Positions 1 through 49,806 of a DNA stretch of 49,806 nucleotides are shown one piece after another; within the stretch, counting starts at the first letter, position 1, and each line of letters begins with the position of its first letter. Source of the DNA: a virus; the IMG/VR virus record IMGVR_UViG_3300044644_000552, positions 1 through 49,806 of that record. The stretch is one strand, 5' to 3'. Below the pieces are notes generated by a model that was not told the origin of the DNA, did no database searches, and saw only the letters and a list, made by a program, of their open reading frames with translations. The position numbers and the translations under genes were made by a program.

Positions 1-290
1 GTAGTTCAGTCTGGGGCGGTAGCTCTTACGCTAGGAGTACAACCTATCCAACAGCATCAAGCAGTGATACAGGTACTAGCGGAACTTCAGGTAAAGCTGG
101 CGGTGGTGCAGGAGGTTCTGGCGGTGATGGCGCAAACGGCGCTGCAGGTACAGGTGTATATGGTACCTACTCATCTGCCGGAGATTATAGAAGCATATAT
201 TCACCTGGTGGTAGTGGTGGTGCTAAAGGTGCTGCAATTACCGGCGGTGGTAGTGTAACTCTTTATAACTATGGGACATATAAACCATGA
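1..290 (+). CDS. Glycine-rich tail fibre/tail tip protein, C-terminal part (5' truncated by window)
   Basis: An open frame runs from the window edge (first full codon at base 3) to the TGA at 288-290. The 95 visible residues are dominated by Gly, Ser, Ala and Thr, with GGxGG and GxxG blocks, and end in TLYNYGTYKP. Such glycine-rich ends are typical of phage receptor-binding tail tip or fibre proteins (Gly_rich_2-like). The stop overlaps the next start (ATGA), so it is translationally coupled to the GNAT-like gene. The identity of the missing N-terminal part cannot be judged here. Another reading frame over 64-258 is a shadow of this one. Confidence 0.75.
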   Translation, partial: SSVWGGSSYARSTTYPTASSSDTGTSGTSGKAGGGAGGSGGDGANGAAGTGVYGTYSSAGDYRSIYSPGGSGGAKGAAITGGGSVTLYNYGTYKP

Positions 291-754
291 TAGTACGGAA
301 GATAAAAAGCCAAGAAGAAATGGCCAAGTGCGTAGATATGTATATTGACATCTACGAAAATGAAATTATCCCATTAGACCGTGACAAATCATTATTATCA
401 ATGAGACGTCATGTTGCTGCAGGACAATTCTTTAAAGTAATTGAAGACAATGGAGAAGTAATAGCATGGATTGCTGGAGCAGTTTTAGAAAGAGAATTTA
501 TTGCAGAGAAATACATGCAACAGATTTATTATTGTTCTAACCAAAAGGGTATGAAAGCTTATCGTTGTGTAGTATTGCTTCATAAGGCATTAATTGAAGA
601 GTCTAAGAAATTAAATATTAGACACGTATTGTCAACAGGCAGTCATGCAGACACTGAGAATGTATTCGTAAAAATTCTCGGTAAGAATGGTTGGAGCGTT
701 AGAAATTATTTAGCAATATGGAGAAACGATGAAATACATATGGGCACGGCTTAA
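287..754 (+). CDS. GNAT-fold acetyltransferase-like protein in tail module
   Basis: 155 residues. The central strand GEVIAWIAGAV, a following helix (KAYRCVVLLHKALIEESKKL), then RHVLSTGSHADTENVF and GWSVRNYLAIW give the strand-helix-strand order of GNAT acetyltransferases. GNAT-like proteins occur in phage tail and lysis regions, and T7 gp13-type proteins share this look, so it may be a virion or assembly factor and not an active enzyme. The start overlaps the stop of the tail gene (ATGA), and the end overlaps the holin-like gene by 26 bases. No substrate can be inferred. Confidence 0.6.
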   Translation: MIVRKIKSQEEMAKCVDMYIDIYENEIIPLDRDKSLLSMRRHVAAGQFFKVIEDNGEVIAWIAGAVLEREFIAEKYMQQIYYCSNQKGMKAYRCVVLLHKALIEESKKLNIRHVLSTGSHADTENVFVKILGKNGWSVRNYLAIWRNDEIHMGTA

Positions 755-911
755 AGAGCCTTCAACATGGTTTGGACTGATTTCAGCTACATTGGCTGTA
801 TTAAGTTCATTCAAATTTGTTACACTAACAGCAGAAGAAATGGATAGTCTGCTTGCGTTGTCAGTTGCTCTTTTGGGCAGTGGTAGCGTAGTATCCAAAG
901 ATCCACAATAG
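729..911 (+). CDS. Small holin-like membrane protein
   Basis: 60 residues. It opens with a charged segment MKYIWARLKEPSTW followed by two hydrophobic stretches (about residues 15-31 and 41-53) and a polar tail KDPQ. The RLKEPSTW opening is common in small phage holins that follow tail genes. It is last in its operon and is followed within 10 bases by a rho-independent terminator. The two endolysin-like genes lie elsewhere (7791 and 37836), so lysis genes are dispersed. Function is inferred from size, topology and position. Confidence 0.6.
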   Translation: MKYIWARLKEPSTWFGLISATLAVLSSFKFVTLTAEEMDSLLALSVALLGSGSVVSKDPQ

Positions 912-918
912 CGGTACG

Positions 919-945
919 CCTCGACACAACTGTCGGGGCTTTTTT
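919..945 (+). terminator. Rho-independent terminator after the tail/holin operon
   Basis: An 8-bp stem CCTCGACA / TGTCGGGG (one T-G pair) with loop CAAC is followed by C and six T residues. It closes the tail-holin operon and isolates the early region downstream. Confidence 0.85.
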
Positions 946-1151
946 ACGAGAGTCATGGGGGCAATTTTGCGGGGCAAGACGGGGCATTTCTGCACGAATT
1001 TTGGTGGGCGGCAAATCTGGGCGTGTGTGGCGCGGGGCGGTGGGGGCATCACTGGTGGATCAGGGCGGCAGTTGCGTGCCGTGTAGGGCGGTTTCTGGTG
1101 CCAGAACTGGTACACGTGGGGCAGTTGCGTGCAGTTCTTCAGGTACACTCA
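946..1151. other. G-rich non-coding island 1 upstream of early region
   Basis: About 200 bases with a strong excess of G over C on the + strand, in sharp contrast to the AT-rich genome. GGGGCA-type words recur, and a 13-bp direct repeat GGCAGTTGCGTGC occurs at 1067-1079 and 1120-1132. A CTGGTGCCAG dyad lies near 1095. It sits between a terminator and a class A motif. Reading frames across it have no natural start or ribosome binding site. Words such as CGAATTTTG and GGGGCA also occur in a second G-rich island at 23618-23775, which again ends at a class A motif. Candidate roles are origin, packaging site or untranslated RNA. Confidence 0.55.
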
Positions 1152-1169
1152 ACCCCGTTAAATTAACCC
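1152..1169 (+). promoter_or_regulatory. Class A promoter-like motif, copy 1
   Basis: Exact copy of the 18-mer ACCCCGTTAAATTAACCC. The motif recurs seven times, always between genes at the head of a transcription unit. Here it precedes the early region, followed by a C-rich then AT-rich stretch and a class B repeat. It is probably a phage RNA polymerase promoter. The strand given assumes it drives the downstream genes. Confidence 0.7.
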
Positions 1170-1216
1170 TTGCGGCCTCCCCCTGTATTATCTCTCTTAG
1201 TAATACGGAAATAATA

Positions 1217-1238
1217 GTATCTTATATGAAGTACAATA
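1217..1238 (+). promoter_or_regulatory. Class B promoter-like repeat, copy 1
   Basis: A 22-bp sequence beginning GTATCTTATATGAAG and ending TACAATA, identical at three sites, all 24-45 bases upstream of an early gene start. No TTGACA-like box is found at the expected distance from TACAAT, so host sigma-70 recognition is possible but not obvious. The length of identity suits a single-subunit phage RNA polymerase promoter. Confidence 0.6.
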
Positions 1239-1261
1239 ATAACTTTATATAGGAGAATACT

Positions 1262-2092
1262 ATGGAAAACGAAAACATAAGAATAGCACATCAATTTACG
1301 CTAAATAGACGCGATGCTACAAAACGATATGGTATTGCGCCATACCCGCAGTTTGATGCTTCTGAGAAGTACAGAAGTAAAGGTATGCAAGAAACCTTAG
1401 AAATGTTATGGGGTGTATACAAAGATGCAAATCAACTCGAAATTATCGCAAGAGTGTATACAATAGAATCTTTATGGTACTTAACTAAAAGAATTTTTGT
1501 AATTGATCCAACAGTGGCAACAGAATTACTTAACTCTAAAGTATCTAAGAAAATAGATATGTCACAAGTAAGACTTCCTGACTGGGGCATTGCTGTAAGC
1601 GCAGGTAACCTGCGATTTAAAGCCGCCAAATTTCGATTACATTGTGATGGGTATTGTAAAGATCGATTAGTCTTCTGGGTACATGAGTCAGAAACTCAGC
1701 TTAATAGATTGTTTATGTATCCTGCAGATGAGGTTGTCGATCTAAGCGAATTTGAAGATGCCCAAGGGGATCAAATCCTGTCGGTGATATTGTATATAAG
1801 TGCAGTCAAGGATACAATACCAAAGGCTTCACGTTCAAATAATCATGCCAAGCAGCCTAAAAAGATAAAACATTTTGATATGCCTGAACACTCAACCTCA
1901 GTAGTACTTGGTGCAAAGTTAGGGGAAAGGTTACGAGCTGGATATACTGGTACTAAACTCTCAAATGGAATGAAAGCTCATATTCGTAGGGCACATTGGC
2001 ACAACTACTGGACAGGCCCTAAAGACAACAGAAGGTTAATATGTAAGTGGACAAACTCCACGGGTGTTAATATGAATTTAGCCGATGTATAA
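1262..2092 (+). CDS. AcrVA2-like protein, candidate anti-CRISPR (first early gene)
   Basis: 276 residues, with an AGGAG ribosome binding site. The C-terminal end carries HIRRAHWHNYWTG followed by LICKWTNSTGVN, which parallels the HIRRGHWHGYWQG...RWQPAVFVN end that I recall for the Cas12a inhibitor AcrVA2 of Moraxella. A central LPDWGIAV segment and an LGAKLGERLR helix also match the order of conserved blocks in that family. AcrVA2 is reported to act on Cas12a production, but homologues are widespread and most are untested. Being first in the early region behind class A and class B motifs fits a host-takeover or anti-defence role. Family membership rests on memory of the sequence, not a search. 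Confidence 0.65.
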   Translation: MENENIRIAHQFTLNRRDATKRYGIAPYPQFDASEKYRSKGMQETLEMLWGVYKDANQLEIIARVYTIESLWYLTKRIFVIDPTVATELLNSKVSKKIDMSQVRLPDWGIAVSAGNLRFKAAKFRLHCDGYCKDRLVFWVHESETQLNRLFMYPADEVVDLSEFEDAQGDQILSVILYISAVKDTIPKASRSNNHAKQPKKIKHFDMPEHSTSVVLGAKLGERLRAGYTGTKLSNGMKAHIRRAHWHNYWTGPKDNRRLICKWTNSTGVNMNLADV

Positions 2093-2127
2093 CGCGGGAA
2101 ATACGGTATCTTATATGAAGTACAATA
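2091..2127 (+). promoter_or_regulatory. Class B promoter-like repeat, copy 2 (extended)
   Basis: The exact 22-bp class B core is at 2106-2127, preceded by AACGCGGGAAA and a 4-base spacer. The same AACGCGGGAAA block precedes copy 3 at the same distance. The block begins within the stop codon of the AcrVA2-like gene. It leads into the next early gene at 2146. Confidence 0.6.
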
Positions 2128-2145
2128 CTAACTTGGAGATTAAAA

Positions 2146-2358
2146 ATGAAATACAAAGTAGTTATATATGAACGCGATGATACCGACACTTATTATGCTA
2201 AAAGAGACTTATTAGACGTTTATGTAAATTTTGAAGAATATGAGCATATGATGTTATTTGTTGTTGATACTGAAACAGGTGCTTTTGAGATTATCTGTAA
2301 CGAATCGCAACTAAGGATAGCAGCTCAAAAATTATTGTATAAAGGGGAACCAAAATGA
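2146..2358 (+). CDS. Early protein of unknown function, 70 aa
   Basis: Small acidic protein beginning MKYKVVIYERDD, with alternating hydrophobic and charged residues. The ribosome binding site is GGAG. It is first behind class B copy 2, and its stop overlaps the next start. No family is recognised; its position suggests an early host-interaction protein. Confidence 0.7.
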   Translation: MKYKVVIYERDDTDTYYAKRDLLDVYVNFEEYEHMMLFVVDTETGAFEIICNESQLRIAAQKLLYKGEPK

Positions 2359-2810
2359 TTAGGATAATGTACAATAAAACCAAAACTGTTGCTCAAGTAG
2401 TTTACGGTAACACTCAGATAGGATACAGAATTCGCTTTGATAGTAACCATAGAGTATGGGAGATTGATTTTGAAGACGAGCAGTTTAATAACATAGAAGC
2501 AGCAATTTTACATGTAATCTTAAACAGTCACGAGATGGAGGATGCTTGTGAAGAGAGATGCTGGGCAGACTCATCTTTTAGCTTAAGCAAAATGACAATT
2601 AGAAGTAAGTTTGGCACTACCTATAGCCTTATTACGCAAGGCGCTGGAGACTCATGGGATTTGTACACAATTTATGAAGACGATGAAGATGAGATTGAGG
2701 GGTATCCACCAGACAAGTTAATAACAAAAGCTTATAACTTTTATTCAACGGATTGCTTAATGACTTGGTTAGGCAGAACTTTTTACAAATTAAGATGGGA
2801 AGAAAGATGA
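2355..2810 (+). CDS. Early protein of unknown function, 151 aa
   Basis: The start overlaps the preceding stop (ATGA). The protein is acidic, with a DEDEIEGYPPD segment near residue 115 and aromatic residues towards the C-terminus (WLGRTFYKLRW). A second ATG at codon 5 is an alternative start. No known domain is recognised. It is coupled to the next gene by another ATGA overlap. Confidence 0.7.
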   Translation: MIRIMYNKTKTVAQVVYGNTQIGYRIRFDSNHRVWEIDFEDEQFNNIEAAILHVILNSHEMEDACEERCWADSSFSLSKMTIRSKFGTTYSLITQGAGDSWDLYTIYEDDEDEIEGYPPDKLITKAYNFYSTDCLMTWLGRTFYKLRWEER

Positions 2811-3106
2811 GTACAGTAATGTTTATGATTGACGCGGTCTTTGATATACGCGTTAGAACCCATTCAGTATTTGAATATGTACTATTCGAAGCTGAATGCT
2901 ACGATGAATGTATTACTCTTCTGGACAGTGCTGATGCACGTCTTAGAATTGGTAATAATTACTCATACACTTGGAACCATACCCATTGGGATGGGCAAAG
3001 GCTAGAGTCATTCATTACGCTTTTAGATTTACTTGATGATGATAAGTACAAATTAAACGTCCTTACAGAGGGCCATCTTTTCCAACAAGGGGTATTAGTA
3101 TTATGA
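2807..3106 (+). CDS. Early protein of unknown function, 99 aa
   Basis: Starts MSTVMFMIDAVFDIR at the ATGA overlap with the preceding gene. The frame is open further upstream, but the overlap start with GAAAG in front fits the local pattern. It is mixed alpha/beta in appearance with an acidic LLDLLDDDKYK stretch. No family is recognised. Confidence 0.65.
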   Translation: MSTVMFMIDAVFDIRVRTHSVFEYVLFEAECYDECITLLDSADARLRIGNNYSYTWNHTHWDGQRLESFITLLDLLDDDKYKLNVLTEGHLFQQGVLVL

Positions 3107-3264
3107 GCGAATGGTATAGTTTTATTGAAGCAATGTTAATGGTTGGTTTTTATTTTGTTTATGTAGCTTACAATGTATTTGCAGAAGACTGCAAAGATAG
3201 ACGTAAGTATTGCAAAGCACGCCGGTGGCTACGTCAAGCTATTATCCAAAAGGACTACAAATAA
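3103..3264 (+). CDS. Small membrane protein, 53 aa
   Basis: Starts at an ATGA overlap. One hydrophobic segment (about residues 7-26, LMVGFYFVYVAYNVF) is followed by a basic tail rich in Arg and Lys (DRRKYCKARRW). It is predicted to sit in the inner membrane with the basic tail in the cytoplasm. The role is unknown; it closes the class B copy 2 operon. Confidence 0.6.
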   Translation: MSEWYSFIEAMLMVGFYFVYVAYNVFAEDCKDRRKYCKARRWLRQAIIQKDYK

Positions 3265-3300
3265 ACGCGGGAAACGGGGTATCTTATATGAAGTACAATA
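3264..3300 (+). promoter_or_regulatory. Class B promoter-like repeat, copy 3 (extended)
   Basis: The 22-bp class B core is at 3279-3300, preceded by the same AACGCGGGAAA block as copy 2. The block starts in the stop codon of the upstream gene. The next gene starts at 3334 with its own AAGGAG site. Confidence 0.6.
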
Positions 3301-3333
3301 AGGTACCTCAATTAACTTAACAAGGAGAATACT

Positions 3334-3597
3334 ATGACATTTGAAATAACAAGAAAAGAAGTTTTCGAAGAGTTATCTGTAAAAGACCAAGAATACGTTA
3401 TTAGCGAGTTAAATGCAATAATTAAAGAAGGAGCATTGGTTTCAATTCAGGCTGAAGAGTTCTATGAAAATGAAGTATCTTTATATGGAGTCTATTCGAA
3501 GAATATAGATGAAGATTACAATTATCGTTGTTCAGGCGGATTGTGGATTTACTCCAATCCAAAAGAACTTTTAGAAACATTTACAAAAGGTGATTAA
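3334..3597 (+). CDS. Early protein of unknown function, 87 aa
   Basis: Acidic protein (MTFEITRKEVFEELSVKD) with a good AAGGAG ribosome binding site. It is the first gene behind class B copy 3. No domain is recognised. It is separated by one base from the next coding start. Confidence 0.65.
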   Translation: MTFEITRKEVFEELSVKDQEYVISELNAIIKEGALVSIQAEEFYENEVSLYGVYSKNIDEDYNYRCSGGLWIYSNPKELLETFTKGD

Positions 3598-3598
3598 A

Positions 3599-3784
3599 AT
3601 GGAAGGTACAATTTTTGAAATCGGTGGTTATGAGTTTTACATAGCTTGGAATGAAAAGATGACAATCTACAAGGTTTGGTATGATCGCGGCAATTACCTT
3701 GATAGACGCGCTCCAAAGTTTGAATGCACTTCTTATGAAGAGTCTGTAGCATTCTGTAAACTCAAATACGCTTACTGCGGGTAA
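3599..3784 (+). CDS. Early protein of unknown function, 61 aa
   Basis: MEGTIFEIGGYEFYIAWN with aromatic and charged residues, probably a small beta-rich protein. AAAGG in the end of the preceding gene can act as ribosome binding site. Its stop codon overlaps the 5' edge of the hammerhead ribozyme that follows. Confidence 0.6.
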   Translation: MEGTIFEIGGYEFYIAWNEKMTIYKVWYDRGNYLDRRAPKFECTSYEESVAFCKLKYAYCG

Positions 3785-3837
3785 GTGTCTCGGGATGTGT
3801 ATCCCAACTGACGAGTCTGAAAAGACGAAACACACTT
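3783..3837 (+). ncRNA. Hammerhead ribozyme (stem III open type) in early mRNA
   Basis: All core elements occur in order. A stem III strand AAGTGT is followed by C3789 (cleavage triplet GUC). The stem I hairpin is 3790-3796/3801-3807, with GGGAT/ATCCC around loop GTGT. The core CTGACGA is at 3808-3814. Stem II is GTCT/AGAC with a GAAA tetraloop (3815-3826), followed by the core GAAA (3827-3830) and the returning stem III strand ending at 3837. The conserved A-U pair next to the cleavage site and the G-C pair closing stem II are present. One C-A mismatch sits at the second pair of stem I. The ribosome binding site of the next gene (AGGAG) begins right after the ribozyme. Self-cleavage after C3789 is predicted. 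Confidence 0.8.
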
Positions 3838-3849
3838 AGGAGTTATATT

Positions 3850-4026
3850 ATGTTTACTATTGAAATCAATGATGTAGAAATTGAAATGAAAGAAACAGGA
3901 ATGGGTATTTGGGAAGGTTCTAGAGAATTTTATCAAGTAGTATTTGATGAATTTCTTCAAGAGTTGTTTGTAGCGTCAATGCTAGGCAACCGTATTGTTA
4001 AGTGTGAGAGCCAATTCTTATGCTAA
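3850..4026 (+). CDS. Early protein directly downstream of hammerhead ribozyme, 58 aa
   Basis: Starts MFTIEINDVEIEMKE and ends SQFLC. It has an AGGAG site 7 bases before the ATG, abutting the ribozyme. The protein is acidic with no recognised domain. After ribozyme cleavage its mRNA would begin with the ribozyme body, so its translation or mRNA stability may depend on the cleavage. It overlaps the next gene by 7 bases. Confidence 0.6.
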   Translation: MFTIEINDVEIEMKETGMGIWEGSREFYQVVFDEFLQELFVASMLGNRIVKCESQFLC

Positions 4027-4136
4027 AACATACAGTTTATGGTATTGGAAATACCGTAATGTCTTCAATAGATATGAGTGCAGATGTAATTACAATTGGG
4101 CTAGTATTAGCTCTACTTTTAATGTTTACAAAATAG
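4020..4136 (+). CDS. Small membrane peptide, 38 aa
   Basis: MLKHTVYGIGNTVMSSIDMS is followed by one hydrophobic stretch (ITIGLVLALLLMF) near the C-terminus. It overlaps the preceding gene by 7 bases. Single-pass membrane peptide of unknown role. The coding call rests on packing and composition. Confidence 0.45.
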   Translation: MLKHTVYGIGNTVMSSIDMSADVITIGLVLALLLMFTK

Positions 4137-4144
4137 GTGATATT

Positions 4145-4564
4145 ATGTTTCCTTTAATTGCGTTAGGTGTTACAGCTTTGGGTGGATTTGGTTATACTAA
4201 AACAAATTCTTACAAAAGAAAAGTAGAACGTCATGCAAAACGTGCTATGGAAAAGGCAACAAAAGTAGCAAAAGAGCAAATGGAGTCTCAAGCTTTACAT
4301 AATTTAATGGTTGAAGAGATGGCTAAAACTGACTTTGCTAATCTTGAAGGCCGCTTCTGTGTTAATGAAAAAGATAAGGAGTTAAAATATGTGCGATCCA
4401 TAAGAACATTAAAGCTGGACAATTTACAAATACTTTCGTATGAGAAAGATGATGCGGAAGTAGCAGTTGTTGATACAAAGGGTTCGGTCGTCCCCTTCTA
4501 TTTGAAAAAGAACGATGCACTTCTACTACAAGAAATTTTAGACAAACGGTTACCAACACCGTAA
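4145..4564 (+). CDS. Membrane-anchored coiled-coil protein of unknown function, 139 aa
   Basis: The N-terminal hydrophobic segment FPLIALGVTALGGFGY is followed by a strongly charged Lys/Glu helix (about residues 20-55, KRKVERHAKRAMEKATKVAKEQM) and a globular part ending LQEILDKRLPTP. AGGTGA provides a ribosome binding site 5 bases before the ATG, so the longer upstream open frame is rejected. No family is recognised. Confidence 0.65.
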   Translation: MFPLIALGVTALGGFGYTKTNSYKRKVERHAKRAMEKATKVAKEQMESQALHNLMVEEMAKTDFANLEGRFCVNEKDKELKYVRSIRTLKLDNLQILSYEKDDAEVAVVDTKGSVVPFYLKKNDALLLQEILDKRLPTP

Positions 4565-4570
4565 GTTGGA

Positions 4571-4619
4571 GAGTATTGTAGTCACACCTAAGGATTACAA
4601 TGGCATTTCTACAATACTC
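4571..4619 (+). promoter_or_regulatory. Inverted repeat enclosing a ribosome binding site and start codon
   Basis: The perfect 11-bp inverted repeat GAGTATTGTAG (4571-4581) / CTACAATACTC (4609-4619) has a 27-base loop. That loop contains the AAGGA site and the ATG at 4600 of the next gene. In mRNA this displays, or under pairing changes hides, the start region. Possible translational control element. Confidence 0.5.
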
Positions 4620-4725
4620 GGTTACAATTCTGTTAATGTTTGCTTTATTAGGCATCTCGCTTGTTAGTTTTACTGTAGGTACATGTATTCACCTACACAG
4701 AACAGGAGTAAGAAAATGCCGTTAA
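4600..4725 (+). CDS. Small membrane peptide, 41 aa
   Basis: MAFLQYSVTILLMFALLGISL opens a long hydrophobic helix (about residues 6-30), followed by a basic end HLHRTGVRKCR. AAGGA precedes the start within the loop of an inverted repeat. It overlaps the next gene by 10 bases. Unknown function. Confidence 0.5.
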   Translation: MAFLQYSVTILLMFALLGISLVSFTVGTCIHLHRTGVRKCR

Positions 4726-4790
4726 TTTATTTAGCAGTTGTTGTATTAGTTGCAAAAGTTATGGACTCCGTTATTAACGAAGACAAGTAA
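4716..4790 (+). CDS. Putative 24-aa membrane micropeptide
   Basis: MPLIYLAVVVLVAKVMDSVI ending NEDK, with an AGGAG site at ideal distance. One hydrophobic helix with an acidic end. It is last before the early terminator. The good ribosome binding site supports translation, but it is very short. Confidence 0.4.
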   Translation: MPLIYLAVVVLVAKVMDSVINEDK

Positions 4791-4801
4791 CAAAAACACA
4801 C

Positions 4802-4870
4802 CCCCTTTCAGATTCGATTCCTTAACAGGTTTCGGGTTTGAGAGGGGTTCCTCCTTTATTTTTTCCTTTT
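4802..4870 (+). terminator. Large early terminator hairpin running into the RNA polymerase gene
   Basis: A long hairpin: CCCCTTTCAGATTCGA on the left arm pairs with TTCGGGTTTGAGAGGGG on the right with several G-T pairs. An inner CCT/AGG closes a TAAC loop, giving about 19 pairs over 4802-4847. A pyrimidine-rich tract (TTCCTCCTTTATTTTTTCC...) follows and ends 8 bases before the polymerase ATG. The terminator therefore lies between the early genes and RNA polymerase. A similar hairpin stands before the AP2 gene at 27066. Confidence 0.75.
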
Positions 4871-4877
4871 GGTATTT

Positions 4878-7097
4878 ATGCGAAATAAATTATTACGTTC
4901 TTTAAAGTCTAGAATTGTGTCTGAGATCGCTCCTCAATCTCCATTACGATTCTTAAAGAAGTTGAATATCGAAGATCATCTTGATGAGATAATTGCCAAC
5001 GCTTATTTGTATACCAGGCCCAAGAAAGGTTCTGATAAGCAGATTATAATGTCAGAAGTAATTAGTATTCTTGGCCATAATATGCGCAAGGGTGAAAAGA
5101 AAGACTCTGCTACTGCAGCAAGATGTGGAGCATTCATTCTGTATTCTTTTGACATCTTAGGTCTAACAGAAATTGTAATGACTAATGCAGCCAATGGGCA
5201 CGGTACATATATTGTTAATGTAATTGATGAAAAGAGTATGCAAGAATTGTGGGAAACTGTTGGCAGGCAAGGAGGTAAAGGAAAACTGCCCTCACTAGTA
5301 CCATATGAAGATTGGAAAGGATTTAAACATTCTACAGGATTGTCTTTAGTTAAGACACAGTCTAGGGATGTTGCAGCTACACTAACACCAGCTACTCACC
5401 CTATTGTATTTGAAGCAGTAAATAAGAGTCAGAGAGTTGGCTGGATTATAAACCAAGAAGTATACGCAGTTGCTAAGTGGGCATTAAGCAATAAAACAGA
5501 AGCATTCTCAGATATTTGGGAACAAAACAATCCACAGGCAAGAACAACAAAGCTGCGAGAAACCAAAGCAATCTTAAGTATTGCAGATAAGTTTGCTGAT
5601 ACAACTTTCTATCATTTGTACTATCTTGACTTTAGAGGCCGTAAGTACCCTACAACAGCATATCTGCATGAACAATCTTCAGATATAGCTAAAGGTTTGT
5701 TGCTTAGAAAAGACAAAAAAGTTATTGGACAAGAAGGTTTCTTTTGGTTATGTGTATCCATTGCATCCAATTGGGCAGGCAGTTCAGGTAGAGAAGATGG
5801 GGCAAAAACTGACAAAATACCGCTCAAAGATAGATACCACTGGGTGCTAGATAATGAAGAGATATTAACAGCTTATGCATTGTCACCTAAATTACATCAA
5901 GGTTGGATGGATGCTGATAAGCCTTGGCAATTCCTTGCAGCTTGTGTAGAACTTAAAAATGCATTAAGTATGGGCTCAATGTACTTACAATATGAATCAC
6001 ATATAGAATGCTTTATTGATGGCTCTACTAATGGTTCTCAACACTTAAGTGCTTTGACTAGAGATGAAGTTACTGCTCCTTATGTTAATTTAGTACCACT
6101 AGACATGCCTGGTGATCTATATGCATACGTAGCGGCTCACGTGTGGATGAAGATTGATGCAGTTCTTAGCAGAATGCCACCTGCATTAATACTAGAGTGC
6201 GAAGAATTCATTGATGGGTTAATATCTCTGAAAAAGAAAATTGTAGCTGCAGAGCCTAAGTCTGATTTGCGAGCAGAGTTAGTAATGCAAATTAGGCAGT
6301 ATAAGAAAGATTGGGAATCTGTTGGTAATAAAGCTGCACCTGTATTCTGGGGTAGAATTAAAGACTCTAAACAAAGACGTAAAATTGTAAAGAGAAACGT
6401 AATGACATTACCTTATGGCGGCTCTAGCTATGGTCTATCTGAACAACAAATAGATGATTCAAAGAAACATGGCATAGAGTTGTTAATGAATATGGAACAT
6501 AAATGGGCAGCTTGGATGGGTAGATTAGTATATGAAGATGCTAAAGACTCTTTAGAAAGACCTATGATGTTGTTGTCTGTATTTGAAAAAGCTGGCGCAG
6601 CTGCAGAGAAAAGAAGTCAATTCTTAGAGTGGGTTGTGCCTGTAACAAACTTTCCTGTAGTGCAAAATTATACGGAAGGAAAGACTAAAAAGATACATAT
6701 TCAGTGGGGGCCTAGAATAGGTGTTAGGAGTGATACCACAGGCTACTTTGGTAATGATATGCAATTGCATGTATGTTTTGTTGAGGATCAAGTTCCCTCA
6801 AAAGGAAAGCAGTCTCAAGGAGCAGCACCTAATGTAATCCATTCTTTGGATGCAGCACATCTAGCTATGACAACAGTTAGATGTGACTTTCCTATCACTA
6901 CAATCCATGATTCATATGGATGTTTGCTAGCAGACATGCCTAAGCTTTATCGTATTGTGCGTGAGACATTTGTTGAGTTGTACCAAGATAATCCTTTGTA
7001 CCCTATCATAGATAAGATTGATGGCGATCTTACTTATGTAGATATGGGTGATTTGGATGTTAATTTAATTCTAGAAAGTGAATACGCTTTCGCATAG
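4878..7097 (+). CDS. T7-like single-subunit DNA-directed RNA polymerase
   Basis: 739 residues, about 140 shorter than T7 RNA polymerase, with the loss in the N-terminal region. Catalytic motifs: DFRGRKYP (D251, R255, matching T7 D421/R425), DGSTNGSQHLSAL (D381, matching D537), KRNVMTLPYGG (K505 and Y513, matching K631/Y639), HDSYG (H677-D678, matching H811-D812), and the aromatic end SEYAFA like T7 FAFA. It should transcribe phage genes from phage-specific promoters, most likely the class A motifs. The ATG at 4878 has no Shine-Dalgarno sequence; it follows a terminator tract directly. A TTG at 4869 is a weaker alternative start. It is one of two RNA polymerases in the window. Confidence 0.95.
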   Translation: MRNKLLRSLKSRIVSEIAPQSPLRFLKKLNIEDHLDEIIANAYLYTRPKKGSDKQIIMSEVISILGHNMRKGEKKDSATAARCGAFILYSFDILGLTEIVMTNAANGHGTYIVNVIDEKSMQELWETVGRQGGKGKLPSLVPYEDWKGFKHSTGLSLVKTQSRDVAATLTPATHPIVFEAVNKSQRVGWIINQEVYAVAKWALSNKTEAFSDIWEQNNPQARTTKLRETKAILSIADKFADTTFYHLYYLDFRGRKYPTTAYLHEQSSDIAKGLLLRKDKKVIGQEGFFWLCVSIASNWAGSSGREDGAKTDKIPLKDRYHWVLDNEEILTAYALSPKLHQGWMDADKPWQFLAACVELKNALSMGSMYLQYESHIECFIDGSTNGSQHLSALTRDEVTAPYVNLVPLDMPGDLYAYVAAHVWMKIDAVLSRMPPALILECEEFIDGLISLKKKIVAAEPKSDLRAELVMQIRQYKKDWESVGNKAAPVFWGRIKDSKQRRKIVKRNVMTLPYGGSSYGLSEQQIDDSKKHGIELLMNMEHKWAAWMGRLVYEDAKDSLERPMMLLSVFEKAGAAAEKRSQFLEWVVPVTNFPVVQNYTEGKTKKIHIQWGPRIGVRSDTTGYFGNDMQLHVCFVEDQVPSKGKQSQGAAPNVIHSLDAAHLAMTTVRCDFPITTIHDSYGCLLADMPKLYRIVRETFVELYQDNPLYPIIDKIDGDLTYVDMGDLDVNLILESEYAFA

Positions 7098-7106
7098 GAG
7101 TTTATA

Positions 7107-7409
7107 ATGCAGTTAATGACAATTCGTGAATACTTAGAAATGATTGAGTTTGAAATATGCTATCAGACATTGAGCCACAGGCTGACCTTGCTAGGGGTCA
7201 AACCGCTTCAGTTCAAAAGAGTTGGTAAAAACTTGGCAGGTTTGTTTAAAGTGTCTGATTTACAAGCTGCTGGTAACTACAAGAAAAGGCTACCACGCAA
7301 GCCGCAACCTATAGTTTTGCAAACAGAAATACTTCGCTTTCTAAGTAACCCCCTAACGCCTGTACATCGTTGGTACGGCTATAGAAATGAGGAATTAAAA
7401 TGGCTTTAA
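7107..7409 (+). CDS. Putative small DNA-binding protein, 100 aa
   Basis: Starts after TAGGAG. The first 55 residues (TIREYLEMI...TLSHRLTLLGVKP...LFKVSDLQ) resemble the helix-turn-helix layout of small MerR/excisionase-like or plasmid-replication HTH domains. A basic stretch KKRLPRKPQP follows. It overlaps the next gene by 10 bases. It may regulate transcription beside the polymerase gene; this is inference. Confidence 0.5.
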   Translation: MQLMTIREYLEMIEFEICYQTLSHRLTLLGVKPLQFKRVGKNLAGLFKVSDLQAAGNYKKRLPRKPQPIVLQTEILRFLSNPLTPVHRWYGYRNEELKWL

Positions 7410-7600
7410 GTGTAATTGGCGGTAAGAAGAACAAAGAACCACAAATAAAGATCTTTAAGGTTGTTCAAGGTGATGCAGATCATATTGATCAATTAAATGT
7501 ACTAATTGCCAACAGTTGGCAAATTACAGAAATTATTTCTCTTAGCGGCTTTTTAAATATGCCAGGGGAAGCTCACTATTTATTGGAAAGGGTAGATTAA
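7400..7600 (+). CDS. Hypothetical protein, 66 aa
   Basis: MALSVIGGKKNKEPQIKIF then a mixed alpha/beta segment. GAGGAAT before the ATG is a good ribosome binding site, located inside the preceding gene. No family is recognised. Confidence 0.6.
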   Translation: MALSVIGGKKNKEPQIKIFKVVQGDADHIDQLNVLIANSWQITEIISLSGFLNMPGEAHYLLERVD

Positions 7601-7601
7601 A

Positions 7602-7742
7602 GTGCGCGATTTAATAATTGATGAAATACTATCTTCTAAATGGTATCAAGATCTTGCAGACAGTGGAGAATTAAACTTCACTTTAGTACGTTTGAGTAAC
7701 CATGATCTTTTGGAAGCCTTTAAAAAATCTTTAACTTATTAA
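7602..7742 (+). CDS. Putative small protein with GTG start, 46 aa
   Basis: GTG follows the preceding stop at once, and GGAAAGGG lies about 11 bases upstream. The product begins VRDLIIDEILSSKWYQDLAD and is acidic. A GGGCA/TGCCC hairpin (about 7745-7765) and a strong AGGAGG site for the next gene follow it. Coding is probable but not certain. Confidence 0.45.
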   Translation: MRDLIIDEILSSKWYQDLADSGELNFTLVRLSNHDLLEAFKKSLTY

Positions 7743-7790
7743 GCCTGGGCACGCTTCTTAACTGCCCACAATTGACAGAAGGAGGTCGTC

Positions 7791-8165
7791 ATGTTAATGA
7801 CACCAACACTATGTCTCGTTGCAGCAATGTACTTCGAGGCTAGAAACCAAACGTCCGATGCCATGTTAGGTGTCGGTCAAGTATTGATGGAGAATACAGA
7901 GAATGGCAAAACTATGTATGACACATTGAAAAAGAAGGGGCTGTTCTCTTGGGCAAAATATGGTGTTAAAATACCTAAGCCTAAGAGTCCGGCGGACGTG
8001 GAAGTTTTTCAGCATCAGCAGAAGCTGGCGCGAAAAATGCTTTTCAAACAACTTAGAACACCTCTATTACGGGGTAAGTATAAGCATTTTAATAATTGGC
8101 AACTAGGTAGGCGATTCAAAACTGAAGTAAAATTAGTTAGAATTGGCGACTTAGTTTTCTATTGA
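7791..8165 (+). CDS. Cell-wall hydrolase of the SleB/Hydrolase_2 type
   Basis: 124 residues. AMYFEARNQTSDAMLGVGQV matches the opening of the SleB-like cell-wall hydrolase domain, where the Glu of the FEAR motif (residue 16 here) is catalytic. The end HFNNWQLGRR...GDLVFY resembles the HYF...P..W...I..H/F closing part. It has a near-perfect AGGAGGT ribosome binding site. It is separate from the GH24 endolysin at 37836. It may remodel peptidoglycan early in infection or add to lysis. No signal peptide is evident. Confidence 0.7.
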   Translation: MLMTPTLCLVAAMYFEARNQTSDAMLGVGQVLMENTENGKTMYDTLKKKGLFSWAKYGVKIPKPKSPADVEVFQHQQKLARKMLFKQLRTPLLRGKYKHFNNWQLGRRFKTEVKLVRIGDLVFY

Positions 8166-8172
8166 GGATCTT

Positions 8173-8433
8173 ATGGATAATATTAGAGCAGTAATTGACT
8201 ATGTAATTCGTGCTGAAGCGAATGATTATGAAGATTGGGTAACTGAAGTTTGGTGGGATCGAGATTTCTCACTAGAGAATAAAGAGCAATTAGAAGAATC
8301 TCTGATAGATCCCGAAATTGAGCATGTCTATAAAACTGCAGTATTAGCGCAGAGAGAGCTAGAGGCCTTAGGAAAAAGTGAGCCTGTTTTTCTAGATCTA
8401 ACAATGGACCAGTTCGCAGCATTAGTATCTTAG
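8173..8433 (+). CDS. Acidic hypothetical protein, 86 aa
   Basis: MDNIRAVIDYVIRAEANDYE, rich in Asp and Glu, largely helical in appearance. TGAGGA lies before the start. No recognised family. It lies in a run of small genes between polymerase and SSB. Confidence 0.6.
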   Translation: MDNIRAVIDYVIRAEANDYEDWVTEVWWDRDFSLENKEQLEESLIDPEIEHVYKTAVLAQRELEALGKSEPVFLDLTMDQFAALVS

Positions 8434-8441
8434 GGGGCAAA

Positions 8442-8666
8442 ATGTTAGTATTGAAGTATTTAAGAGGTATAGTATCTTTTGTAATATCTACAGTTGTAGA
8501 AATAATCAGACTTATTATTCAATTTATTGTAATAAGTTTCATACTGTTTGCAGGAATATTTTGTCTGTTTGCAGAAGAAGATCGTAAACGCCTCAATGAA
8601 AGGCTCGAGTTTGTTGAAGGCTTACTTGATAAACAATGGGAGGGTAAATGTTGGAGTATTTTTTAA
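8442..8666 (+). CDS. Membrane protein with charged C-terminus, 74 aa
   Basis: Residues 8-45 are almost wholly hydrophobic (IVSFVISTVVEIIRLIIQFI, then VISFILFAGIFCLF), giving one or two membrane helices. A charged cytoplasmic-type tail AEEDRKRLNERLEFVEGLL follows. AGGGGG is the ribosome binding site. It overlaps the next gene by 19 bases. Function unknown. Confidence 0.6.
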   Translation: MLVLKYLRGIVSFVISTVVEIIRLIIQFIVISFILFAGIFCLFAEEDRKRLNERLEFVEGLLDKQWEGKCWSIF

Positions 8667-8806
8667 TTGCATATGCTATATTTGCAACGTATAGAGTTGG
8701 CAAGTTATCTAGATTAGTTGTTTCTCTTAGAACTCTATGCGCAGATTTAGAATCTCGATTGATATTAACTACATTAGGTAAAAGACCAGATGACAAATTT
8801 CACTGA
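8648..8806 (+). CDS. Small membrane protein, 52 aa
   Basis: MLEYFLIAYAIFATYRVGKL is a short N-terminal hydrophobic helix followed by a polar helix ending KRPDDKFH. A strong GGGAGG site precedes the ATG and lies within the previous gene. It overlaps the next gene by 17 bases. Confidence 0.5.
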   Translation: MLEYFLIAYAIFATYRVGKLSRLVVSLRTLCADLESRLILTTLGKRPDDKFH

Positions 8807-8957
8807 TGAAGAAGTAGAAGAATTGCGCCAAATGATTAATGTACTTGGCGTATGTATTGGACCGCCAGAAGGCTACGATGAGACTGACCCAAGCAGCTAC
8901 TGGCCTTTAGCAAAAGCTATTGTAAAATGGCAGGAGAAATTAAATGCGAGTGTTTGA
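8790..8957 (+). CDS. Acidic hypothetical protein, 55 aa
   Basis: MTNFTDEEVEELRQMINVLG, then a GPPEGYDETDPSSYWPL turn and a terminal helix. Soluble and acidic. It overlaps genes on both sides, which fits the local packing. No family is recognised. Confidence 0.5.
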   Translation: MTNFTDEEVEELRQMINVLGVCIGPPEGYDETDPSSYWPLAKAIVKWQEKLNASV

Positions 8958-9324
8958 AAAGCTTAATACTCTTTTAATTGCATTACAAGAGAATCCAGAC
9001 TATCATGAAATCATGGAAGATCTATTACCAGTTTTAAGAGGCTTAATACCGACTAGTACATTAATGAATGACCTGGGCGGTAATGTCTATATACTTGAAA
9101 CATTGGAAGATTTTAAAGAGATTGAAGTATTTGATTTAGATGATCCTGGTAAGAGCCTACTTGAGAAAGCAGGCGTATTTGACATTGTATCGTTTTGCGA
9201 TGTAGATTGGATAAAAATACTCTCATTAACATCAGATAGCGGTGGTCCGGTTTATTATATTCCACGAGAGCTTGCTCGACTTAACCCAAACGTGGGAGCA
9301 TCTCTTGAGCTTTCGAATTCATAG
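8944..9324 (+). CDS. Acidic hypothetical protein, 126 aa
   Basis: Starts in the overlap with the previous gene, with GGAG upstream. The N-terminal helical part (LNTLLIALQENPDYHEIMED) is followed by a mixed part with a DLDDPGKSL segment. Its stop codon TAG abuts class A copy 2 exactly, so it ends a transcription unit. Confidence 0.65.
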   Translation: MRVFEKLNTLLIALQENPDYHEIMEDLLPVLRGLIPTSTLMNDLGGNVYILETLEDFKEIEVFDLDDPGKSLLEKAGVFDIVSFCDVDWIKILSLTSDSGGPVYYIPRELARLNPNVGASLELSNS

Positions 9325-9342
9325 ACCCCGTTAAATTAACCC
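9325..9342 (+). promoter_or_regulatory. Class A promoter-like motif, copy 2
   Basis: Exact ACCCCGTTAAATTAACCC directly after the TAG of the preceding gene and 30 bases before the SSB gene, so it probably starts the DNA-replication unit. Confidence 0.7.
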
Positions 9343-9372
9343 CTATATCAACCTACTATATGAGATTTAAAA

Positions 9373-9870
9373 ATGGCAATTCTTAAAAATATTGAAATAC
9401 ACTGGCCACAACTTGATAAACCTGAATCAAAGTTTAATCCTCAGAATCCAAGATGGACAATGCAATGCCGTACTTATGATAAGGCTCTCTCGAAACAAGT
9501 TAAAGCAATGGGAGTTAAGGTTGAGGCAGAGGAATTACCAGATGGTACAGAATACTGGAGATTCTCTTTAGGAAAGAATACTGTTTCAAAAACTACAGGG
9601 AACAAGAATCCGCCTGTAGAAGTTTTAGATGGTAACTTACAACCAATTCCCTCTAAGTCTATTGGCAACGGTTCTATTGCAAATGTACGTGTTTTAGAAT
9701 GGGAAGATAAGAATAAAGCTGGCGTAAGTGCTGGTGCAATCTTAATGGCAGTACAAATTACAAAATTAATTCCTTATGTAGCAAAAGGTATTGATAAAGA
9801 ATCCTTTGAAGTTACAGAGACAGAGATTGTGTATGAAGAAATGCCAGACATTGATGGAGATGTATTCTAA
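9373..9870 (+). CDS. Single-stranded DNA-binding protein, gp2.5/DUF2815-like
   Basis: 165 residues. The N-terminal beta-rich part (AILKNIEIHWPQLDKP) and a central strand set are followed by an acidic tail ending DIDGDVF. An acidic tail with a terminal aromatic residue is a hallmark of T7 gp2.5-type and SSB proteins and contacts polymerase and helicase. It is first in the replication unit, behind class A copy 2, and is coupled to the DUF3310 gene by TAATG. It would coat single-stranded DNA at the fork. Confidence 0.75.
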   Translation: MAILKNIEIHWPQLDKPESKFNPQNPRWTMQCRTYDKALSKQVKAMGVKVEAEELPDGTEYWRFSLGKNTVSKTTGNKNPPVEVLDGNLQPIPSKSIGNGSIANVRVLEWEDKNKAGVSAGAILMAVQITKLIPYVAKGIDKESFEVTETEIVYEEMPDIDGDVF

Positions 9871-10370
9871 TGGCACGCTATAATTATACAGCAATTAATG
9901 AAGATGGCTCTGAAGGTACAAAATATTCTGACTTCAATGAGATACCAATCAATGCTATTATTGGGGATTATGGCCATATTAGAGCAACTCGCGCTGAAGA
10001 CGGTACAATGGCAGGTGCTTTAGTAATTAGAGATGATTATGAAGCTTGGCGTGAGATGCTTGATCGCTGTCATTGGGTTCCAAAGTCTGAAGTTGCTACT
10101 GCAGTGGATCCAAAGCATTACAAGGGCTACGTAGAAGAATTCCAATGGATTGATACTATGAGCCGTATTCCTACGCTTAAAGATCCTAAAATATTTTCTG
10201 GTGCTGTAGAAATGCAAATTAGAAAGTATCTTGATCGCAATGGGCAAAAGGATGATGTTATACAAGAGTTGCTTAAAGCACGATGGTACTTAAACTATCT
10301 GATTGCTTATAAAGTAGCAGATAGGCCAATCATGGTAGATGAGGTCGAAGATATTATATCTTCAATTTAA
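9870..10370 (+). CDS. DUF3310-domain protein
   Basis: 166 residues. From about residue 80, DPKHYKGYVEEFQWID, the IRKYLDRNGQKDD segment and LLKARWYLNYLI match the conserved pattern of DUF3310 (HY...GN..KYL.R...K...DL.KA.WYL). The N-terminal 75 residues are extra. DUF3310 proteins are common next to phage replication genes and are sometimes labelled nucleotide kinase without proof. A rho-independent terminator follows. Confidence 0.75.
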   Translation: MARYNYTAINEDGSEGTKYSDFNEIPINAIIGDYGHIRATRAEDGTMAGALVIRDDYEAWREMLDRCHWVPKSEVATAVDPKHYKGYVEEFQWIDTMSRIPTLKDPKIFSGAVEMQIRKYLDRNGQKDDVIQELLKARWYLNYLIAYKVADRPIMVDEVEDIISSI

Positions 10371-10379
10371 CAACAAAAG

Positions 10380-10407
10380 GGCGTTTCGCATAAGCGGAGC
10401 GCCTTTT
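10380..10407 (+). terminator. Rho-independent terminator after DUF3310 gene
   Basis: A 10-bp stem GGCGTTTCGC / GCGGAGCGCC (G-T pairs included), loop ATAA, then TTTT. It separates SSB-DUF3310 from DNA polymerase, perhaps giving SSB higher expression with partial read-through. Confidence 0.8.
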
Positions 10408-10421
10408 AATCGAGACTTACT

Positions 10422-12374
10422 ATGAATTATGTATTCGACATAGAATCGGATGGATTGCTGAAAGACGTTACACGAATGTGGATTATGGTTGTTAAAGATC
10501 TTAAGACGGGTAAACGTACAAGGTTCTTAGAAGGTGATCTTGGTTGGCAAGAGTTGTTTAATAATGCTAATCAAGTCGTTGGTCATAACATTATAAATTA
10601 CGACTTACCTGTTCTTGAAAAGTTGTTTGGCTATAAACTGCCAACGTATGTAAAAGCTGTAGATACTTTAATTCTTTCACAAATACTTGACTATAAGAGA
10701 TTTGGCGATAAAGGACATTCTCTTAAGGTATGGGGCGAATATTTAAATGCGCCTAAACAAGAATTTGAGGATTGGTCTAAGTACTCAGAAACAATGGCTC
10801 TCTATTGTGAAAATGACGTTGAAGTTAATACTAAAATTTTAATGGCATTGAAAGATGAACTAGACAGGGGCATTGATAGATTTCCTGAAAAGTTTAAATT
10901 AACAAGAGAGTACATTAAGGTAGAGCATGCGGTTGCTAAGTGGTGCGCTGATGCTAGTTTGCACGGCTGGCCATTTGATGTAGATAAAGCTTATGAGCTT
11001 TACGATGAGCTTGAAACAAAGATGAATATTACTTACGGGATCCTTAACAAAAAGCTTGGTGTCAAAACTGTAGCTTGCGATAAGAAGGCTAGCGACCCTG
11101 TTGACTTTGGACGTAAGCCTAAGTTCCTAAAAGATGGCAGATATGATATACATCTTGCCCGTTGGTTTAATATTGACCAATGGAGCGGAGTAGATCCTGA
11201 CGATCGTCTAGTAGTTGGAGAGTACTGTAAGTTTGAAATTGTACCATTGAGCCTTAACTCTGTGGCTGATGTAAAGATATTTCTATATAGGAATGGCTGG
11301 AAACCAACAGACTGGAACTACAAGCTAAATGCAGATCTAAAGCGTGAAAAGACAACGCCTAAGATTACTGAAGATAGTTTAGAGTTTTTAGGCGGGGATG
11401 GTAAACTATATAGTAACTATTTGACTGAGAAGGCTAGACACTCAATTGTAAAAACATGGTTGGAGAACGTAGATGACAATAATAGACTTCATGGAGACTG
11501 TATGGTTATCGGGACCCCTAGTATGCGTTCACGTCATAGTATTATTGTTAATATCCCTAGCCCTGATGCTCCATACGGGAAACAAATGAGATCACTGTTC
11601 AAATGTATTCCTGGTTGGAAAATAGTAGGCTGTGACAGTGCTGGCAATCAAGCTAGAGGCTTAGCTCATTTCCTTAAAGATGATAAGTTTACAGATATTC
11701 TTTTAAATGGCGATGTTCATACTTTTAATGCAGATACTCTCAACCGTATTTTAAGAACACGTCTTTACATTGATTGGAATGAGTACTGGATAGGGCAGGG
11801 CGTTAAGGCAGATGAAAAGCATACACTAGAAGAGAACCTTGCTATTCGTAGAAGAAATTGTGCTAAGCGGGTATTGTATGCATTCTTATTTGGCGCTTCA
11901 GGCGGCAAGCTTTGGAGCTATATGTTTAATGGAGAAATGAATGATACTAAAGGTAATAAAGTTAAAAAAGATTTTATTGCTGCAGTCCCAGGTTTTAAAG
12001 AGCTTTTGACAGAGCTAGAGACCACGTATGGTAGTACAAAGAAAACAGGACACGGCTACATTGGTAGCTTAGCGAATACTCGATTGTATGTAGATTCTTT
12101 TCATAAGTTGTTAGTGTACAAGCTACAAGCTACAGAAAAGATTACTTGTGGTGCAGCCTGCATGCTAGTACAACAATATTTACAAGAAGAAGAGATTCCT
12201 TATCAACCTTTGATTATGTATCATGACGAGTTTCAATTTATGGTACCTGAAGAGCATGCGGAGAGAGCAGTAGAGTTAGGCATAAAAGCCTTCCAAGAAG
12301 GCCCTAAATTGTTTGGAGTCACCATTATGGATGGCTCTGGTTCCTTTGGCAACACTTGGCTGGAGACGCACTAG
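10422..12374 (+). CDS. T7-like family A DNA polymerase with 3'-5' exonuclease
   Basis: 650 residues (T7 gp5 has 704). Exonuclease motifs: FDIESDG (D6, E8), GHNIINYDLP, and YCENDVEVN. Polymerase motif A is CDSAGNQAR with catalytic D405. Motif B is NCAKRVLYAFLFG with K482 and Y486; Tyr at the position of T7 Y526 predicts easy incorporation of dideoxynucleotides. Motif C is YHDEFQ with D602. Gln replaces the Glu that follows motif A in T7 (E480), a change also seen in other phage polymerases. It replicates the genome with the primase-helicase and SSB of the same unit. Its stop overlaps the next GTG start. Confidence 0.95.
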   Translation: MNYVFDIESDGLLKDVTRMWIMVVKDLKTGKRTRFLEGDLGWQELFNNANQVVGHNIINYDLPVLEKLFGYKLPTYVKAVDTLILSQILDYKRFGDKGHSLKVWGEYLNAPKQEFEDWSKYSETMALYCENDVEVNTKILMALKDELDRGIDRFPEKFKLTREYIKVEHAVAKWCADASLHGWPFDVDKAYELYDELETKMNITYGILNKKLGVKTVACDKKASDPVDFGRKPKFLKDGRYDIHLARWFNIDQWSGVDPDDRLVVGEYCKFEIVPLSLNSVADVKIFLYRNGWKPTDWNYKLNADLKREKTTPKITEDSLEFLGGDGKLYSNYLTEKARHSIVKTWLENVDDNNRLHGDCMVIGTPSMRSRHSIIVNIPSPDAPYGKQMRSLFKCIPGWKIVGCDSAGNQARGLAHFLKDDKFTDILLNGDVHTFNADTLNRILRTRLYIDWNEYWIGQGVKADEKHTLEENLAIRRRNCAKRVLYAFLFGASGGKLWSYMFNGEMNDTKGNKVKKDFIAAVPGFKELLTELETTYGSTKKTGHGYIGSLANTRLYVDSFHKLLVYKLQATEKITCGAACMLVQQYLQEEEIPYQPLIMYHDEFQFMVPEEHAERAVELGIKAFQEGPKLFGVTIMDGSGSFGNTWLETH

Positions 12375-12688
12375 TGTTTGAATGCGACTGTTGTGGTAAA
12401 ATATTTCATAGCGCACCTTTTATACTTGATGGTATTGAGAAGATGTTTTGTTCGGGCGGCTGTATGAAGCTTGAACAAGGTATTGTAACTGAATACACTA
12501 AAGCTCAAAGAGAAGCTATAAATAAGAAGATAGATTCAAAGCAATTAGTTCCTCGGAGAGTACCTTTGAATCCAGTTCAATTTACAATAGCACCAGGTGC
12601 AACACCAGGTCAAAGAGATTTATTGAGCATGGATATGGATACTAGAGCTAGGCTCAAGAGACTGTCTAAACGTTTCTACAGAAAATAG
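12374..12688 (+). CDS. Small zinc-ribbon protein, 104 aa
   Basis: GTG start sharing a base with the polymerase stop, and GGAG about 12 bases upstream. CDCC near the N-terminus and CSGGC about 25 residues later form a four-cysteine zinc site. The C-terminal end is basic (ARLKRLSKRFYRK). A TTG 18 bases upstream is an alternative start. Probable nucleic-acid binding; role unknown. Confidence 0.6.
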   Translation: MFECDCCGKIFHSAPFILDGIEKMFCSGGCMKLEQGIVTEYTKAQREAINKKIDSKQLVPRRVPLNPVQFTIAPGATPGQRDLLSMDMDTRARLKRLSKRFYRK

Positions 12689-12695
12689 GTGAGTT

Positions 12696-12989
12696 ATGAA
12701 CAACGAGCAATACCTTTTAGTATGTTTAATGGAAGAGTTATCAGAAGCAGCACAAGAGGCTTCTAAATGTATTAGATTCACGCTAGAGCATCAGTATGAA
12801 GAATACGAACACACAAACAAGCAAAAGCTAAAGAATGAGTTAGCAGACGTACAAGCTATTCTTATTATGCTAGCTAGTGAATGTAATATTAGACTGAATT
12901 GTGATATGAAATCTCACATAAGAGATAAGATAGCCAAAACAGAAATGCGTATGATTTTGTCACAAGATATGGGAGTTTTAAGAAAATGA
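12696..12989 (+). CDS. MazG-like nucleotide pyrophosphohydrolase
   Basis: 97 residues. MEELSEAAQEASK gives the ExxE metal-binding helix, and NELADVQAILIML gives the ExxD helix of all-alpha NTP pyrophosphatases (MazG/MazG-like). It is a single domain. Phage MazG-like enzymes hydrolyse nucleoside triphosphates and may adjust nucleotide pools or remove aberrant dNTPs. It sits between polymerase and exonuclease and overlaps the latter by 4 bases. Confidence 0.7.
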   Translation: MNNEQYLLVCLMEELSEAAQEASKCIRFTLEHQYEEYEHTNKQKLKNELADVQAILIMLASECNIRLNCDMKSHIRDKIAKTEMRMILSQDMGVLRK

Positions 12990-13768
12990 TAGCACTTATC
13001 GATGCGGATGGTTTAACTTATTCTGTTTGTTACAATCGTGAAAAGCAGAATCCAATAGTTAACCTCGATGATGAAGGTATGGTAACGTATACCCCTGAAG
13101 AAGAAGCTGAATACAAAGCTGATATTTTTAGAAATTTTTGTAGAGAACTTTCTGAAGTAAGTGAAAATGTATTTGCTACAGAATCGCGTATTGTACTTAG
13201 AGGTAAGAACAATTTTAGACACGCAGTAGATGCATTCTATAAGTCTAAGAGAAATTCTGGCGGTATAAAGAAATATGCCGATTACATCAAAGATACAGCA
13301 TTGTCGTTTGAAATGGCAATAGATTCTGAAGGTTGTGAAAGTGATGATATCATACGTATCTGGGCAGAAGAGCTTAGAGCTGAAGGTAAGGAATTTATTG
13401 TTTGTACTACAGACAAAGATCTTAAGATGATTCCTGGTAAGCACTATCATTTGAAAACTAAACAAATAAGTGAAGTATCTGAACACGAAGCTTTGGTGTC
13501 TTATCATCAGCAACTTCTAATGGGAGATGCAGTTGATAGTATTCCAGGTATTTGGAAAATGGGGCCTGTAAAGTCTGCAAAGGCTTTAAAGGACTGTGTA
13601 ACACTAGAATCCTTTCAAGAAGTAGTCATAAATGAGTATATTAAAGCGTATGGCGACAGATGGCCAGAAGAGCTTACACTTACAGGCAAACTCATACATT
13701 TATGGAGATGGCCTGAAGACTACTTTAGCTTGGATGAATGGCCGCTGGCTAAGGAATTGTTAGGTTAA
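12986..13768 (+). CDS. 5'-3' exonuclease (T7 gp6/FEN-like)
   Basis: 260 residues. ALIDADGL at the N-terminus, SEGCESDDIIRIWAEE, TTDKDLKMIPG and QLLMGDAVDSIPGIWKMGPVKSA are the successive acidic metal-binding motifs and helix-hairpin-helix start of PIN/FEN-type 5' nucleases. T7 gp6 (300 residues) removes primers and degrades host DNA; the same role is expected. Encoded between MazG-like and GIY-YIG genes. Confidence 0.9.
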   Translation: MIALIDADGLTYSVCYNREKQNPIVNLDDEGMVTYTPEEEAEYKADIFRNFCRELSEVSENVFATESRIVLRGKNNFRHAVDAFYKSKRNSGGIKKYADYIKDTALSFEMAIDSEGCESDDIIRIWAEELRAEGKEFIVCTTDKDLKMIPGKHYHLKTKQISEVSEHEALVSYHQQLLMGDAVDSIPGIWKMGPVKSAKALKDCVTLESFQEVVINEYIKAYGDRWPEELTLTGKLIHLWRWPEDYFSLDEWPLAKELLG

Positions 13769-14269
13769 ATGAAATTCGAAGGAGTCGTTCCAACAACGGC
13801 TCCAGTCTCTATTAGTAGATTTTCTAATGGACACTGGAGATATTTTAAACAAATGAGAGAGGATAAGGCATATGTGGGATTCATCTATGCTATCTATGAT
13901 AAAGTCCTTCTTAGATTCTATATTGGAAAGAAGAATTACTTCAGTACTGGTAAAGCTACTTTCGGACGAGAGTCTGATTGGAAGAGATACAAGAGTAGTA
14001 GTTCAACAATTGCGGCTCACCTCAAAGAACGACCAGCAGAAGAATTTCTCTATATCTGCTTGGGGGAATACAAAACAAAAAGTGGACTCGCTTGGGCCGA
14101 AACGTGGTCGTTGGTGACACTAAAAGCACCATTCAGAGAAGATGTATACAACAAGCGAATAGAAGAAATTACGTGGAAAGTTACAGAAGATGTTGCACCA
14201 CATCATGTAGAAAGATTAAATCTTATTTCTAAGGGATATATTCCAAATGACTTCGAGAGAGATTGGTAA
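13769..14269 (+). CDS. SegE-like GIY-YIG endonuclease-type protein
   Basis: 166 residues. GFIYAIYDKVLLRFYIGKKN is a GIY-YIG-type strand pair, followed by a W-KRY-SSS segment and GLAWAETWSLV that resemble the SegE-like GIY-YIG group of phage endonucleases. The position between 5' exonuclease and primase-helicase and the tight overlap with the latter suggest a resident replication or recombination nuclease; a free-standing homing enzyme is the alternative. Activity is not certain because not all catalytic residues could be assigned. Confidence 0.65.
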   Translation: MKFEGVVPTTAPVSISRFSNGHWRYFKQMREDKAYVGFIYAIYDKVLLRFYIGKKNYFSTGKATFGRESDWKRYKSSSSTIAAHLKERPAEEFLYICLGEYKTKSGLAWAETWSLVTLKAPFREDVYNKRIEEITWKVTEDVAPHHVERLNLISKGYIPNDFERDW

Positions 14270-15866
14270 GACCAGCTGTCCCAAATGCGGATCTTCTGAC
14301 GCTAGAAAAATATATTCAAGCGGACAGAGTCATTGTTTTTCATGCGATACACATTTTAAAGCGGATGCAGATATGGCAATAGAATTTAAAGGTAGCGTAC
14401 CAGCAACAAAAGTAACACAAAAAGTATCTCATATGGATATTAGTTCGTTACGATCTGTTGCAATAAAAGACAGAAAAATATCCAAAGAAGTTACAGAGTA
14501 CTTTGGTGTTAAGATGAGATTTGGGGAAGATGGCGAAATTGATGGTCATTTTTATCCGTATGGTGACTCTTATAAAATGAGAGCATTGCCTAAGACATTT
14601 ACTTGGGTTGGCCCTAATACAAACAAACTGTTCGGTCAAGATAAGTTTAACGGTGATGGCAAAAGACTTGTTATTACTGAGGGTGAAATTGATGCCATGT
14701 CTGTTGCACAAGCATCGTTTGAAAAGTACAAAAAGATTTATCCAGTTGTTTCAATATCATCTGCTACAGGCACAAAAGCTTTGCTAGAGAATAGAGAATG
14801 GATAAGATCTTTTGATGAAGTAATTCTATGCTTTGACAACGATGACGCAGGCCGAGAAGCTACTGACAAGGCTATTAAGATTATTGGTGTGGATAAAGTA
14901 AAGCTTACTAAGATGCTAGTAAAAGATGCCAACCAGCTACTTCTTGAAAAAGGCGGTACAGAGGTAATGTCATGCATCTTTAGTGCAGCTAAGTATGTAC
15001 CATCAGGTATTATGCGTAGAGATGAGCTTTGGCAAGCAATGGTAGAATACAACTCTATTCCTGTTGTACCCTATCCTCCTTGTCTAGATACGCTTAATAC
15101 TAAGCTTAAGGGTATGAGAGAGCATACTATTACTTTGTTCACTTCAGGCACTGGTTCAGGCAAATCTACAATCACTAGAGAGATTGCATTACATTTAGTA
15201 TCTACACAAGATACTCTGGTAGGCATTGTAGCGTTAGAAGAGCCGCCTGCAGAAACGGCTCGTAAGTTGGCTGGCATGGCTATCAGTAGAAATCCAGCTA
15301 ATGAAGAACTCTCTGTAGATGACCTTAAGTGTGGCTTTGAGAGTGTGTTTGGCGATGATAGAATTATGGTATTAGATCACCAGGGTTCTATGGATGATAC
15401 ATCTTTAATGGATAAGCTTGAGTATATGTGCCTCTCAGGTTGCCACTATATTATCCTTGATCACATAACAATCTTAGTATCTGAGGGTGTTGACGGTCTT
15501 CAAGGTAATGAAGCAATTGATAGAACAATGAATGATTTATTAAGATTAGTTAGTAAGTATCCTGTGTGGCTATGCTTAGTCTCACATTTAAGAAAGACAC
15601 CTACAGGTAAGAAATCATTTGAAGAGGGTCAGTTACCTTCTCTAGATGATATAAAAGGCTCAGGCTCTATTAAACAAGTATCGATGGAAATTGTAGCCTT
15701 TTCAAGAGACATGTCGCATGAAGATGAGTCAATTCGTAATCACATTAACATGCGAGTACTAAAAAGTAGATTTACAGGCTTAACAGGCAATGTGCCTGGA
15801 GTTGATTATGTACATGAAACAGGGCGTCTGCGTGCTAGCGCGGAAGAGTTTATAACAATAGTTTAG
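14247..15866 (+). CDS. T7 gp4-like DNA primase-helicase
   Basis: 539 residues (T7 gp4 has 566). Zinc finger C11-C14...C30-C33 for primase template recognition; TOPRIM motifs TEGEID (E145) and CFDNDDAGREA; helicase Walker A SGTGSGKST (K306), VALEEP, Walker B-like IILDHI and VSHLRK. It unwinds DNA as a hexamer and primes the lagging strand. It overlaps the GIY-YIG gene by 23 bases and is followed by nrdB 8 bases later. Confidence 0.95.
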   Translation: MTSREIGKTSCPKCGSSDARKIYSSGQSHCFSCDTHFKADADMAIEFKGSVPATKVTQKVSHMDISSLRSVAIKDRKISKEVTEYFGVKMRFGEDGEIDGHFYPYGDSYKMRALPKTFTWVGPNTNKLFGQDKFNGDGKRLVITEGEIDAMSVAQASFEKYKKIYPVVSISSATGTKALLENREWIRSFDEVILCFDNDDAGREATDKAIKIIGVDKVKLTKMLVKDANQLLLEKGGTEVMSCIFSAAKYVPSGIMRRDELWQAMVEYNSIPVVPYPPCLDTLNTKLKGMREHTITLFTSGTGSGKSTITREIALHLVSTQDTLVGIVALEEPPAETARKLAGMAISRNPANEELSVDDLKCGFESVFGDDRIMVLDHQGSMDDTSLMDKLEYMCLSGCHYIILDHITILVSEGVDGLQGNEAIDRTMNDLLRLVSKYPVWLCLVSHLRKTPTGKKSFEEGQLPSLDDIKGSGSIKQVSMEIVAFSRDMSHEDESIRNHINMRVLKSRFTGLTGNVPGVDYVHETGRLRASAEEFITIV

Positions 15867-15874
15867 GAATATAA

Positions 15875-16879
15875 ATGACAGCACAAATATTAACACCAAG
15901 AGAATCTTATGGTGTGGACTATCCAGCTGCAATAGAGTTTGCTATAAAGCAAGCAGAGATCGCATGGTTTGCCCATGAGATTGAAGTGGAGAAGGATATC
16001 CACGAATTGAAAACCAACTGTACTGAAGCAGAATACTTTGGTATTGTTAATACATTAAAGATCTTTGTACACTACGAAATCCATGTTGGTAACAACTATT
16101 GGAGAGATTATATACCTAGATTCTTTCCCCGTCCAGATGTACAGCGAGTAGCATCAGTACATGCTATGACTGAGCTGAATATCCATGCTCCATTCTATTT
16201 TAAGATAAATGAACTCTTAGGTTTAAATACTGATGAGTTTATGAACTCTTACCACGAAGATGCGATTCTTTCTGACAGATTAGAGTGGATGGAGCGTGTT
16301 GTATCTAAGCATGAAACCACAATGGAGAAGCTAACCTCAGTTGCTATATTTAGCATGATTGAAGGTGCAGTACTCTATTCATCTTTTGCATTCTTAAAGC
16401 ATTTCAATTCAGATGGTAAAAATAAGTTTCAGAATATTAATGCTGGTATTAACTTCAGTGCTATTGATGAAGATATACATGCCCGAACAGGAGCTTGGAT
16501 CTTCAATACAGCTCTTCATGAAGCACTTAATGATCCTGATGAATACATTAACCTCGACACTTTATATAATGATCTAGAAGTGACTGCTTGGATTATAGCT
16601 GAAAATGAGCGTGATATCATTCGAAAGATGTTTGAGTTTGGAGCAATCGAAGGTATTACACCATTAATGCTAGATAATTTTGTACAAAGTAGACTTGATA
16701 TATGCCTTACACGGCTAGGTGCTAAAACATTATTTGAACCATCCTATAATCCAATAGCAGACTGGTTTTATGATGATATTGAATCTAGTACTTTGCATGA
16801 TACATTTATTGCCATGGGTAACGATTATAAGCGCAATTGGACGGAATCTAAATTTATATGGAAGGTGAAAAATGACTAG
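15875..16879 (+). CDS. nrdB: Class I ribonucleotide reductase, small (beta) subunit
   Basis: 334 residues. The ferritin-like helices carry the expected metal ligands: VHYEIHVGNNYW, MTELNIHAPF, SMIEGAVLYS and DEDIHARTG. It forms the metal cofactor that starts the radical in NrdA, supplying dNTPs from ribonucleotides. I could not assign the radical tyrosine with certainty, so a class Ic-like variant cannot be excluded. It overlaps nrdA by 8 bases. Confidence 0.9.
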   Translation: MTAQILTPRESYGVDYPAAIEFAIKQAEIAWFAHEIEVEKDIHELKTNCTEAEYFGIVNTLKIFVHYEIHVGNNYWRDYIPRFFPRPDVQRVASVHAMTELNIHAPFYFKINELLGLNTDEFMNSYHEDAILSDRLEWMERVVSKHETTMEKLTSVAIFSMIEGAVLYSSFAFLKHFNSDGKNKFQNINAGINFSAIDEDIHARTGAWIFNTALHEALNDPDEYINLDTLYNDLEVTAWIIAENERDIIRKMFEFGAIEGITPLMLDNFVQSRLDICLTRLGAKTLFEPSYNPIADWFYDDIESSTLHDTFIAMGNDYKRNWTESKFIWKVKND

Positions 16880-18578
16880 TATTTATCGCGAATTAAGCGT
16901 TGAGCGTAAACGATTACAGCAAGAAGGTAAGCTCCCTAGTTGGATTATTACTAATAGCTGGCAACTCCTTAAGGAAAAATATGTTAGTGAAAAATATCCA
17001 GACTTACTGTCAATCTATACTCGTATTGCTAAGCACGCGAGTACTTACACGGATAGTCCAGCAACTTGGGAAACCAAATTCTTCGAACTTCTCTGGAAAG
17101 GTTGGCTTATTCCTTCTACGCCTGTGTGTGCCAATATGGGTACGGGTAACGGATGCCCCGTATCATGTTCCGGAGGTACAGTCCAGGATTCAGTATATGA
17201 CTTCTATGCCAAGCAACAAGAAGCCGCAGTCCTCTCGCAGCAAGGATATGGTACTAGTAATTATCTTGGTAATATTCGTAAACGTGGTGCCCCTATTTCT
17301 GGTGTGGCCGGATCTGCTTCAGGTGTGTTACCAGTATTTAAGGGATTTGTTAAAGTAGCACAAGACATTTCTCAAGGCTCACAACGTAGAGGTGCTTGGG
17401 CAGGGTATTTGGAGATTGAACATGGTGATTTTGACGAACTCGCAACTCATATTCTTAACTTTCCTGATGATGCTAATGTCGGTTGGATCATTAGTGATGA
17501 TTTTATTCGTCGTTTAAATGCAGGAGACAAGGATGCTTTAAGACGCTATCAAAAAGCAATGAAACTTAGATTGCTAGGCAAAGGTTACTTCTTCTTTAAA
17601 GACAAGGTTAATCGTGCAGCGCCACATGCTTATAAACGTAGAGATTTACAAGTCAACGCTTCTAATTTATGTACTGAGATTGCATTGTTTAGTGGTATTC
17701 ACTGGGATGAAGAATATACATTCTCTTGTGTACTCTCATCAATGAATGCTTCTAAGTATGATGAGTGGAAAGGAACAGACGCTGTGTTTACAGCTACTGT
17801 GTTCTTAGACTGTGTCAATGAAGATCAAATTCGTATTGGTAAGACAAAGCCTGGTATGGAGCGTATCACTCGTTTTGCTGAAAAATCAAGAGCATTAGGC
17901 TTAGGCTTACTAGGCTTTCACAGTTATTTACAAGACCATAGCATTCCATTTGAGAGCTTTGATGCTCATCTAATCAGTCAAGAAATGTTTAAGCATCTTA
18001 ATTCTGCGTCCCTAATGGCATCTATTTGGATGGCTAAAGCATGGGGCGAGCCTGAGTGGTGTTTAGACCTTGGTATTCGTAATACACATAGAATAGCTAT
18101 TGCGCCTAATCTTTCTAGTTCATTGATTGCTGGTGGTACATCTCAAGGTATTGAGCCTATCTATAAGAATGCGTTTGTACAGAATACTGCAGGCGGTAAG
18201 ATGAGAAGATCATCACCTGCTCTAATGAAACTGATTGAGAGAGAAGGACTTGATGTACAAAAGACTCTCAAAGATATCATCAGAAACAATGGCTCTGTAC
18301 AGCATGTTGAATGGTTAACTGATCATGAGAAAGATGTGTTTAAAACTGCATTTGAAATCAATCAGAAGAGTATCTTAAAGCTAGCAGCAGCTAGACAACC
18401 TTATATTGACCAAGGTCAATCTATTAACCTCTTCTTTGATGCCGATGAGAGTGAAGAGTACATCTCTGAAATTCATCAAGAAGCATTTGAGTTAGAAGGT
18501 ATTAAATCGTTGTATTATATTCGCACTACTAATGGTGCAAGGACCAATAAAGATGAATGTCTCTCATGCCACGGGTGA
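16872..18578 (+). CDS. nrdA: Class I ribonucleotide reductase, large (alpha) subunit
   Basis: 568 residues, shorter than E. coli NrdA (761) and lacking the N-terminal ATP-cone, so dATP feedback inhibition is probably absent. SCSGGTVQDS holds the first redox cysteine, NLCTEIAL the radical site (N265, C267, E269), SCVLSSMN the second redox cysteine, and the C-terminus ECLSCHG the shuttle cysteine pair. With NrdB it reduces ribonucleotides for phage DNA synthesis. Confidence 0.92.
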   Translation: MTSIYRELSVERKRLQQEGKLPSWIITNSWQLLKEKYVSEKYPDLLSIYTRIAKHASTYTDSPATWETKFFELLWKGWLIPSTPVCANMGTGNGCPVSCSGGTVQDSVYDFYAKQQEAAVLSQQGYGTSNYLGNIRKRGAPISGVAGSASGVLPVFKGFVKVAQDISQGSQRRGAWAGYLEIEHGDFDELATHILNFPDDANVGWIISDDFIRRLNAGDKDALRRYQKAMKLRLLGKGYFFFKDKVNRAAPHAYKRRDLQVNASNLCTEIALFSGIHWDEEYTFSCVLSSMNASKYDEWKGTDAVFTATVFLDCVNEDQIRIGKTKPGMERITRFAEKSRALGLGLLGFHSYLQDHSIPFESFDAHLISQEMFKHLNSASLMASIWMAKAWGEPEWCLDLGIRNTHRIAIAPNLSSSLIAGGTSQGIEPIYKNAFVQNTAGGKMRRSSPALMKLIEREGLDVQKTLKDIIRNNGSVQHVEWLTDHEKDVFKTAFEINQKSILKLAAARQPYIDQGQSINLFFDADESEEYISEIHQEAFELEGIKSLYYIRTTNGARTNKDECLSCHG

Positions 18579-18714
18579 AGTACAGGTAACATTAACTGGC
18601 GATAGCCACCAAAGACGCAAAAAGCTAAGAGAATTATATCGTACTTATAGATATGTACAAATGAAACTCTATGGTGGCTTCTTTGTAAAGAATACATATA
18701 TTTGTTGGAACTAA
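18553..18714 (+). CDS. Small basic protein overlapping the nrdA end, 53-54 aa
   Basis: MNVSHATGEVQVTLTGDSHQ then a basic segment RRKKLRELYRTYRYVQMK. It overlaps the end of nrdA by 26 bases. No strong Shine-Dalgarno sequence is seen. It ends 5 bases before a terminator. The basic composition suggests nucleic-acid contact; coding status is moderate. Confidence 0.45.
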   Translation: MNVSHATGEVQVTLTGDSHQRRKKLRELYRTYRYVQMKLYGGFFVKNTYICWN

Positions 18715-18719
18715 TCATA

Positions 18720-18744
18720 GGGAGGACTTCGGTCTTCCCTTTTT
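18720..18744 (+). terminator. Rho-independent terminator with UUCG loop after nrdA
   Basis: An 8-bp stem GGGAGGAC / GTCTTCCC with a TTCG tetraloop, then TTTTT. A classic stable terminator dividing the replication unit from ligase and kinase genes. Confidence 0.9.
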
Positions 18745-18757
18745 AACGGAGAGTAAG

Positions 18758-20071
18758 ATGAACACAGATGAAATATACGAATGCTTACGAGGCATTGCAG
18801 CAGAGCCTTCTACAAACGCTAAGATTGAAATGTTAGAATTCTATCTACAAGATTATGAGTTTGAGAAGGTTATTACATATGCGTACAACCCCTTCCTTAC
18901 ATTTGGTGTACGTAAAGTACCTAATGTTTCGCATAAGGTTGGTTTATTAAAATCATTTGACTATGATACATGGGGTTTGCTTGACTTATTACGTCAACGA
19001 CATGTGACAGGTAAGCTTGCAATTGTGACTTTATTAGAGACAATGGGACAGCTGTACAATGGTTCTGAGGCAGTGTTGAGAGGTATTCTAGAGAAAGACC
19101 TTAGAGCAGGCTTTGATGCTAAGACAATTAACAAGGCTGTCCCTGGCTTAATACCTGTAGCAGCATATATGAGATGCAGCTTACCTAAGCATGTAAAGAT
19201 GGATGAGTTCCATTTCCCTGCATTTAGTCAAGAGAAAGCAGATGGCCTGTTTGTAAATATCACAATGGAAGGCTCAGCTATTACAATGCTAAGTCGTAAA
19301 TACCAAGAGATGCCCGTTGAGTCGTACAAAGAGTTACTAGTACAGGCAGAAGGCCTTAAGGTAATTAAAGAAGGTTACCAAACACATGGTGAATTGATTG
19401 TAGAAGTTAATGGTGTACCCCTAGAGCGTAAAACTAGTAATGGTGTCTTAAGGCGTGTTAACCTAGGCGGTGAATTCAAGAACGGAGAGTATCCCGTATT
19501 TCATTATTGGGATATTGTGCCTATAACATCTATAAGAAAGAATATAGACAATACCATGTACGTAGATAGATATAACTCTATTAACAATTATGATCGGAAA
19601 CATGTTAAAGCAATTCCCTCTGAGATGGTTATGAATCTACAAGAAGCTGAAGATCACTTTGTAGAGTTGAGTAAACAAGGTAAAGAAGGCACTGTTCTAA
19701 AATCTTATAGAGCTGTTTGGAAGAACGGTGTTAGTAAAGATATCGTTAAGTTCAAGAAGGAGTTACATTGTGAATTAAGAGTAATTGATTTTAATCCAGG
19801 TACAGGGGAGAATGCTGATACATTTGGTTCTCTTAAATGTAGTACAGAAGATGGGCAGCTTGTGGTTAACGTAGGCAATCTTACTAATGAATTAACGTGG
19901 GAGATCCATGAGAATTATGATGGCTGGATTTATGCTATCATTGAAGTGACTTATTCATCCGTCATTACTAATGAAAAGGGTGAGTACAGTTTGTTTGAAC
20001 CAAAGTACGTAGAACGTCGTTACGACAAAGACACTGCAGATACATTAGAATCACTATTGGAGGTAAAATGA
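18758..20071 (+). CDS. ATP-dependent DNA ligase
   Basis: 437 residues (T7 ligase has 359). Motif I is EKADG with adenylated K160; HGELIVEV, EGTVLKS and IVKFKKE correspond to motifs III, IV and V. An extra N-terminal part of about 100 residues precedes the catalytic core. It seals nicks in replicated DNA using ATP. Preceded by GGAGAG; its stop overlaps the next start (ATGA). Confidence 0.88.
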   Translation: MNTDEIYECLRGIAAEPSTNAKIEMLEFYLQDYEFEKVITYAYNPFLTFGVRKVPNVSHKVGLLKSFDYDTWGLLDLLRQRHVTGKLAIVTLLETMGQLYNGSEAVLRGILEKDLRAGFDAKTINKAVPGLIPVAAYMRCSLPKHVKMDEFHFPAFSQEKADGLFVNITMEGSAITMLSRKYQEMPVESYKELLVQAEGLKVIKEGYQTHGELIVEVNGVPLERKTSNGVLRRVNLGGEFKNGEYPVFHYWDIVPITSIRKNIDNTMYVDRYNSINNYDRKHVKAIPSEMVMNLQEAEDHFVELSKQGKEGTVLKSYRAVWKNGVSKDIVKFKKELHCELRVIDFNPGTGENADTFGSLKCSTEDGQLVVNVGNLTNELTWEIHENYDGWIYAIIEVTYSSVITNEKGEYSLFEPKYVERRYDKDTADTLESLLEVK

Positions 20072-20202
20072 TAGAATTTACAGGTATTATGGAATGGCTA
20101 ATGCAAGCTAGTTTAGTTGTTATAGCAGGCTCATTAGCAATAATTATATTTGCATTTGCAGTATTTGCGATTAGAAACATGTATGAGGATTTAATGAAAT
20201 GA
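20068..20202 (+). CDS. Small membrane peptide between ligase and kinase, 44 aa
   Basis: MIEFTGIMEWLMQASLVVIA opens a long hydrophobic helix to about residue 36, then IRNMYEDLMK. GGAGG lies 5 bases before the start. ATGA overlaps on both sides make translation likely. Unknown role. Confidence 0.55.
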   Translation: MIEFTGIMEWLMQASLVVIAGSLAIIIFAFAVFAIRNMYEDLMK

Positions 20203-20831
20203 GTAAACAAGCAATCTTTACAGTAGGTATTAGTGGTTCAGGTAAGTCAACTTGGGCATGGCAGCATCAAGATGAATGGCGTGTAATTGATAGAGATGTC
20301 ATCAGGCGTACACATCTTATTCTTAATGTTAAAGAGTACGATCCCTCAGAAGATAATATGTGGGATCATTGGGATTTTGAAACAATGGAAGCTACATGTA
20401 ACAGACGTAGAGAAGAGCTTATTGAGGCTGTTCTTCTTGAAGGTAGTAATGTTATATTTGCAGACACTAATCTTAACTATAAAAAGTTAGAGCCTCTAAT
20501 GCAGCAGCTACTTAGAGAAGATTATAGTGTTAAGTTTCAATTCTTCCCAACAACGTTAGAAGATGCTAAGTACAGAAATGCATGTAGACGTGATGCTGTG
20601 CCTGATCATTTGCTACAGATTCAGTACACAGCTTATAATGCATTCAAAGGTGCTCCCATTAGATTAGATTATGGTGATGTACCATTTGATGTAATCCTTG
20701 ATTGTATGACAGGGGAGATTGACTCAGTAGAAATAGCTGGTATTTATGTAGGTAATGTATTGGCGGAACATGTAATCATGAGCCTAAGAGATGATATAAT
20801 TGAACTTAAAGTAATGGATGTAAGACCATGA
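20199..20831 (+). CDS. Polynucleotide kinase-type P-loop kinase
   Basis: 210 residues. P-loop GISGSGKST (residues 10-18), RDVIRR, FADTNLNYKKLEPL and a lid region with CRRDAVPD resemble the 5'-kinase domain of T4 PseT. The 3'-phosphatase domain of T4 Pnk is absent. It would phosphorylate 5'-OH ends of DNA or RNA, preparing them for the ligase encoded just upstream. 5'-OH ends are also the product of hammerhead ribozyme cleavage, a possible but unproven link. Confidence 0.8.
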   Translation: MSKQAIFTVGISGSGKSTWAWQHQDEWRVIDRDVIRRTHLILNVKEYDPSEDNMWDHWDFETMEATCNRRREELIEAVLLEGSNVIFADTNLNYKKLEPLMQQLLREDYSVKFQFFPTTLEDAKYRNACRRDAVPDHLLQIQYTAYNAFKGAPIRLDYGDVPFDVILDCMTGEIDSVEIAGIYVGNVLAEHVIMSLRDDIIELKVMDVRP

Positions 20832-21028
20832 GTGATAATTTTGATGCATTAGTAGAGTTATTAGGCTTTGATCAGCCTGCTGATATTGACAATATCTTAG
20901 GGCATGCTGTACTAGAGATATTAGACGCTAGGTACACAATTAAAGAGATGGGTGCTGAGCTTAGATATCAAAGAGCAAGATACATTGAACTTCGTAAAAA
21001 GGCTTTAATTGGAGGAGTATTGAAATGA
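20828..21028 (+). CDS. Acidic hypothetical protein, 66 aa
   Basis: MSDNFDALVELLGFDQPADI, mostly helical, with a basic end. Starts at an ATGA overlap with the kinase gene and ends at an overlap with the next gene. No family is recognised. Confidence 0.6.
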   Translation: MSDNFDALVELLGFDQPADIDNILGHAVLEILDARYTIKEMGAELRYQRARYIELRKKALIGGVLK

Positions 21029-21210
21029 GAATAAGTGACGAAGAAAAAGAACAACTCCGACAAGATCATCGTGAACAGTGGCTAGGTGAATGGAAAGGGA
21101 CACTTAAAGAATTTGATGAACACTATGTTCCATTGGACTTTAATGACGATGACTGGATCGATAATGATGAAGACGAACTTGATGATGAATGGGATGAGGA
21201 GGACACATGA
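21025..21210 (+). CDS. Highly acidic protein, 61 aa
   Basis: The last 25 residues are almost all Asp and Glu (DDDWIDNDEDELDDEWDEEDT). Such acidic tails can mimic DNA or bind basic proteins. GGAGGAG before the start is a strong ribosome binding site. DNA-mimic inhibition of host proteins is a possible role, unproven. Confidence 0.6.
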   Translation: MRISDEEKEQLRQDHREQWLGEWKGTLKEFDEHYVPLDFNDDDWIDNDEDELDDEWDEEDT

Positions 21211-21461
21211 ATATGTATCAAGAACTAGTTGATGAAGGTTGTAATATTCCAGATTTACTCAGAGCTAACGCAGGCAATGTAGGAGATATGGGTGTTTTAT
21301 TAGAAGCAGCAGCTGCTCATATTGAGGCCTTAGAAGCTAACTTAAAAGATACAAGAGATTATTTTGCAATGGTTGATAAAATTGCTAAGTCTATTAGCCA
21401 AAACAATAGCGCCCTTCAAGAAACTTTAAGGGTAGCTAAAGTATTCGGGAGAATCAAGTGA
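21207..21461 (+). CDS. Helical hypothetical protein, 84 aa
   Basis: MNMYQELVDEGCNIPDLLRA, then a predicted long helix or coiled coil (VLLEAAAAHIEALEANLKDT). A GAGGAGG site precedes it. No family is recognised; resembles small phage coiled-coil proteins of unknown role. Confidence 0.6.
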   Translation: MNMYQELVDEGCNIPDLLRANAGNVGDMGVLLEAAAAHIEALEANLKDTRDYFAMVDKIAKSISQNNSALQETLRVAKVFGRIK

Positions 21462-21598
21462 TATTAACTGATGAACAAGAGTGTGAGTACGACCCAGAGC
21501 CTGAAGAGCTTAATTGGGAAGAAGATGGTGACAGAATTCTAGGGCCACATGGCTATAATAGAAACTGTATGTGTTATCAATGCAATCCACCGGGGTGA
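21458..21598 (+). CDS. Small acidic CxC-x2-C protein, 46 aa (GTG start)
   Basis: GTGA overlap with the preceding stop, with GGGAG upstream. Acidic N-terminal half (EYDPEPEELNWEEDGD) and a C-terminal NCMCYQCNPPG cysteine cluster that may bind zinc. Other phages carry similar small cysteine-cluster proteins. Confidence 0.55.
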   Translation: MILTDEQECEYDPEPEELNWEEDGDRILGPHGYNRNCMCYQCNPPG

Positions 21599-21601
21599 GT
21601 T

Positions 21602-21844
21602 ATGGCAAAGTTAAAGCTTAAAGAAGCTATTTATCAGATGAAAATGGGTTATTTAGTTACAATTACAAAGATCAATGAAGACCATGCGATTGGTGAATTT
21701 GAGGGGGAGGATGGTGACGGATACCTACATATAATTACATCCGAATGGAATCTCGATGGTACACACCCTTTTAATCCTCAAGCTAAGCTAAGGAAAGTTA
21801 AAATGTTTTGTCAAGACAGAAAGTACTATTCGCACGGGAGCTAA
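21602..21844 (+). CDS. Hypothetical protein, 80 aa
   Basis: MAKLKLKEAIYQMKMGYLVT followed by strands and an acidic EFEGEDGDGYL loop. Likely a small beta-barrel-like protein. The ATG follows the preceding stop by 3 bases. No family is recognised. Confidence 0.55.
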   Translation: MAKLKLKEAIYQMKMGYLVTITKINEDHAIGEFEGEDGDGYLHIITSEWNLDGTHPFNPQAKLRKVKMFCQDRKYYSHGS

Positions 21845-21846
21845 TT

Positions 21847-21987
21847 ATGGTTATCTTTTTAGTACTCTTGTATACTTACGCAAGTGCAGGTATATTTGTA
21901 GTTCTGACAATGCTTTACGGTTTCTCGGAATTTGAAGCATTTTTACTAGTAACTTTACTAGGGCTAATACTATGGAGTGTAATATGA
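21847..21987 (+). CDS. Small membrane protein with two helices, 46 aa
   Basis: Almost entirely hydrophobic: residues 1-24 and 31-46 form two membrane segments separated by GFSEFEAF. GGGAG lies before the start, and an ATGA overlap links it to the next gene. Unknown function; a holin-like role is possible by topology only. Confidence 0.5.
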   Translation: MVIFLVLLYTYASAGIFVVLTMLYGFSEFEAFLLVTLLGLILWSVI

Positions 21988-22610
21988 ACTTTAATAAATT
22001 TACAGACAGAATGTTCAAAAAAGTTGACAATACAGTATGGGACTTAATGTCTGGTACAGTTGGCTTTAAAACACAAGAAGGCATCTTATCTCTTGATTTA
22101 GGTGAGAAAGACGCTGAAGGCAACCATAATGATCCACAAATTGTAATTAATCTTATGGATGAATTTGGCATGGCAATTCCTGCGTTTGCACAAAATACAC
22201 CTGTGTCTATGATTGAGATGGGTGATTTAGTTTATAGTGCAACAACAGGTAATGCATTAGGCTGGATTGTTAAGAAGAATTCTAAATCATTTGATTTGTT
22301 AAAACCAGATGGCACTAGAAGTAACTGGACACCACCTAAGGTACAAATGTTAGGCATGGAGTCCGGTGTTATGATTCTTAAATCATTTATGGCGATGTTG
22401 CCTACTGAGGGTGCTAACAGCTTTCAGAACTCTTTAATGCCTATGATGATGATGGGCATGATGGATGGTGACGACAAGATGGACAGGTTAATTCCAATGA
22501 TGTTAATGTCTAGTACAATGAGTAATGGTAACAATCAAATGATGTCAATGTTACCTATAATGATGATGATGAAAGGGGAGGGTGGGAGCATGTTCGGAGG
22601 AAAAAAGTAG
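21984..22610 (+). CDS. Methionine-rich protein, 208 aa
   Basis: A globular N-terminal half (MNFNKFTDRMFKKVDNTVWD...) is followed from about residue 135 by a low-complexity region dense in Met, with runs such as MPMMMMGMM and MLPIMMMM, and a Gly/Lys end. The ATGA overlap chooses this start; an ATG 12 bases upstream is an alternative. Similar proteins with Met-rich tails occur in other large phages without known function. Confidence 0.65.
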   Translation: MNFNKFTDRMFKKVDNTVWDLMSGTVGFKTQEGILSLDLGEKDAEGNHNDPQIVINLMDEFGMAIPAFAQNTPVSMIEMGDLVYSATTGNALGWIVKKNSKSFDLLKPDGTRSNWTPPKVQMLGMESGVMILKSFMAMLPTEGANSFQNSLMPMMMMGMMDGDDKMDRLIPMMLMSSTMSNGNNQMMSMLPIMMMMKGEGGSMFGGKK

Positions 22611-22621
22611 ACACTGAAGAA

Positions 22622-22849
22622 ATGCGCATATTTGATAGACTAATTGCCTTACGAGATGAATTGTGTCCTGATTTTGTACCTGATTGGTCTTTAGGTAACA
22701 GCGGTAACTATGTATTACGCTTCAGTACTATTCAAGGCGTATGGAAGCCTGACCCTAAAGGAACTTATGACGGAAGGGTTGGGCCTCACTTTAGCGCAGA
22801 AGCAGCTGAAATAGCTTGTAAGATGTTAAATAACAAAGGGGTCTTATGA
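22622..22849 (+). CDS. Hypothetical protein, 75 aa
   Basis: MRIFDRLIALRDELCPDFVP then VLRFSTIQGVWKPD and a HFSAEAAEIACKMLNN helix, a layout common in small uncharacterised phage proteins. It overlaps the next gene by 4 bases. Confidence 0.6.
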   Translation: MRIFDRLIALRDELCPDFVPDWSLGNSGNYVLRFSTIQGVWKPDPKGTYDGRVGPHFSAEAAEIACKMLNNKGVL

Positions 22850-23058
22850 ACATTGAAATTCAAAAGAAGTACAAAACACGATGTAATTTTAAGGTCGAAA
22901 TACGCCAAATAATCACTTCAACTCCAACAGGATATCCAGTCCTTGGTGCTTATTTTGACAATGACTACGGTGATTGGGTAGATGAAAGATGGATGCTTGA
23001 TGGCAGATGCGATGAAGAAATCCTTGACAATGATTTAGACTTAGTGGAGAAAAACTAA
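22846..23058 (+). CDS. Single-copy member of repeated YP-W domain family, 70 aa
   Basis: One copy of a roughly 55-residue domain with the order K-Y-K-x-R-x2-x-V-E-I, then GYPVLGAYF, DWVDERWMLDGR and DLDLV. The same pattern recurs two to three times in the next gene and in the genes at 25360 and 26611. Function unknown; probably a small beta domain. Confidence 0.6.
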   Translation: MNIEIQKKYKTRCNFKVEIRQIITSTPTGYPVLGAYFDNDYGDWVDERWMLDGRCDEEILDNDLDLVEKN

Positions 23059-23729
23059 TGCAGTTAAAAGTAGGCGGTAAATACAAAAATCGTAGAGGTT
23101 ATGTAGTTGAGATTGTAGAAAAGCTTCACGATGATACGTATCCTTTTATTGATACGCAAGATACATCATATACATTTGAAGGTGTATATCTAAGAACCCA
23201 TCCTAACCACGTTAATGATTTAATTGAGGAGATTTATGTGTTTGATTTAAATGCAACGTATGTAACAAAGTCTGGACAACAGGTAGTAATCATAGCAAGA
23301 ACTCCAAAGCTTACATACCCTATTATTGGCCTCTATAAAAGTGGCAGTGATTGGCAGTTAGCCAGTTGGACAGAAGAAGGTATTTACGATTTGAGTGATA
23401 TTAGCTATTTAGATCTTGTAAAGGTAGATGCTAATCAATTACGTACTCGTAACGGCACTATGGTTAAGATATACGAAAGATATGAAGATGAGATTCATGG
23501 TGCTTACTTCTCAGAAGGCAAATGGAAGTCATCTACATGGACTGTTGAGGGCGGTTTTTATCAAACTGGAAAGGAACAGTCGTGTCTTGACATTGATTGG
23601 ACACCACCTAAAAACTGGACGGCAGGCATCGAATTTTGCGCACAGGCGGGGGCAGGCGGGGCAACGGGGGGCAATGGCTCATACCAGCCAGACCCTGCGG
23701 CAGTCGGGGCAGAGCGCGTCAATCTGTAG
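23058..23729 (+). CDS. Three-domain protein of repeated YP-W family, C-terminus run into G-rich island
   Basis: 223 residues. Three copies of the small domain start near residues 4, 72 and 128, with YPFID, YPIIGLY and HGAYF segments each followed by a tryptophan-containing loop and a D-L acidic end. After WTPPKNW (about residue 190) the codons enter the G-rich island and the sequence turns to Gly/Ala-rich text with no family resemblance. The natural protein may have been extended or truncated when the island arose. Confidence 0.6.
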   Translation: MQLKVGGKYKNRRGYVVEIVEKLHDDTYPFIDTQDTSYTFEGVYLRTHPNHVNDLIEEIYVFDLNATYVTKSGQQVVIIARTPKLTYPIIGLYKSGSDWQLASWTEEGIYDLSDISYLDLVKVDANQLRTRNGTMVKIYERYEDEIHGAYFSEGKWKSSTWTVEGGFYQTGKEQSCLDIDWTPPKNWTAGIEFCAQAGAGGATGGNGSYQPDPAAVGAERVNL

Positions 23730-23775
23730 CAAATTTTGTACCTTTAGCGGGTGTCGGTTTTATGGCGAATGTCCA
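23618..23775. other. G-rich island 2 overlapping a gene end
   Basis: About 155 bases, strongly G-rich on the + strand in its first half (GGCGGGGGCAGGCGGGG and similar), with CGAATTTTG and GGGGCA words shared with island 1 at 946-1151. It ends directly at class A copy 3. The first 110 bases are read through by the preceding gene; the rest is non-coding. A mobile or conserved cis element is likely. Confidence 0.5.
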
Positions 23776-23793
23776 ACCCCGTTAAATTAACCC
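23776..23793 (+). promoter_or_regulatory. Class A promoter-like motif, copy 3
   Basis: Exact 18-mer ACCCCGTTAAATTAACCC, 64 bases before the gene at 23858. Together with the terminator at 24493 it defines a one-gene transcription unit. Confidence 0.7.
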
Positions 23794-23857
23794 TATTTTC
23801 AAAAACGAAGATAGAAAACATTCGCAACTTAATTTATTTATTATACTGGAGCATATC

Positions 23858-24478
23858 ATGTCACAAATTCAACAAGCATTCGTAATCGATGGTAAAGTTT
23901 TCGCTACTAAAGCTGAAGCACAAGCATTTATCCGTCGTCCGTTGATCTTAAAAGCTTTCTTAGATTTGACCAAAAATAACGAAGAGTTATCTAACTGGTT
24001 AGTTGAAAATCAAGAAACAGTTGAAGCTGCCTTTGAAACAGGCACTATTAGACGTGTTACCAAATCTGACTATAACAAGTTAGATAAAGCATTAGCAGAG
24101 TTGACACATGGCTTCTTGTTTGATAACTTAGAAGCTGTTCGTGAATCTTTCCGCTGGCCAGCTGTTAAACGCTTAACTGCAGAACAAAAAGTTGCAGAAG
24201 CTACTACATTGCTTGCTAATGCATCAGGTAACCCTGAACTAGCTGCATATGTTGTTGCTAATCAAGATGCAATTCTTGAAGGCTACAAAGCAGGCGTTGA
24301 AAAACGTGAAATTAACACTAACGCTGTAGCTGGCTTAAATGAATGGAGAGCTAGACAAGCTGCTGAAAAAGCTGAACTTGAAGCTGCTGCATTGATTGGA
24401 CCAGAAGAAGTAGAAGCCGTTAAAGCAAAACATGCTGCTGCTACTGCTGAAAGAAATGCTGCTAAAGCTGCTGCATAA
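23858..24478 (+). CDS. Abundant-type Ala/Lys-rich protein with two internal repeats, 206 aa
   Basis: Two related segments, NNEELSNWLVENQETVEAAF (about residues 45-65) and GNPELAAYVVANQDAILEGY (about 127-147), show an internal duplication. The C-terminal 50 residues are rich in Ala, Glu and Lys, like a coiled coil or histone-like tail. It has its own class A motif, a good ribosome binding site (TGGAG) and a strong terminator, which suggests high expression. No family is recognised; a DNA-associated or structural role is a guess. Confidence 0.65.
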   Translation: MSQIQQAFVIDGKVFATKAEAQAFIRRPLILKAFLDLTKNNEELSNWLVENQETVEAAFETGTIRRVTKSDYNKLDKALAELTHGFLFDNLEAVRESFRWPAVKRLTAEQKVAEATTLLANASGNPELAAYVVANQDAILEGYKAGVEKREINTNAVAGLNEWRARQAAEKAELEAAALIGPEEVEAVKAKHAAATAERNAAKAAA

Positions 24479-24492
24479 ATAAATTAACAAGA

Positions 24493-24522
24493 CCCCTTGA
24501 CCTGTATGGTTAAGGGGTTTTT
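24493..24522 (+). terminator. Rho-independent terminator after 24-kb gene
   Basis: A 10-bp stem CCCCTTGACC / GGTTAAGGGG (one G-T pair), loop TGTAT, then TTTTT. Confidence 0.88.
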
Positions 24523-24534
24523 AATCGAGGTTTT

Positions 24535-24702
24535 ATGAGAGTACTAGTTATATTGATTTTAAGTATCACAACGGCTCATGCTGATGTTAAGTGGATCGGC
24601 AAGGGTAAATGTAAAGTACAATTAATTACTGAGAAGAGACATGATATTCTTGGTGGACTTGCAACAACACATAGATTTGGGAAATTACAATGTACAAAGT
24701 AG
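24535..24702 (+). CDS. Small secreted (periplasmic) protein, 55 aa
   Basis: The N-terminus MRVLVILILSITTAHA is a typical signal peptide with an AHA cleavage site, leaving a basic peptide of about 39 residues with two cysteines (KGKCKV and LQCTK) that could form a disulfide. GAGG precedes the start. It overlaps the HIRAN gene by 13 bases. A periplasmic role such as superinfection exclusion or lysis control is possible. Confidence 0.6.
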   Translation: MRVLVILILSITTAHADVKWIGKGKCKVQLITEKRHDILGGLATTHRFGKLQCTK

Positions 24703-25010
24703 TAGGCATTACATTCAGACCAGAGTCAGTACAACAGTTCTACTATGGCATAGCGGAAGGCAATTTAGGTTTTATAGAAAGAGAGCCTGGAAATCAGTAT
24801 GATCCTAATGCAGTAAGAGTATTGGCATTGCATCATGGTACAAATAAGTTTGTATTTATTGGGTACTTGCCCAAAGGTATGGACAAGGTGTTTAAGGGTA
24901 ACTTTGCAACAATAAGGTTTATTAAAGACCGTCGATTTGAAATAATTGCTGAATACGACAAAAATCCACATCAGGGGGTTATCAATGCTGCTAAAACTAT
25001 CACTTTGTAA
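24690..25010 (+). CDS. HIRAN-domain protein
   Basis: 106 residues. GITFRPESVQ, LGFIEREPGNQYDPNAVRVL and FIGYLPKGMDKV match the conserved blocks of the HIRAN domain, which binds DNA ends or damaged DNA in SNF2-family proteins and occurs alone in phages. It might bind 3' DNA ends during replication or repair. It overlaps the next gene by 26 bases. Confidence 0.8.
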   Translation: MYKVVGITFRPESVQQFYYGIAEGNLGFIEREPGNQYDPNAVRVLALHHGTNKFVFIGYLPKGMDKVFKGNFATIRFIKDRRFEIIAEYDKNPHQGVINAAKTITL

Positions 25011-25182
25011 TGACAATGGTTTGTTCATATTAAATGTAGCTAAAACAGAAACTGTACGTGTGCATAGAGACGGCAGTACATTTAAATTGGAAGCAACTTA
25101 TACTGCTGCAGATAAGGCAGTGTGGGATATTACTGAAAACTGTTATAATAGAATAATTCACAAATTGGAGATAATGTCATGA
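24985..25182 (+). CDS. Hypothetical protein, 65 aa
   Basis: MLLKLSLCNDNGLFILNVAK, probably a small beta-rich protein. The frame extends upstream, but the ATG after AGGGGG is the best-supported start. It overlaps both neighbours. Confidence 0.5.
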   Translation: MLLKLSLCNDNGLFILNVAKTETVRVHRDGSTFKLEATYTAADKAVWDITENCYNRIIHKLEIMS

Positions 25183-25376
25183 TTTTCGCTATAACTGATA
25201 TAAGCGATGGTGTTAAATATGTATTGAATATGGATCACTTATCAGGTCTTATTTTAGATCCGCCTGAAGGTAATGAAGTAGATATTACTATTATGTACCC
25301 ACAAGCTATTCGCTATGTAACCGTTAATCTAGATGATGCCAAACGTATTGGAGATTATTATGCTACAATTAGATAA
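25179..25376 (+). CDS. Hypothetical protein, 65 aa
   Basis: MIFAITDISDGVKYVLNMDH with alternating strands. ATGA-type overlap with the preceding gene and GGAG upstream. It overlaps the next start by 17 bases. Unknown function. Confidence 0.55.
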   Translation: MIFAITDISDGVKYVLNMDHLSGLILDPPEGNEVDITIMYPQAIRYVTVNLDDAKRIGDYYATIR

Positions 25377-25731
25377 AGTTTATTATGACTCTAACAATCA
25401 TCGTATTAGAATTGTGTATGAACAGGATGATAGGCTGGTAGGTGTTAACCTCTTTAATGGAGACCTACATTGGTATCGACTCAATGGGAAGAGTGTTGCA
25501 GGTGCTGATATTTTAATGCCAGTAAGATTAGAACCTAATCATCTATATAAAGATCGTGCAGGCAGAATTGTTAGAATTGTTTATATTGCTTCTGATGAGA
25601 ATGACCAGATGCCTTGTTTAGGTGTGTTCAAAGAAGATATAAAAGAATGTGCTAGTTGGTACAGTATTACAGGCCATTATCATCACGATTGTAGTTTTGC
25701 ATCTTTTGATTTAATTCTGGAGGTATTCTAA
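25360..25731 (+). CDS. Two-domain protein of repeated small-domain family, 123 aa
   Basis: Two copies of the family seen at 22846 and 23058: KVYYDSNNHRIRIVYEQDD...W and HLYKDRAGRIVRIVYIASDE...CLGVF...ASWYSITGHY...FDLILEV. The ATG at 25360 gives the domain-aligned start. It is coupled to the next gene by TAATG. Confidence 0.6.
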   Translation: MLQLDKVYYDSNNHRIRIVYEQDDRLVGVNLFNGDLHWYRLNGKSVAGADILMPVRLEPNHLYKDRAGRIVRIVYIASDENDQMPCLGVFKEDIKECASWYSITGHYHHDCSFASFDLILEVF

Positions 25732-25922
25732 TGGATGATTCATATTATTCATGCAAGATCTGTGGGGAAATCATGCTTAACAAGACAAGTGAGCCTTGTC
25801 ATTTACATGCACCTGATGATCTTACAGTTTTATGTCGATTCATAGGGGAAGGGATTTGGAAAACTTTAGCATTTCCAGTTTCATTTTTAGTAAAAGTTTT
25901 ACACTTACGTGAGCGAGGTTAA
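25731..25922 (+). CDS. Small zinc-ribbon/membrane-associated protein, 63 aa
   Basis: CKICGE...EPCHLH gives a CxxC plus Cys-His zinc-like site in the first 30 residues. A hydrophobic helix (TLAFPVSFLVKVL) and a basic end LHLRERG follow. GGAGG is the ribosome binding site. Unknown role. Confidence 0.5.
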   Translation: MDDSYYSCKICGEIMLNKTSEPCHLHAPDDLTVLCRFIGEGIWKTLAFPVSFLVKVLHLRERG

Positions 25923-25923
25923 T

Positions 25924-26589
25924 ATGAATTGTAAATTTACTATGTTTAAACCTAAAGACGCATTCGAGGAAGAAGCGCTTTATCCACGTATTGCTGCAGG
26001 ATATAGAGGTGCATTACAGCGTGAAAGAAAACTCTCTAGCACTTTGCAAGTAATTGTCTTTGACCCAATAACAGGCAAACAACGCCATATTGGAGATTTA
26101 CCCGCGAGTTATGGAAATGTCTTCCCTTATGAATACACGGTAGCTACATTCGAAATTATAAAGCGTAGTGGTAATAATATAACATTAGTAGTCACCAATG
26201 TTGTAGCAAATCCCTATTTAGCAGTCGGTGAAATTGAGAGACTCGTTGATAGTACACCGCATGTTTTCGAGAATGACAGCAGTGCTGGCCATAAAATCTT
26301 AAACGAGTCTAAACATTTTAAACGGGCCGCAGTAGGAGACACAGGCTTCCTTGAAAGAGCGTCAGGCATAATTGATGTAAATCTTTATTTTGGACAGGAT
26401 CATTTTTCAAAAATCGGACAAGTCTGTGGAAGTGTGCTAGATACAAAGTACAAAATGGCTACATTCGAAATAGTTTCAGTAGGACGCCATGGTAAGTTTT
26501 TAGAAGTGCGCGACGTGATTGAAGACCCTTACATTATGGAAAGCAAAATTGCAGCATTGCTTGAATCGAAGAAGAGATGGCGTTATTAA
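25924..26589 (+). CDS. Protein with internal duplication, 221 aa, unknown function
   Basis: A repeat pair is visible: VATFEIIKRSGNNITLVVTN with NPYLAVGEIERLVDS near residue 80-110, and MATFEIVSVGRHGKFLEVRD with DPYIMESKIAALLES near the C-terminus. Two similar domains are joined by a linker. GAGG lies before the ATG. No family is recognised. Confidence 0.6.
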   Translation: MNCKFTMFKPKDAFEEEALYPRIAAGYRGALQRERKLSSTLQVIVFDPITGKQRHIGDLPASYGNVFPYEYTVATFEIIKRSGNNITLVVTNVVANPYLAVGEIERLVDSTPHVFENDSSAGHKILNESKHFKRAAVGDTGFLERASGIIDVNLYFGQDHFSKIGQVCGSVLDTKYKMATFEIVSVGRHGKFLEVRDVIEDPYIMESKIAALLESKKRWRY

Positions 26590-26610
26590 ATTTAATTTAG
26601 AGGAAGTACT

Positions 26611-26976
26611 ATGAGAGTTGGCGACGTAATTTTAAATAAAGAAGATGAGAAAGGCGTAATTGCGTATATTGACAAAACGCCTGATTTTTCAACTTATTTG
26701 TGTGTGTTTAAAGAAGAAGATTCATCTTCTTCTGCTGCATGGTACTCTCTTAGAGAATTAAGGCTAGCCCCTAAGTTTAGCTTAGGTGAGACCGTTAAAG
26801 ATGGTATGGGTACTAAATATACAATTGTTAGTATTTGTGAAGGTAACGTTAGATACCCTATTTTAGCTGTGCGTAATATTAATAAAAATAATGCGCATTG
26901 TGAAAGCTTTACGATTGAAGGTCATATCTATGCTGACGTATCAGGCGATGATTCACGCAATCTAATTCCTAATTAA
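26611..26976 (+). CDS. Two-domain protein of repeated small-domain family, 121 aa
   Basis: MRVGDVILNKEDEKGVIAYI...CVFKEED...AWYSLRELRL and LGETVKDGMGTKYTIVSICE...YPILAVRNIN...SFTIEGHIY are two family-type domains. It is last in the accessory unit, ending 6 bases before the large terminator hairpin. GAGGAAG is its ribosome binding site. Confidence 0.6.
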   Translation: MRVGDVILNKEDEKGVIAYIDKTPDFSTYLCVFKEEDSSSSAAWYSLRELRLAPKFSLGETVKDGMGTKYTIVSICEGNVRYPILAVRNINKNNAHCESFTIEGHIYADVSGDDSRNLIPN

Positions 26977-26982
26977 CTAATC

Positions 26983-27065
26983 CCCTCTCTGCTCTCTCAT
27001 TTGGATGCCTTCGGGTGTTCATTTGGGAGGGTGGAGAGGGTTCTTCCCTTATTTTTTTTTTTTTT
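26983..27065 (+). terminator. Large terminator hairpin running into AP2-domain gene
   Basis: The outer 16-bp stem CCCTCTCTGCTCTCTC (26983-26998) / GGGAGGGTGGAGAGGG (27025-27040) contains G-T pairs. An inner 7-bp stem is capped by a TTCG loop. After TTCTTCCCTTA come 14 T residues that end directly at the ATG of the AP2 gene. The layout is like that before the RNA polymerase gene at 4802-4877. Confidence 0.85.
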
Positions 27066-27293
27066 ATGGTATCAGAACATAGTTCAGACGGTGATATACG
27101 ATCACCTTATAAAGGAGTCTTTTGGCATACTAAAAGATGTAAGTGGGTAGCCAGTAGTCGTGTAGTACAAAAGTTTAGAATTGAAAAGAAATATATTGGT
27201 GCATTTGATTGTCCTCATGAAGCTTATAAAGCTCGTAAGGCATTCGAAGAACAATTAGAGCCTCAATGGGAATTGGTACCTTACGATGACTAG
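27066..27293 (+). CDS. Stand-alone AP2 DNA-binding domain protein
   Basis: 75 residues. YKGVFWHTKRCKWVASSRV, KKYIGAFDCPHEAYKARKAF form the three strands and helix of an AP2/ERF DNA-binding domain. In phages this domain usually accompanies homing endonucleases; here no nuclease domain is attached, so it may be a remnant or a regulator. There is no Shine-Dalgarno sequence; the ATG follows the T tract of a terminator. Its TAG abuts class A copy 4 exactly. Confidence 0.75.
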   Translation: MVSEHSSDGDIRSPYKGVFWHTKRCKWVASSRVVQKFRIEKKYIGAFDCPHEAYKARKAFEEQLEPQWELVPYDD

Positions 27294-27311
27294 ACCCCGT
27301 TAAATTAACCC
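27294..27311 (+). promoter_or_regulatory. Class A promoter-like motif, copy 4
   Basis: Exact 18-mer beginning right after the AP2 stop codon. It forms a pair with copy 5, 132 bases downstream, upstream of the terminase operon. Confidence 0.7.
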
Positions 27312-27425
27312 TTTAGCTGCCCCCTTAATTATCCCTCATTTATAGTTATTCTCTTAATTAATACTTATTAAGTAATACTATTAATAGAATACAATATATT
27401 GAGAGATGGATAGTAACATTGCTTA
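27312..27425. other. AT-rich segment between paired class A motifs (origin-like)
   Basis: A C-rich start (GCCCCCTTAATTATCCC) then about 90 bases nearly all A and T with short dyads such as TTAATTAA and ACTATTAATAG. There is no coding potential. The same layout occurs at 45481-45572. Tandem promoters with an AT-rich stretch resemble the T7 primary replication origin. Confidence 0.45.
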
Positions 27426-27443
27426 ACCCCGTTAAATTAACCC
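27426..27443 (+). promoter_or_regulatory. Class A promoter-like motif, copy 5
   Basis: Exact 18-mer, 64 bases upstream of the terminase small subunit start. The sequence after it is A-rich (TAAAAATTAAATAAATAAG), as after copy 7. Confidence 0.7.
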
Positions 27444-27507
27444 TAAAAATTAAATAAATAAGAATAGTACGTAAAATTGCTATTCGATTGAAAACCTAGA
27501 GGTTTGT

Positions 27508-27915
27508 ATGAGTGAGTTGACGAGAATCCACAGCATCAAGCGTGGCGGTCATGCGGCTATTAACAAACTTAACGAATTGAGATTTGATCCGATCTATGAA
27601 CTGGTTACTAAATATCGTGAGATAGAGAAACAAATAGAGTTCTATAATGATTGGAGAGACAACATTATTGTACCCTTGACTTCTACCGGCAAGACACGTA
27701 CATATAATCAAGAAATACATATGAATCTCTATGACAAGTTGACTAATGTCGCTGAAAAATTATTAAGATATGGGTATGGTAGAGTACCCGAACTACACGA
27801 AGAATCTGTACAAGAACGTGTACCATTGATCATAAACCTCAGTAAAGAGGGCGATACATACATAATTGGAGAACGGAATGAGTTACCTGATGATTTACCT
27901 GTTGATAACGATTAG
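27508..27915 (+). CDS. Terminase small subunit (candidate)
   Basis: 135 residues. KRGGHAAINKLNELRFDPIY followed by ELVTKYREIEKQIE resembles the N-terminal part of small terminase subunits, which bind the packaging site. The C-terminal end is acidic. Position just upstream of the large subunit and behind the class A pair supports the call; the ribosome binding site is AGAGG. Confidence 0.65.
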   Translation: MSELTRIHSIKRGGHAAINKLNELRFDPIYELVTKYREIEKQIEFYNDWRDNIIVPLTSTGKTRTYNQEIHMNLYDKLTNVAEKLLRYGYGRVPELHEESVQERVPLIINLSKEGDTYIIGERNELPDDLPVDND

Positions 27916-28051
27916 CTTATACTATATAGGTTTTATATTGTACTCAATATATGTACCAGAGGTCACAGACCGTGCTCTTAAATGGCTAATTGTAATGACT
28001 AGTTTAAATTCATTTATTTACATATGGTACGAAGTATGTTCCTCAATTTAA
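27878..28051 (+). CDS. Small membrane protein overlapping terminase small subunit, 57 aa
   Basis: Two hydrophobic segments (residues 3-26 and 36-52) in MSYLMIYLLITISLYYIGFI...WLIVMTSLNSFIYIW. Starts inside the preceding gene. Unknown function; could assist lysis. Confidence 0.5.
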   Translation: MSYLMIYLLITISLYYIGFILYSIYVPEVTDRALKWLIVMTSLNSFIYIWYEVCSSI

Positions 28052-28164
28052 TGATAATGTTTGTTGGCACGTTTGTAGAGCTTAATACATGGATAGCTAT
28101 GGTATATGCAATAACGATGTTTAGACTGTTTGCAGATGCTTTGGAGATTATCCGTGGCCATTAA
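28051..28164 (+). CDS. Small membrane peptide, 37 aa
   Basis: MIMFVGTFVELNTWIAMVYA, hydrophobic, ending RLFADALEIIRGH. TAATG overlap with the preceding gene and overlap with the terminase GTG start. Coding support is packing only. Confidence 0.4.
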   Translation: MIMFVGTFVELNTWIAMVYAITMFRLFADALEIIRGH

Positions 28165-29482
28165 TCTACATCCAGCGCAATCCGAAATATATCGCGCCTT
28201 ATTTATTGATCGTAGTGTAAGATATGCAACCGTTTGTTGTGCTCGGGGCTGGGGTAAATCCTATAAAGCTGCCGTAGCTGCTATTTCAGCAATATTTGAA
28301 CTATTAGAATTACCTCATAATGTACCTAATAAAAAAGTGTACATTATTGCTCCTACCTTTGATCAGGTGAAGGATATTTACTATCCTCTTATAAACTATG
28401 ACCTTGGGATGGAGCATTATGCAATTAAAGCATCTAGAGACACAGGACGTTTTCTATTTCCAGGTAATGTAGAATTAATACTATTATCCTTTGAATCGGT
28501 AGAACGTATGCGTGGTAAGGGTGCTTATTTTGTAGTATGGGACGAAGTCTCTTCTTGTACTAAAGGTATTACTGCCGAAGAAGCTTGGCAATCTGTTATA
28601 CAGCCTACTATTGCTACTAGATGGAGTAATAGAAGAGCAAAAGCAGTTGGTGCTAAATCTCCTGGGCGTGCATTAGCTATTAGTACTCCAAAAGGGTATA
28701 ATTTCTTTCATGAAATGTGTATGTACCACGAAACAGATCCTGATTGGGGTTTCTGGCAATATGATTATTTACAATCACCATTCCTTGATCCTGTTGAGAT
28801 TGAAAAGTTAAAAGATAAGCTAGACCCTGTAACATGGGCCTCAGAATATATGGCTTCATTTGCAGAGTCTGGTAATAGCGTATTCTATTGTTTTGATAGA
28901 AAGAAACATGTAGATGCTCATTTACAATACTTTGAACCAGGAGAAGATGTACATGTCTGTATCGACTTTAACGTCATGCGACAATGTTCTAGCATCTTTG
29001 CACTCAGAGGTCATCAGATGCAGTTTATCGATGAGATGCAAGGACACCCAGACACTGAAGCCCTCGCTATCGCTCTTAAAACTAAATTCCAAGGGCATAA
29101 GATCTACGCCTATCCTGATCCATCAGGAAGAGCTAGAAAGACTTCTGCGCCAGTGGGACGAACGGATTTTAGCATATTAGAATCTAATGGTATTATTTGT
29201 ATAGCACATAGAGCAGCGCCACCCATTGTGGATAGTGTAGCGGCTGTTAATCGTAAGTTACATACAGCATCTGGTAAAATAGATATGTATGTACATCCCA
29301 GATGTAGTGGTACCATTTTATCATTAGAGAGAACAAAGTGGACTGACCGCAACTTAGATATAGCGACTATCGATAAGTCGGAAGGTATAGAACATTTCTC
29401 TGATGGTGTACGCTACGCAGTAGAATATCTGTATCCAATTCAAACAGGTGGGAAAAGAACTTCCCGAGGTTTCAACTTTTAA
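28154..29482 (+). CDS. terL: Terminase large subunit
   Basis: 443 residues from a GTG start with GGAG upstream. Walker A ARGWGKS (residues 30-36), VYIIAPTFDQVKD, Walker B YFVVWDE (D130-E131), ISTPKGYN coupling motif, and nuclease acidic residues in CIDFNV, YPDPSG and HFSDGVRYA. It is the ATP-driven motor and nuclease that packages concatemeric DNA through the portal. Confidence 0.95.
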   Translation: MAINLHPAQSEIYRALFIDRSVRYATVCCARGWGKSYKAAVAAISAIFELLELPHNVPNKKVYIIAPTFDQVKDIYYPLINYDLGMEHYAIKASRDTGRFLFPGNVELILLSFESVERMRGKGAYFVVWDEVSSCTKGITAEEAWQSVIQPTIATRWSNRRAKAVGAKSPGRALAISTPKGYNFFHEMCMYHETDPDWGFWQYDYLQSPFLDPVEIEKLKDKLDPVTWASEYMASFAESGNSVFYCFDRKKHVDAHLQYFEPGEDVHVCIDFNVMRQCSSIFALRGHQMQFIDEMQGHPDTEALAIALKTKFQGHKIYAYPDPSGRARKTSAPVGRTDFSILESNGIICIAHRAAPPIVDSVAAVNRKLHTASGKIDMYVHPRCSGTILSLERTKWTDRNLDIATIDKSEGIEHFSDGVRYAVEYLYPIQTGGKRTSRGFNF

Positions 29483-29492
29483 GGATATTAAG

Positions 29493-29873
29493 ATGGAAAC
29501 ACAAGACTGGGTCAACATCTTTATTGGTGTTGGAGGGACTATTGCAACGACTTTTATAGGGTTGTTAACAACCAAGTTCAAAAGTCTAGAGGACGACCAT
29601 GATGTGGCTATTCAAGCATTAAACGATTTAAGAATTTTAATTGCAACTGATTATGTTAAAAGAACAGATTTAAATGTACATCTTAGTGAGATATCTCGCA
29701 AACTAGATAAGTTAGAAGAGTTAGAGGTACAAATGTCTACTCATTATGCACGTAAAGAAGATTTGAGAGGTCTAGGCGATAGTTTGGGAAAGAAACTAGA
29801 CCTAGTACTCGAAAAGTTAGAGAGAAAAGTAGATAAATACGATTATACCCCGGAACGGAGGAATAATGGCTAG
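29493..29873 (+). CDS. N-terminally anchored coiled-coil protein (spanin- or holin-accessory-like), 126 aa
   Basis: METQDWVNIFIGVGGTIATT forms a single membrane helix to about residue 26, followed by about 95 residues of charged helix with heptad character (SEISRKLDKLEELEVQM). The topology fits an inner-membrane spanin component or XhlA-like protein, but no lipoprotein partner is adjacent. AAGGAT precedes the start. It overlaps the next gene by 8 bases. Confidence 0.55.
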   Translation: METQDWVNIFIGVGGTIATTFIGLLTTKFKSLEDDHDVAIQALNDLRILIATDYVKRTDLNVHLSEISRKLDKLEELEVQMSTHYARKEDLRGLGDSLGKKLDLVLEKLERKVDKYDYTPERRNNG

Positions 29874-30450
29874 GTCTAGAATAAATGTAATAACAACAGA
29901 TTTAATATCCGATGCTGGTAATTCATTATGGTCATTGGTACAAGGTGAACAACTTGAGTACCCAATTACAGTGGGTTTCTTAGGGCGTACTGACTTAGGC
30001 CATACATTTAGTGCTGTTGTTGCTGAAGGTTTAAACACAACAATCGGTAAGGATAAAATACCAACTGCAATAAGACCAAACGGTATTGTTACCACACTCT
30101 CCATTAGAAATCCAGTTAATAGAGATTTATGGAATGCTACCCTTGCCTACAATGCAGAGGAAATTGTTCTCTACAACAATAGCTATTACAGACTAACAAC
30201 TGGTACATCTAGAGTAAACAGTACAACACCTGCTTTAGATAGTGCGTGGGCATTAACATCACCTAATATTATTTACATTAGATTCCCCGAGACACTCGGG
30301 ACAAATTGGCTAGTAGGCCCGTCAGTAAGCAAAGCTGCATATGGATTCTTCGAACTACAAGTTTCGGAGCCACCTGCAGTACTGTTTAAAAGAGTATGGA
30401 AACCTGTACGCGGAACTGTGGAGCTATTATTTAGTCCCACAGAATTATAG
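29866..30450 (+). CDS. Virion/fibre-associated protein with chitin-binding-like segment, 194 aa
   Basis: MARSRINVITTDLISDAGNS... The middle part LWNATLAYNAEEIVLYNNSY...LDSAWAL resembles the W...Y..gd.V.y.g..Y pattern of small carbohydrate-binding domains common in phage tail proteins. It begins the tail-fibre block. GGAGG site. Its exact structural role is unknown. Confidence 0.5.
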   Translation: MARSRINVITTDLISDAGNSLWSLVQGEQLEYPITVGFLGRTDLGHTFSAVVAEGLNTTIGKDKIPTAIRPNGIVTTLSIRNPVNRDLWNATLAYNAEEIVLYNNSYYRLTTGTSRVNSTTPALDSAWALTSPNIIYIRFPETLGTNWLVGPSVSKAAYGFFELQVSEPPAVLFKRVWKPVRGTVELLFSPTEL

Positions 30451-30896
30451 TGTATGTTGTAACACCTCTTGAGAAGACAGTTAATGCAATTCTAGCAAAA
30501 ACTACAACAATTTCAGCAGTAACACCCTCAATAACTAATATATTAGCTAATGTTTCAGTAACTTCAATAGTAGCTTCAGGCGAGATTCAAGACTTAGTCT
30601 TTGCACCTGTAGTACCAATAACTGTCATTGATGGTAATACGATAGTTACACCTACATTAGCATACTCTCCTGTTTTAGAAAATATATCAAGCAGTATTAG
30701 TATGATGCCTTACACGGCAAGTGCAGCTACTGTTTTACAATATGAACTAACAGGTGTCGAGAAAGCTCCTACTATTTTGTACTCATCGCTAGATGCAGAG
30801 TATGTTATGGATGGGTATCTCGATGATGGTTATGTTTATAAAGGCCAATTATACATATTAGATGGGTATCTGCTAGAAGGATACATCGAATTATAG
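30450..30896 (+). CDS. Tail-fibre-block protein, 148 aa (GTG start)
   Basis: The GTG overlaps the preceding stop by one base. Rich in Val, Thr, Ser and Ile (beta-structured), ending with YVMDGYLDDGYVY and ILDGYLLEGYIEL repeats. No known domain; probably structural by composition and context. Confidence 0.5.
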   Translation: MYVVTPLEKTVNAILAKTTTISAVTPSITNILANVSVTSIVASGEIQDLVFAPVVPITVIDGNTIVTPTLAYSPVLENISSSISMMPYTASAATVLQYELTGVEKAPTILYSSLDAEYVMDGYLDDGYVYKGQLYILDGYLLEGYIEL

Positions 30897-30905
30897 GAGT
30901 AACAA

Positions 30906-31163
30906 ATGGTTCAGCTAGTTACAAGAATTAGTAAAGGATCTCCGTTAACCTACTTAGAGATGGATAACAATCTTGTCTCGCTAAAGACTGGAATTGACAC
31001 ACTAAGCACAACTGTAGAATCTTATATTACAGATAATGATGTTGTTGTGTCCTTTAAAGCAGATAGAAGTGAATTGGCAACTGTTGCCTTCTCAGGAGAT
31101 TACAGAGATCTTTTAAACAAACCACAGCTAGTAAACGCTAGTTGGAAACTTTTTGAGGAATAA
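30906..31163 (+). CDS. Short fibre-associated protein, 85 aa
   Basis: LVTRISKGSPLTYLEMDNNL is an opening widely used in phage fibre and neck proteins; the end FSGDYRDLLNKPQLV is a common tail-fibre repeat. Strong AGGAG site. Likely a fibre attachment or connector piece. Confidence 0.6.
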   Translation: MVQLVTRISKGSPLTYLEMDNNLVSLKTGIDTLSTTVESYITDNDVVVSFKADRSELATVAFSGDYRDLLNKPQLVNASWKLFEE

Positions 31164-31165
31164 AA

Positions 31166-32134
31166 ATGGCAAATGTAAATGATGTAACAGTAAATTATAA
31201 CTTCCCAATCCCTAATCTAAATAATACAATTACGTATGATATTGGTAGATTGAGAACAGCATTAGGTAGTATGGATGCTTTGTTTAGCACACATGCTGCA
31301 GCAATTAATACAAAAGAAGCTACTGCTAATAAAGGCGTAGCAAACGGTTATGCACCATTAGGCGCAGATACTTTAATTCCTTCACAATATCTTCCTAGCT
31401 ATGTAGATGATGTTGTAGAAGCAGCTGCTCTTGCTAACTTTCCTGTAACAGGTGAGACTGGTAAGATCTACGTTGCAACAGGCACTGGCAAGACTTATAG
31501 ATGGTCTGGTAGTGTATATATTGAAATCAATACATCTGTTGGCAGTGCAGACACATCTGTTAAGTTAACAACACCAAGAACTATTAGTACTACAGGTGAT
31601 GGTGTTTGGTCTGTAACCTTTGATGGTACTGCAAACGTAACAGCAGCATTGACACTTAAAAATAGTGGTGTTACTGCAGGTACTTATGATACTAGTCCAA
31701 CAGCTATTACTCCAATTACTGTTGATGCGCAAGGTCGTATTACAGGTACAGGCACAGCTGTAACAATTACACCTGCTTTTGCTAGCTTAACTGGCGTGCC
31801 TACAACTATTGCTGGTTTTGGTATTACCAATGCTTACACTAAAACAGAAGTAGATACAGCAATTACTAGTGCAACACCTAGCTTTAGTACATTAACTGGT
31901 AAACCTACTACATTATCTGGGTATGGCATTACTGATGCTGCTACTAGTGCTTCCTTAACTTCACATGCTAATGATGCTGCATTGCATTTAACTGCAGGTC
32001 AAAATACATTTATTGACGCAATCACTGCAAGTTCTGTTGAAGTAAATTATCTTGTTGGTGTTACCTCTGCTATTCAAACACAACTTAATGCTAAATTAAC
32101 AAAATCAGGCGCTACTTGGGCTGACTTTACATAG
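31166..32134 (+). CDS. Tail fibre protein with glycine-turn repeats, 322 aa
   Basis: The N-terminal 45 residues (NDVTVNYNFPIPNLNNTITYDIGRLRTAL) are shared with the next gene. The middle contains a ATGTGKTYRWSGSVY beta segment, and the second half has FASLTGVPTTIAGFGITNAY and FSTLTGKPTTLSGYGITDAA, the classic repeat of trimeric phage fibres. It is expected to project from the virion and contact the host surface. Confidence 0.75.
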   Translation: MANVNDVTVNYNFPIPNLNNTITYDIGRLRTALGSMDALFSTHAAAINTKEATANKGVANGYAPLGADTLIPSQYLPSYVDDVVEAAALANFPVTGETGKIYVATGTGKTYRWSGSVYIEINTSVGSADTSVKLTTPRTISTTGDGVWSVTFDGTANVTAALTLKNSGVTAGTYDTSPTAITPITVDAQGRITGTGTAVTITPAFASLTGVPTTIAGFGITNAYTKTEVDTAITSATPSFSTLTGKPTTLSGYGITDAATSASLTSHANDAALHLTAGQNTFIDAITASSVEVNYLVGVTSAIQTQLNAKLTKSGATWADFT

Positions 32135-32141
32135 GTGATTT

Positions 32142-32726
32142 ATGGCGAATACTAATACAGTCACTACAAACTATTCTTTACCAGTCCCTGAATTGACTAA
32201 TACATTAGTATATGACATTCCTAGGATTAAGACAGCATTGCAGGCAGTCGATACCGCATTATTTGGAAAGCAAGCTACATTAGTTTCTGGCACTAATATT
32301 AAAACTGTTAACGGTGTTAACCTATTAGGCTCAGGGGATATAACTGTTGCAAGCAGTGGCGGAGGATTAGCAGCTACTACAATTAAAACAGCTGCATACA
32401 CTTCAGTCGCTAATGACCTGGTCAGATGTAATACTGCAGCAGGTGCTTTTAATGTTACATTCCCAGCAGCACCTTCTGACGGTGCCACAATTGGTTTTGT
32501 CGATACTAATAATTCCTTTGGCACAAATAACTTAACAATACTTCCAAATACTGGACAAACAATAGAATCAGACAATACATCATTTATATTAGATATTAGT
32601 GGTGCGGCTGTTTCATTTGTTTATACTGGTACTAATTGGAAATTATTACAAACACCGTCTGTCCCAGCGACAGCAATATTAACAACCGGCAAGGCTATTG
32701 CCATGTCTATCGTCTTTGGAGGTTAA
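32142..32726 (+). CDS. Tail fibre protein, paralogous N-terminus, 194 aa
   Basis: NTVTTNYSLPVPELTNTLVY aligns with the N-terminal module of the preceding gene, indicating a shared attachment domain after duplication. A VSGTNIKTVNGVNLLGSGDI block, also present in the 622-aa fibre downstream, and a beta-rich end follow. Fibre or fibre-tip protein. Confidence 0.7.
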   Translation: MANTNTVTTNYSLPVPELTNTLVYDIPRIKTALQAVDTALFGKQATLVSGTNIKTVNGVNLLGSGDITVASSGGGLAATTIKTAAYTSVANDLVRCNTAAGAFNVTFPAAPSDGATIGFVDTNNSFGTNNLTILPNTGQTIESDNTSFILDISGAAVSFVYTGTNWKLLQTPSVPATAILTTGKAIAMSIVFGG

Positions 32727-33116
32727 ATGGCTAGTCCAAATATAGTAAACGTGGCAAACATCTATGGCAGAACAACCTATCTAACACCTAGTGTCAATAC
32801 GAACGTTGTGCTATTAACCAATGCCGCGTCTAGTGGTAAAATATTAAAATTAAACACAATATTAGCAACCAATGTTGATGGTGCAACTTCTATAAATGCT
32901 ACCGTCTCCTTGTATACTAATGGTGCAGCGGCTCAAGGTTCTGCTCCCAGCGGTGGTACAGCGTTTCCTTTGATATTTACAGTTGCAGTTCCAGCTGGTG
33001 CTGCTTTATCGTTGTTAGATAAATCAATATATTTAGATGAAAATATGTCTATTGTTGTAACATCAGGTACAGCTAGCAAAATTAATTATACTATTTCTTA
33101 TGATGAGATTTCCTAA
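32727..33116 (+). CDS. Beta-rich tail-associated protein, 129 aa
   Basis: MASPNIVNVANIYGRTTYLT, then repeated strands rich in Thr, Ser and Asn. It resembles small phage jelly-roll or upper-baseplate fibre accessory proteins. TAATG coupling to the next fibre gene. Confidence 0.55.
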   Translation: MASPNIVNVANIYGRTTYLTPSVNTNVVLLTNAASSGKILKLNTILATNVDGATSINATVSLYTNGAAAQGSAPSGGTAFPLIFTVAVPAGAALSLLDKSIYLDENMSIVVTSGTASKINYTISYDEIS

Positions 33117-34174
33117 TGGCTAAATATCAAGGAGGTATGATTGGAAGCTTAGCGAATAACCCCGATGGTACTAACTATACTGGTAAAGCTAATGGTGTCT
33201 TTTCATTACCGCAACAAATTGTTAATAAACGTTCATCTACATGGGCAATAGGTCAGACAAAGCCTAATCCTCCAACTATAGGGACTGCTACTGGTACTGG
33301 TAGTACTTCAATATCGGTGGCATTTATTCCTCCAGTTCAAAATGGTGGCTCTAGTATTACAAGTTATACTGTCACGAGTTCTGGCGGTCAAACAGCTACA
33401 GGAGCAAGTTCTCCGATTGTTGTTACAGGATTAACTACAGGTACGAGTTATACGTTTACCGTAACAGCTACTAATGCATTAGGTACAAGTATTAGTTCTG
33501 GAACTTCTAATAGTGCAACTCCAGCAATTACTGACCCATATTTCAGTTCAGTTGTTTTATTATTAAACGGTGATACCATCACGGATTTGAGCAGTAGTCC
33601 TAAGACTATAACAGCTTATGGTAATACTCAGATTAGCACGAGTATTAAAAAATATGGCACAGGTAGTATGTACTTTGATGGGACTGGGGATTATTTGGGA
33701 TACCTGACTAATAGCTCAACCACTATTAACGGTACTGAAGACTTTACTATTGAAGCATGGCTTAATCCTAATTTAGCAAATACTTATCATTGTTTTTACA
33801 GTTCACAGTGGGCAATTCAGTGTTATATGACTTCAAGCAGAGTTATTGAGATATATCTGAGTAGTTCTGCTACTACTAGTGCTTATTTCGCTGTAGTATC
33901 ATCTACTGGAGCTATTTCATTAAATCAGTGGTCACATATTGCTATAACTAGAAATGGTAGTAATATTAGACTATTTATTAATGGTGTGCTTAATGGTACA
34001 GCAGATTCAACAACTGCTAGTATTGGAGCTGGCACAGCAGCTTCGATTGGTAGTTTTAATTCAGGTAATCAATATACATTTTCTGGATACATGGACGACC
34101 TCCGTATCACCAAAGGCATCGCTCGTTACACAACCAACTTCACCCCACCAACAGCATCATTCCCAACTTCATGA
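33116..34174 (+). CDS. Fibre protein with Fn3 and LamG-like domains, 352 aa
   Basis: After a short head segment (MAKYQGGMIGSLANNPDGTN), residues about 50-138 form a fibronectin type III domain (PPTIGTATGTGSTSISVAF ... SYTFTVTATNALG). Residues about 145-352 form a LamG/concanavalin-like lectin fold (SMYFDGTGDYL, FTIEAWLNP, WSHIAITRNGSNIRLFINGV, DDLRITKGIARY). It probably binds carbohydrate on the host surface. Confidence 0.8.
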   Translation: MAKYQGGMIGSLANNPDGTNYTGKANGVFSLPQQIVNKRSSTWAIGQTKPNPPTIGTATGTGSTSISVAFIPPVQNGGSSITSYTVTSSGGQTATGASSPIVVTGLTTGTSYTFTVTATNALGTSISSGTSNSATPAITDPYFSSVVLLLNGDTITDLSSSPKTITAYGNTQISTSIKKYGTGSMYFDGTGDYLGYLTNSSTTINGTEDFTIEAWLNPNLANTYHCFYSSQWAIQCYMTSSRVIEIYLSSSATTSAYFAVVSSTGAISLNQWSHIAITRNGSNIRLFINGVLNGTADSTTASIGAGTAASIGSFNSGNQYTFSGYMDDLRITKGIARYTTNFTPPTASFPTS

Positions 34175-34183
34175 GGATAAAAC

Positions 34184-36052
34184 ATGTCTAAAAGCTTATC
34201 CTCGATTTTACGGGGAACAAATTATGGTACATTACCAATATCTGCAGGCGGCACAGGCGGTAATACAGCGGCTACAGCATTAACAGCTTTAGGGGCACAA
34301 GCTATATTACCTGCAGCTAATGGTAGCGCAAATGGTTACTTAACATCTACTGACTGGACTACGTTTAATTCTAAACTAAGTTCATATACGTTGCCAACTG
34401 CTGGTGCATCTACATTAGGTGGTATTAAAGTTGGTACAGGATTAACTATTGATGGCAATGGCATACTCACAACAACCAATAGCGGCACAGTAACTTCAGT
34501 AGCAGGCACTGCACCTATAGCTTCAAGTGGCGGTGCAACACCTACTATCAGCATAGCCGCTGCCACTACATCAGTAAGTGGTTATCTGACATCTACCGAT
34601 TGGAATACATTTAACTCTAAGCAAGCTGCTCTAGTATCAGCAACTAATATTAAAACTGTCAATGGCACAACGTTACTAGGTAGTGGTGATTTAGTTATTA
34701 GCGGAGGAGCAAGTGCTACTAAAACAATTGCAAATAAAACAGCTGCATACACAGTAGTAGCAGGTGATTTAGGTAAAATCATCAACTGTACTAGTGGTAC
34801 ATTCACCGTCAGTTTAACGGCAGCAGCTACATTAGGTGCAGGGTTTGTTTGTACGATTTGGAATACGTCTATAGTAAGTAATGATGTTATTACTATAGAC
34901 CCTAATGCAAGTGAATCTCTTGATTACTGCAATACTAAAAAGCTACGCAGTGGTGAAGGTTTTAGTATTATTAGTGATGGTGTAAATTGGCAGACTGATA
35001 ATAAGAAGCCAATGAAAGGTTATGCTGAGAATTTTTCAAATTTAAGTGCTGGAGCTATTGCTTCTGGTTCTTATGGAGTACGTATTGGTTCTGAAGGCTC
35101 TTCAACTGGTGACCAAGCCTATGCGATAGGACATCAAGCTATAGCATCTAGCACCGATTCATATAGTATTGGTCGCAGCTGTACAGCTTCGGGATATGCT
35201 TCTCATAGTATTGGAAATAGCTGTACTGCAGCATCTAACTACTCAACAGCTCTTGGCACAAATTCGGCAGCTTCAGGCTCAGTCACCGCCACAGGCGCAG
35301 GCGCAATGGCACTAGGTGGTTCTTATGCTAGCGGTGTAAATAGCTTTGCTGCCGCTATCGGTAATAATACAAGTACCTATGGGACGGGTGGGTTGGGTAG
35401 TATTGCTATGGGTGTTAACAGTAAGGCAACAACAACTAATGCAGTTGCAATAGGCAGTTCAAGTACGGCATCTGGTGTAATGGCAACTGCATTAGGTAAT
35501 GCAACTGCATCAGGAGAGCGTTCCTTCGCGGTTGGATATGGGTGGCAAGGAAATACTCTGGCAAGTGCAAAAGGTTCTTTTGCGCTTGGAGCAGACTCTG
35601 TTAGTAATATTATTGGTAAATTTACGTATGCTTCTGAGGCATTTGGCGCGGGTGGCGATGCTCAATTCGGTAAACTTGTTCTTCGCGCAGCAACCACAAC
35701 CACAACAGCCGTAGTATTAACTTCCAATGGCGCAGCAGCATCAACAACCAACCAACTTATCGTGGCAACCAACCAAGCTATGACATTCTTTGGCACTCTA
35801 ATTGCCAAACAATCTGCATCAGCTAATATGGCAAGTTATCTAATTAAAGGGGCAATCGTTAATAACGCAGGTACTGTGAGTATCTCTAGTATAGCTATTG
35901 AAACAATAGTTGACACTATAGGGTTAACAACACAACCAACATATACAGCTGACAATACAAACAAGGGGCTTACTGTAACCAGTGGTGCAAAAGCAACAAC
36001 AAATATTAGATGGGTCTGTAATTTAGATTCTGTTGAAGTAACTTACGCATAA
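34184..36052 (+). CDS. Large tail fibre with YadA-like head repeats, 622 aa
   Basis: The N-terminal ISAGGTGGNTAATALTALGA and ATNIKTVNGTTLLGSGD blocks are shared with other fibres. Residues about 290-460 carry repeats of the type A-x-G-x2-A-x-A-S-x2-S-x-S/A-I/L-G (for example YAIGHQAIASSTDSYSIG), the left-handed parallel beta-roll of trimeric autotransporter heads. A beta-rich tip follows. Likely receptor-binding fibre. Confidence 0.8.
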   Translation: MSKSLSSILRGTNYGTLPISAGGTGGNTAATALTALGAQAILPAANGSANGYLTSTDWTTFNSKLSSYTLPTAGASTLGGIKVGTGLTIDGNGILTTTNSGTVTSVAGTAPIASSGGATPTISIAAATTSVSGYLTSTDWNTFNSKQAALVSATNIKTVNGTTLLGSGDLVISGGASATKTIANKTAAYTVVAGDLGKIINCTSGTFTVSLTAAATLGAGFVCTIWNTSIVSNDVITIDPNASESLDYCNTKKLRSGEGFSIISDGVNWQTDNKKPMKGYAENFSNLSAGAIASGSYGVRIGSEGSSTGDQAYAIGHQAIASSTDSYSIGRSCTASGYASHSIGNSCTAASNYSTALGTNSAASGSVTATGAGAMALGGSYASGVNSFAAAIGNNTSTYGTGGLGSIAMGVNSKATTTNAVAIGSSSTASGVMATALGNATASGERSFAVGYGWQGNTLASAKGSFALGADSVSNIIGKFTYASEAFGAGGDAQFGKLVLRAATTTTTAVVLTSNGAAASTTNQLIVATNQAMTFFGTLIAKQSASANMASYLIKGAIVNNAGTVSISSIAIETIVDTIGLTTQPTYTADNTNKGLTVTSGAKATTNIRWVCNLDSVEVTYA

Positions 36053-36076
36053 ATAAAATACAATAAGGAATATAAC

Positions 36077-36370
36077 ATGGCAATACAATTAGATTTAGCA
36101 ACATCAAACTACGGTGTACCATTTGAAGGTGCTTATTTTCGTATCGTGACAGCATCTATTAGTCGTCAACGTAATGCTCAGTTTTCTGTAATGATTGACG
36201 TAGTAGGTTATGCAACTAAACCAACTAATGATGATACTAAAGATATTGACTTCAGACGCTACCATGCACCTCTTGCAGATGTAGAAGCACAAGCGGGAGC
36301 AACATTCCTAGAAAAGTCTTATAACTGGGTATCTTTACAAGATGATATGCAAGGTTCATTAGGAGTTTAA
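36077..36370 (+). CDS. Small fibre-block protein, 97 aa
   Basis: MAIQLDLATSNYGVPFEGAY... with strands and an EAQAGATFLEKSYNWV end. TAAGGA ribosome binding site. Similar small proteins follow phage fibre genes as structural or assembly factors; no function is assigned. Confidence 0.55.
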   Translation: MAIQLDLATSNYGVPFEGAYFRIVTASISRQRNAQFSVMIDVVGYATKPTNDDTKDIDFRRYHAPLADVEAQAGATFLEKSYNWVSLQDDMQGSLGV

Positions 36371-36373
36371 TTT

Positions 36374-37321
36374 ATGGCAGTTAATGTCAATCATGTAACT
36401 AATATAATAACAGCTGATTCTGGCATTGTAGCAATGTCATCAAATTTTGGTTTTAAGAATCGAATTATTAATGGTCAATTTAATATAAGCCAACGTGGTA
36501 TTGCTGCACAAACTATAACAGCTGGGGTAACTGTCCCAACAGTATCAACTGGTTATCAATTGGATAGATGGTTTGGTTATAGTACTGGTGCTAATGTGAC
36601 AATACAACCTGTTGCTGTTGGCACTACGATTACTGCGCAAATAACTGGGGCAGCTAGTGTAGCAACTGTAGGCCTAGGACAAAGAATTGAAGCATTGAAT
36701 TCACAAGACCTTGCTGGTAAATATGTGACATTGTCGTTCATGGCGCGTAACTCATTATTAACAACAATGAATGTTGCCATCTCTTATGCAAATACATCAG
36801 ACACATTTGGACCGATTGGTACTCCAACCAAGACAGCTATTACAAATCAAAATTTCAATATTACATCTACATTAACTCAATACTCAATGACATTTTTGAT
36901 GCCAGCTGCAGCAACAACTGGTATAGAAATCTTATTTACTGTTGGTGCGCAAACAAGCGGTACATGGAATCTTGCGACAGCTCAGCTTGAACAAGGTAAC
37001 GCTGCAACAGCTTTTGATTATAGACCTATTGGAAAAGAGTTATCACTTTGTCAACGATACCTAGAAGTAATAGCATCAACTGTATTCAGATGGTCTGGTT
37101 ATAATCCAACAGCAGCCGCTGCAAATAATTATGGCATTATACCAATGCAGGCTATTAAACGAATAAGTCCATCGACTGTAATGTCATTTAGTGCGACTAA
37201 TATAAGTGCTGTAAATTTAACTGGTAGTACTACTTCTTTAGCTTTTAGTGCAACAAATGCAGCTGCTGGTTTTTGGCTATTTTATAATTCAGTCGCTGCA
37301 ACAATAAATGCGGAGCTTTAA
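36374..37321 (+). CDS. Receptor-binding-type fibre protein, 315 aa
   Basis: FGFKNRIINGQFNISQRG and STGYQLDRWFGYSTGANVTI are the standard opening of a carbohydrate-binding-like jelly-roll domain found at the C-terminus of many phage fibres (NRIINGxFxIxQRG). The FSATNISAVNL and FSATNAAAGF segments near the end repeat. Probably the cell-surface binding fibre tip. Confidence 0.75.
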   Translation: MAVNVNHVTNIITADSGIVAMSSNFGFKNRIINGQFNISQRGIAAQTITAGVTVPTVSTGYQLDRWFGYSTGANVTIQPVAVGTTITAQITGAASVATVGLGQRIEALNSQDLAGKYVTLSFMARNSLLTTMNVAISYANTSDTFGPIGTPTKTAITNQNFNITSTLTQYSMTFLMPAAATTGIEILFTVGAQTSGTWNLATAQLEQGNAATAFDYRPIGKELSLCQRYLEVIASTVFRWSGYNPTAAAANNYGIIPMQAIKRISPSTVMSFSATNISAVNLTGSTTSLAFSATNAAAGFWLFYNSVAATINAEL

Positions 37322-37498
37322 GTGTATAAATTAATAGATGATCGATCGGTTCTCAGAACAATAGATAATGCAGTGATTCCTTTAGATGAAAATAATTCTG
37401 ACTATACTCAGTATTTAGAATGGCTAGCTAATGGCAATATTGCTGAGGTTATTGGAGGCATACCTGTACAGGAAGCGCCTGCCAATTTAATTATATAA
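37322..37498 (+). CDS. Short fibre accessory protein, 58 aa (GTG start)
   Basis: VYKLIDDRSVLRTIDNAVIP followed by DYTQYLEWLANGN matches the small conserved domain (YKL..d.svlR..D.a.IP.D..N.DY..YL.WLA.GN) found directly after many tail-fibre genes, thought to assist fibre assembly. GTG directly follows the fibre stop. Confidence 0.65.
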   Translation: MYKLIDDRSVLRTIDNAVIPLDENNSDYTQYLEWLANGNIAEVIGGIPVQEAPANLII

Positions 37499-37521
37499 CA
37501 GGGACTACTCCCTATTCCCTC

Positions 37522-37540
37522 GCTAAGTAGGTTACTTAGC
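37522..37540 (+). promoter_or_regulatory. Perfect 8-bp hairpin between fibre and lysis genes
   Basis: GCTAAGTA / TACTTAGC around a GGT loop, without a T tract, 21 bases before the AGGAG-bearing micropeptide gene. It may be an RNA processing or stability element. A short stem with a 3-base loop also recalls N4 virion polymerase promoters, but only one copy was seen. Confidence 0.4.
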
Positions 37541-37561
37541 AAACCAACCTAGGAGTTTACA

Positions 37562-37669
37562 ATGTACGCAAATATTTTAGAAGATATTATTGAGGAAGTC
37601 GTTGATCTTGTGGTGCCCGACGATGTGGTTGAAGAAATTGTTGAAACAATCGTAGAGGAACTATTATGA
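37562..37669 (+). CDS. Acidic micropeptide, 35 aa
   Basis: MYANILEDIIEEVVDLVVPD and VVEEIVETIVEELL, an amphipathic helix of Glu, Asp, Val and Ile only. AGGAG ribosome binding site at good distance and ATGA overlap with the next gene support translation. Unknown function. Confidence 0.55.
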   Translation: MYANILEDIIEEVVDLVVPDDVVEEIVETIVEELL

Positions 37670-37833
37670 AAAACAGTTTAGATAAAGCATTTAAAGACGC
37701 AGGAAAAGCTATTAATCACACTGTACACGAAGCAGCAGATGTTGCAGAAAAAGTTGTGACTAACCCTGATGTACAAGACGTGGCAAAAGAAGTTGCTATT
37801 GGCGTTGCTGTTGCAGCTATTACAGCGGCTTAA
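37666..37833 (+). CDS. Small amphipathic protein upstream of endolysin, 55 aa
   Basis: MKNSLDKAFKDAGKAINHTV... ending with a hydrophobic Ala/Val stretch EVAIGVAVAAITAA. Could be a membrane-active lysis helper or a small virion protein. It sits 2 bases from the endolysin gene in the same operon. Confidence 0.55.
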   Translation: MKNSLDKAFKDAGKAINHTVHEAADVAEKVVTNPDVQDVAKEVAIGVAVAAITAA

Positions 37834-37835
37834 TT

Positions 37836-38291
37836 ATGGAACTTAGCGATAAAGGCGCAGAAGACTTAAAAGGTTCTGAAGGGTTTAGATCGCAACCGTA
37901 TCCAGATGGCGAGGGCGTCCCTACTATTGGCTTTGGCAGTACCTTCTATGAAGATGGTACCAAAGTTACTATGAAGGACGCTCCCATTACTAAGGAACGA
38001 GCGTTACAGCTTTTCAAAGTTACCCTTAAGCAATACGTAAGTGCAGTAGACAAATCTGTTACTGTATCCTTAACCCAAAACGAATTCGATGCATTAGTCG
38101 AATTAACATATAATATTGGTGGCCCTGCTTTCAAAGGCTCTACACTATTACGCTTATTAAATGCAGGCGCACCGAAAGAACAAGTGGCTGCTCAATTCCT
38201 TAGATGGAATAAAGATAACGGTAAGGTAGTTGTCGGCTTGACCAATAGACGCAAACGTGAATCAAACAAATTTTTAGGACTTACAAAATGA
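37836..38291 (+). CDS. Endolysin, GH24 lysozyme (T4-type)
   Basis: 151 residues. The catalytic triad E15, D24, T30 has the exact E-x8-D-x5-T spacing of T4 lysozyme in SEGFRSQPYPDGEGVPTIGFG. NEFDALVELTYNIG and LTNRRKRESNKFL are further family motifs. No signal peptide or SAR segment, so export needs a holin. It cleaves peptidoglycan glycan strands at lysis. Confidence 0.93.
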   Translation: MELSDKGAEDLKGSEGFRSQPYPDGEGVPTIGFGSTFYEDGTKVTMKDAPITKERALQLFKVTLKQYVSAVDKSVTVSLTQNEFDALVELTYNIGGPAFKGSTLLRLLNAGAPKEQVAAQFLRWNKDNGKVVVGLTNRRKRESNKFLGLTK

Positions 38292-38485
38292 GTGAATTAA
38301 TTGAACCAAAAGCAGTACCAGTTGCGGTAATCAATACTGTTGAAATTGCACCATTCCACTGTCAAACACCTTCTGATTGGGATTTAACACTAAATGAAGA
38401 TGGCTCTTTAACAGCGCATAGTCCTGTTTCTGGAGAAACCTTTGAAGGAACAATGGCTAACTTCAATAAAGCTATGAGAGGCTAA
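38288..38485 (+). CDS. Hypothetical protein between endolysin and portal, 65 aa
   Basis: MSELIEPKAVPVAVINTVEI then SDWDLTLNEDGSLTAHSPVSG. Small beta-rich protein, ATGA overlap with endolysin. Similar short proteins occur near phage portal genes. Function unknown. Confidence 0.6.
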   Translation: MSELIEPKAVPVAVINTVEIAPFHCQTPSDWDLTLNEDGSLTAHSPVSGETFEGTMANFNKAMRG

Positions 38486-38486
38486 G

Positions 38487-40082
38487 ATGACAGGCACCGT
38501 TAAAACAGTAGCAGATCCTTGTCAGACATACATTCATTTTATATCTTCGTGGGCTAAAAGTCGTGCTGTTTGTAATGGTGAACGCGCAGTCAAAGAATTA
38601 GATGGACATTTAGATTTGATTCGGATGTCTAATCTTTTAATACCCTTTTCTCCTTCAATGAGTAGTGCGCAATACGATTTCTATAAAGCAGAAGCAGAGC
38701 TGCCTGGCATTACTGCACAATTTGCAAAAATGTTAGTAGGCGGTATGTTAAGAAAACCACCTATTGTAGAGTTACCAGAAAATGCTCCAGAAGATGCATT
38801 AGATTGGATAACAAATAACATAGGCAGAGATGACTCTACTTTAGTGGCTTTCTTAGATGATATTTTGTGGGAAGAAGTACAAACGTCACGTGCTTGGGTT
38901 TTCATTGATTATCCCCGTGTTTCTAATTCAGATCTTCTTGATAAAGAAACCAAAGAGCAAATAAAGCCTTACCCTATTTTACAGAAAGCTGAAACAATTA
39001 TAAATTGGTCTACACGTACAAATATGTTTGGCAAAACAGTATTAAACAGGGTTATTGTAAAAGGATATATGGATGACTATACTACAAATGAATTCCATGC
39101 AATTCGGGTACCTGCAGTTTGGGTGCATGAGCTAGATGAGAGTGATGAGTATAGAATTCGTATTTATCAAGGCACAATTGCAGATAATGGTGATCAAACC
39201 TTAAAGCCAGGTGACGCTGCAAACAAGAATGACAGGTTGCTTCCAGCAGGAGGATTTCAGCTTATAGAAGTAATTGATAATATTTTGGCAAATGGCGAAA
39301 AACTAAATCACATACCTGCGTGGCCTTTAAATGGAAACATTACACCAGTTACTCCATTGCTTTCTCCAATCGTTGATAAAGAAATTAGCTTATATAATAA
39401 AATTAGTAGAAGGAATCATCTATTGTATGGTGCTTCTACCTACACTCCTGTTATTGCTTCTGATATGCCTGATGAAGAGTTTGATGATATTGTACAAGCA
39501 GGCTTAGGCTCTTGGATACGGTTAAGACAAGGCGATACTGCAACTGTACTAGAAACACCTACAGCCGCACTATCCGACATGCAAGCTGCAATTTTATCTA
39601 CAATGGATGAAATGGCTAAGCTTGGCATTAGAATGCTAACAACAGAAAATGAACAATCTGGTATTGCATTAGAATTGCGTAATGCATCTCAGACAGCACA
39701 GCTTGCTGTTCTTAGTACCAAAATATCTAATACAATGAAACAAGCAATATGTTTAATGCTAAACTGGCGGTATAATATAGACTGCAAGGCTTGTGATATC
39801 AAGTTTGAACTATCTGCAGACTTTGATCCAGTACCATTAGGTGCTGAGTGGTTAAACTTAATTACACAATGGTATCAATCAGGCTTGTTGCCTAGACCAG
39901 TGTGGTTACAAATGCTTAAAGCAAATGATATACTTAATGCTGAGTATGATGATGAAGAAGCTATGGGACAAATTAATCAAGATGAGCTGATTATCCCAGC
40001 CTCTACAAAATACAATGATCAATATTCAATGCAATTAGAAGCTGCTAAACAGGGGCAGAAAGCTAAACCAATTAAAGAATAG
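38487..40082 (+). CDS. Portal protein (DUF4055-like)
   Basis: 531 residues. The LAGMLRKPP-like segment here reads LVGGMLRKPPIVEL, followed by FLDDILWEEVQTSRAWVFIDYP and a long helical C-terminal part (STMDEMAKLGIRML), typical of the DUF4055 portal family of siphophages. It forms the dodecameric channel for DNA at one capsid vertex. It stands directly before the MuF protein, its usual partner. Confidence 0.8.
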   Translation: MTGTVKTVADPCQTYIHFISSWAKSRAVCNGERAVKELDGHLDLIRMSNLLIPFSPSMSSAQYDFYKAEAELPGITAQFAKMLVGGMLRKPPIVELPENAPEDALDWITNNIGRDDSTLVAFLDDILWEEVQTSRAWVFIDYPRVSNSDLLDKETKEQIKPYPILQKAETIINWSTRTNMFGKTVLNRVIVKGYMDDYTTNEFHAIRVPAVWVHELDESDEYRIRIYQGTIADNGDQTLKPGDAANKNDRLLPAGGFQLIEVIDNILANGEKLNHIPAWPLNGNITPVTPLLSPIVDKEISLYNKISRRNHLLYGASTYTPVIASDMPDEEFDDIVQAGLGSWIRLRQGDTATVLETPTAALSDMQAAILSTMDEMAKLGIRMLTTENEQSGIALELRNASQTAQLAVLSTKISNTMKQAICLMLNWRYNIDCKACDIKFELSADFDPVPLGAEWLNLITQWYQSGLLPRPVWLQMLKANDILNAEYDDEEAMGQINQDELIIPASTKYNDQYSMQLEAAKQGQKAKPIKE

Positions 40083-40093
40083 AGGTATTTACC

Positions 40094-43000
40094 GTGGCCA
40101 TTAATGCTAATACACAAATTTATGATAAAACACTAGATCGCGCAGCAATGCTACGACTACATGAGAGAAGGGTAGTTGGTAAGGTTGATGTAATCATTGA
40201 TGGCCATATCCTTCGTCTGGACAAATTAATAAAAGCTTTTGAAGGTATGAATCCTTTTAAAGCTGCATTAGATAAAGAGTTGCATAGAACGTATTCACAA
40301 ATTAACAACTCAGTAGAGAAGGATTTACTGTCTTTGACTACAGATCAACTCTCTTTTGCTTACCAAAAAGTAGAAGTAGCAATGGGGCATATATGGCGTA
40401 CTGAACGGCCTAAAGTTCGTGTTGCTGAAGAAATTGCGCTTGCTAATCCGCTCTATAAAAATCAAACAATGGAACAAGGGTGGCAAGGTATTTCTAAAAA
40501 TGAGAAGATTAGAATTGAAGCTGTAATTCGAAAAGGAATTGCAGATGGTAATACTATTGATGAAATAGCATTAGCAGTACGTACAGGAAATGTTCACAAT
40601 ATAACTAGAAACCAAGCAAAAGGCTTAGTCATTACTGCAGTTACTTCTGTAACAAATCAGGCTGACCACGCAATATATAAAGCTAATGCAAAAGCACTAT
40701 TAGGTTGGGAATACGTTGCGGTACTTGATGCTCGTACTACACCTTTGTGTGCAGGAAGAGATGGCCATATTTATGAGATAGGAGATGTTGTACACTTGCC
40801 TCCAGCTCATTGGCATTGCCGTTCTACAACAACACCTGTATTTAAATCATGGGATGATATTTCTAAATTAGAAAGTGTTGCTCAAATACGTAAGCGAAAC
40901 TTAGCAGGACTTACGGATAAACAAAAGGCTTTCTATGATGGCAATACTCCACTAAAAGAAAGCTATAACGACTGGCTGCTAAGACAACCACAAGATGTTC
41001 AACTAAGACACTTAGGTGATTATAAGAAAGTAGGTATGTTTAATTCTCAACAACTTACTTTAGACAAATTTACTAATGATGAAGGCAATACAATAGGTAT
41101 CAAAGAGTTACGTAAGATGACAGATTCTACTTATGTACTTCCTAATGATACCCAGAAGTTTGCCAATGCTAAGGCTAAGTTAGATGCAATGCAATTGCCG
41201 ATAATGACACCTGAAGATTTATTTGATAATAAAGAATTAGTAAAAACATTAAGAGATTATTATTTATTACAAGCTGGAGAATTAGATGGTACTCTATCAC
41301 TCACAAACTATCGCGGTGCCCTCATACACACCAAGAAAGCTACCAAATCACGAGTGCTCAACAATCTCCCAACTGAAGACCAAACAGTCTTTAACCCAGT
41401 TACAGGTCGTTACGAAGACACAAGGCTATACCAGCCTAACGTACAAGTACTAAATAATAACCTTAGGCTATTACGCGAAAGTCCAACATTAAAACAGGCA
41501 GATAAAGACTTTATCGAAAATTTTGTTGGTAGCCTTGATGAAAAGATGGGTGCAAATGAGAGAGCTGTAGTGGCAGATAATCTCCGTATTATCTTTACTA
41601 GGTTTAGAAACAATGGTGAGCAATGGAATAACTTTAAAGCTGTTGTTCAAGGCCAAATTAAGTTTGATGTAATGAACGTATCTGATTCGTTAGAAACACA
41701 ACTACGTGCTGATATTGATGTACTTAAAAAGCTTAAGCAAGACAATTACATTGACCCTATCTTAGGCCCTACTCAGTTACAAGACTTGCATGATAACTTT
41801 ATCAGCAATATACGTGCTAAGAATAACTGGGAAGATTCCACTGCACCTAAGATTGCAAGGGAATTACGCAATACATTTGACTACAAAATACCGCTTAAGC
41901 TTAAGTTGTTGCCTAATGGGAAGCCACGTATTAGCGAAGAAGCATTAACACAATTTTATTTGAAATTTGCCCATAGGCTGAGTCTTGCTGATATGCCTGA
42001 CAGAGATCAATTTGCTGTAGCACTTGGTAGAGATTTATACAATCTTGCCAACCTAAACGGTAATAGACGTGAATGGTATAGTACTGGAATGGCTCTATTA
42101 GAAGCAAAGAATGTAAAGAAATTCTTCGAAGTAGAAACCTTTGGTGTACAAAAACGAAGAATGAAAAGTAGATTGAGTAACAGTTTGTTTGGGCCTTATT
42201 ATGACACTCTGTCATATAACATACGTGTGACTGATCCTCGTGTACAAGAATATGCGCAGCTCACAAGGAAAGTGGATGTCGGCCTACGTGTTGGCGTTAC
42301 AACGGATAAGAACAAGTTAATATTCCGCGAGGGTTATAAGACTTATTTTATTGACAGAGGTCTCCTAGGTTTAGAAGACACACGTATACCTATTACATCT
42401 ACAAATAGTTTTGGTGATTTTCCTGAAAAGTTTGTTGATAAGAATTTGGCAGATGCTTTAAATTGGGCATCTAAATCTAAATACAAAATTGACGAAGACT
42501 TCTACGATTTCACTCAGAAATTATTGTACTTCGAAGACGACAGAGGTAACGCCAAAAAGTACAACGAATTGAATGAATACAAACATTACATATCTTCAAG
42601 AGGAGATGCTTATGAAAGATTCAAATCAATGGAGTGGCTACGGACTCGAGGATATTCTTTTAGTAATCATGCTTTTGTTGACCATCGTGCTCGTATATAT
42701 GATCGCGGACTCATTAGTCCTCAGTCAGGAGAATCCTTCAGACCGTTTCTTAACACAGAACAATCAAAAGTGTTGGGTGAGTCGGGTTATAGAAACTTTA
42801 GAGACCAAATAGGTGCATTCATGGGCGGTCTTAACGATACCTTTGAAGGACGATATAATTCATTATCCTTTACTGGTAGACAAAAGATTGCTGATAAGCT
42901 ATGGCCTGATATGGTAGAGATTGGTAATAAGATGTTACGTGCAAAGCCTGCTGACATTCGCGCTATATTAGAATCAGAAATGGTACAATTAGTAGATGGC

Positions 43001-44719
43001 GAAGAGCTAGGTAAGTTCTTTAGGTTTGCTATGGAATCAGCTAAGATAGATAATCATCTTAAAGCTGGTGGTACAATGATTGATTATGAAACAGCCTTAG
43101 CTTTAGAACAAGACGCTTCTTCTTCTGGTGCTCAGATTATTGCATTAACAACAAAGAACAAACAGTTAGCTGAATTATCTAATGTTGTACCTACAAATCA
43201 AAAGCGTAGGCTATATGATGAAATTGCTGCTGCCACTTATAATGATCCTCGTTTTAAAATATTAAACGAGAAGTTAGGGTTAAATGAAAAAGATTTACGA
43301 AAAGCTGCGAAAGCTCAGAACATGGTTACGTTTTATGGTGCTGGTGAACGAACTGGCATCCTTAATGTGGAAGGTAAATTATCGAAAGTCTTGGACAAGC
43401 AGGGTAACACGTTGGTCGTTAAAGCGTCTGATCGTGATAAGGTACTTAATGAGATTTCTGCAAGAGCAGCAAGATACGAACGTTTCGATCCTGAAACAGC
43501 TGAACAGCTCAAACAGCTCAGAGCAAATGTACGCGATGTCTTTAATAAAGGCCAAGATCCTGGGGACGATATTATGGAAGCGCTCTACTTCCTCGATCCA
43601 GAGACTAGGCAATTAGTTGAAAAGATGTCTCATCAGTATGATAGAGTTGTAACACCATCAGACTTTGCTGCTATTGCAAGACTAATGTCTGAACAGTTAA
43701 GTGAACAAGTGCCTATTTTAAAAGACTTTACTAAGTTCTTTGGTAGACTTGCCGAAGATTTCTTAGTTAATTCTAAGCCTTCTGAAGCAGCTCTTGACTG
43801 GAAATCTATTGGCCGTACAGCTGCCCTAAGACCTTATCAGAGAGGTTATGTACTTCCTGATCGTATTAGCGAGATATTAGGTTTAAAGGCAGGAGAAGCA
43901 GTAACTGAAAAGTTCTTAAAAAGGTTTAATGGCTGGAAACCAGACGGCTCTTTAGCTGATATTATCTATGGTGTAAAAGGCCCTGATGATAGACGTACTG
44001 GCTTTAAAGTACTTAAAATTGAACCTGTAGATAAGATTGAAATATCTAAGGGTATAGAAATCTTTTATGCTAACAAGCTTCCTAAGTCTTGGACAAATGT
44101 ACCTTGGGTTAATTTTGATGGTAAAATCATTGAACAGAACTTTACTCAAACATTTGAAGAGAGATTGTCTTATAAAGACAGGGATGGTAATTGGGTAAAC
44201 AATATCTTGCAAATACCTCAAAAGACAGAAGCAACTTGGTGGGAACAGTTTGTAAATGCTGATGGTAAGATTAACGATATAGCTGATGCAGGAAAGGCAC
44301 GTACTGCTTTTGCCGTTAATGGTAACCATTCAAATGACGCTACATTGGTTAAGAACTTTCACCTATGGGGCAAACAAAATGGCATTGCAACTAGTACTAT
44401 TCATGACGCGTTCTTTGCTAATGCTGCAGATATGCTAAATGCTCGTGATGGTATTCGTAAATTATACGCAAAAACATTGGATGCTAATCCAGTGTTAGCT
44501 ACACTAAATGAGATGAAGGCTCGTGGATTGCCTAAAGAGCTTTATGATCAATACCTTCAAGAAGCCATAGACAAAGGACTAATACCTGTAGAAGGTGTTT
44601 CTATTGTTGGTGGTAAACGCTTGAAGAAATCTGATATCCTTACTAAAGAGGATATTTTATCAACAATACCCGATCCTACTAAATTTGAAAATGATTGGGG
44701 TTTTTATGGAATTGGATAA
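40094..44719 (+). CDS. MuF head protein fused to a virion-type single-subunit RNA polymerase
   Basis: 1541 residues, GTG start with AGAGG upstream. Residues about 130-250 form a MuF (phage head morphogenesis) domain: TSVTNQADHAIYKAN, VLDARTTPLCAGRDG and PPAHWHCRS. The C-terminal half has the single-subunit RNA polymerase set in order: DHRARIYDR (D863, R867, as T7 D421/R425), LEQDASSSGAQ (D1007, as D537), RKAAKAQNMVTFYGAG (R1069, K1073, M1077, Y1081, in the same register as T7 R627, K631, M635, Y639), and IHDAFF (H1437-D1438, as H811-D812). The polymerase part is about 1100 residues, close to the N4 mini-virion polymerase. MuF proteins sit near the portal inside capsids, so the polymerase is probably packaged and ejected with DNA. 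Residues 280-800 have no recognised domain. Confidence 0.85.
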   Translation: MAINANTQIYDKTLDRAAMLRLHERRVVGKVDVIIDGHILRLDKLIKAFEGMNPFKAALDKELHRTYSQINNSVEKDLLSLTTDQLSFAYQKVEVAMGHIWRTERPKVRVAEEIALANPLYKNQTMEQGWQGISKNEKIRIEAVIRKGIADGNTIDEIALAVRTGNVHNITRNQAKGLVITAVTSVTNQADHAIYKANAKALLGWEYVAVLDARTTPLCAGRDGHIYEIGDVVHLPPAHWHCRSTTTPVFKSWDDISKLESVAQIRKRNLAGLTDKQKAFYDGNTPLKESYNDWLLRQPQDVQLRHLGDYKKVGMFNSQQLTLDKFTNDEGNTIGIKELRKMTDSTYVLPNDTQKFANAKAKLDAMQLPIMTPEDLFDNKELVKTLRDYYLLQAGELDGTLSLTNYRGALIHTKKATKSRVLNNLPTEDQTVFNPVTGRYEDTRLYQPNVQVLNNNLRLLRESPTLKQADKDFIENFVGSLDEKMGANERAVVADNLRIIFTRFRNNGEQWNNFKAVVQGQIKFDVMNVSDSLETQLRADIDVLKKLKQDNYIDPILGPTQLQDLHDNFISNIRAKNNWEDSTAPKIARELRNTFDYKIPLKLKLLPNGKPRISEEALTQFYLKFAHRLSLADMPDRDQFAVALGRDLYNLANLNGNRREWYSTGMALLEAKNVKKFFEVETFGVQKRRMKSRLSNSLFGPYYDTLSYNIRVTDPRVQEYAQLTRKVDVGLRVGVTTDKNKLIFREGYKTYFIDRGLLGLEDTRIPITSTNSFGDFPEKFVDKNLADALNWASKSKYKIDEDFYDFTQKLLYFEDDRGNAKKYNELNEYKHYISSRGDAYERFKSMEWLRTRGYSFSNHAFVDHRARIYDRGLISPQSGESFRPFLNTEQSKVLGESGYRNFRDQIGAFMGGLNDTFEGRYNSLSFTGRQKIADKLWPDMVEIGNKMLRAKPADIRAILESEMVQLVDGEELGKFFRFAMESAKIDNHLKAGGTMIDYETALALEQDASSSGAQIIALTTKNKQLAELSNVVPTNQKRRLYDEIAAATYNDPRFKILNEKLGLNEKDLRKAAKAQNMVTFYGAGERTGILNVEGKLSKVLDKQGNTLVVKASDRDKVLNEISARAARYERFDPETAEQLKQLRANVRDVFNKGQDPGDDIMEALYFLDPETRQLVEKMSHQYDRVVTPSDFAAIARLMSEQLSEQVPILKDFTKFFGRLAEDFLVNSKPSEAALDWKSIGRTAALRPYQRGYVLPDRISEILGLKAGEAVTEKFLKRFNGWKPDGSLADIIYGVKGPDDRRTGFKVLKIEPVDKIEISKGIEIFYANKLPKSWTNVPWVNFDGKIIEQNFTQTFEERLSYKDRDGNWVNNILQIPQKTEATWWEQFVNADGKINDIADAGKARTAFAVNGNHSNDATLVKNFHLWGKQNGIATSTIHDAFFANAADMLNARDGIRKLYAKTLDANPVLATLNEMKARGLPKELYDQYLQEAIDKGLIPVEGVSIVGGKRLKKSDILTKEDILSTIPDPTKFENDWGFYGIG

Positions 44720-44721
44720 CA

Positions 44722-45093
44722 ATGAATATTGAACAAGAAATCGTAGCAAAAGGCTTAACAGCACCACGTATTACACCTGCAGATATTGAAAGTAATATTA
44801 AGAGTGTACATTACTTTACAGCTTACGATGGTCGTTTAGGTGCAATTGCATCAAATACTTACGTAGCCCAAGAATCGCCTGAAGAAGATAATTTAGACTT
44901 AATCCCATTAGCCTTATTAACTTTTTGCGTAGTAGTATTACGTAACGGGTTTACTGTAACAGGTGAATCTGCTTGTGCATCTCCTGAAAACTTTGACGCT
45001 GAGATTGGGCGTAAGGTTGCAAAAGAAAACGCTATTAGTAAAGTATGGCCTCTAATGGGCTATGAATTAAAATGCAAATTAACAGGCGGATAG
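44722..45093 (+). CDS. Phage Gp49-like protein, 123 aa
   Basis: VLRNGFTVTGESACASPENF with EIGRKVAKENAISKVWPLMG is the signature of the Gp49/66 family, small proteins of unknown function common in phages. It starts 2 bases after the MuF-polymerase stop. The frame is open upstream, but the ATG at 44722 gives family-like length. Confidence 0.75.
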   Translation: MNIEQEIVAKGLTAPRITPADIESNIKSVHYFTAYDGRLGAIASNTYVAQESPEEDNLDLIPLALLTFCVVVLRNGFTVTGESACASPENFDAEIGRKVAKENAISKVWPLMGYELKCKLTGG

Positions 45094-45094
45094 T

Positions 45095-45229
45095 ATGTCA
45101 GCTGAGATTAAAAAGTGTAACTGCAAACATGCAGCACAAGATAAGCTGTATGGCACTGGAATGCGTGTTATGAACGCAACCCAGAAGAAAGAATTTCGTT
45201 GTACTATATGTGGAGCAACACACAAATGA
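45095..45229 (+). CDS. Small zinc-ribbon protein, 44 aa
   Basis: CNCKHAAQDKLYGTGMRV and FRCTICGATHK give two cysteine pairs of a zinc ribbon, a type often found between phage head genes. It overlaps the Tad2-like gene by ATGA. Function unknown. Confidence 0.6.
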   Translation: MSAEIKKCNCKHAAQDKLYGTGMRVMNATQKKEFRCTICGATHK

Positions 45230-45444
45230 GATTTAGTCACGCATTAGATATGATTATTGCTGGTCAAAAGCTAGCACGTGAAGGCTGGAATGGAAAAGAC
45301 ATGTACGTTAAGTTAGTAAAAGCACATGATTTTGAATTTTCAGAACTATGCCCACACTTTGTCATTAAGAACGTTAGAAATTCTTTTGACACATGGGTAC
45401 CGTCTGTAGCAGATTTGTTAGCAGATGATTGGGTACTAGTTTAG
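45226..45444 (+). CDS. Tad2-like protein (DUF2829), candidate anti-Thoeris factor
   Basis: 72 residues. MRFSHALDMIIAGQKLAREG with WNGKDMYVKLV and the end VPSVADLLADDWVLV match the DUF2829 pattern (F..AL..L..GkkvaR.gWng..m.v ... W.pS..D..A.DW). Characterised DUF2829 members (Tad2) bind cyclic ADP-ribose signals and block Thoeris immunity. Many homologues exist without tested function. It lies at the end of the head operon and not in the early region, and is followed by class A copy 6. Confidence 0.8.
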   Translation: MRFSHALDMIIAGQKLAREGWNGKDMYVKLVKAHDFEFSELCPHFVIKNVRNSFDTWVPSVADLLADDWVLV

Positions 45445-45462
45445 GTACACAAAAGGAGGCAG

Positions 45463-45480
45463 ACCCCGTTAAATTAACCC
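45463..45480 (+). promoter_or_regulatory. Class A promoter-like motif, copy 6
   Basis: Exact 18-mer, first of a pair before the capsid operon. It is followed by CCTCCCCCTATATT, matching the C-rich block after copies 1 and 4. Confidence 0.7.
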
Positions 45481-45572
45481 TTCCCTGCCTCCCCCTATAT
45501 TCATTATATATAGTATTATCTCTTATTATAATATCTATTATACTAAGTAATATACTATATAATCATTATAGA
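45481..45572. other. AT-rich segment between paired class A motifs (second origin-like site)
   Basis: A C-rich start then nearly pure A/T with dyads such as ATTATAATAT and TAATATACTATATAAT. Same architecture as 27312-27425. No coding potential. Possible replication origin or simply strong promoter spacer. Confidence 0.45.
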
Positions 45573-45590
45573 ACCCCGTTAAATTAACCC
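45573..45590 (+). promoter_or_regulatory. Class A promoter-like motif, copy 7
   Basis: Exact 18-mer, 80 bases before the scaffold gene, followed by A/T-rich TAAATATAAAATTTAG. Probably drives capsid and tail genes. Confidence 0.7.
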
Positions 45591-45670
45591 TAAATATAAA
45601 ATTTAGTGATTCCAACATTATAGATTGTATCTATAATATATAAAGAGTTGTACTCAAAGGAAATAAACAA

Positions 45671-46318
45671 ATGTCTACCGAAACTGATGAAACACAAACA
45701 CAAGAAACTAATACTCCTGCTCCGGATAATATTACTCCCACTCCTCCTGTGGATGACGTGGACAGCAAGATCCAAGAAGCTCTTAAGCCAATCAAGACAA
45801 AACTTGACAGTGCGTACAAAGAGCGTGACGAGGCTTTAAGAAAAGCTGCAGAGTATGAACAGAAAGAAAAAGAAGCTAATATAGCACGTCTACAAGAAGA
45901 AGGGAAACACAAAGAAGCCTTTGAACTTCAGTTAGCAGAGACCCAAGCTAAATTGGAAGCTGTAACAAAGCGTAACGTAGAGCTTGCTCGTGATGCAGAA
46001 ATCAAAACTGTACTAGCAAACTATGCGCTTAGAAGTGACAAAGCTCGCGATATGGCCTATATGGATATTGCCAGTCAACTTATTCAAAATGAGAATGGTG
46101 TCTGGGTTCACAAGAGTGGTGCCGATCTTAGAACGTTTGTAAAACAATTCTCTGAACATGACGATAATTCTTTCTTGTTTAAAGCCAAACCATCATCAGG
46201 CGGCGGTACTACACCATCTGGAACAAATAATCTTCCTGATAACTCGCCTAAATCAATCTTTGCGATGTCTCAGGAAGAGGTACTCAAACTCGCGGCAGAA
46301 GGAAAGCTTCGCCGTTAA
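45671..46318 (+). CDS. Capsid scaffolding protein
   Basis: 215 residues. The N-terminus is acidic and rich in Thr and Pro; residues 35-115 are a long charged coiled coil (SAYKERDEALRKAAEYEQ); the C-terminal half ends in a basic LKLAAEGKLRR. Composition and position before the major capsid gene fit an internal scaffold of the GP20/P22-gp8 kind. It would direct procapsid assembly and leave before packaging. AAGGA site. Confidence 0.8.
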   Translation: MSTETDETQTQETNTPAPDNITPTPPVDDVDSKIQEALKPIKTKLDSAYKERDEALRKAAEYEQKEKEANIARLQEEGKHKEAFELQLAETQAKLEAVTKRNVELARDAEIKTVLANYALRSDKARDMAYMDIASQLIQNENGVWVHKSGADLRTFVKQFSEHDDNSFLFKAKPSSGGGTTPSGTNNLPDNSPKSIFAMSQEEVLKLAAEGKLRR

Positions 46319-46333
46319 TATTAAGGAAATAAA

Positions 46334-47584
46334 ATGGCAGCAAATAGCGTTACCTATACCAGCGGAACAGCTGGTAATAATAACAACTATGTATTACAAG
46401 AAGCAATCGGCGCATACAGCGATGAAGCTTATACTAATGCTCGTAAGTTATCTGGTACTGGAATTACCTCTAGCAACCCACAAATTGACACTAACACAGA
46501 AACCTTTATTGGTCAAATGCGTTGGTTGAAACCTTTAAACCCTAAAATCAACATTGCATCATTAACAGATGCTGCTGATGGCGAGAAAACTAACTATACA
46601 TCTGACTTCAGTACTTACATTAAAACTGTACGTACACACGGTGCTGAAAAAGTCAATATGACTGAAGTAGTTACTCGTCAAGATGGTTTAGCTAAAATTG
46701 GTCGTGACTTTGGTGAAACTCGTGCTCAAGACGAACATAATGCTATTCTTTCTGTACTTAAAGGCGTAGCTATTTCTGAAGCATTAGTTGGTACAGCAGG
46801 TGCTGGTGGCCAGTCATGGTCAAATGACCCTACTGACGCAGCTTATGGCTTCTATGTAGATATCGGTTCAGCTACTGCTGGTGCAGGCAAAATCGTTTCT
46901 GGAAACGGTAAAGATAGAGACAACGTTCTTAACTATGCGTACCAAGGTGCTTCAAGAGCAGAAGGCTTGTTAGATGCATTTGGCAAAGCTTTCAAAGACT
47001 ATGAACCAGATTGGGCATACTTAGCTGTATCTCCAGAAGTTTTAGCTTCTTTCCGTTCAGCTAACTTTGTTGATGAAACAACTGTAACCGAAGGTAATAT
47101 TAACTTCCAAACAATTTTCAACGGTAAATTCCGCTTGATTGTAACACGGGCTAACCAATCTTTAAGTGCATCTGATCTTGCTGTACTTAATGCAGGTGCT
47201 GGTGTTGATATTGTTGGTACTAAAACTTCATTCATCATTTTACCAGGTGCTATTGCAATGGAAACATTAGCAGTGCCTGATTCAACTGAAGTATACCGTG
47301 ACGCTAACAAATACAAAGGTGGTGGTGTTACTTCTGTCTGGTCACGTTGGGGTTATGTACTAGCTCCTGCTGGTTATGATTGGAATGGTATTTCAACTGC
47401 ATTCCCTTCAGATGCTGATTACGCTTCATACCGCAGTACTTCTGGCGGTAATACAACTTCAGTAGTTGCTGCTGCAGGAACACAAGCTGCTCTTATCTCT
47501 AACCGTGCAAACGTTAAAGGTACTTGGACACGTAAAACAGCTTCTGCACTTTCATTGGGTATTTTACCAGTATTCCATTCTTAA
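46334..47584 (+). CDS. Major capsid protein
   Basis: 416 residues. MAANSVTYTSGTAGNNNNYV, ETFIGQMRWLKPLNP, NMTEVVTRQDGLAKIGRDFG and FVDETTVTEGNINFQTIFNG read like a HK97-fold coat protein of the non-processed type. Codons are biased towards T/A-ending preferred forms, as expected for a very abundant protein. Position after the scaffold and before connectors supports the call. Confidence 0.85.
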   Translation: MAANSVTYTSGTAGNNNNYVLQEAIGAYSDEAYTNARKLSGTGITSSNPQIDTNTETFIGQMRWLKPLNPKINIASLTDAADGEKTNYTSDFSTYIKTVRTHGAEKVNMTEVVTRQDGLAKIGRDFGETRAQDEHNAILSVLKGVAISEALVGTAGAGGQSWSNDPTDAAYGFYVDIGSATAGAGKIVSGNGKDRDNVLNYAYQGASRAEGLLDAFGKAFKDYEPDWAYLAVSPEVLASFRSANFVDETTVTEGNINFQTIFNGKFRLIVTRANQSLSASDLAVLNAGAGVDIVGTKTSFIILPGAIAMETLAVPDSTEVYRDANKYKGGGVTSVWSRWGYVLAPAGYDWNGISTAFPSDADYASYRSTSGGNTTSVVAAAGTQAALISNRANVKGTWTRKTASALSLGILPVFHS

Positions 47585-47594
47585 GGAGTAGGTT

Positions 47595-48077
47595 ATGGCA
47601 CTCGTTAAAGGTGTTAATTCATATGCTGATTTGACAGAGGCCGATACTTATTTTGAAAACAAGCTAGATGTTGCTGCTTGGACCGATGCAGCTGAAGTTC
47701 AAAAAGAACAAGCTCTTTGCACTGCAACATCGATACTTGATGAGATGGTTTGGATTGGGATAATTTCTAGCGAAACACAAGACTTAGCCTTTCCTCGTAA
47801 AGAAGCTGAATACTTTGATCCGAAACTAGGCACTATGAAGTCTTTAAATAGTATAGAGGTTCCTGGTAGAATTGTCAATGCTACGTATGAACTTGCTTAT
47901 CATTTATTAAATAATGATGGCCTCTATGACGATACAGGTATGGTTAAAAACTTGGAGCTAGGTGACATTGTATTGGAGACAGTAATGCCTGCCAACAAAA
48001 CACCAAGAATAGTAAAGAGTTATATTAAGCCTTTATTGTCTAATAGTGGCGCAAGAACATGGTGGAGGGCTAACTAA
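47595..48077 (+). CDS. Head-tail connector (DnaT-like domain) protein
   Basis: 160 residues. GVNSYADLTEADTYFENKLD with WTDAA...KEQALCTATSIL matches the small helical adaptor proteins annotated as DnaT-like in phages, which sit between portal and tail. The end GARTWWRAN is basic/aromatic. AGGAG site and TAATG coupling to the next gene. Confidence 0.75.
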   Translation: MALVKGVNSYADLTEADTYFENKLDVAAWTDAAEVQKEQALCTATSILDEMVWIGIISSETQDLAFPRKEAEYFDPKLGTMKSLNSIEVPGRIVNATYELAYHLLNNDGLYDDTGMVKNLELGDIVLETVMPANKTPRIVKSYIKPLLSNSGARTWWRAN

Positions 48078-48418
48078 TGGCCTATAAAGGACTTATTGGT
48101 AGTCAGCTGAATATGGCTTTTAATATGGCCAAGGACTTAGCGGTTCTTGTAACCTTTCAGAAGGCTGCAAAAGAATTTGATTTTAGTACTGGTACTGTGG
48201 ACACTGGTGTAATAACCAGTATCCCCGTAAAGGTCATTCCATTAAAAACTAAAAAGACAAAAGATTCAGAATCCTTACAAATTCTATTAAAGAATAAGGA
48301 TGTCGGTGATTTGTCTTTATTTTCTACTGTTGTGAATAACGGGGTGGAATGGACTATTGGTACTATAATCATCTCAAATACATACACTAGCGTACTAGAG
48401 CTTACGAGGACATTATAA
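48077..48418 (+). CDS. Head closure/stopper-type protein, 113 aa
   Basis: MAYKGLIGSQLNMAFNMAKD, then beta strands (GVITSIPVKVIPLKTKK; EWTIGTIIISNTYTSVLEL). Size, beta content and place between adaptor and tail terminator fit a head-closure protein. Joined to the next gene by TAATG. Confidence 0.6.
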   Translation: MAYKGLIGSQLNMAFNMAKDLAVLVTFQKAAKEFDFSTGTVDTGVITSIPVKVIPLKTKKTKDSESLQILLKNKDVGDLSLFSTVVNNGVEWTIGTIIISNTYTSVLELTRTL

Positions 48419-48828
48419 TGGGAAAATTCGTAAGTCTTGAACAGGATGTCTTTAGTGTATTTGCTTCTCCTGAGTGGGTAGCAGAAGATATAAAAACATT
48501 CCCGACAAATTATATAGCTGTGAGCAGTGGCAAAGAATTTATTCGCGTCTCTGTGATACCCAGTGGAAACGGTTTAAACCGTAACTCTACAAAAGGTATT
48601 CTCATAATTGATATTTTTATACCTGCCGGAGAGGGTACAAGACGTGCCTTCGAGATAGCAGACGCACTTGATTCTCATCTAGTGAATAAGTCTATAAAAC
48701 ATCTAACGGATACAGCTCAAACTCAATTTGGGTTTAGTTCAATTAGTCCTGACGGTGTTGATAAGGACACGCCTTCACTATATAGAGTCACTTACTCTAT
48801 CACATTTAATTATTTTTGTAAGGAATAA
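48418..48828 (+). CDS. Tail terminator-type protein, 136 aa
   Basis: MGKFVSLEQDVFSVFASPEW ... GILIIDIFIPAGEGTRRAFE with an alternating alpha/beta layout (IADALDSHLVNK, YRVTYSITFNYFC) seen in tail terminator proteins such as lambda gpU. Position directly before the tail tube genes supports this. Confidence 0.65.
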   Translation: MGKFVSLEQDVFSVFASPEWVAEDIKTFPTNYIAVSSGKEFIRVSVIPSGNGLNRNSTKGILIIDIFIPAGEGTRRAFEIADALDSHLVNKSIKHLTDTAQTQFGFSSISPDGVDKDTPSLYRVTYSITFNYFCKE

Positions 48829-48830
48829 CA

Positions 48831-49403
48831 ATGGCACACATTTCTAGCTTAACCGCTGCAATGTTCTCTGATTTATCAGTAAATATAACACCAAGCTCAG
48901 ACTCAGCATGGAACGCGCTTACTACAGAAGCAAACTATAACGGCAAATTTGCTGGTACTACTGATAACATCGGCGTATCTATTTCACATTTGAAAGAGTT
49001 TCCTGCTTTAGGTACTCCTGCAAACATTACTAAAGTACCTGAGTACGGTTCTAAAACTTCTAAACAAGTACAAGGCCAAGCTGATCTTCCAAATATGGAA
49101 ATCACACTCAACTACATTCCTACCTTATGGAAAGGAAATGAGCTTTATAATGAAACTACTAACACTGCAACAGGTGTTAAAGTGGGTGACGGTAAGCTTT
49201 ATATCTTCCGTTTTGCTTTATTAGGTACAGAGGCTGCATCTAACCCGACTTCTGCTAACCTAGCTACCGTTGAGAACTCTTGCTTTTACTTCTTAGGTAA
49301 AATGGAAGCATTGGAAGTAACTTCAAGTTTAACTGAAGCTATGACTGCTAAGCTAACAATTTCAGTACAATCTGAAATTAAAGGCGCATTCACTAACGGC
49401 TAA
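48831..49403 (+). CDS. Tail tube protein, copy 1
   Basis: 190 residues. MAHISSLTAAMFSDLSVNIT ... FPALGTPANITKVPEYGSKT ... LEVTSSLTEAMTAKLTISVQ. Beta-rich, with a central loop region, typical of siphophage major tail proteins. A stretch of 37 residues is identical to the next gene. It would form the tube through which DNA passes. Confidence 0.75.
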   Translation: MAHISSLTAAMFSDLSVNITPSSDSAWNALTTEANYNGKFAGTTDNIGVSISHLKEFPALGTPANITKVPEYGSKTSKQVQGQADLPNMEITLNYIPTLWKGNELYNETTNTATGVKVGDGKLYIFRFALLGTEAASNPTSANLATVENSCFYFLGKMEALEVTSSLTEAMTAKLTISVQSEIKGAFTNG

Positions 49404-49412
49404 GGAGGCCTT

Positions 49413-49806
49413 ATGGCAACAGCAAAAGGTCACATTTCTAGCTTAACAGCGGTAATGTTCTCAGACTTGTCAATGACTAATTACCCTGTCAGTAACTCAG
49501 ACTGGGACAGTGCATTTAGTAATCCGCTTACCGTTGAAGATAAGCTTGGTAAATTATTTGACAATAAATCAAGATTAGTAACTATTGATGCTGATACTAT
49601 TCCTGGTGGCGTATCTTTCGCAGATTTGATTGATACTACTAATGATGTATCACCAGGGTCTGCTGCTAGCTCTGCAGAGTTTGTTCGTATTACTCACTTA
49701 AAAGAATTCCCTGCTTTAGGTACACCTGCGAATATCACAAAGGTTCCTGAATACGGTTCTAAAACTTCTAAGCAAGTACAAGGACAAGCCGATCTTCCAA
49801 ATATGG
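49413..49806 (+). CDS. Tail tube protein paralogue, copy 2 (3' truncated by window)
   Basis: Begins MATAKGHISSLTAVMFSDLS after a strong AAGGAGG site. The first 131 residues are visible. Relative to copy 1 it has about 30 extra residues (DNKSRLVTIDADTIPGGVSF region) before the shared block that starts HLKEFPALG. The shared block is identical in protein but differs in many third codon positions. It could form a second tube ring type or a distal tube. Confidence 0.75.
   Translation, partial: MATAKGHISSLTAVMFSDLSMTNYPVSNSDWDSAFSNPLTVEDKLGKLFDNKSRLVTIDADTIPGGVSFADLIDTTNDVSPGSAASSAEFVRITHLKEFPALGTPANITKVPEYGSKTSKQVQGQADLPNM

Follow-up and report, generated by a model that had tools for sequence, protein, structure and literature searches.

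A phage MuF head protein fused to a T7-type RNA polymerase, a likely virion polymerase acting ahead of a second T7-like polymerase

The window analyzed here is a 49,806-nucleotide stretch of virus DNA (IMG/VR record IMGVR_UViG_3300044644_000552). Positions 40094 to 44719 form one uninterrupted frame of 1541 codons that starts with GTG. Its product (MuF-RNAP) carries a MuF domain and ends in a divergent single-subunit RNA polymerase of the T7 type. This architecture, a MuF domain joined in one frame to a complete, conserved polymerase, had been predicted from the sequence and is now confirmed, since the Pfam domains, the catalytic register and the predicted fold agree. The gene, its parts and its neighbors are as follows.

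28130 to 29482, + strand: terminase large subunit (homology)
38487 to 40082, + strand: portal protein, directly upstream of MuF-RNAP (phrog_145, E 2.4e-55; synteny)
40094 to 44719, + strand: MuF-RNAP gene, 1541 aa, GTG start
40514 to 40831, + strand: MuF (PF04233) domain, residues 141–246
41117 to 44716, + strand: polymerase-like unit, residues 342–1541, modelled as one unit
42692 to 42694, + strand: R867 codon, DxRxRxY motif (T7 R425)
43112 to 43114, + strand: D1007 codon, catalytic Asp of motif A (T7 D537)
43298 to 43336, + strand: motif B, R1069–Y1081 (T7 R627–Y639)
44402 to 44407, + strand: motif C, H1437–D1438 (T7 H811–D812)
45671 to 46318, + strand: head scaffolding protein (homology; synteny)
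46334 to 47584, + strand: major head protein (homology; synteny)

Pfam places PF04233 (Phage_Mu_F) at residues 141–246 with 51.8 bits against a cut-off of 29.6, inside a wider region of head-morphogenesis homology that covers residues 57–368 (phrog_241, E 1.8e-56). PF00940 (RNA_pol) scores 42 bits against a cut-off of 22, with its best stretch at residues 1383–1484. The T7-type core comprises approximately residues 780–1541, and the N-terminal boundary of the polymerase is not fixed. Relatives have ATG at the position of the GTG start. An assembly chimera or a frameshift is ruled out by hundreds of homologues, conserved synteny and a dN/dS of about 0.05. Low-scoring PDB sequence matches (e.g. 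delta-endotoxin, ribonuclease) were taken as chance, and PADLOC returned no match.

We compared a T7-like profile with one built from the C-terminal regions of the family, and the two aligned over 510 columns (98.5%, E 2.8e-15). The alignment pairs R867, D1007, R1069 and K1073 with T7 R425, D537, R627 and K631, and M1077, Y1081, H1437 and D1438 with T7 M635, Y639, H811 and D812, exactly the register that the original prediction had assigned to these eight catalytic residues. Seven of the eight are invariant across 56 homologues, and R1069 is retained in 52 of the 56 (A, Q or K in the other four). A check for substitution of the catalytic Asp residues found both kept in all 56 homologues; wherever motif C could be located, at 111 loci, its Asp is present. 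All three parts of MuF-RNAP are under purifying selection, with a core dN/dS of about 0.04–0.06 (unsaturated pairs). Given the residue conservation, a dead polymerase is rejected.

AlphaFold2 was used to model residues 342–1541 (pLDDT 81.6, pTM 0.77). The C-terminus of MuF-RNAP is predicted to adopt a right-hand polymerase fold, and a Foldseek search with the model matched mitochondrial RNAP (POLRMT, E 1.6e-18) and T7 RNAP (E 4.3e-17), with a probability of 1.00. The TM-scores of these matches are moderate (0.33–0.41 by query length, 0.41–0.55 by target length), and the identity to T7 RNAP in the structure match is about 13%. The model of residues 1–540 was weak (pLDDT 70, pTM 0.39) and was kept out of the fold search.

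MuF-RNAP relatives number in the hundreds in IMG/VR, and the gene order portal, MuF-RNAP, scaffold, major head protein is found at every examined locus of more than 15 kb, as well as in DSS3_VP1. The only annotated phages with the fusion are EBPR siphovirus 1, DSS3_VP1 and DSS3_PM1, where the product is named head protein. The fusion had seemed undescribed in siphovirus-like phages, and indeed no paper describing it was found in the open-access literature searched, but it is not restricted to this phage and already stands in GenBank under head-protein names. EBPR siphovirus 1 has the same fused protein (57% identity) in the same gene order, but there an insert that carries an HNH gene interrupts the fusion gene. 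DSS3_VP1 and DSS3_PM1 (NCBI family Naomviridae) share the fused protein at 26–31% identity, the gene order and a second polymerase; their MuF-RNAP homologue reaches 27.1 bits for PF00940 (cut-off 22). The DSS3 fusion protein KNU84_gp108 has 1463 aa, and the host of these phages is Ruegeria pomeroyi DSS-3, a laboratory strain. The terminase, portal, MuF-RNAP, scaffold, major head protein, second polymerase, DNA polymerase, exonuclease, primase and nrdA of DSS3_VP1 are 27–54% identical to those of the window. By sequence comparison, the window and the Naomviridae (DSS3_VP1 lineage) have core genes and their order in common. The DSS3 phages are presumably linked with uracil-DNA, and their dCMP deaminase has no match within the window. 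The MuF protein of the pelagiphage Kolga is related at its N-terminus, but its C-terminus is metallopeptidase-like and stands in place of the fused RNAP; Kolga-type phages have a relative of the second polymerase.

This second polymerase and two promoter-like motifs common to relatives, confined to the gene strand and differing in their genome distributions, are new in this analysis. Their positions in the window are as follows.

4869 to 7097, + strand: RNAP2, separate non-fused T7-like single-subunit RNAP, 742 aa (PF00940, E 6.5e-67)
1217 to 1229, + strand: early-promoter-like motif M2, GTATCTTATATGA, with CGGAAAT upstream
2106 to 2118, + strand: early-promoter-like motif M2, with GCGGGAAA upstream
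3279 to 3291, + strand: early-promoter-like motif M2, with GCGGGAAA upstream
1152 to 1170, + strand: motif M1, ACCCCGTTAAATTAACCCT
9325 to 9343, + strand: motif M1, 1 mismatch
23776 to 23794, + strand: motif M1
27294 to 27312, + strand: motif M1, first of a pair preceding gene 27508 and the terminase
27426 to 27444, + strand: motif M1, second of this pair
45463 to 45481, + strand: motif M1, first of a pair upstream of the scaffold and capsid genes
45573 to 45591, + strand: motif M1, second of this pair

RNAP2, with a probable ATG start at 4878, is 26% identical to T7 RNAP over 796 columns and was present in 20 of 24 records of relatives. A recent duplication of RNAP2 as the source of MuF-RNAP is disfavoured (p-AU 0.026).

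The M2 consensus is GCGgaAAa-N3-GGTATCTTATATGA. Together, 17 genomes contain 40 exact M2 sites, every one on the gene strand. Of these, 30 fall in the 5 kb upstream of RNAP2, where 2.8 would be expected; because the genomes are related and not independent, the P value of this clustering is inflated. M1 has 54 exact sites, again all on the gene strand, of which only 5 are within 5 kb upstream of RNAP2 (3.7 expected), and its sites are spread across the middle and late modules. M1 contains a short inverted repeat (GTTAAATTAAC); its sequence rather than a hairpin seems to be conserved, since the DSS3 counterpart keeps only CGTTAAA. The promoter motifs of the DSS3 phages differ from those of the window, and in DSS3_VP1, the one sequenced isolate lineage, neither M2 nor another early motif was found; the lack of M2 there counts against a relay between the two polymerases.

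We propose that MuF-RNAP is likely to be a virion RNA polymerase that is delivered with the DNA, reads the early region from M2 and hands over to RNAP2. The particle probably carries its own transcription machine, which would switch on the first genes without the host polymerase. During procapsid assembly, the MuF N-terminal part would dock on the portal, bringing a few copies of the C-terminal polymerase into the head. On infection, MuF-RNAP would exit the head together with the DNA and transcribe the early region, including the RNAP2 gene, from M2 promoters. RNAP2 would then use M1-type promoters to transcribe the genes for replication, packaging and structural proteins and, in doing so, yield new MuF-RNAP for the next particles. 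The presence of RNAP2, the clustering of M2 upstream of it and the placement of M1 in the middle and late modules support such a relay. We infer ejection, polymerase activity and the pairing of each polymerase with its motif, the last from motif position.

Packaging through the portal is suggested by analogy to the MuF protein SPP1 gp7, which binds the portal, enters the procapsid in a small number of copies and helps infection to begin; delivery by this route has been proposed for toxins fused to the C-terminus of gp7-like proteins (PMC6316719). Delivery by a portal-bound MuF protein would best explain the fusion, a reading strengthened by RNAP2, by the early-promoter-like motif and by the metallopeptidase-like domain on the Kolga MuF protein. 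MuF cargo delivery itself is only proposed in most systems, and a MuF-RNAP of roughly 170 kDa must pass a long tail; both points count against delivery.

Other roles for the fused polymerase were weighed against this one. Host RNA polymerase might read the early region, RNAP2 included, leaving MuF-RNAP as an auxiliary at entry that, for example, pulls in DNA by transcription, as T7 RNAP helps to internalize T7 DNA. Kolga-type phages must begin in this way and, as they have no fused RNAP, show that expression of RNAP2 does not require a polymerase in the virion. However, the early region has no excess of sigma-70-like sites (25, against 34.7 +/- 7.1 in shuffles), and M2 is long, conserved, unlike a -35/-10 pair and clustered upstream of RNAP2, so we regard a host-driven start as quite unlikely. 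Activity confined to the producing cell, where the enzyme would sit near the portal and aid late-gene transcription or packaging, would suit a gene located within the late structural module, with M1-type sites just downstream, ahead of the scaffold and capsid genes. It is nevertheless improbable, because RNAP2 already provides a free enzyme for late genes, a head-protein fusion is a poor supply for bulk transcription, and a distinct early motif calls for a polymerase that is there ahead of RNAP2. That the C-terminus has lost catalysis and become a structural or DNA-binding module is hardly credible: it is strongly diverged from T7 RNAP, and some MuF C-termini of other phages are thought inactive (PMC5512222), yet none of the 56 homologues has replaced either catalytic Asp, the Lys or Tyr of motif B or the Arg of DxRxRxY, and the protein is under the purifying selection described above.

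The likeness to N4 vRNAP drawn in the original prediction holds for size and function, but does not extend to sequence family. N4 gp50 (Schitoviridae) is also a virion-carried single-subunit polymerase with catalytic motifs A, B and C that is followed by a second phage RNAP. It is, however, a 3500-aa protein with other N- and C-terminal domains, compared to 1541 aa and an N-terminal MuF domain for MuF-RNAP; N4 phages are short-tailed and use hairpin promoters in single-stranded DNA; and their second polymerase, RNAPII, is heterodimeric whereas RNAP2 is a single chain. Direct kinship with N4 vRNAP, followed by transfer to a MuF protein, would account for the similar function and polymerase size, and a tree uniting the two is not rejected (p-AU 0.449), the deep tree neither supporting nor rejecting a common root. 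Such an origin, which concerns descent and not function, is unlikely: hhalign gave 0.2–0.4% to N4 vRNAPs against 98.5% to T7-like RNAPs and, apart from general ssRNAP motifs, found no homology to gp50; N4-type vRNAPs give weaker structural matches (best 3.5e-13) than T7-like enzymes; and no N4-like hairpin was found in the putative MuF-RNAP promoter M2, which folds no better than shuffles (z 0.2–0.8).

The nearest published concept to MuF-RNAP is the tape-measure-fused RNAP of P23-45, a phage with a virion RNAP, gp96, and a non-virion RNAP, gp64 (PMC10770324). As in the window, a long-tailed phage joins an RNAP to one of its structural proteins, encodes a further, free RNAP in a gene that is transcribed early, and has two different promoter motifs. 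In P23-45 the RNAPs are of the two-barrel (cellular) type and the carrier is the tape measure of the tail, whereas the window encodes single-subunit T7-type RNAPs and a head MuF protein. SPP1 gp7, the Mu F family and MuF–effector fusions share the MuF domain, the portal-adjacent gene and a C-terminal cargo, but the known cargoes are toxins or effectors (for example VIP2-like ART, PBECR, RelA/SpoT) and not polymerases (PMC5512222, PMC7302621). On balance we lean towards an origin independent of N4 and P23-45, in which a widespread long-tailed phage lineage evolved a single-subunit RNAP that is fused to MuF and carried in the head, starts infection from its own duplex promoters without host RNAP and then hands over to a second T7-like polymerase. 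To our knowledge, no earlier T7-type virion RNAP is known in a long-tailed phage. If correct, virion RNAPs would have a third carrier, the head MuF protein, in addition to the tape measure of P23-45 and the giant ejection protein of N4, and MuF proteins would be general carriers that take polymerases, peptidases or toxins. Transcriptional self-sufficiency would then extend to hundreds of phage genomes whose annotation lists just a head protein, and the two polymerases with their motifs would offer two candidate promoter–polymerase pairs for biotechnology. MuF cargo delivery would also become directly testable here, because a polymerase that has been delivered can be measured through what it makes, namely rifampicin-resistant early RNA.

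The 49,806-base IMG/VR virus record has a G+C content of 38%, and all of its genes identified here lie on the + strand. The frame at 40094-44719 encodes a protein of 1541 residues (MuF-RNAP). The MuF-polymerase fusion proposed from the sequence is borne out: two Pfam matches exceed their curated cut-offs, a MuF domain at residues 141-246 and the family of DNA-dependent RNA polymerases. PHROGs profiles assign residues 57-368 to head morphogenesis (phrog_241, E 1.8e-56) and match RNA polymerase (phrog_414, E 1.4e-23) best over residues 860-1089. Profile alignment with T7-like RNAPs reproduced the proposed register of eight catalytic-type residues. Seven (R867, D1007, K1073, M1077, Y1081, H1437 and D1438) are invariant in 56 homologues, with identity down to 26%, including the catalytic aspartates D1007 and D1438 on whose retention the original prediction depended; R1069 is arginine in 52 of the 56. 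The low dN/dS of the polymerase core (~0.04-0.06) and the MuF part (0.05), from unsaturated pairs, indicates that both are maintained.

Scans of viral contigs recovered 163 relatives using sequence patterns from MuF-RNAP and at least 541 using family patterns. Among 50,697 phage records, the whole fusion was found only in EBPR siphovirus 1, DSS3_VP1 and DSS3_PM1, annotated as head protein, head morphogenesis or minor head protein-like. We found no description of the fusion in the open-access library searched, and an earlier account accompanying DSS3_VP1 is possible. Every locus longer than 15 kb has the order portal, MuF-RNAP, scaffold, major capsid. DSS3_VP1 shares this order and several other core genes, which places the window in a branch near Naomviridae, and a tape-measure homologue in a near-identical relative (G002) points to a long tail. 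Genome contigs matched in one MAG only, labelled Gammaproteobacteria, which is insufficient to fix the host.

A separate T7-like RNAP of 742 residues (RNAP2, PF00940 E 6.5e-67) is encoded at 4869-7097 and is 26% identical to T7 RNAP over 796 columns. Of 24 relatives' records, 20 contain RNAP2 and the other four are contigs of 27-68 kb that are possibly incomplete; DSS3 also encodes it.

We used AlphaFold2 with 28 homologues to model residues 342-1541 (pLDDT 81.6, pTM 0.77). A right-hand polymerase fold, as originally anticipated, is predicted: the 50 best Foldseek matches in the PDB were mitochondrial and T7 RNAPs only (E 1.6e-18 downward; TM-scores 0.33-0.41 by query length, 0.41-0.55 by target length). 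The top BFVD match was a 1463-residue protein (E 3.2e-67), the same length as the DSS3_VP1 homologue, followed by proteins of 762 and 732 residues, lengths as for the Kolga RNAP and DSS3 RNAP2, with N4-type virion RNAPs (vRNAPs) ranking later (3.5e-13 and weaker). Profile comparison also sets MuF-RNAP apart from N4 vRNAP. In a 31-row tree MuF-RNAP forms its own clade (support 100/100); joining it with N4 vRNAPs was not rejected (p-AU 0.449), and joining it with RNAP2 was weakly rejected (p-AU 0.026). The mechanism originally proposed is largely supported, whereas kinship and extent are corrected, the enzyme being T7-type and its relatives widespread.

Two promoter-like motifs, M1 and M2, emerged when intergenic DNA was searched for repeats. 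M1, ACCCCGTTAAATTAACCCT, has seven copies in the window, with tandem pairs ahead of the terminase region and ahead of the scaffold/capsid genes. M2 has three copies, all upstream of RNAP2; genes 1262, 2146 and 3334 each begin ~20-40 bp after one of them. Alignment of 31 M2 sites from the window and relatives gave tGCGgaAAa-N3-GGTATCTTATATGA, the 13-base core being exact by selection of these sites. The motifs clearly differ in genome distribution. Exact matches in 17 relatives number 40 for M2 and 54 for M1, every one of them on the gene strand. The 5 kb upstream of RNAP2 contain 30 of the M2 sites (2.8 expected), against five of the M1 sites (3.7 expected). The nominal P for M2 clustering, 6.6e-27, ignores relatedness and is not to be taken at face value. 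The first 10.5 kb show no excess of sigma-70-type sites, and no stable hairpin was found in M2. The repeated motif of DSS3 is a different one, AGGKTRCGTTAAA, in 11 copies, all gene-strand and several followed by GAGGGGG; it shares a CGTTAAA core with M1 and is likely the promoter set for DSS3 RNAP2. Several copies precede the portal gene in DSS3_VP1 (L084/L088). At 45455-45500, ahead of the scaffold gene, the leading M1 of the pair has a C-rich tract after it and an inverted repeat around it, GGAGGCAG...CTGCCTCC; its counterpart in relative G006 (22166-22215) is arranged alike. This M1 may thus also serve in termination or processing.

The best-studied MuF protein, SPP1 gp7, is portal-bound, enters the procapsid in few copies and aids the start of infection, and toxins fused to MuF-type proteins are thought to be delivered along with DNA (PMC6316719). 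Two relatives, both with a free RNAP of RNAP2 type, carry other MuF proteins.

MuF proteins of Kolga and Aegir
L184:20001-21902, Pelagibacter phage Kolga, MuF with a metallopeptidase-like C-terminus and no RNAP there
L183:11644-13545, Aegir, MuF head protein, metallopeptidase-like counterpart (domain checked in Kolga only)

The first 368 of 633 residues of the Kolga protein align with MuF-RNAP (E 4e-41) and its C-terminus contains HEFAHH (PF15890 E 9e-5, below cut-off). Kolga thus shows, at the sequence level, the cargo logic of the MuF carrier. Given a second polymerase, RNAP2, and an early motif, M2, that clusters ahead of the RNAP2 gene, the simplest account is a relay, in which head-borne MuF-RNAP would read M2 and so yield RNAP2, which would then read M1. 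Proteins, motifs, positions and conservation are observed; packaging, ejection, activity and motif assignment are inferred. The same logic is seen in P23-45, a Thermus phage whose tape measure is joined to a two-barrel RNAP; this enzyme transcribes pre-early genes, among them the gene for a non-virion RNAP, and separate promoter motifs are used (PMC10770324). It is seen also in N4, with its 3500-residue virion polymerase and hairpin promoters (PMC4496689). According to Iyer et al., N4-like virion RNAPs are confined to N4-like phages; MuF fused to other enzymes is also described, with no RNAP named among these in the relevant sections (PMC5512222). MuF-RNAP is predicted to act in the same way as the virion polymerases of N4 and P23-45, with MuF as carrier and a T7-type enzyme; it is not shown to belong to either polymerase family.

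The MuF-RNAP gene is interrupted in some relatives, adjoining or inside catalytic motifs.

Interruptions, introns and a likely homing endonuclease
L042-L044, break near residue 989
L045, L074 and L083, break near residue 1078
L035, L055-L057, L060 and L061, break near residue 1104
L011, break near residue 1410
L045:11224-11459, group I intron in the MuF-RNAP gene (Rfam)
L011:12219-12425, group I intron in the MuF-RNAP gene (Rfam)
L162:3053-3249, group I intron in RNAP2 (Rfam)
13769-14269 of the window, + strand, SegE-like endonuclease of the GIY-YIG type, flanked by the exonuclease and primase genes

The EBPR siphovirus 1 fusion is annotated as three genes because its insert carries an HNH endonuclease gene. 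RNAP2 is likewise interrupted in two relatives, G005 and G020 (L162, L160), directly before the motif B tyrosine (MTLP/Y), at nearly the same, approximately homologous position as the MuF-RNAP break at residue 1078. The GIY-YIG protein is likely a homing endonuclease.

Two structural-region proteins of the window are candidate host-recognition parts.

Candidate host-recognition proteins
29866-30450, + strand, possible CBM 5/12 carbohydrate-binding module, below cut-off
34184-36052, + strand, YadA-like head repeats
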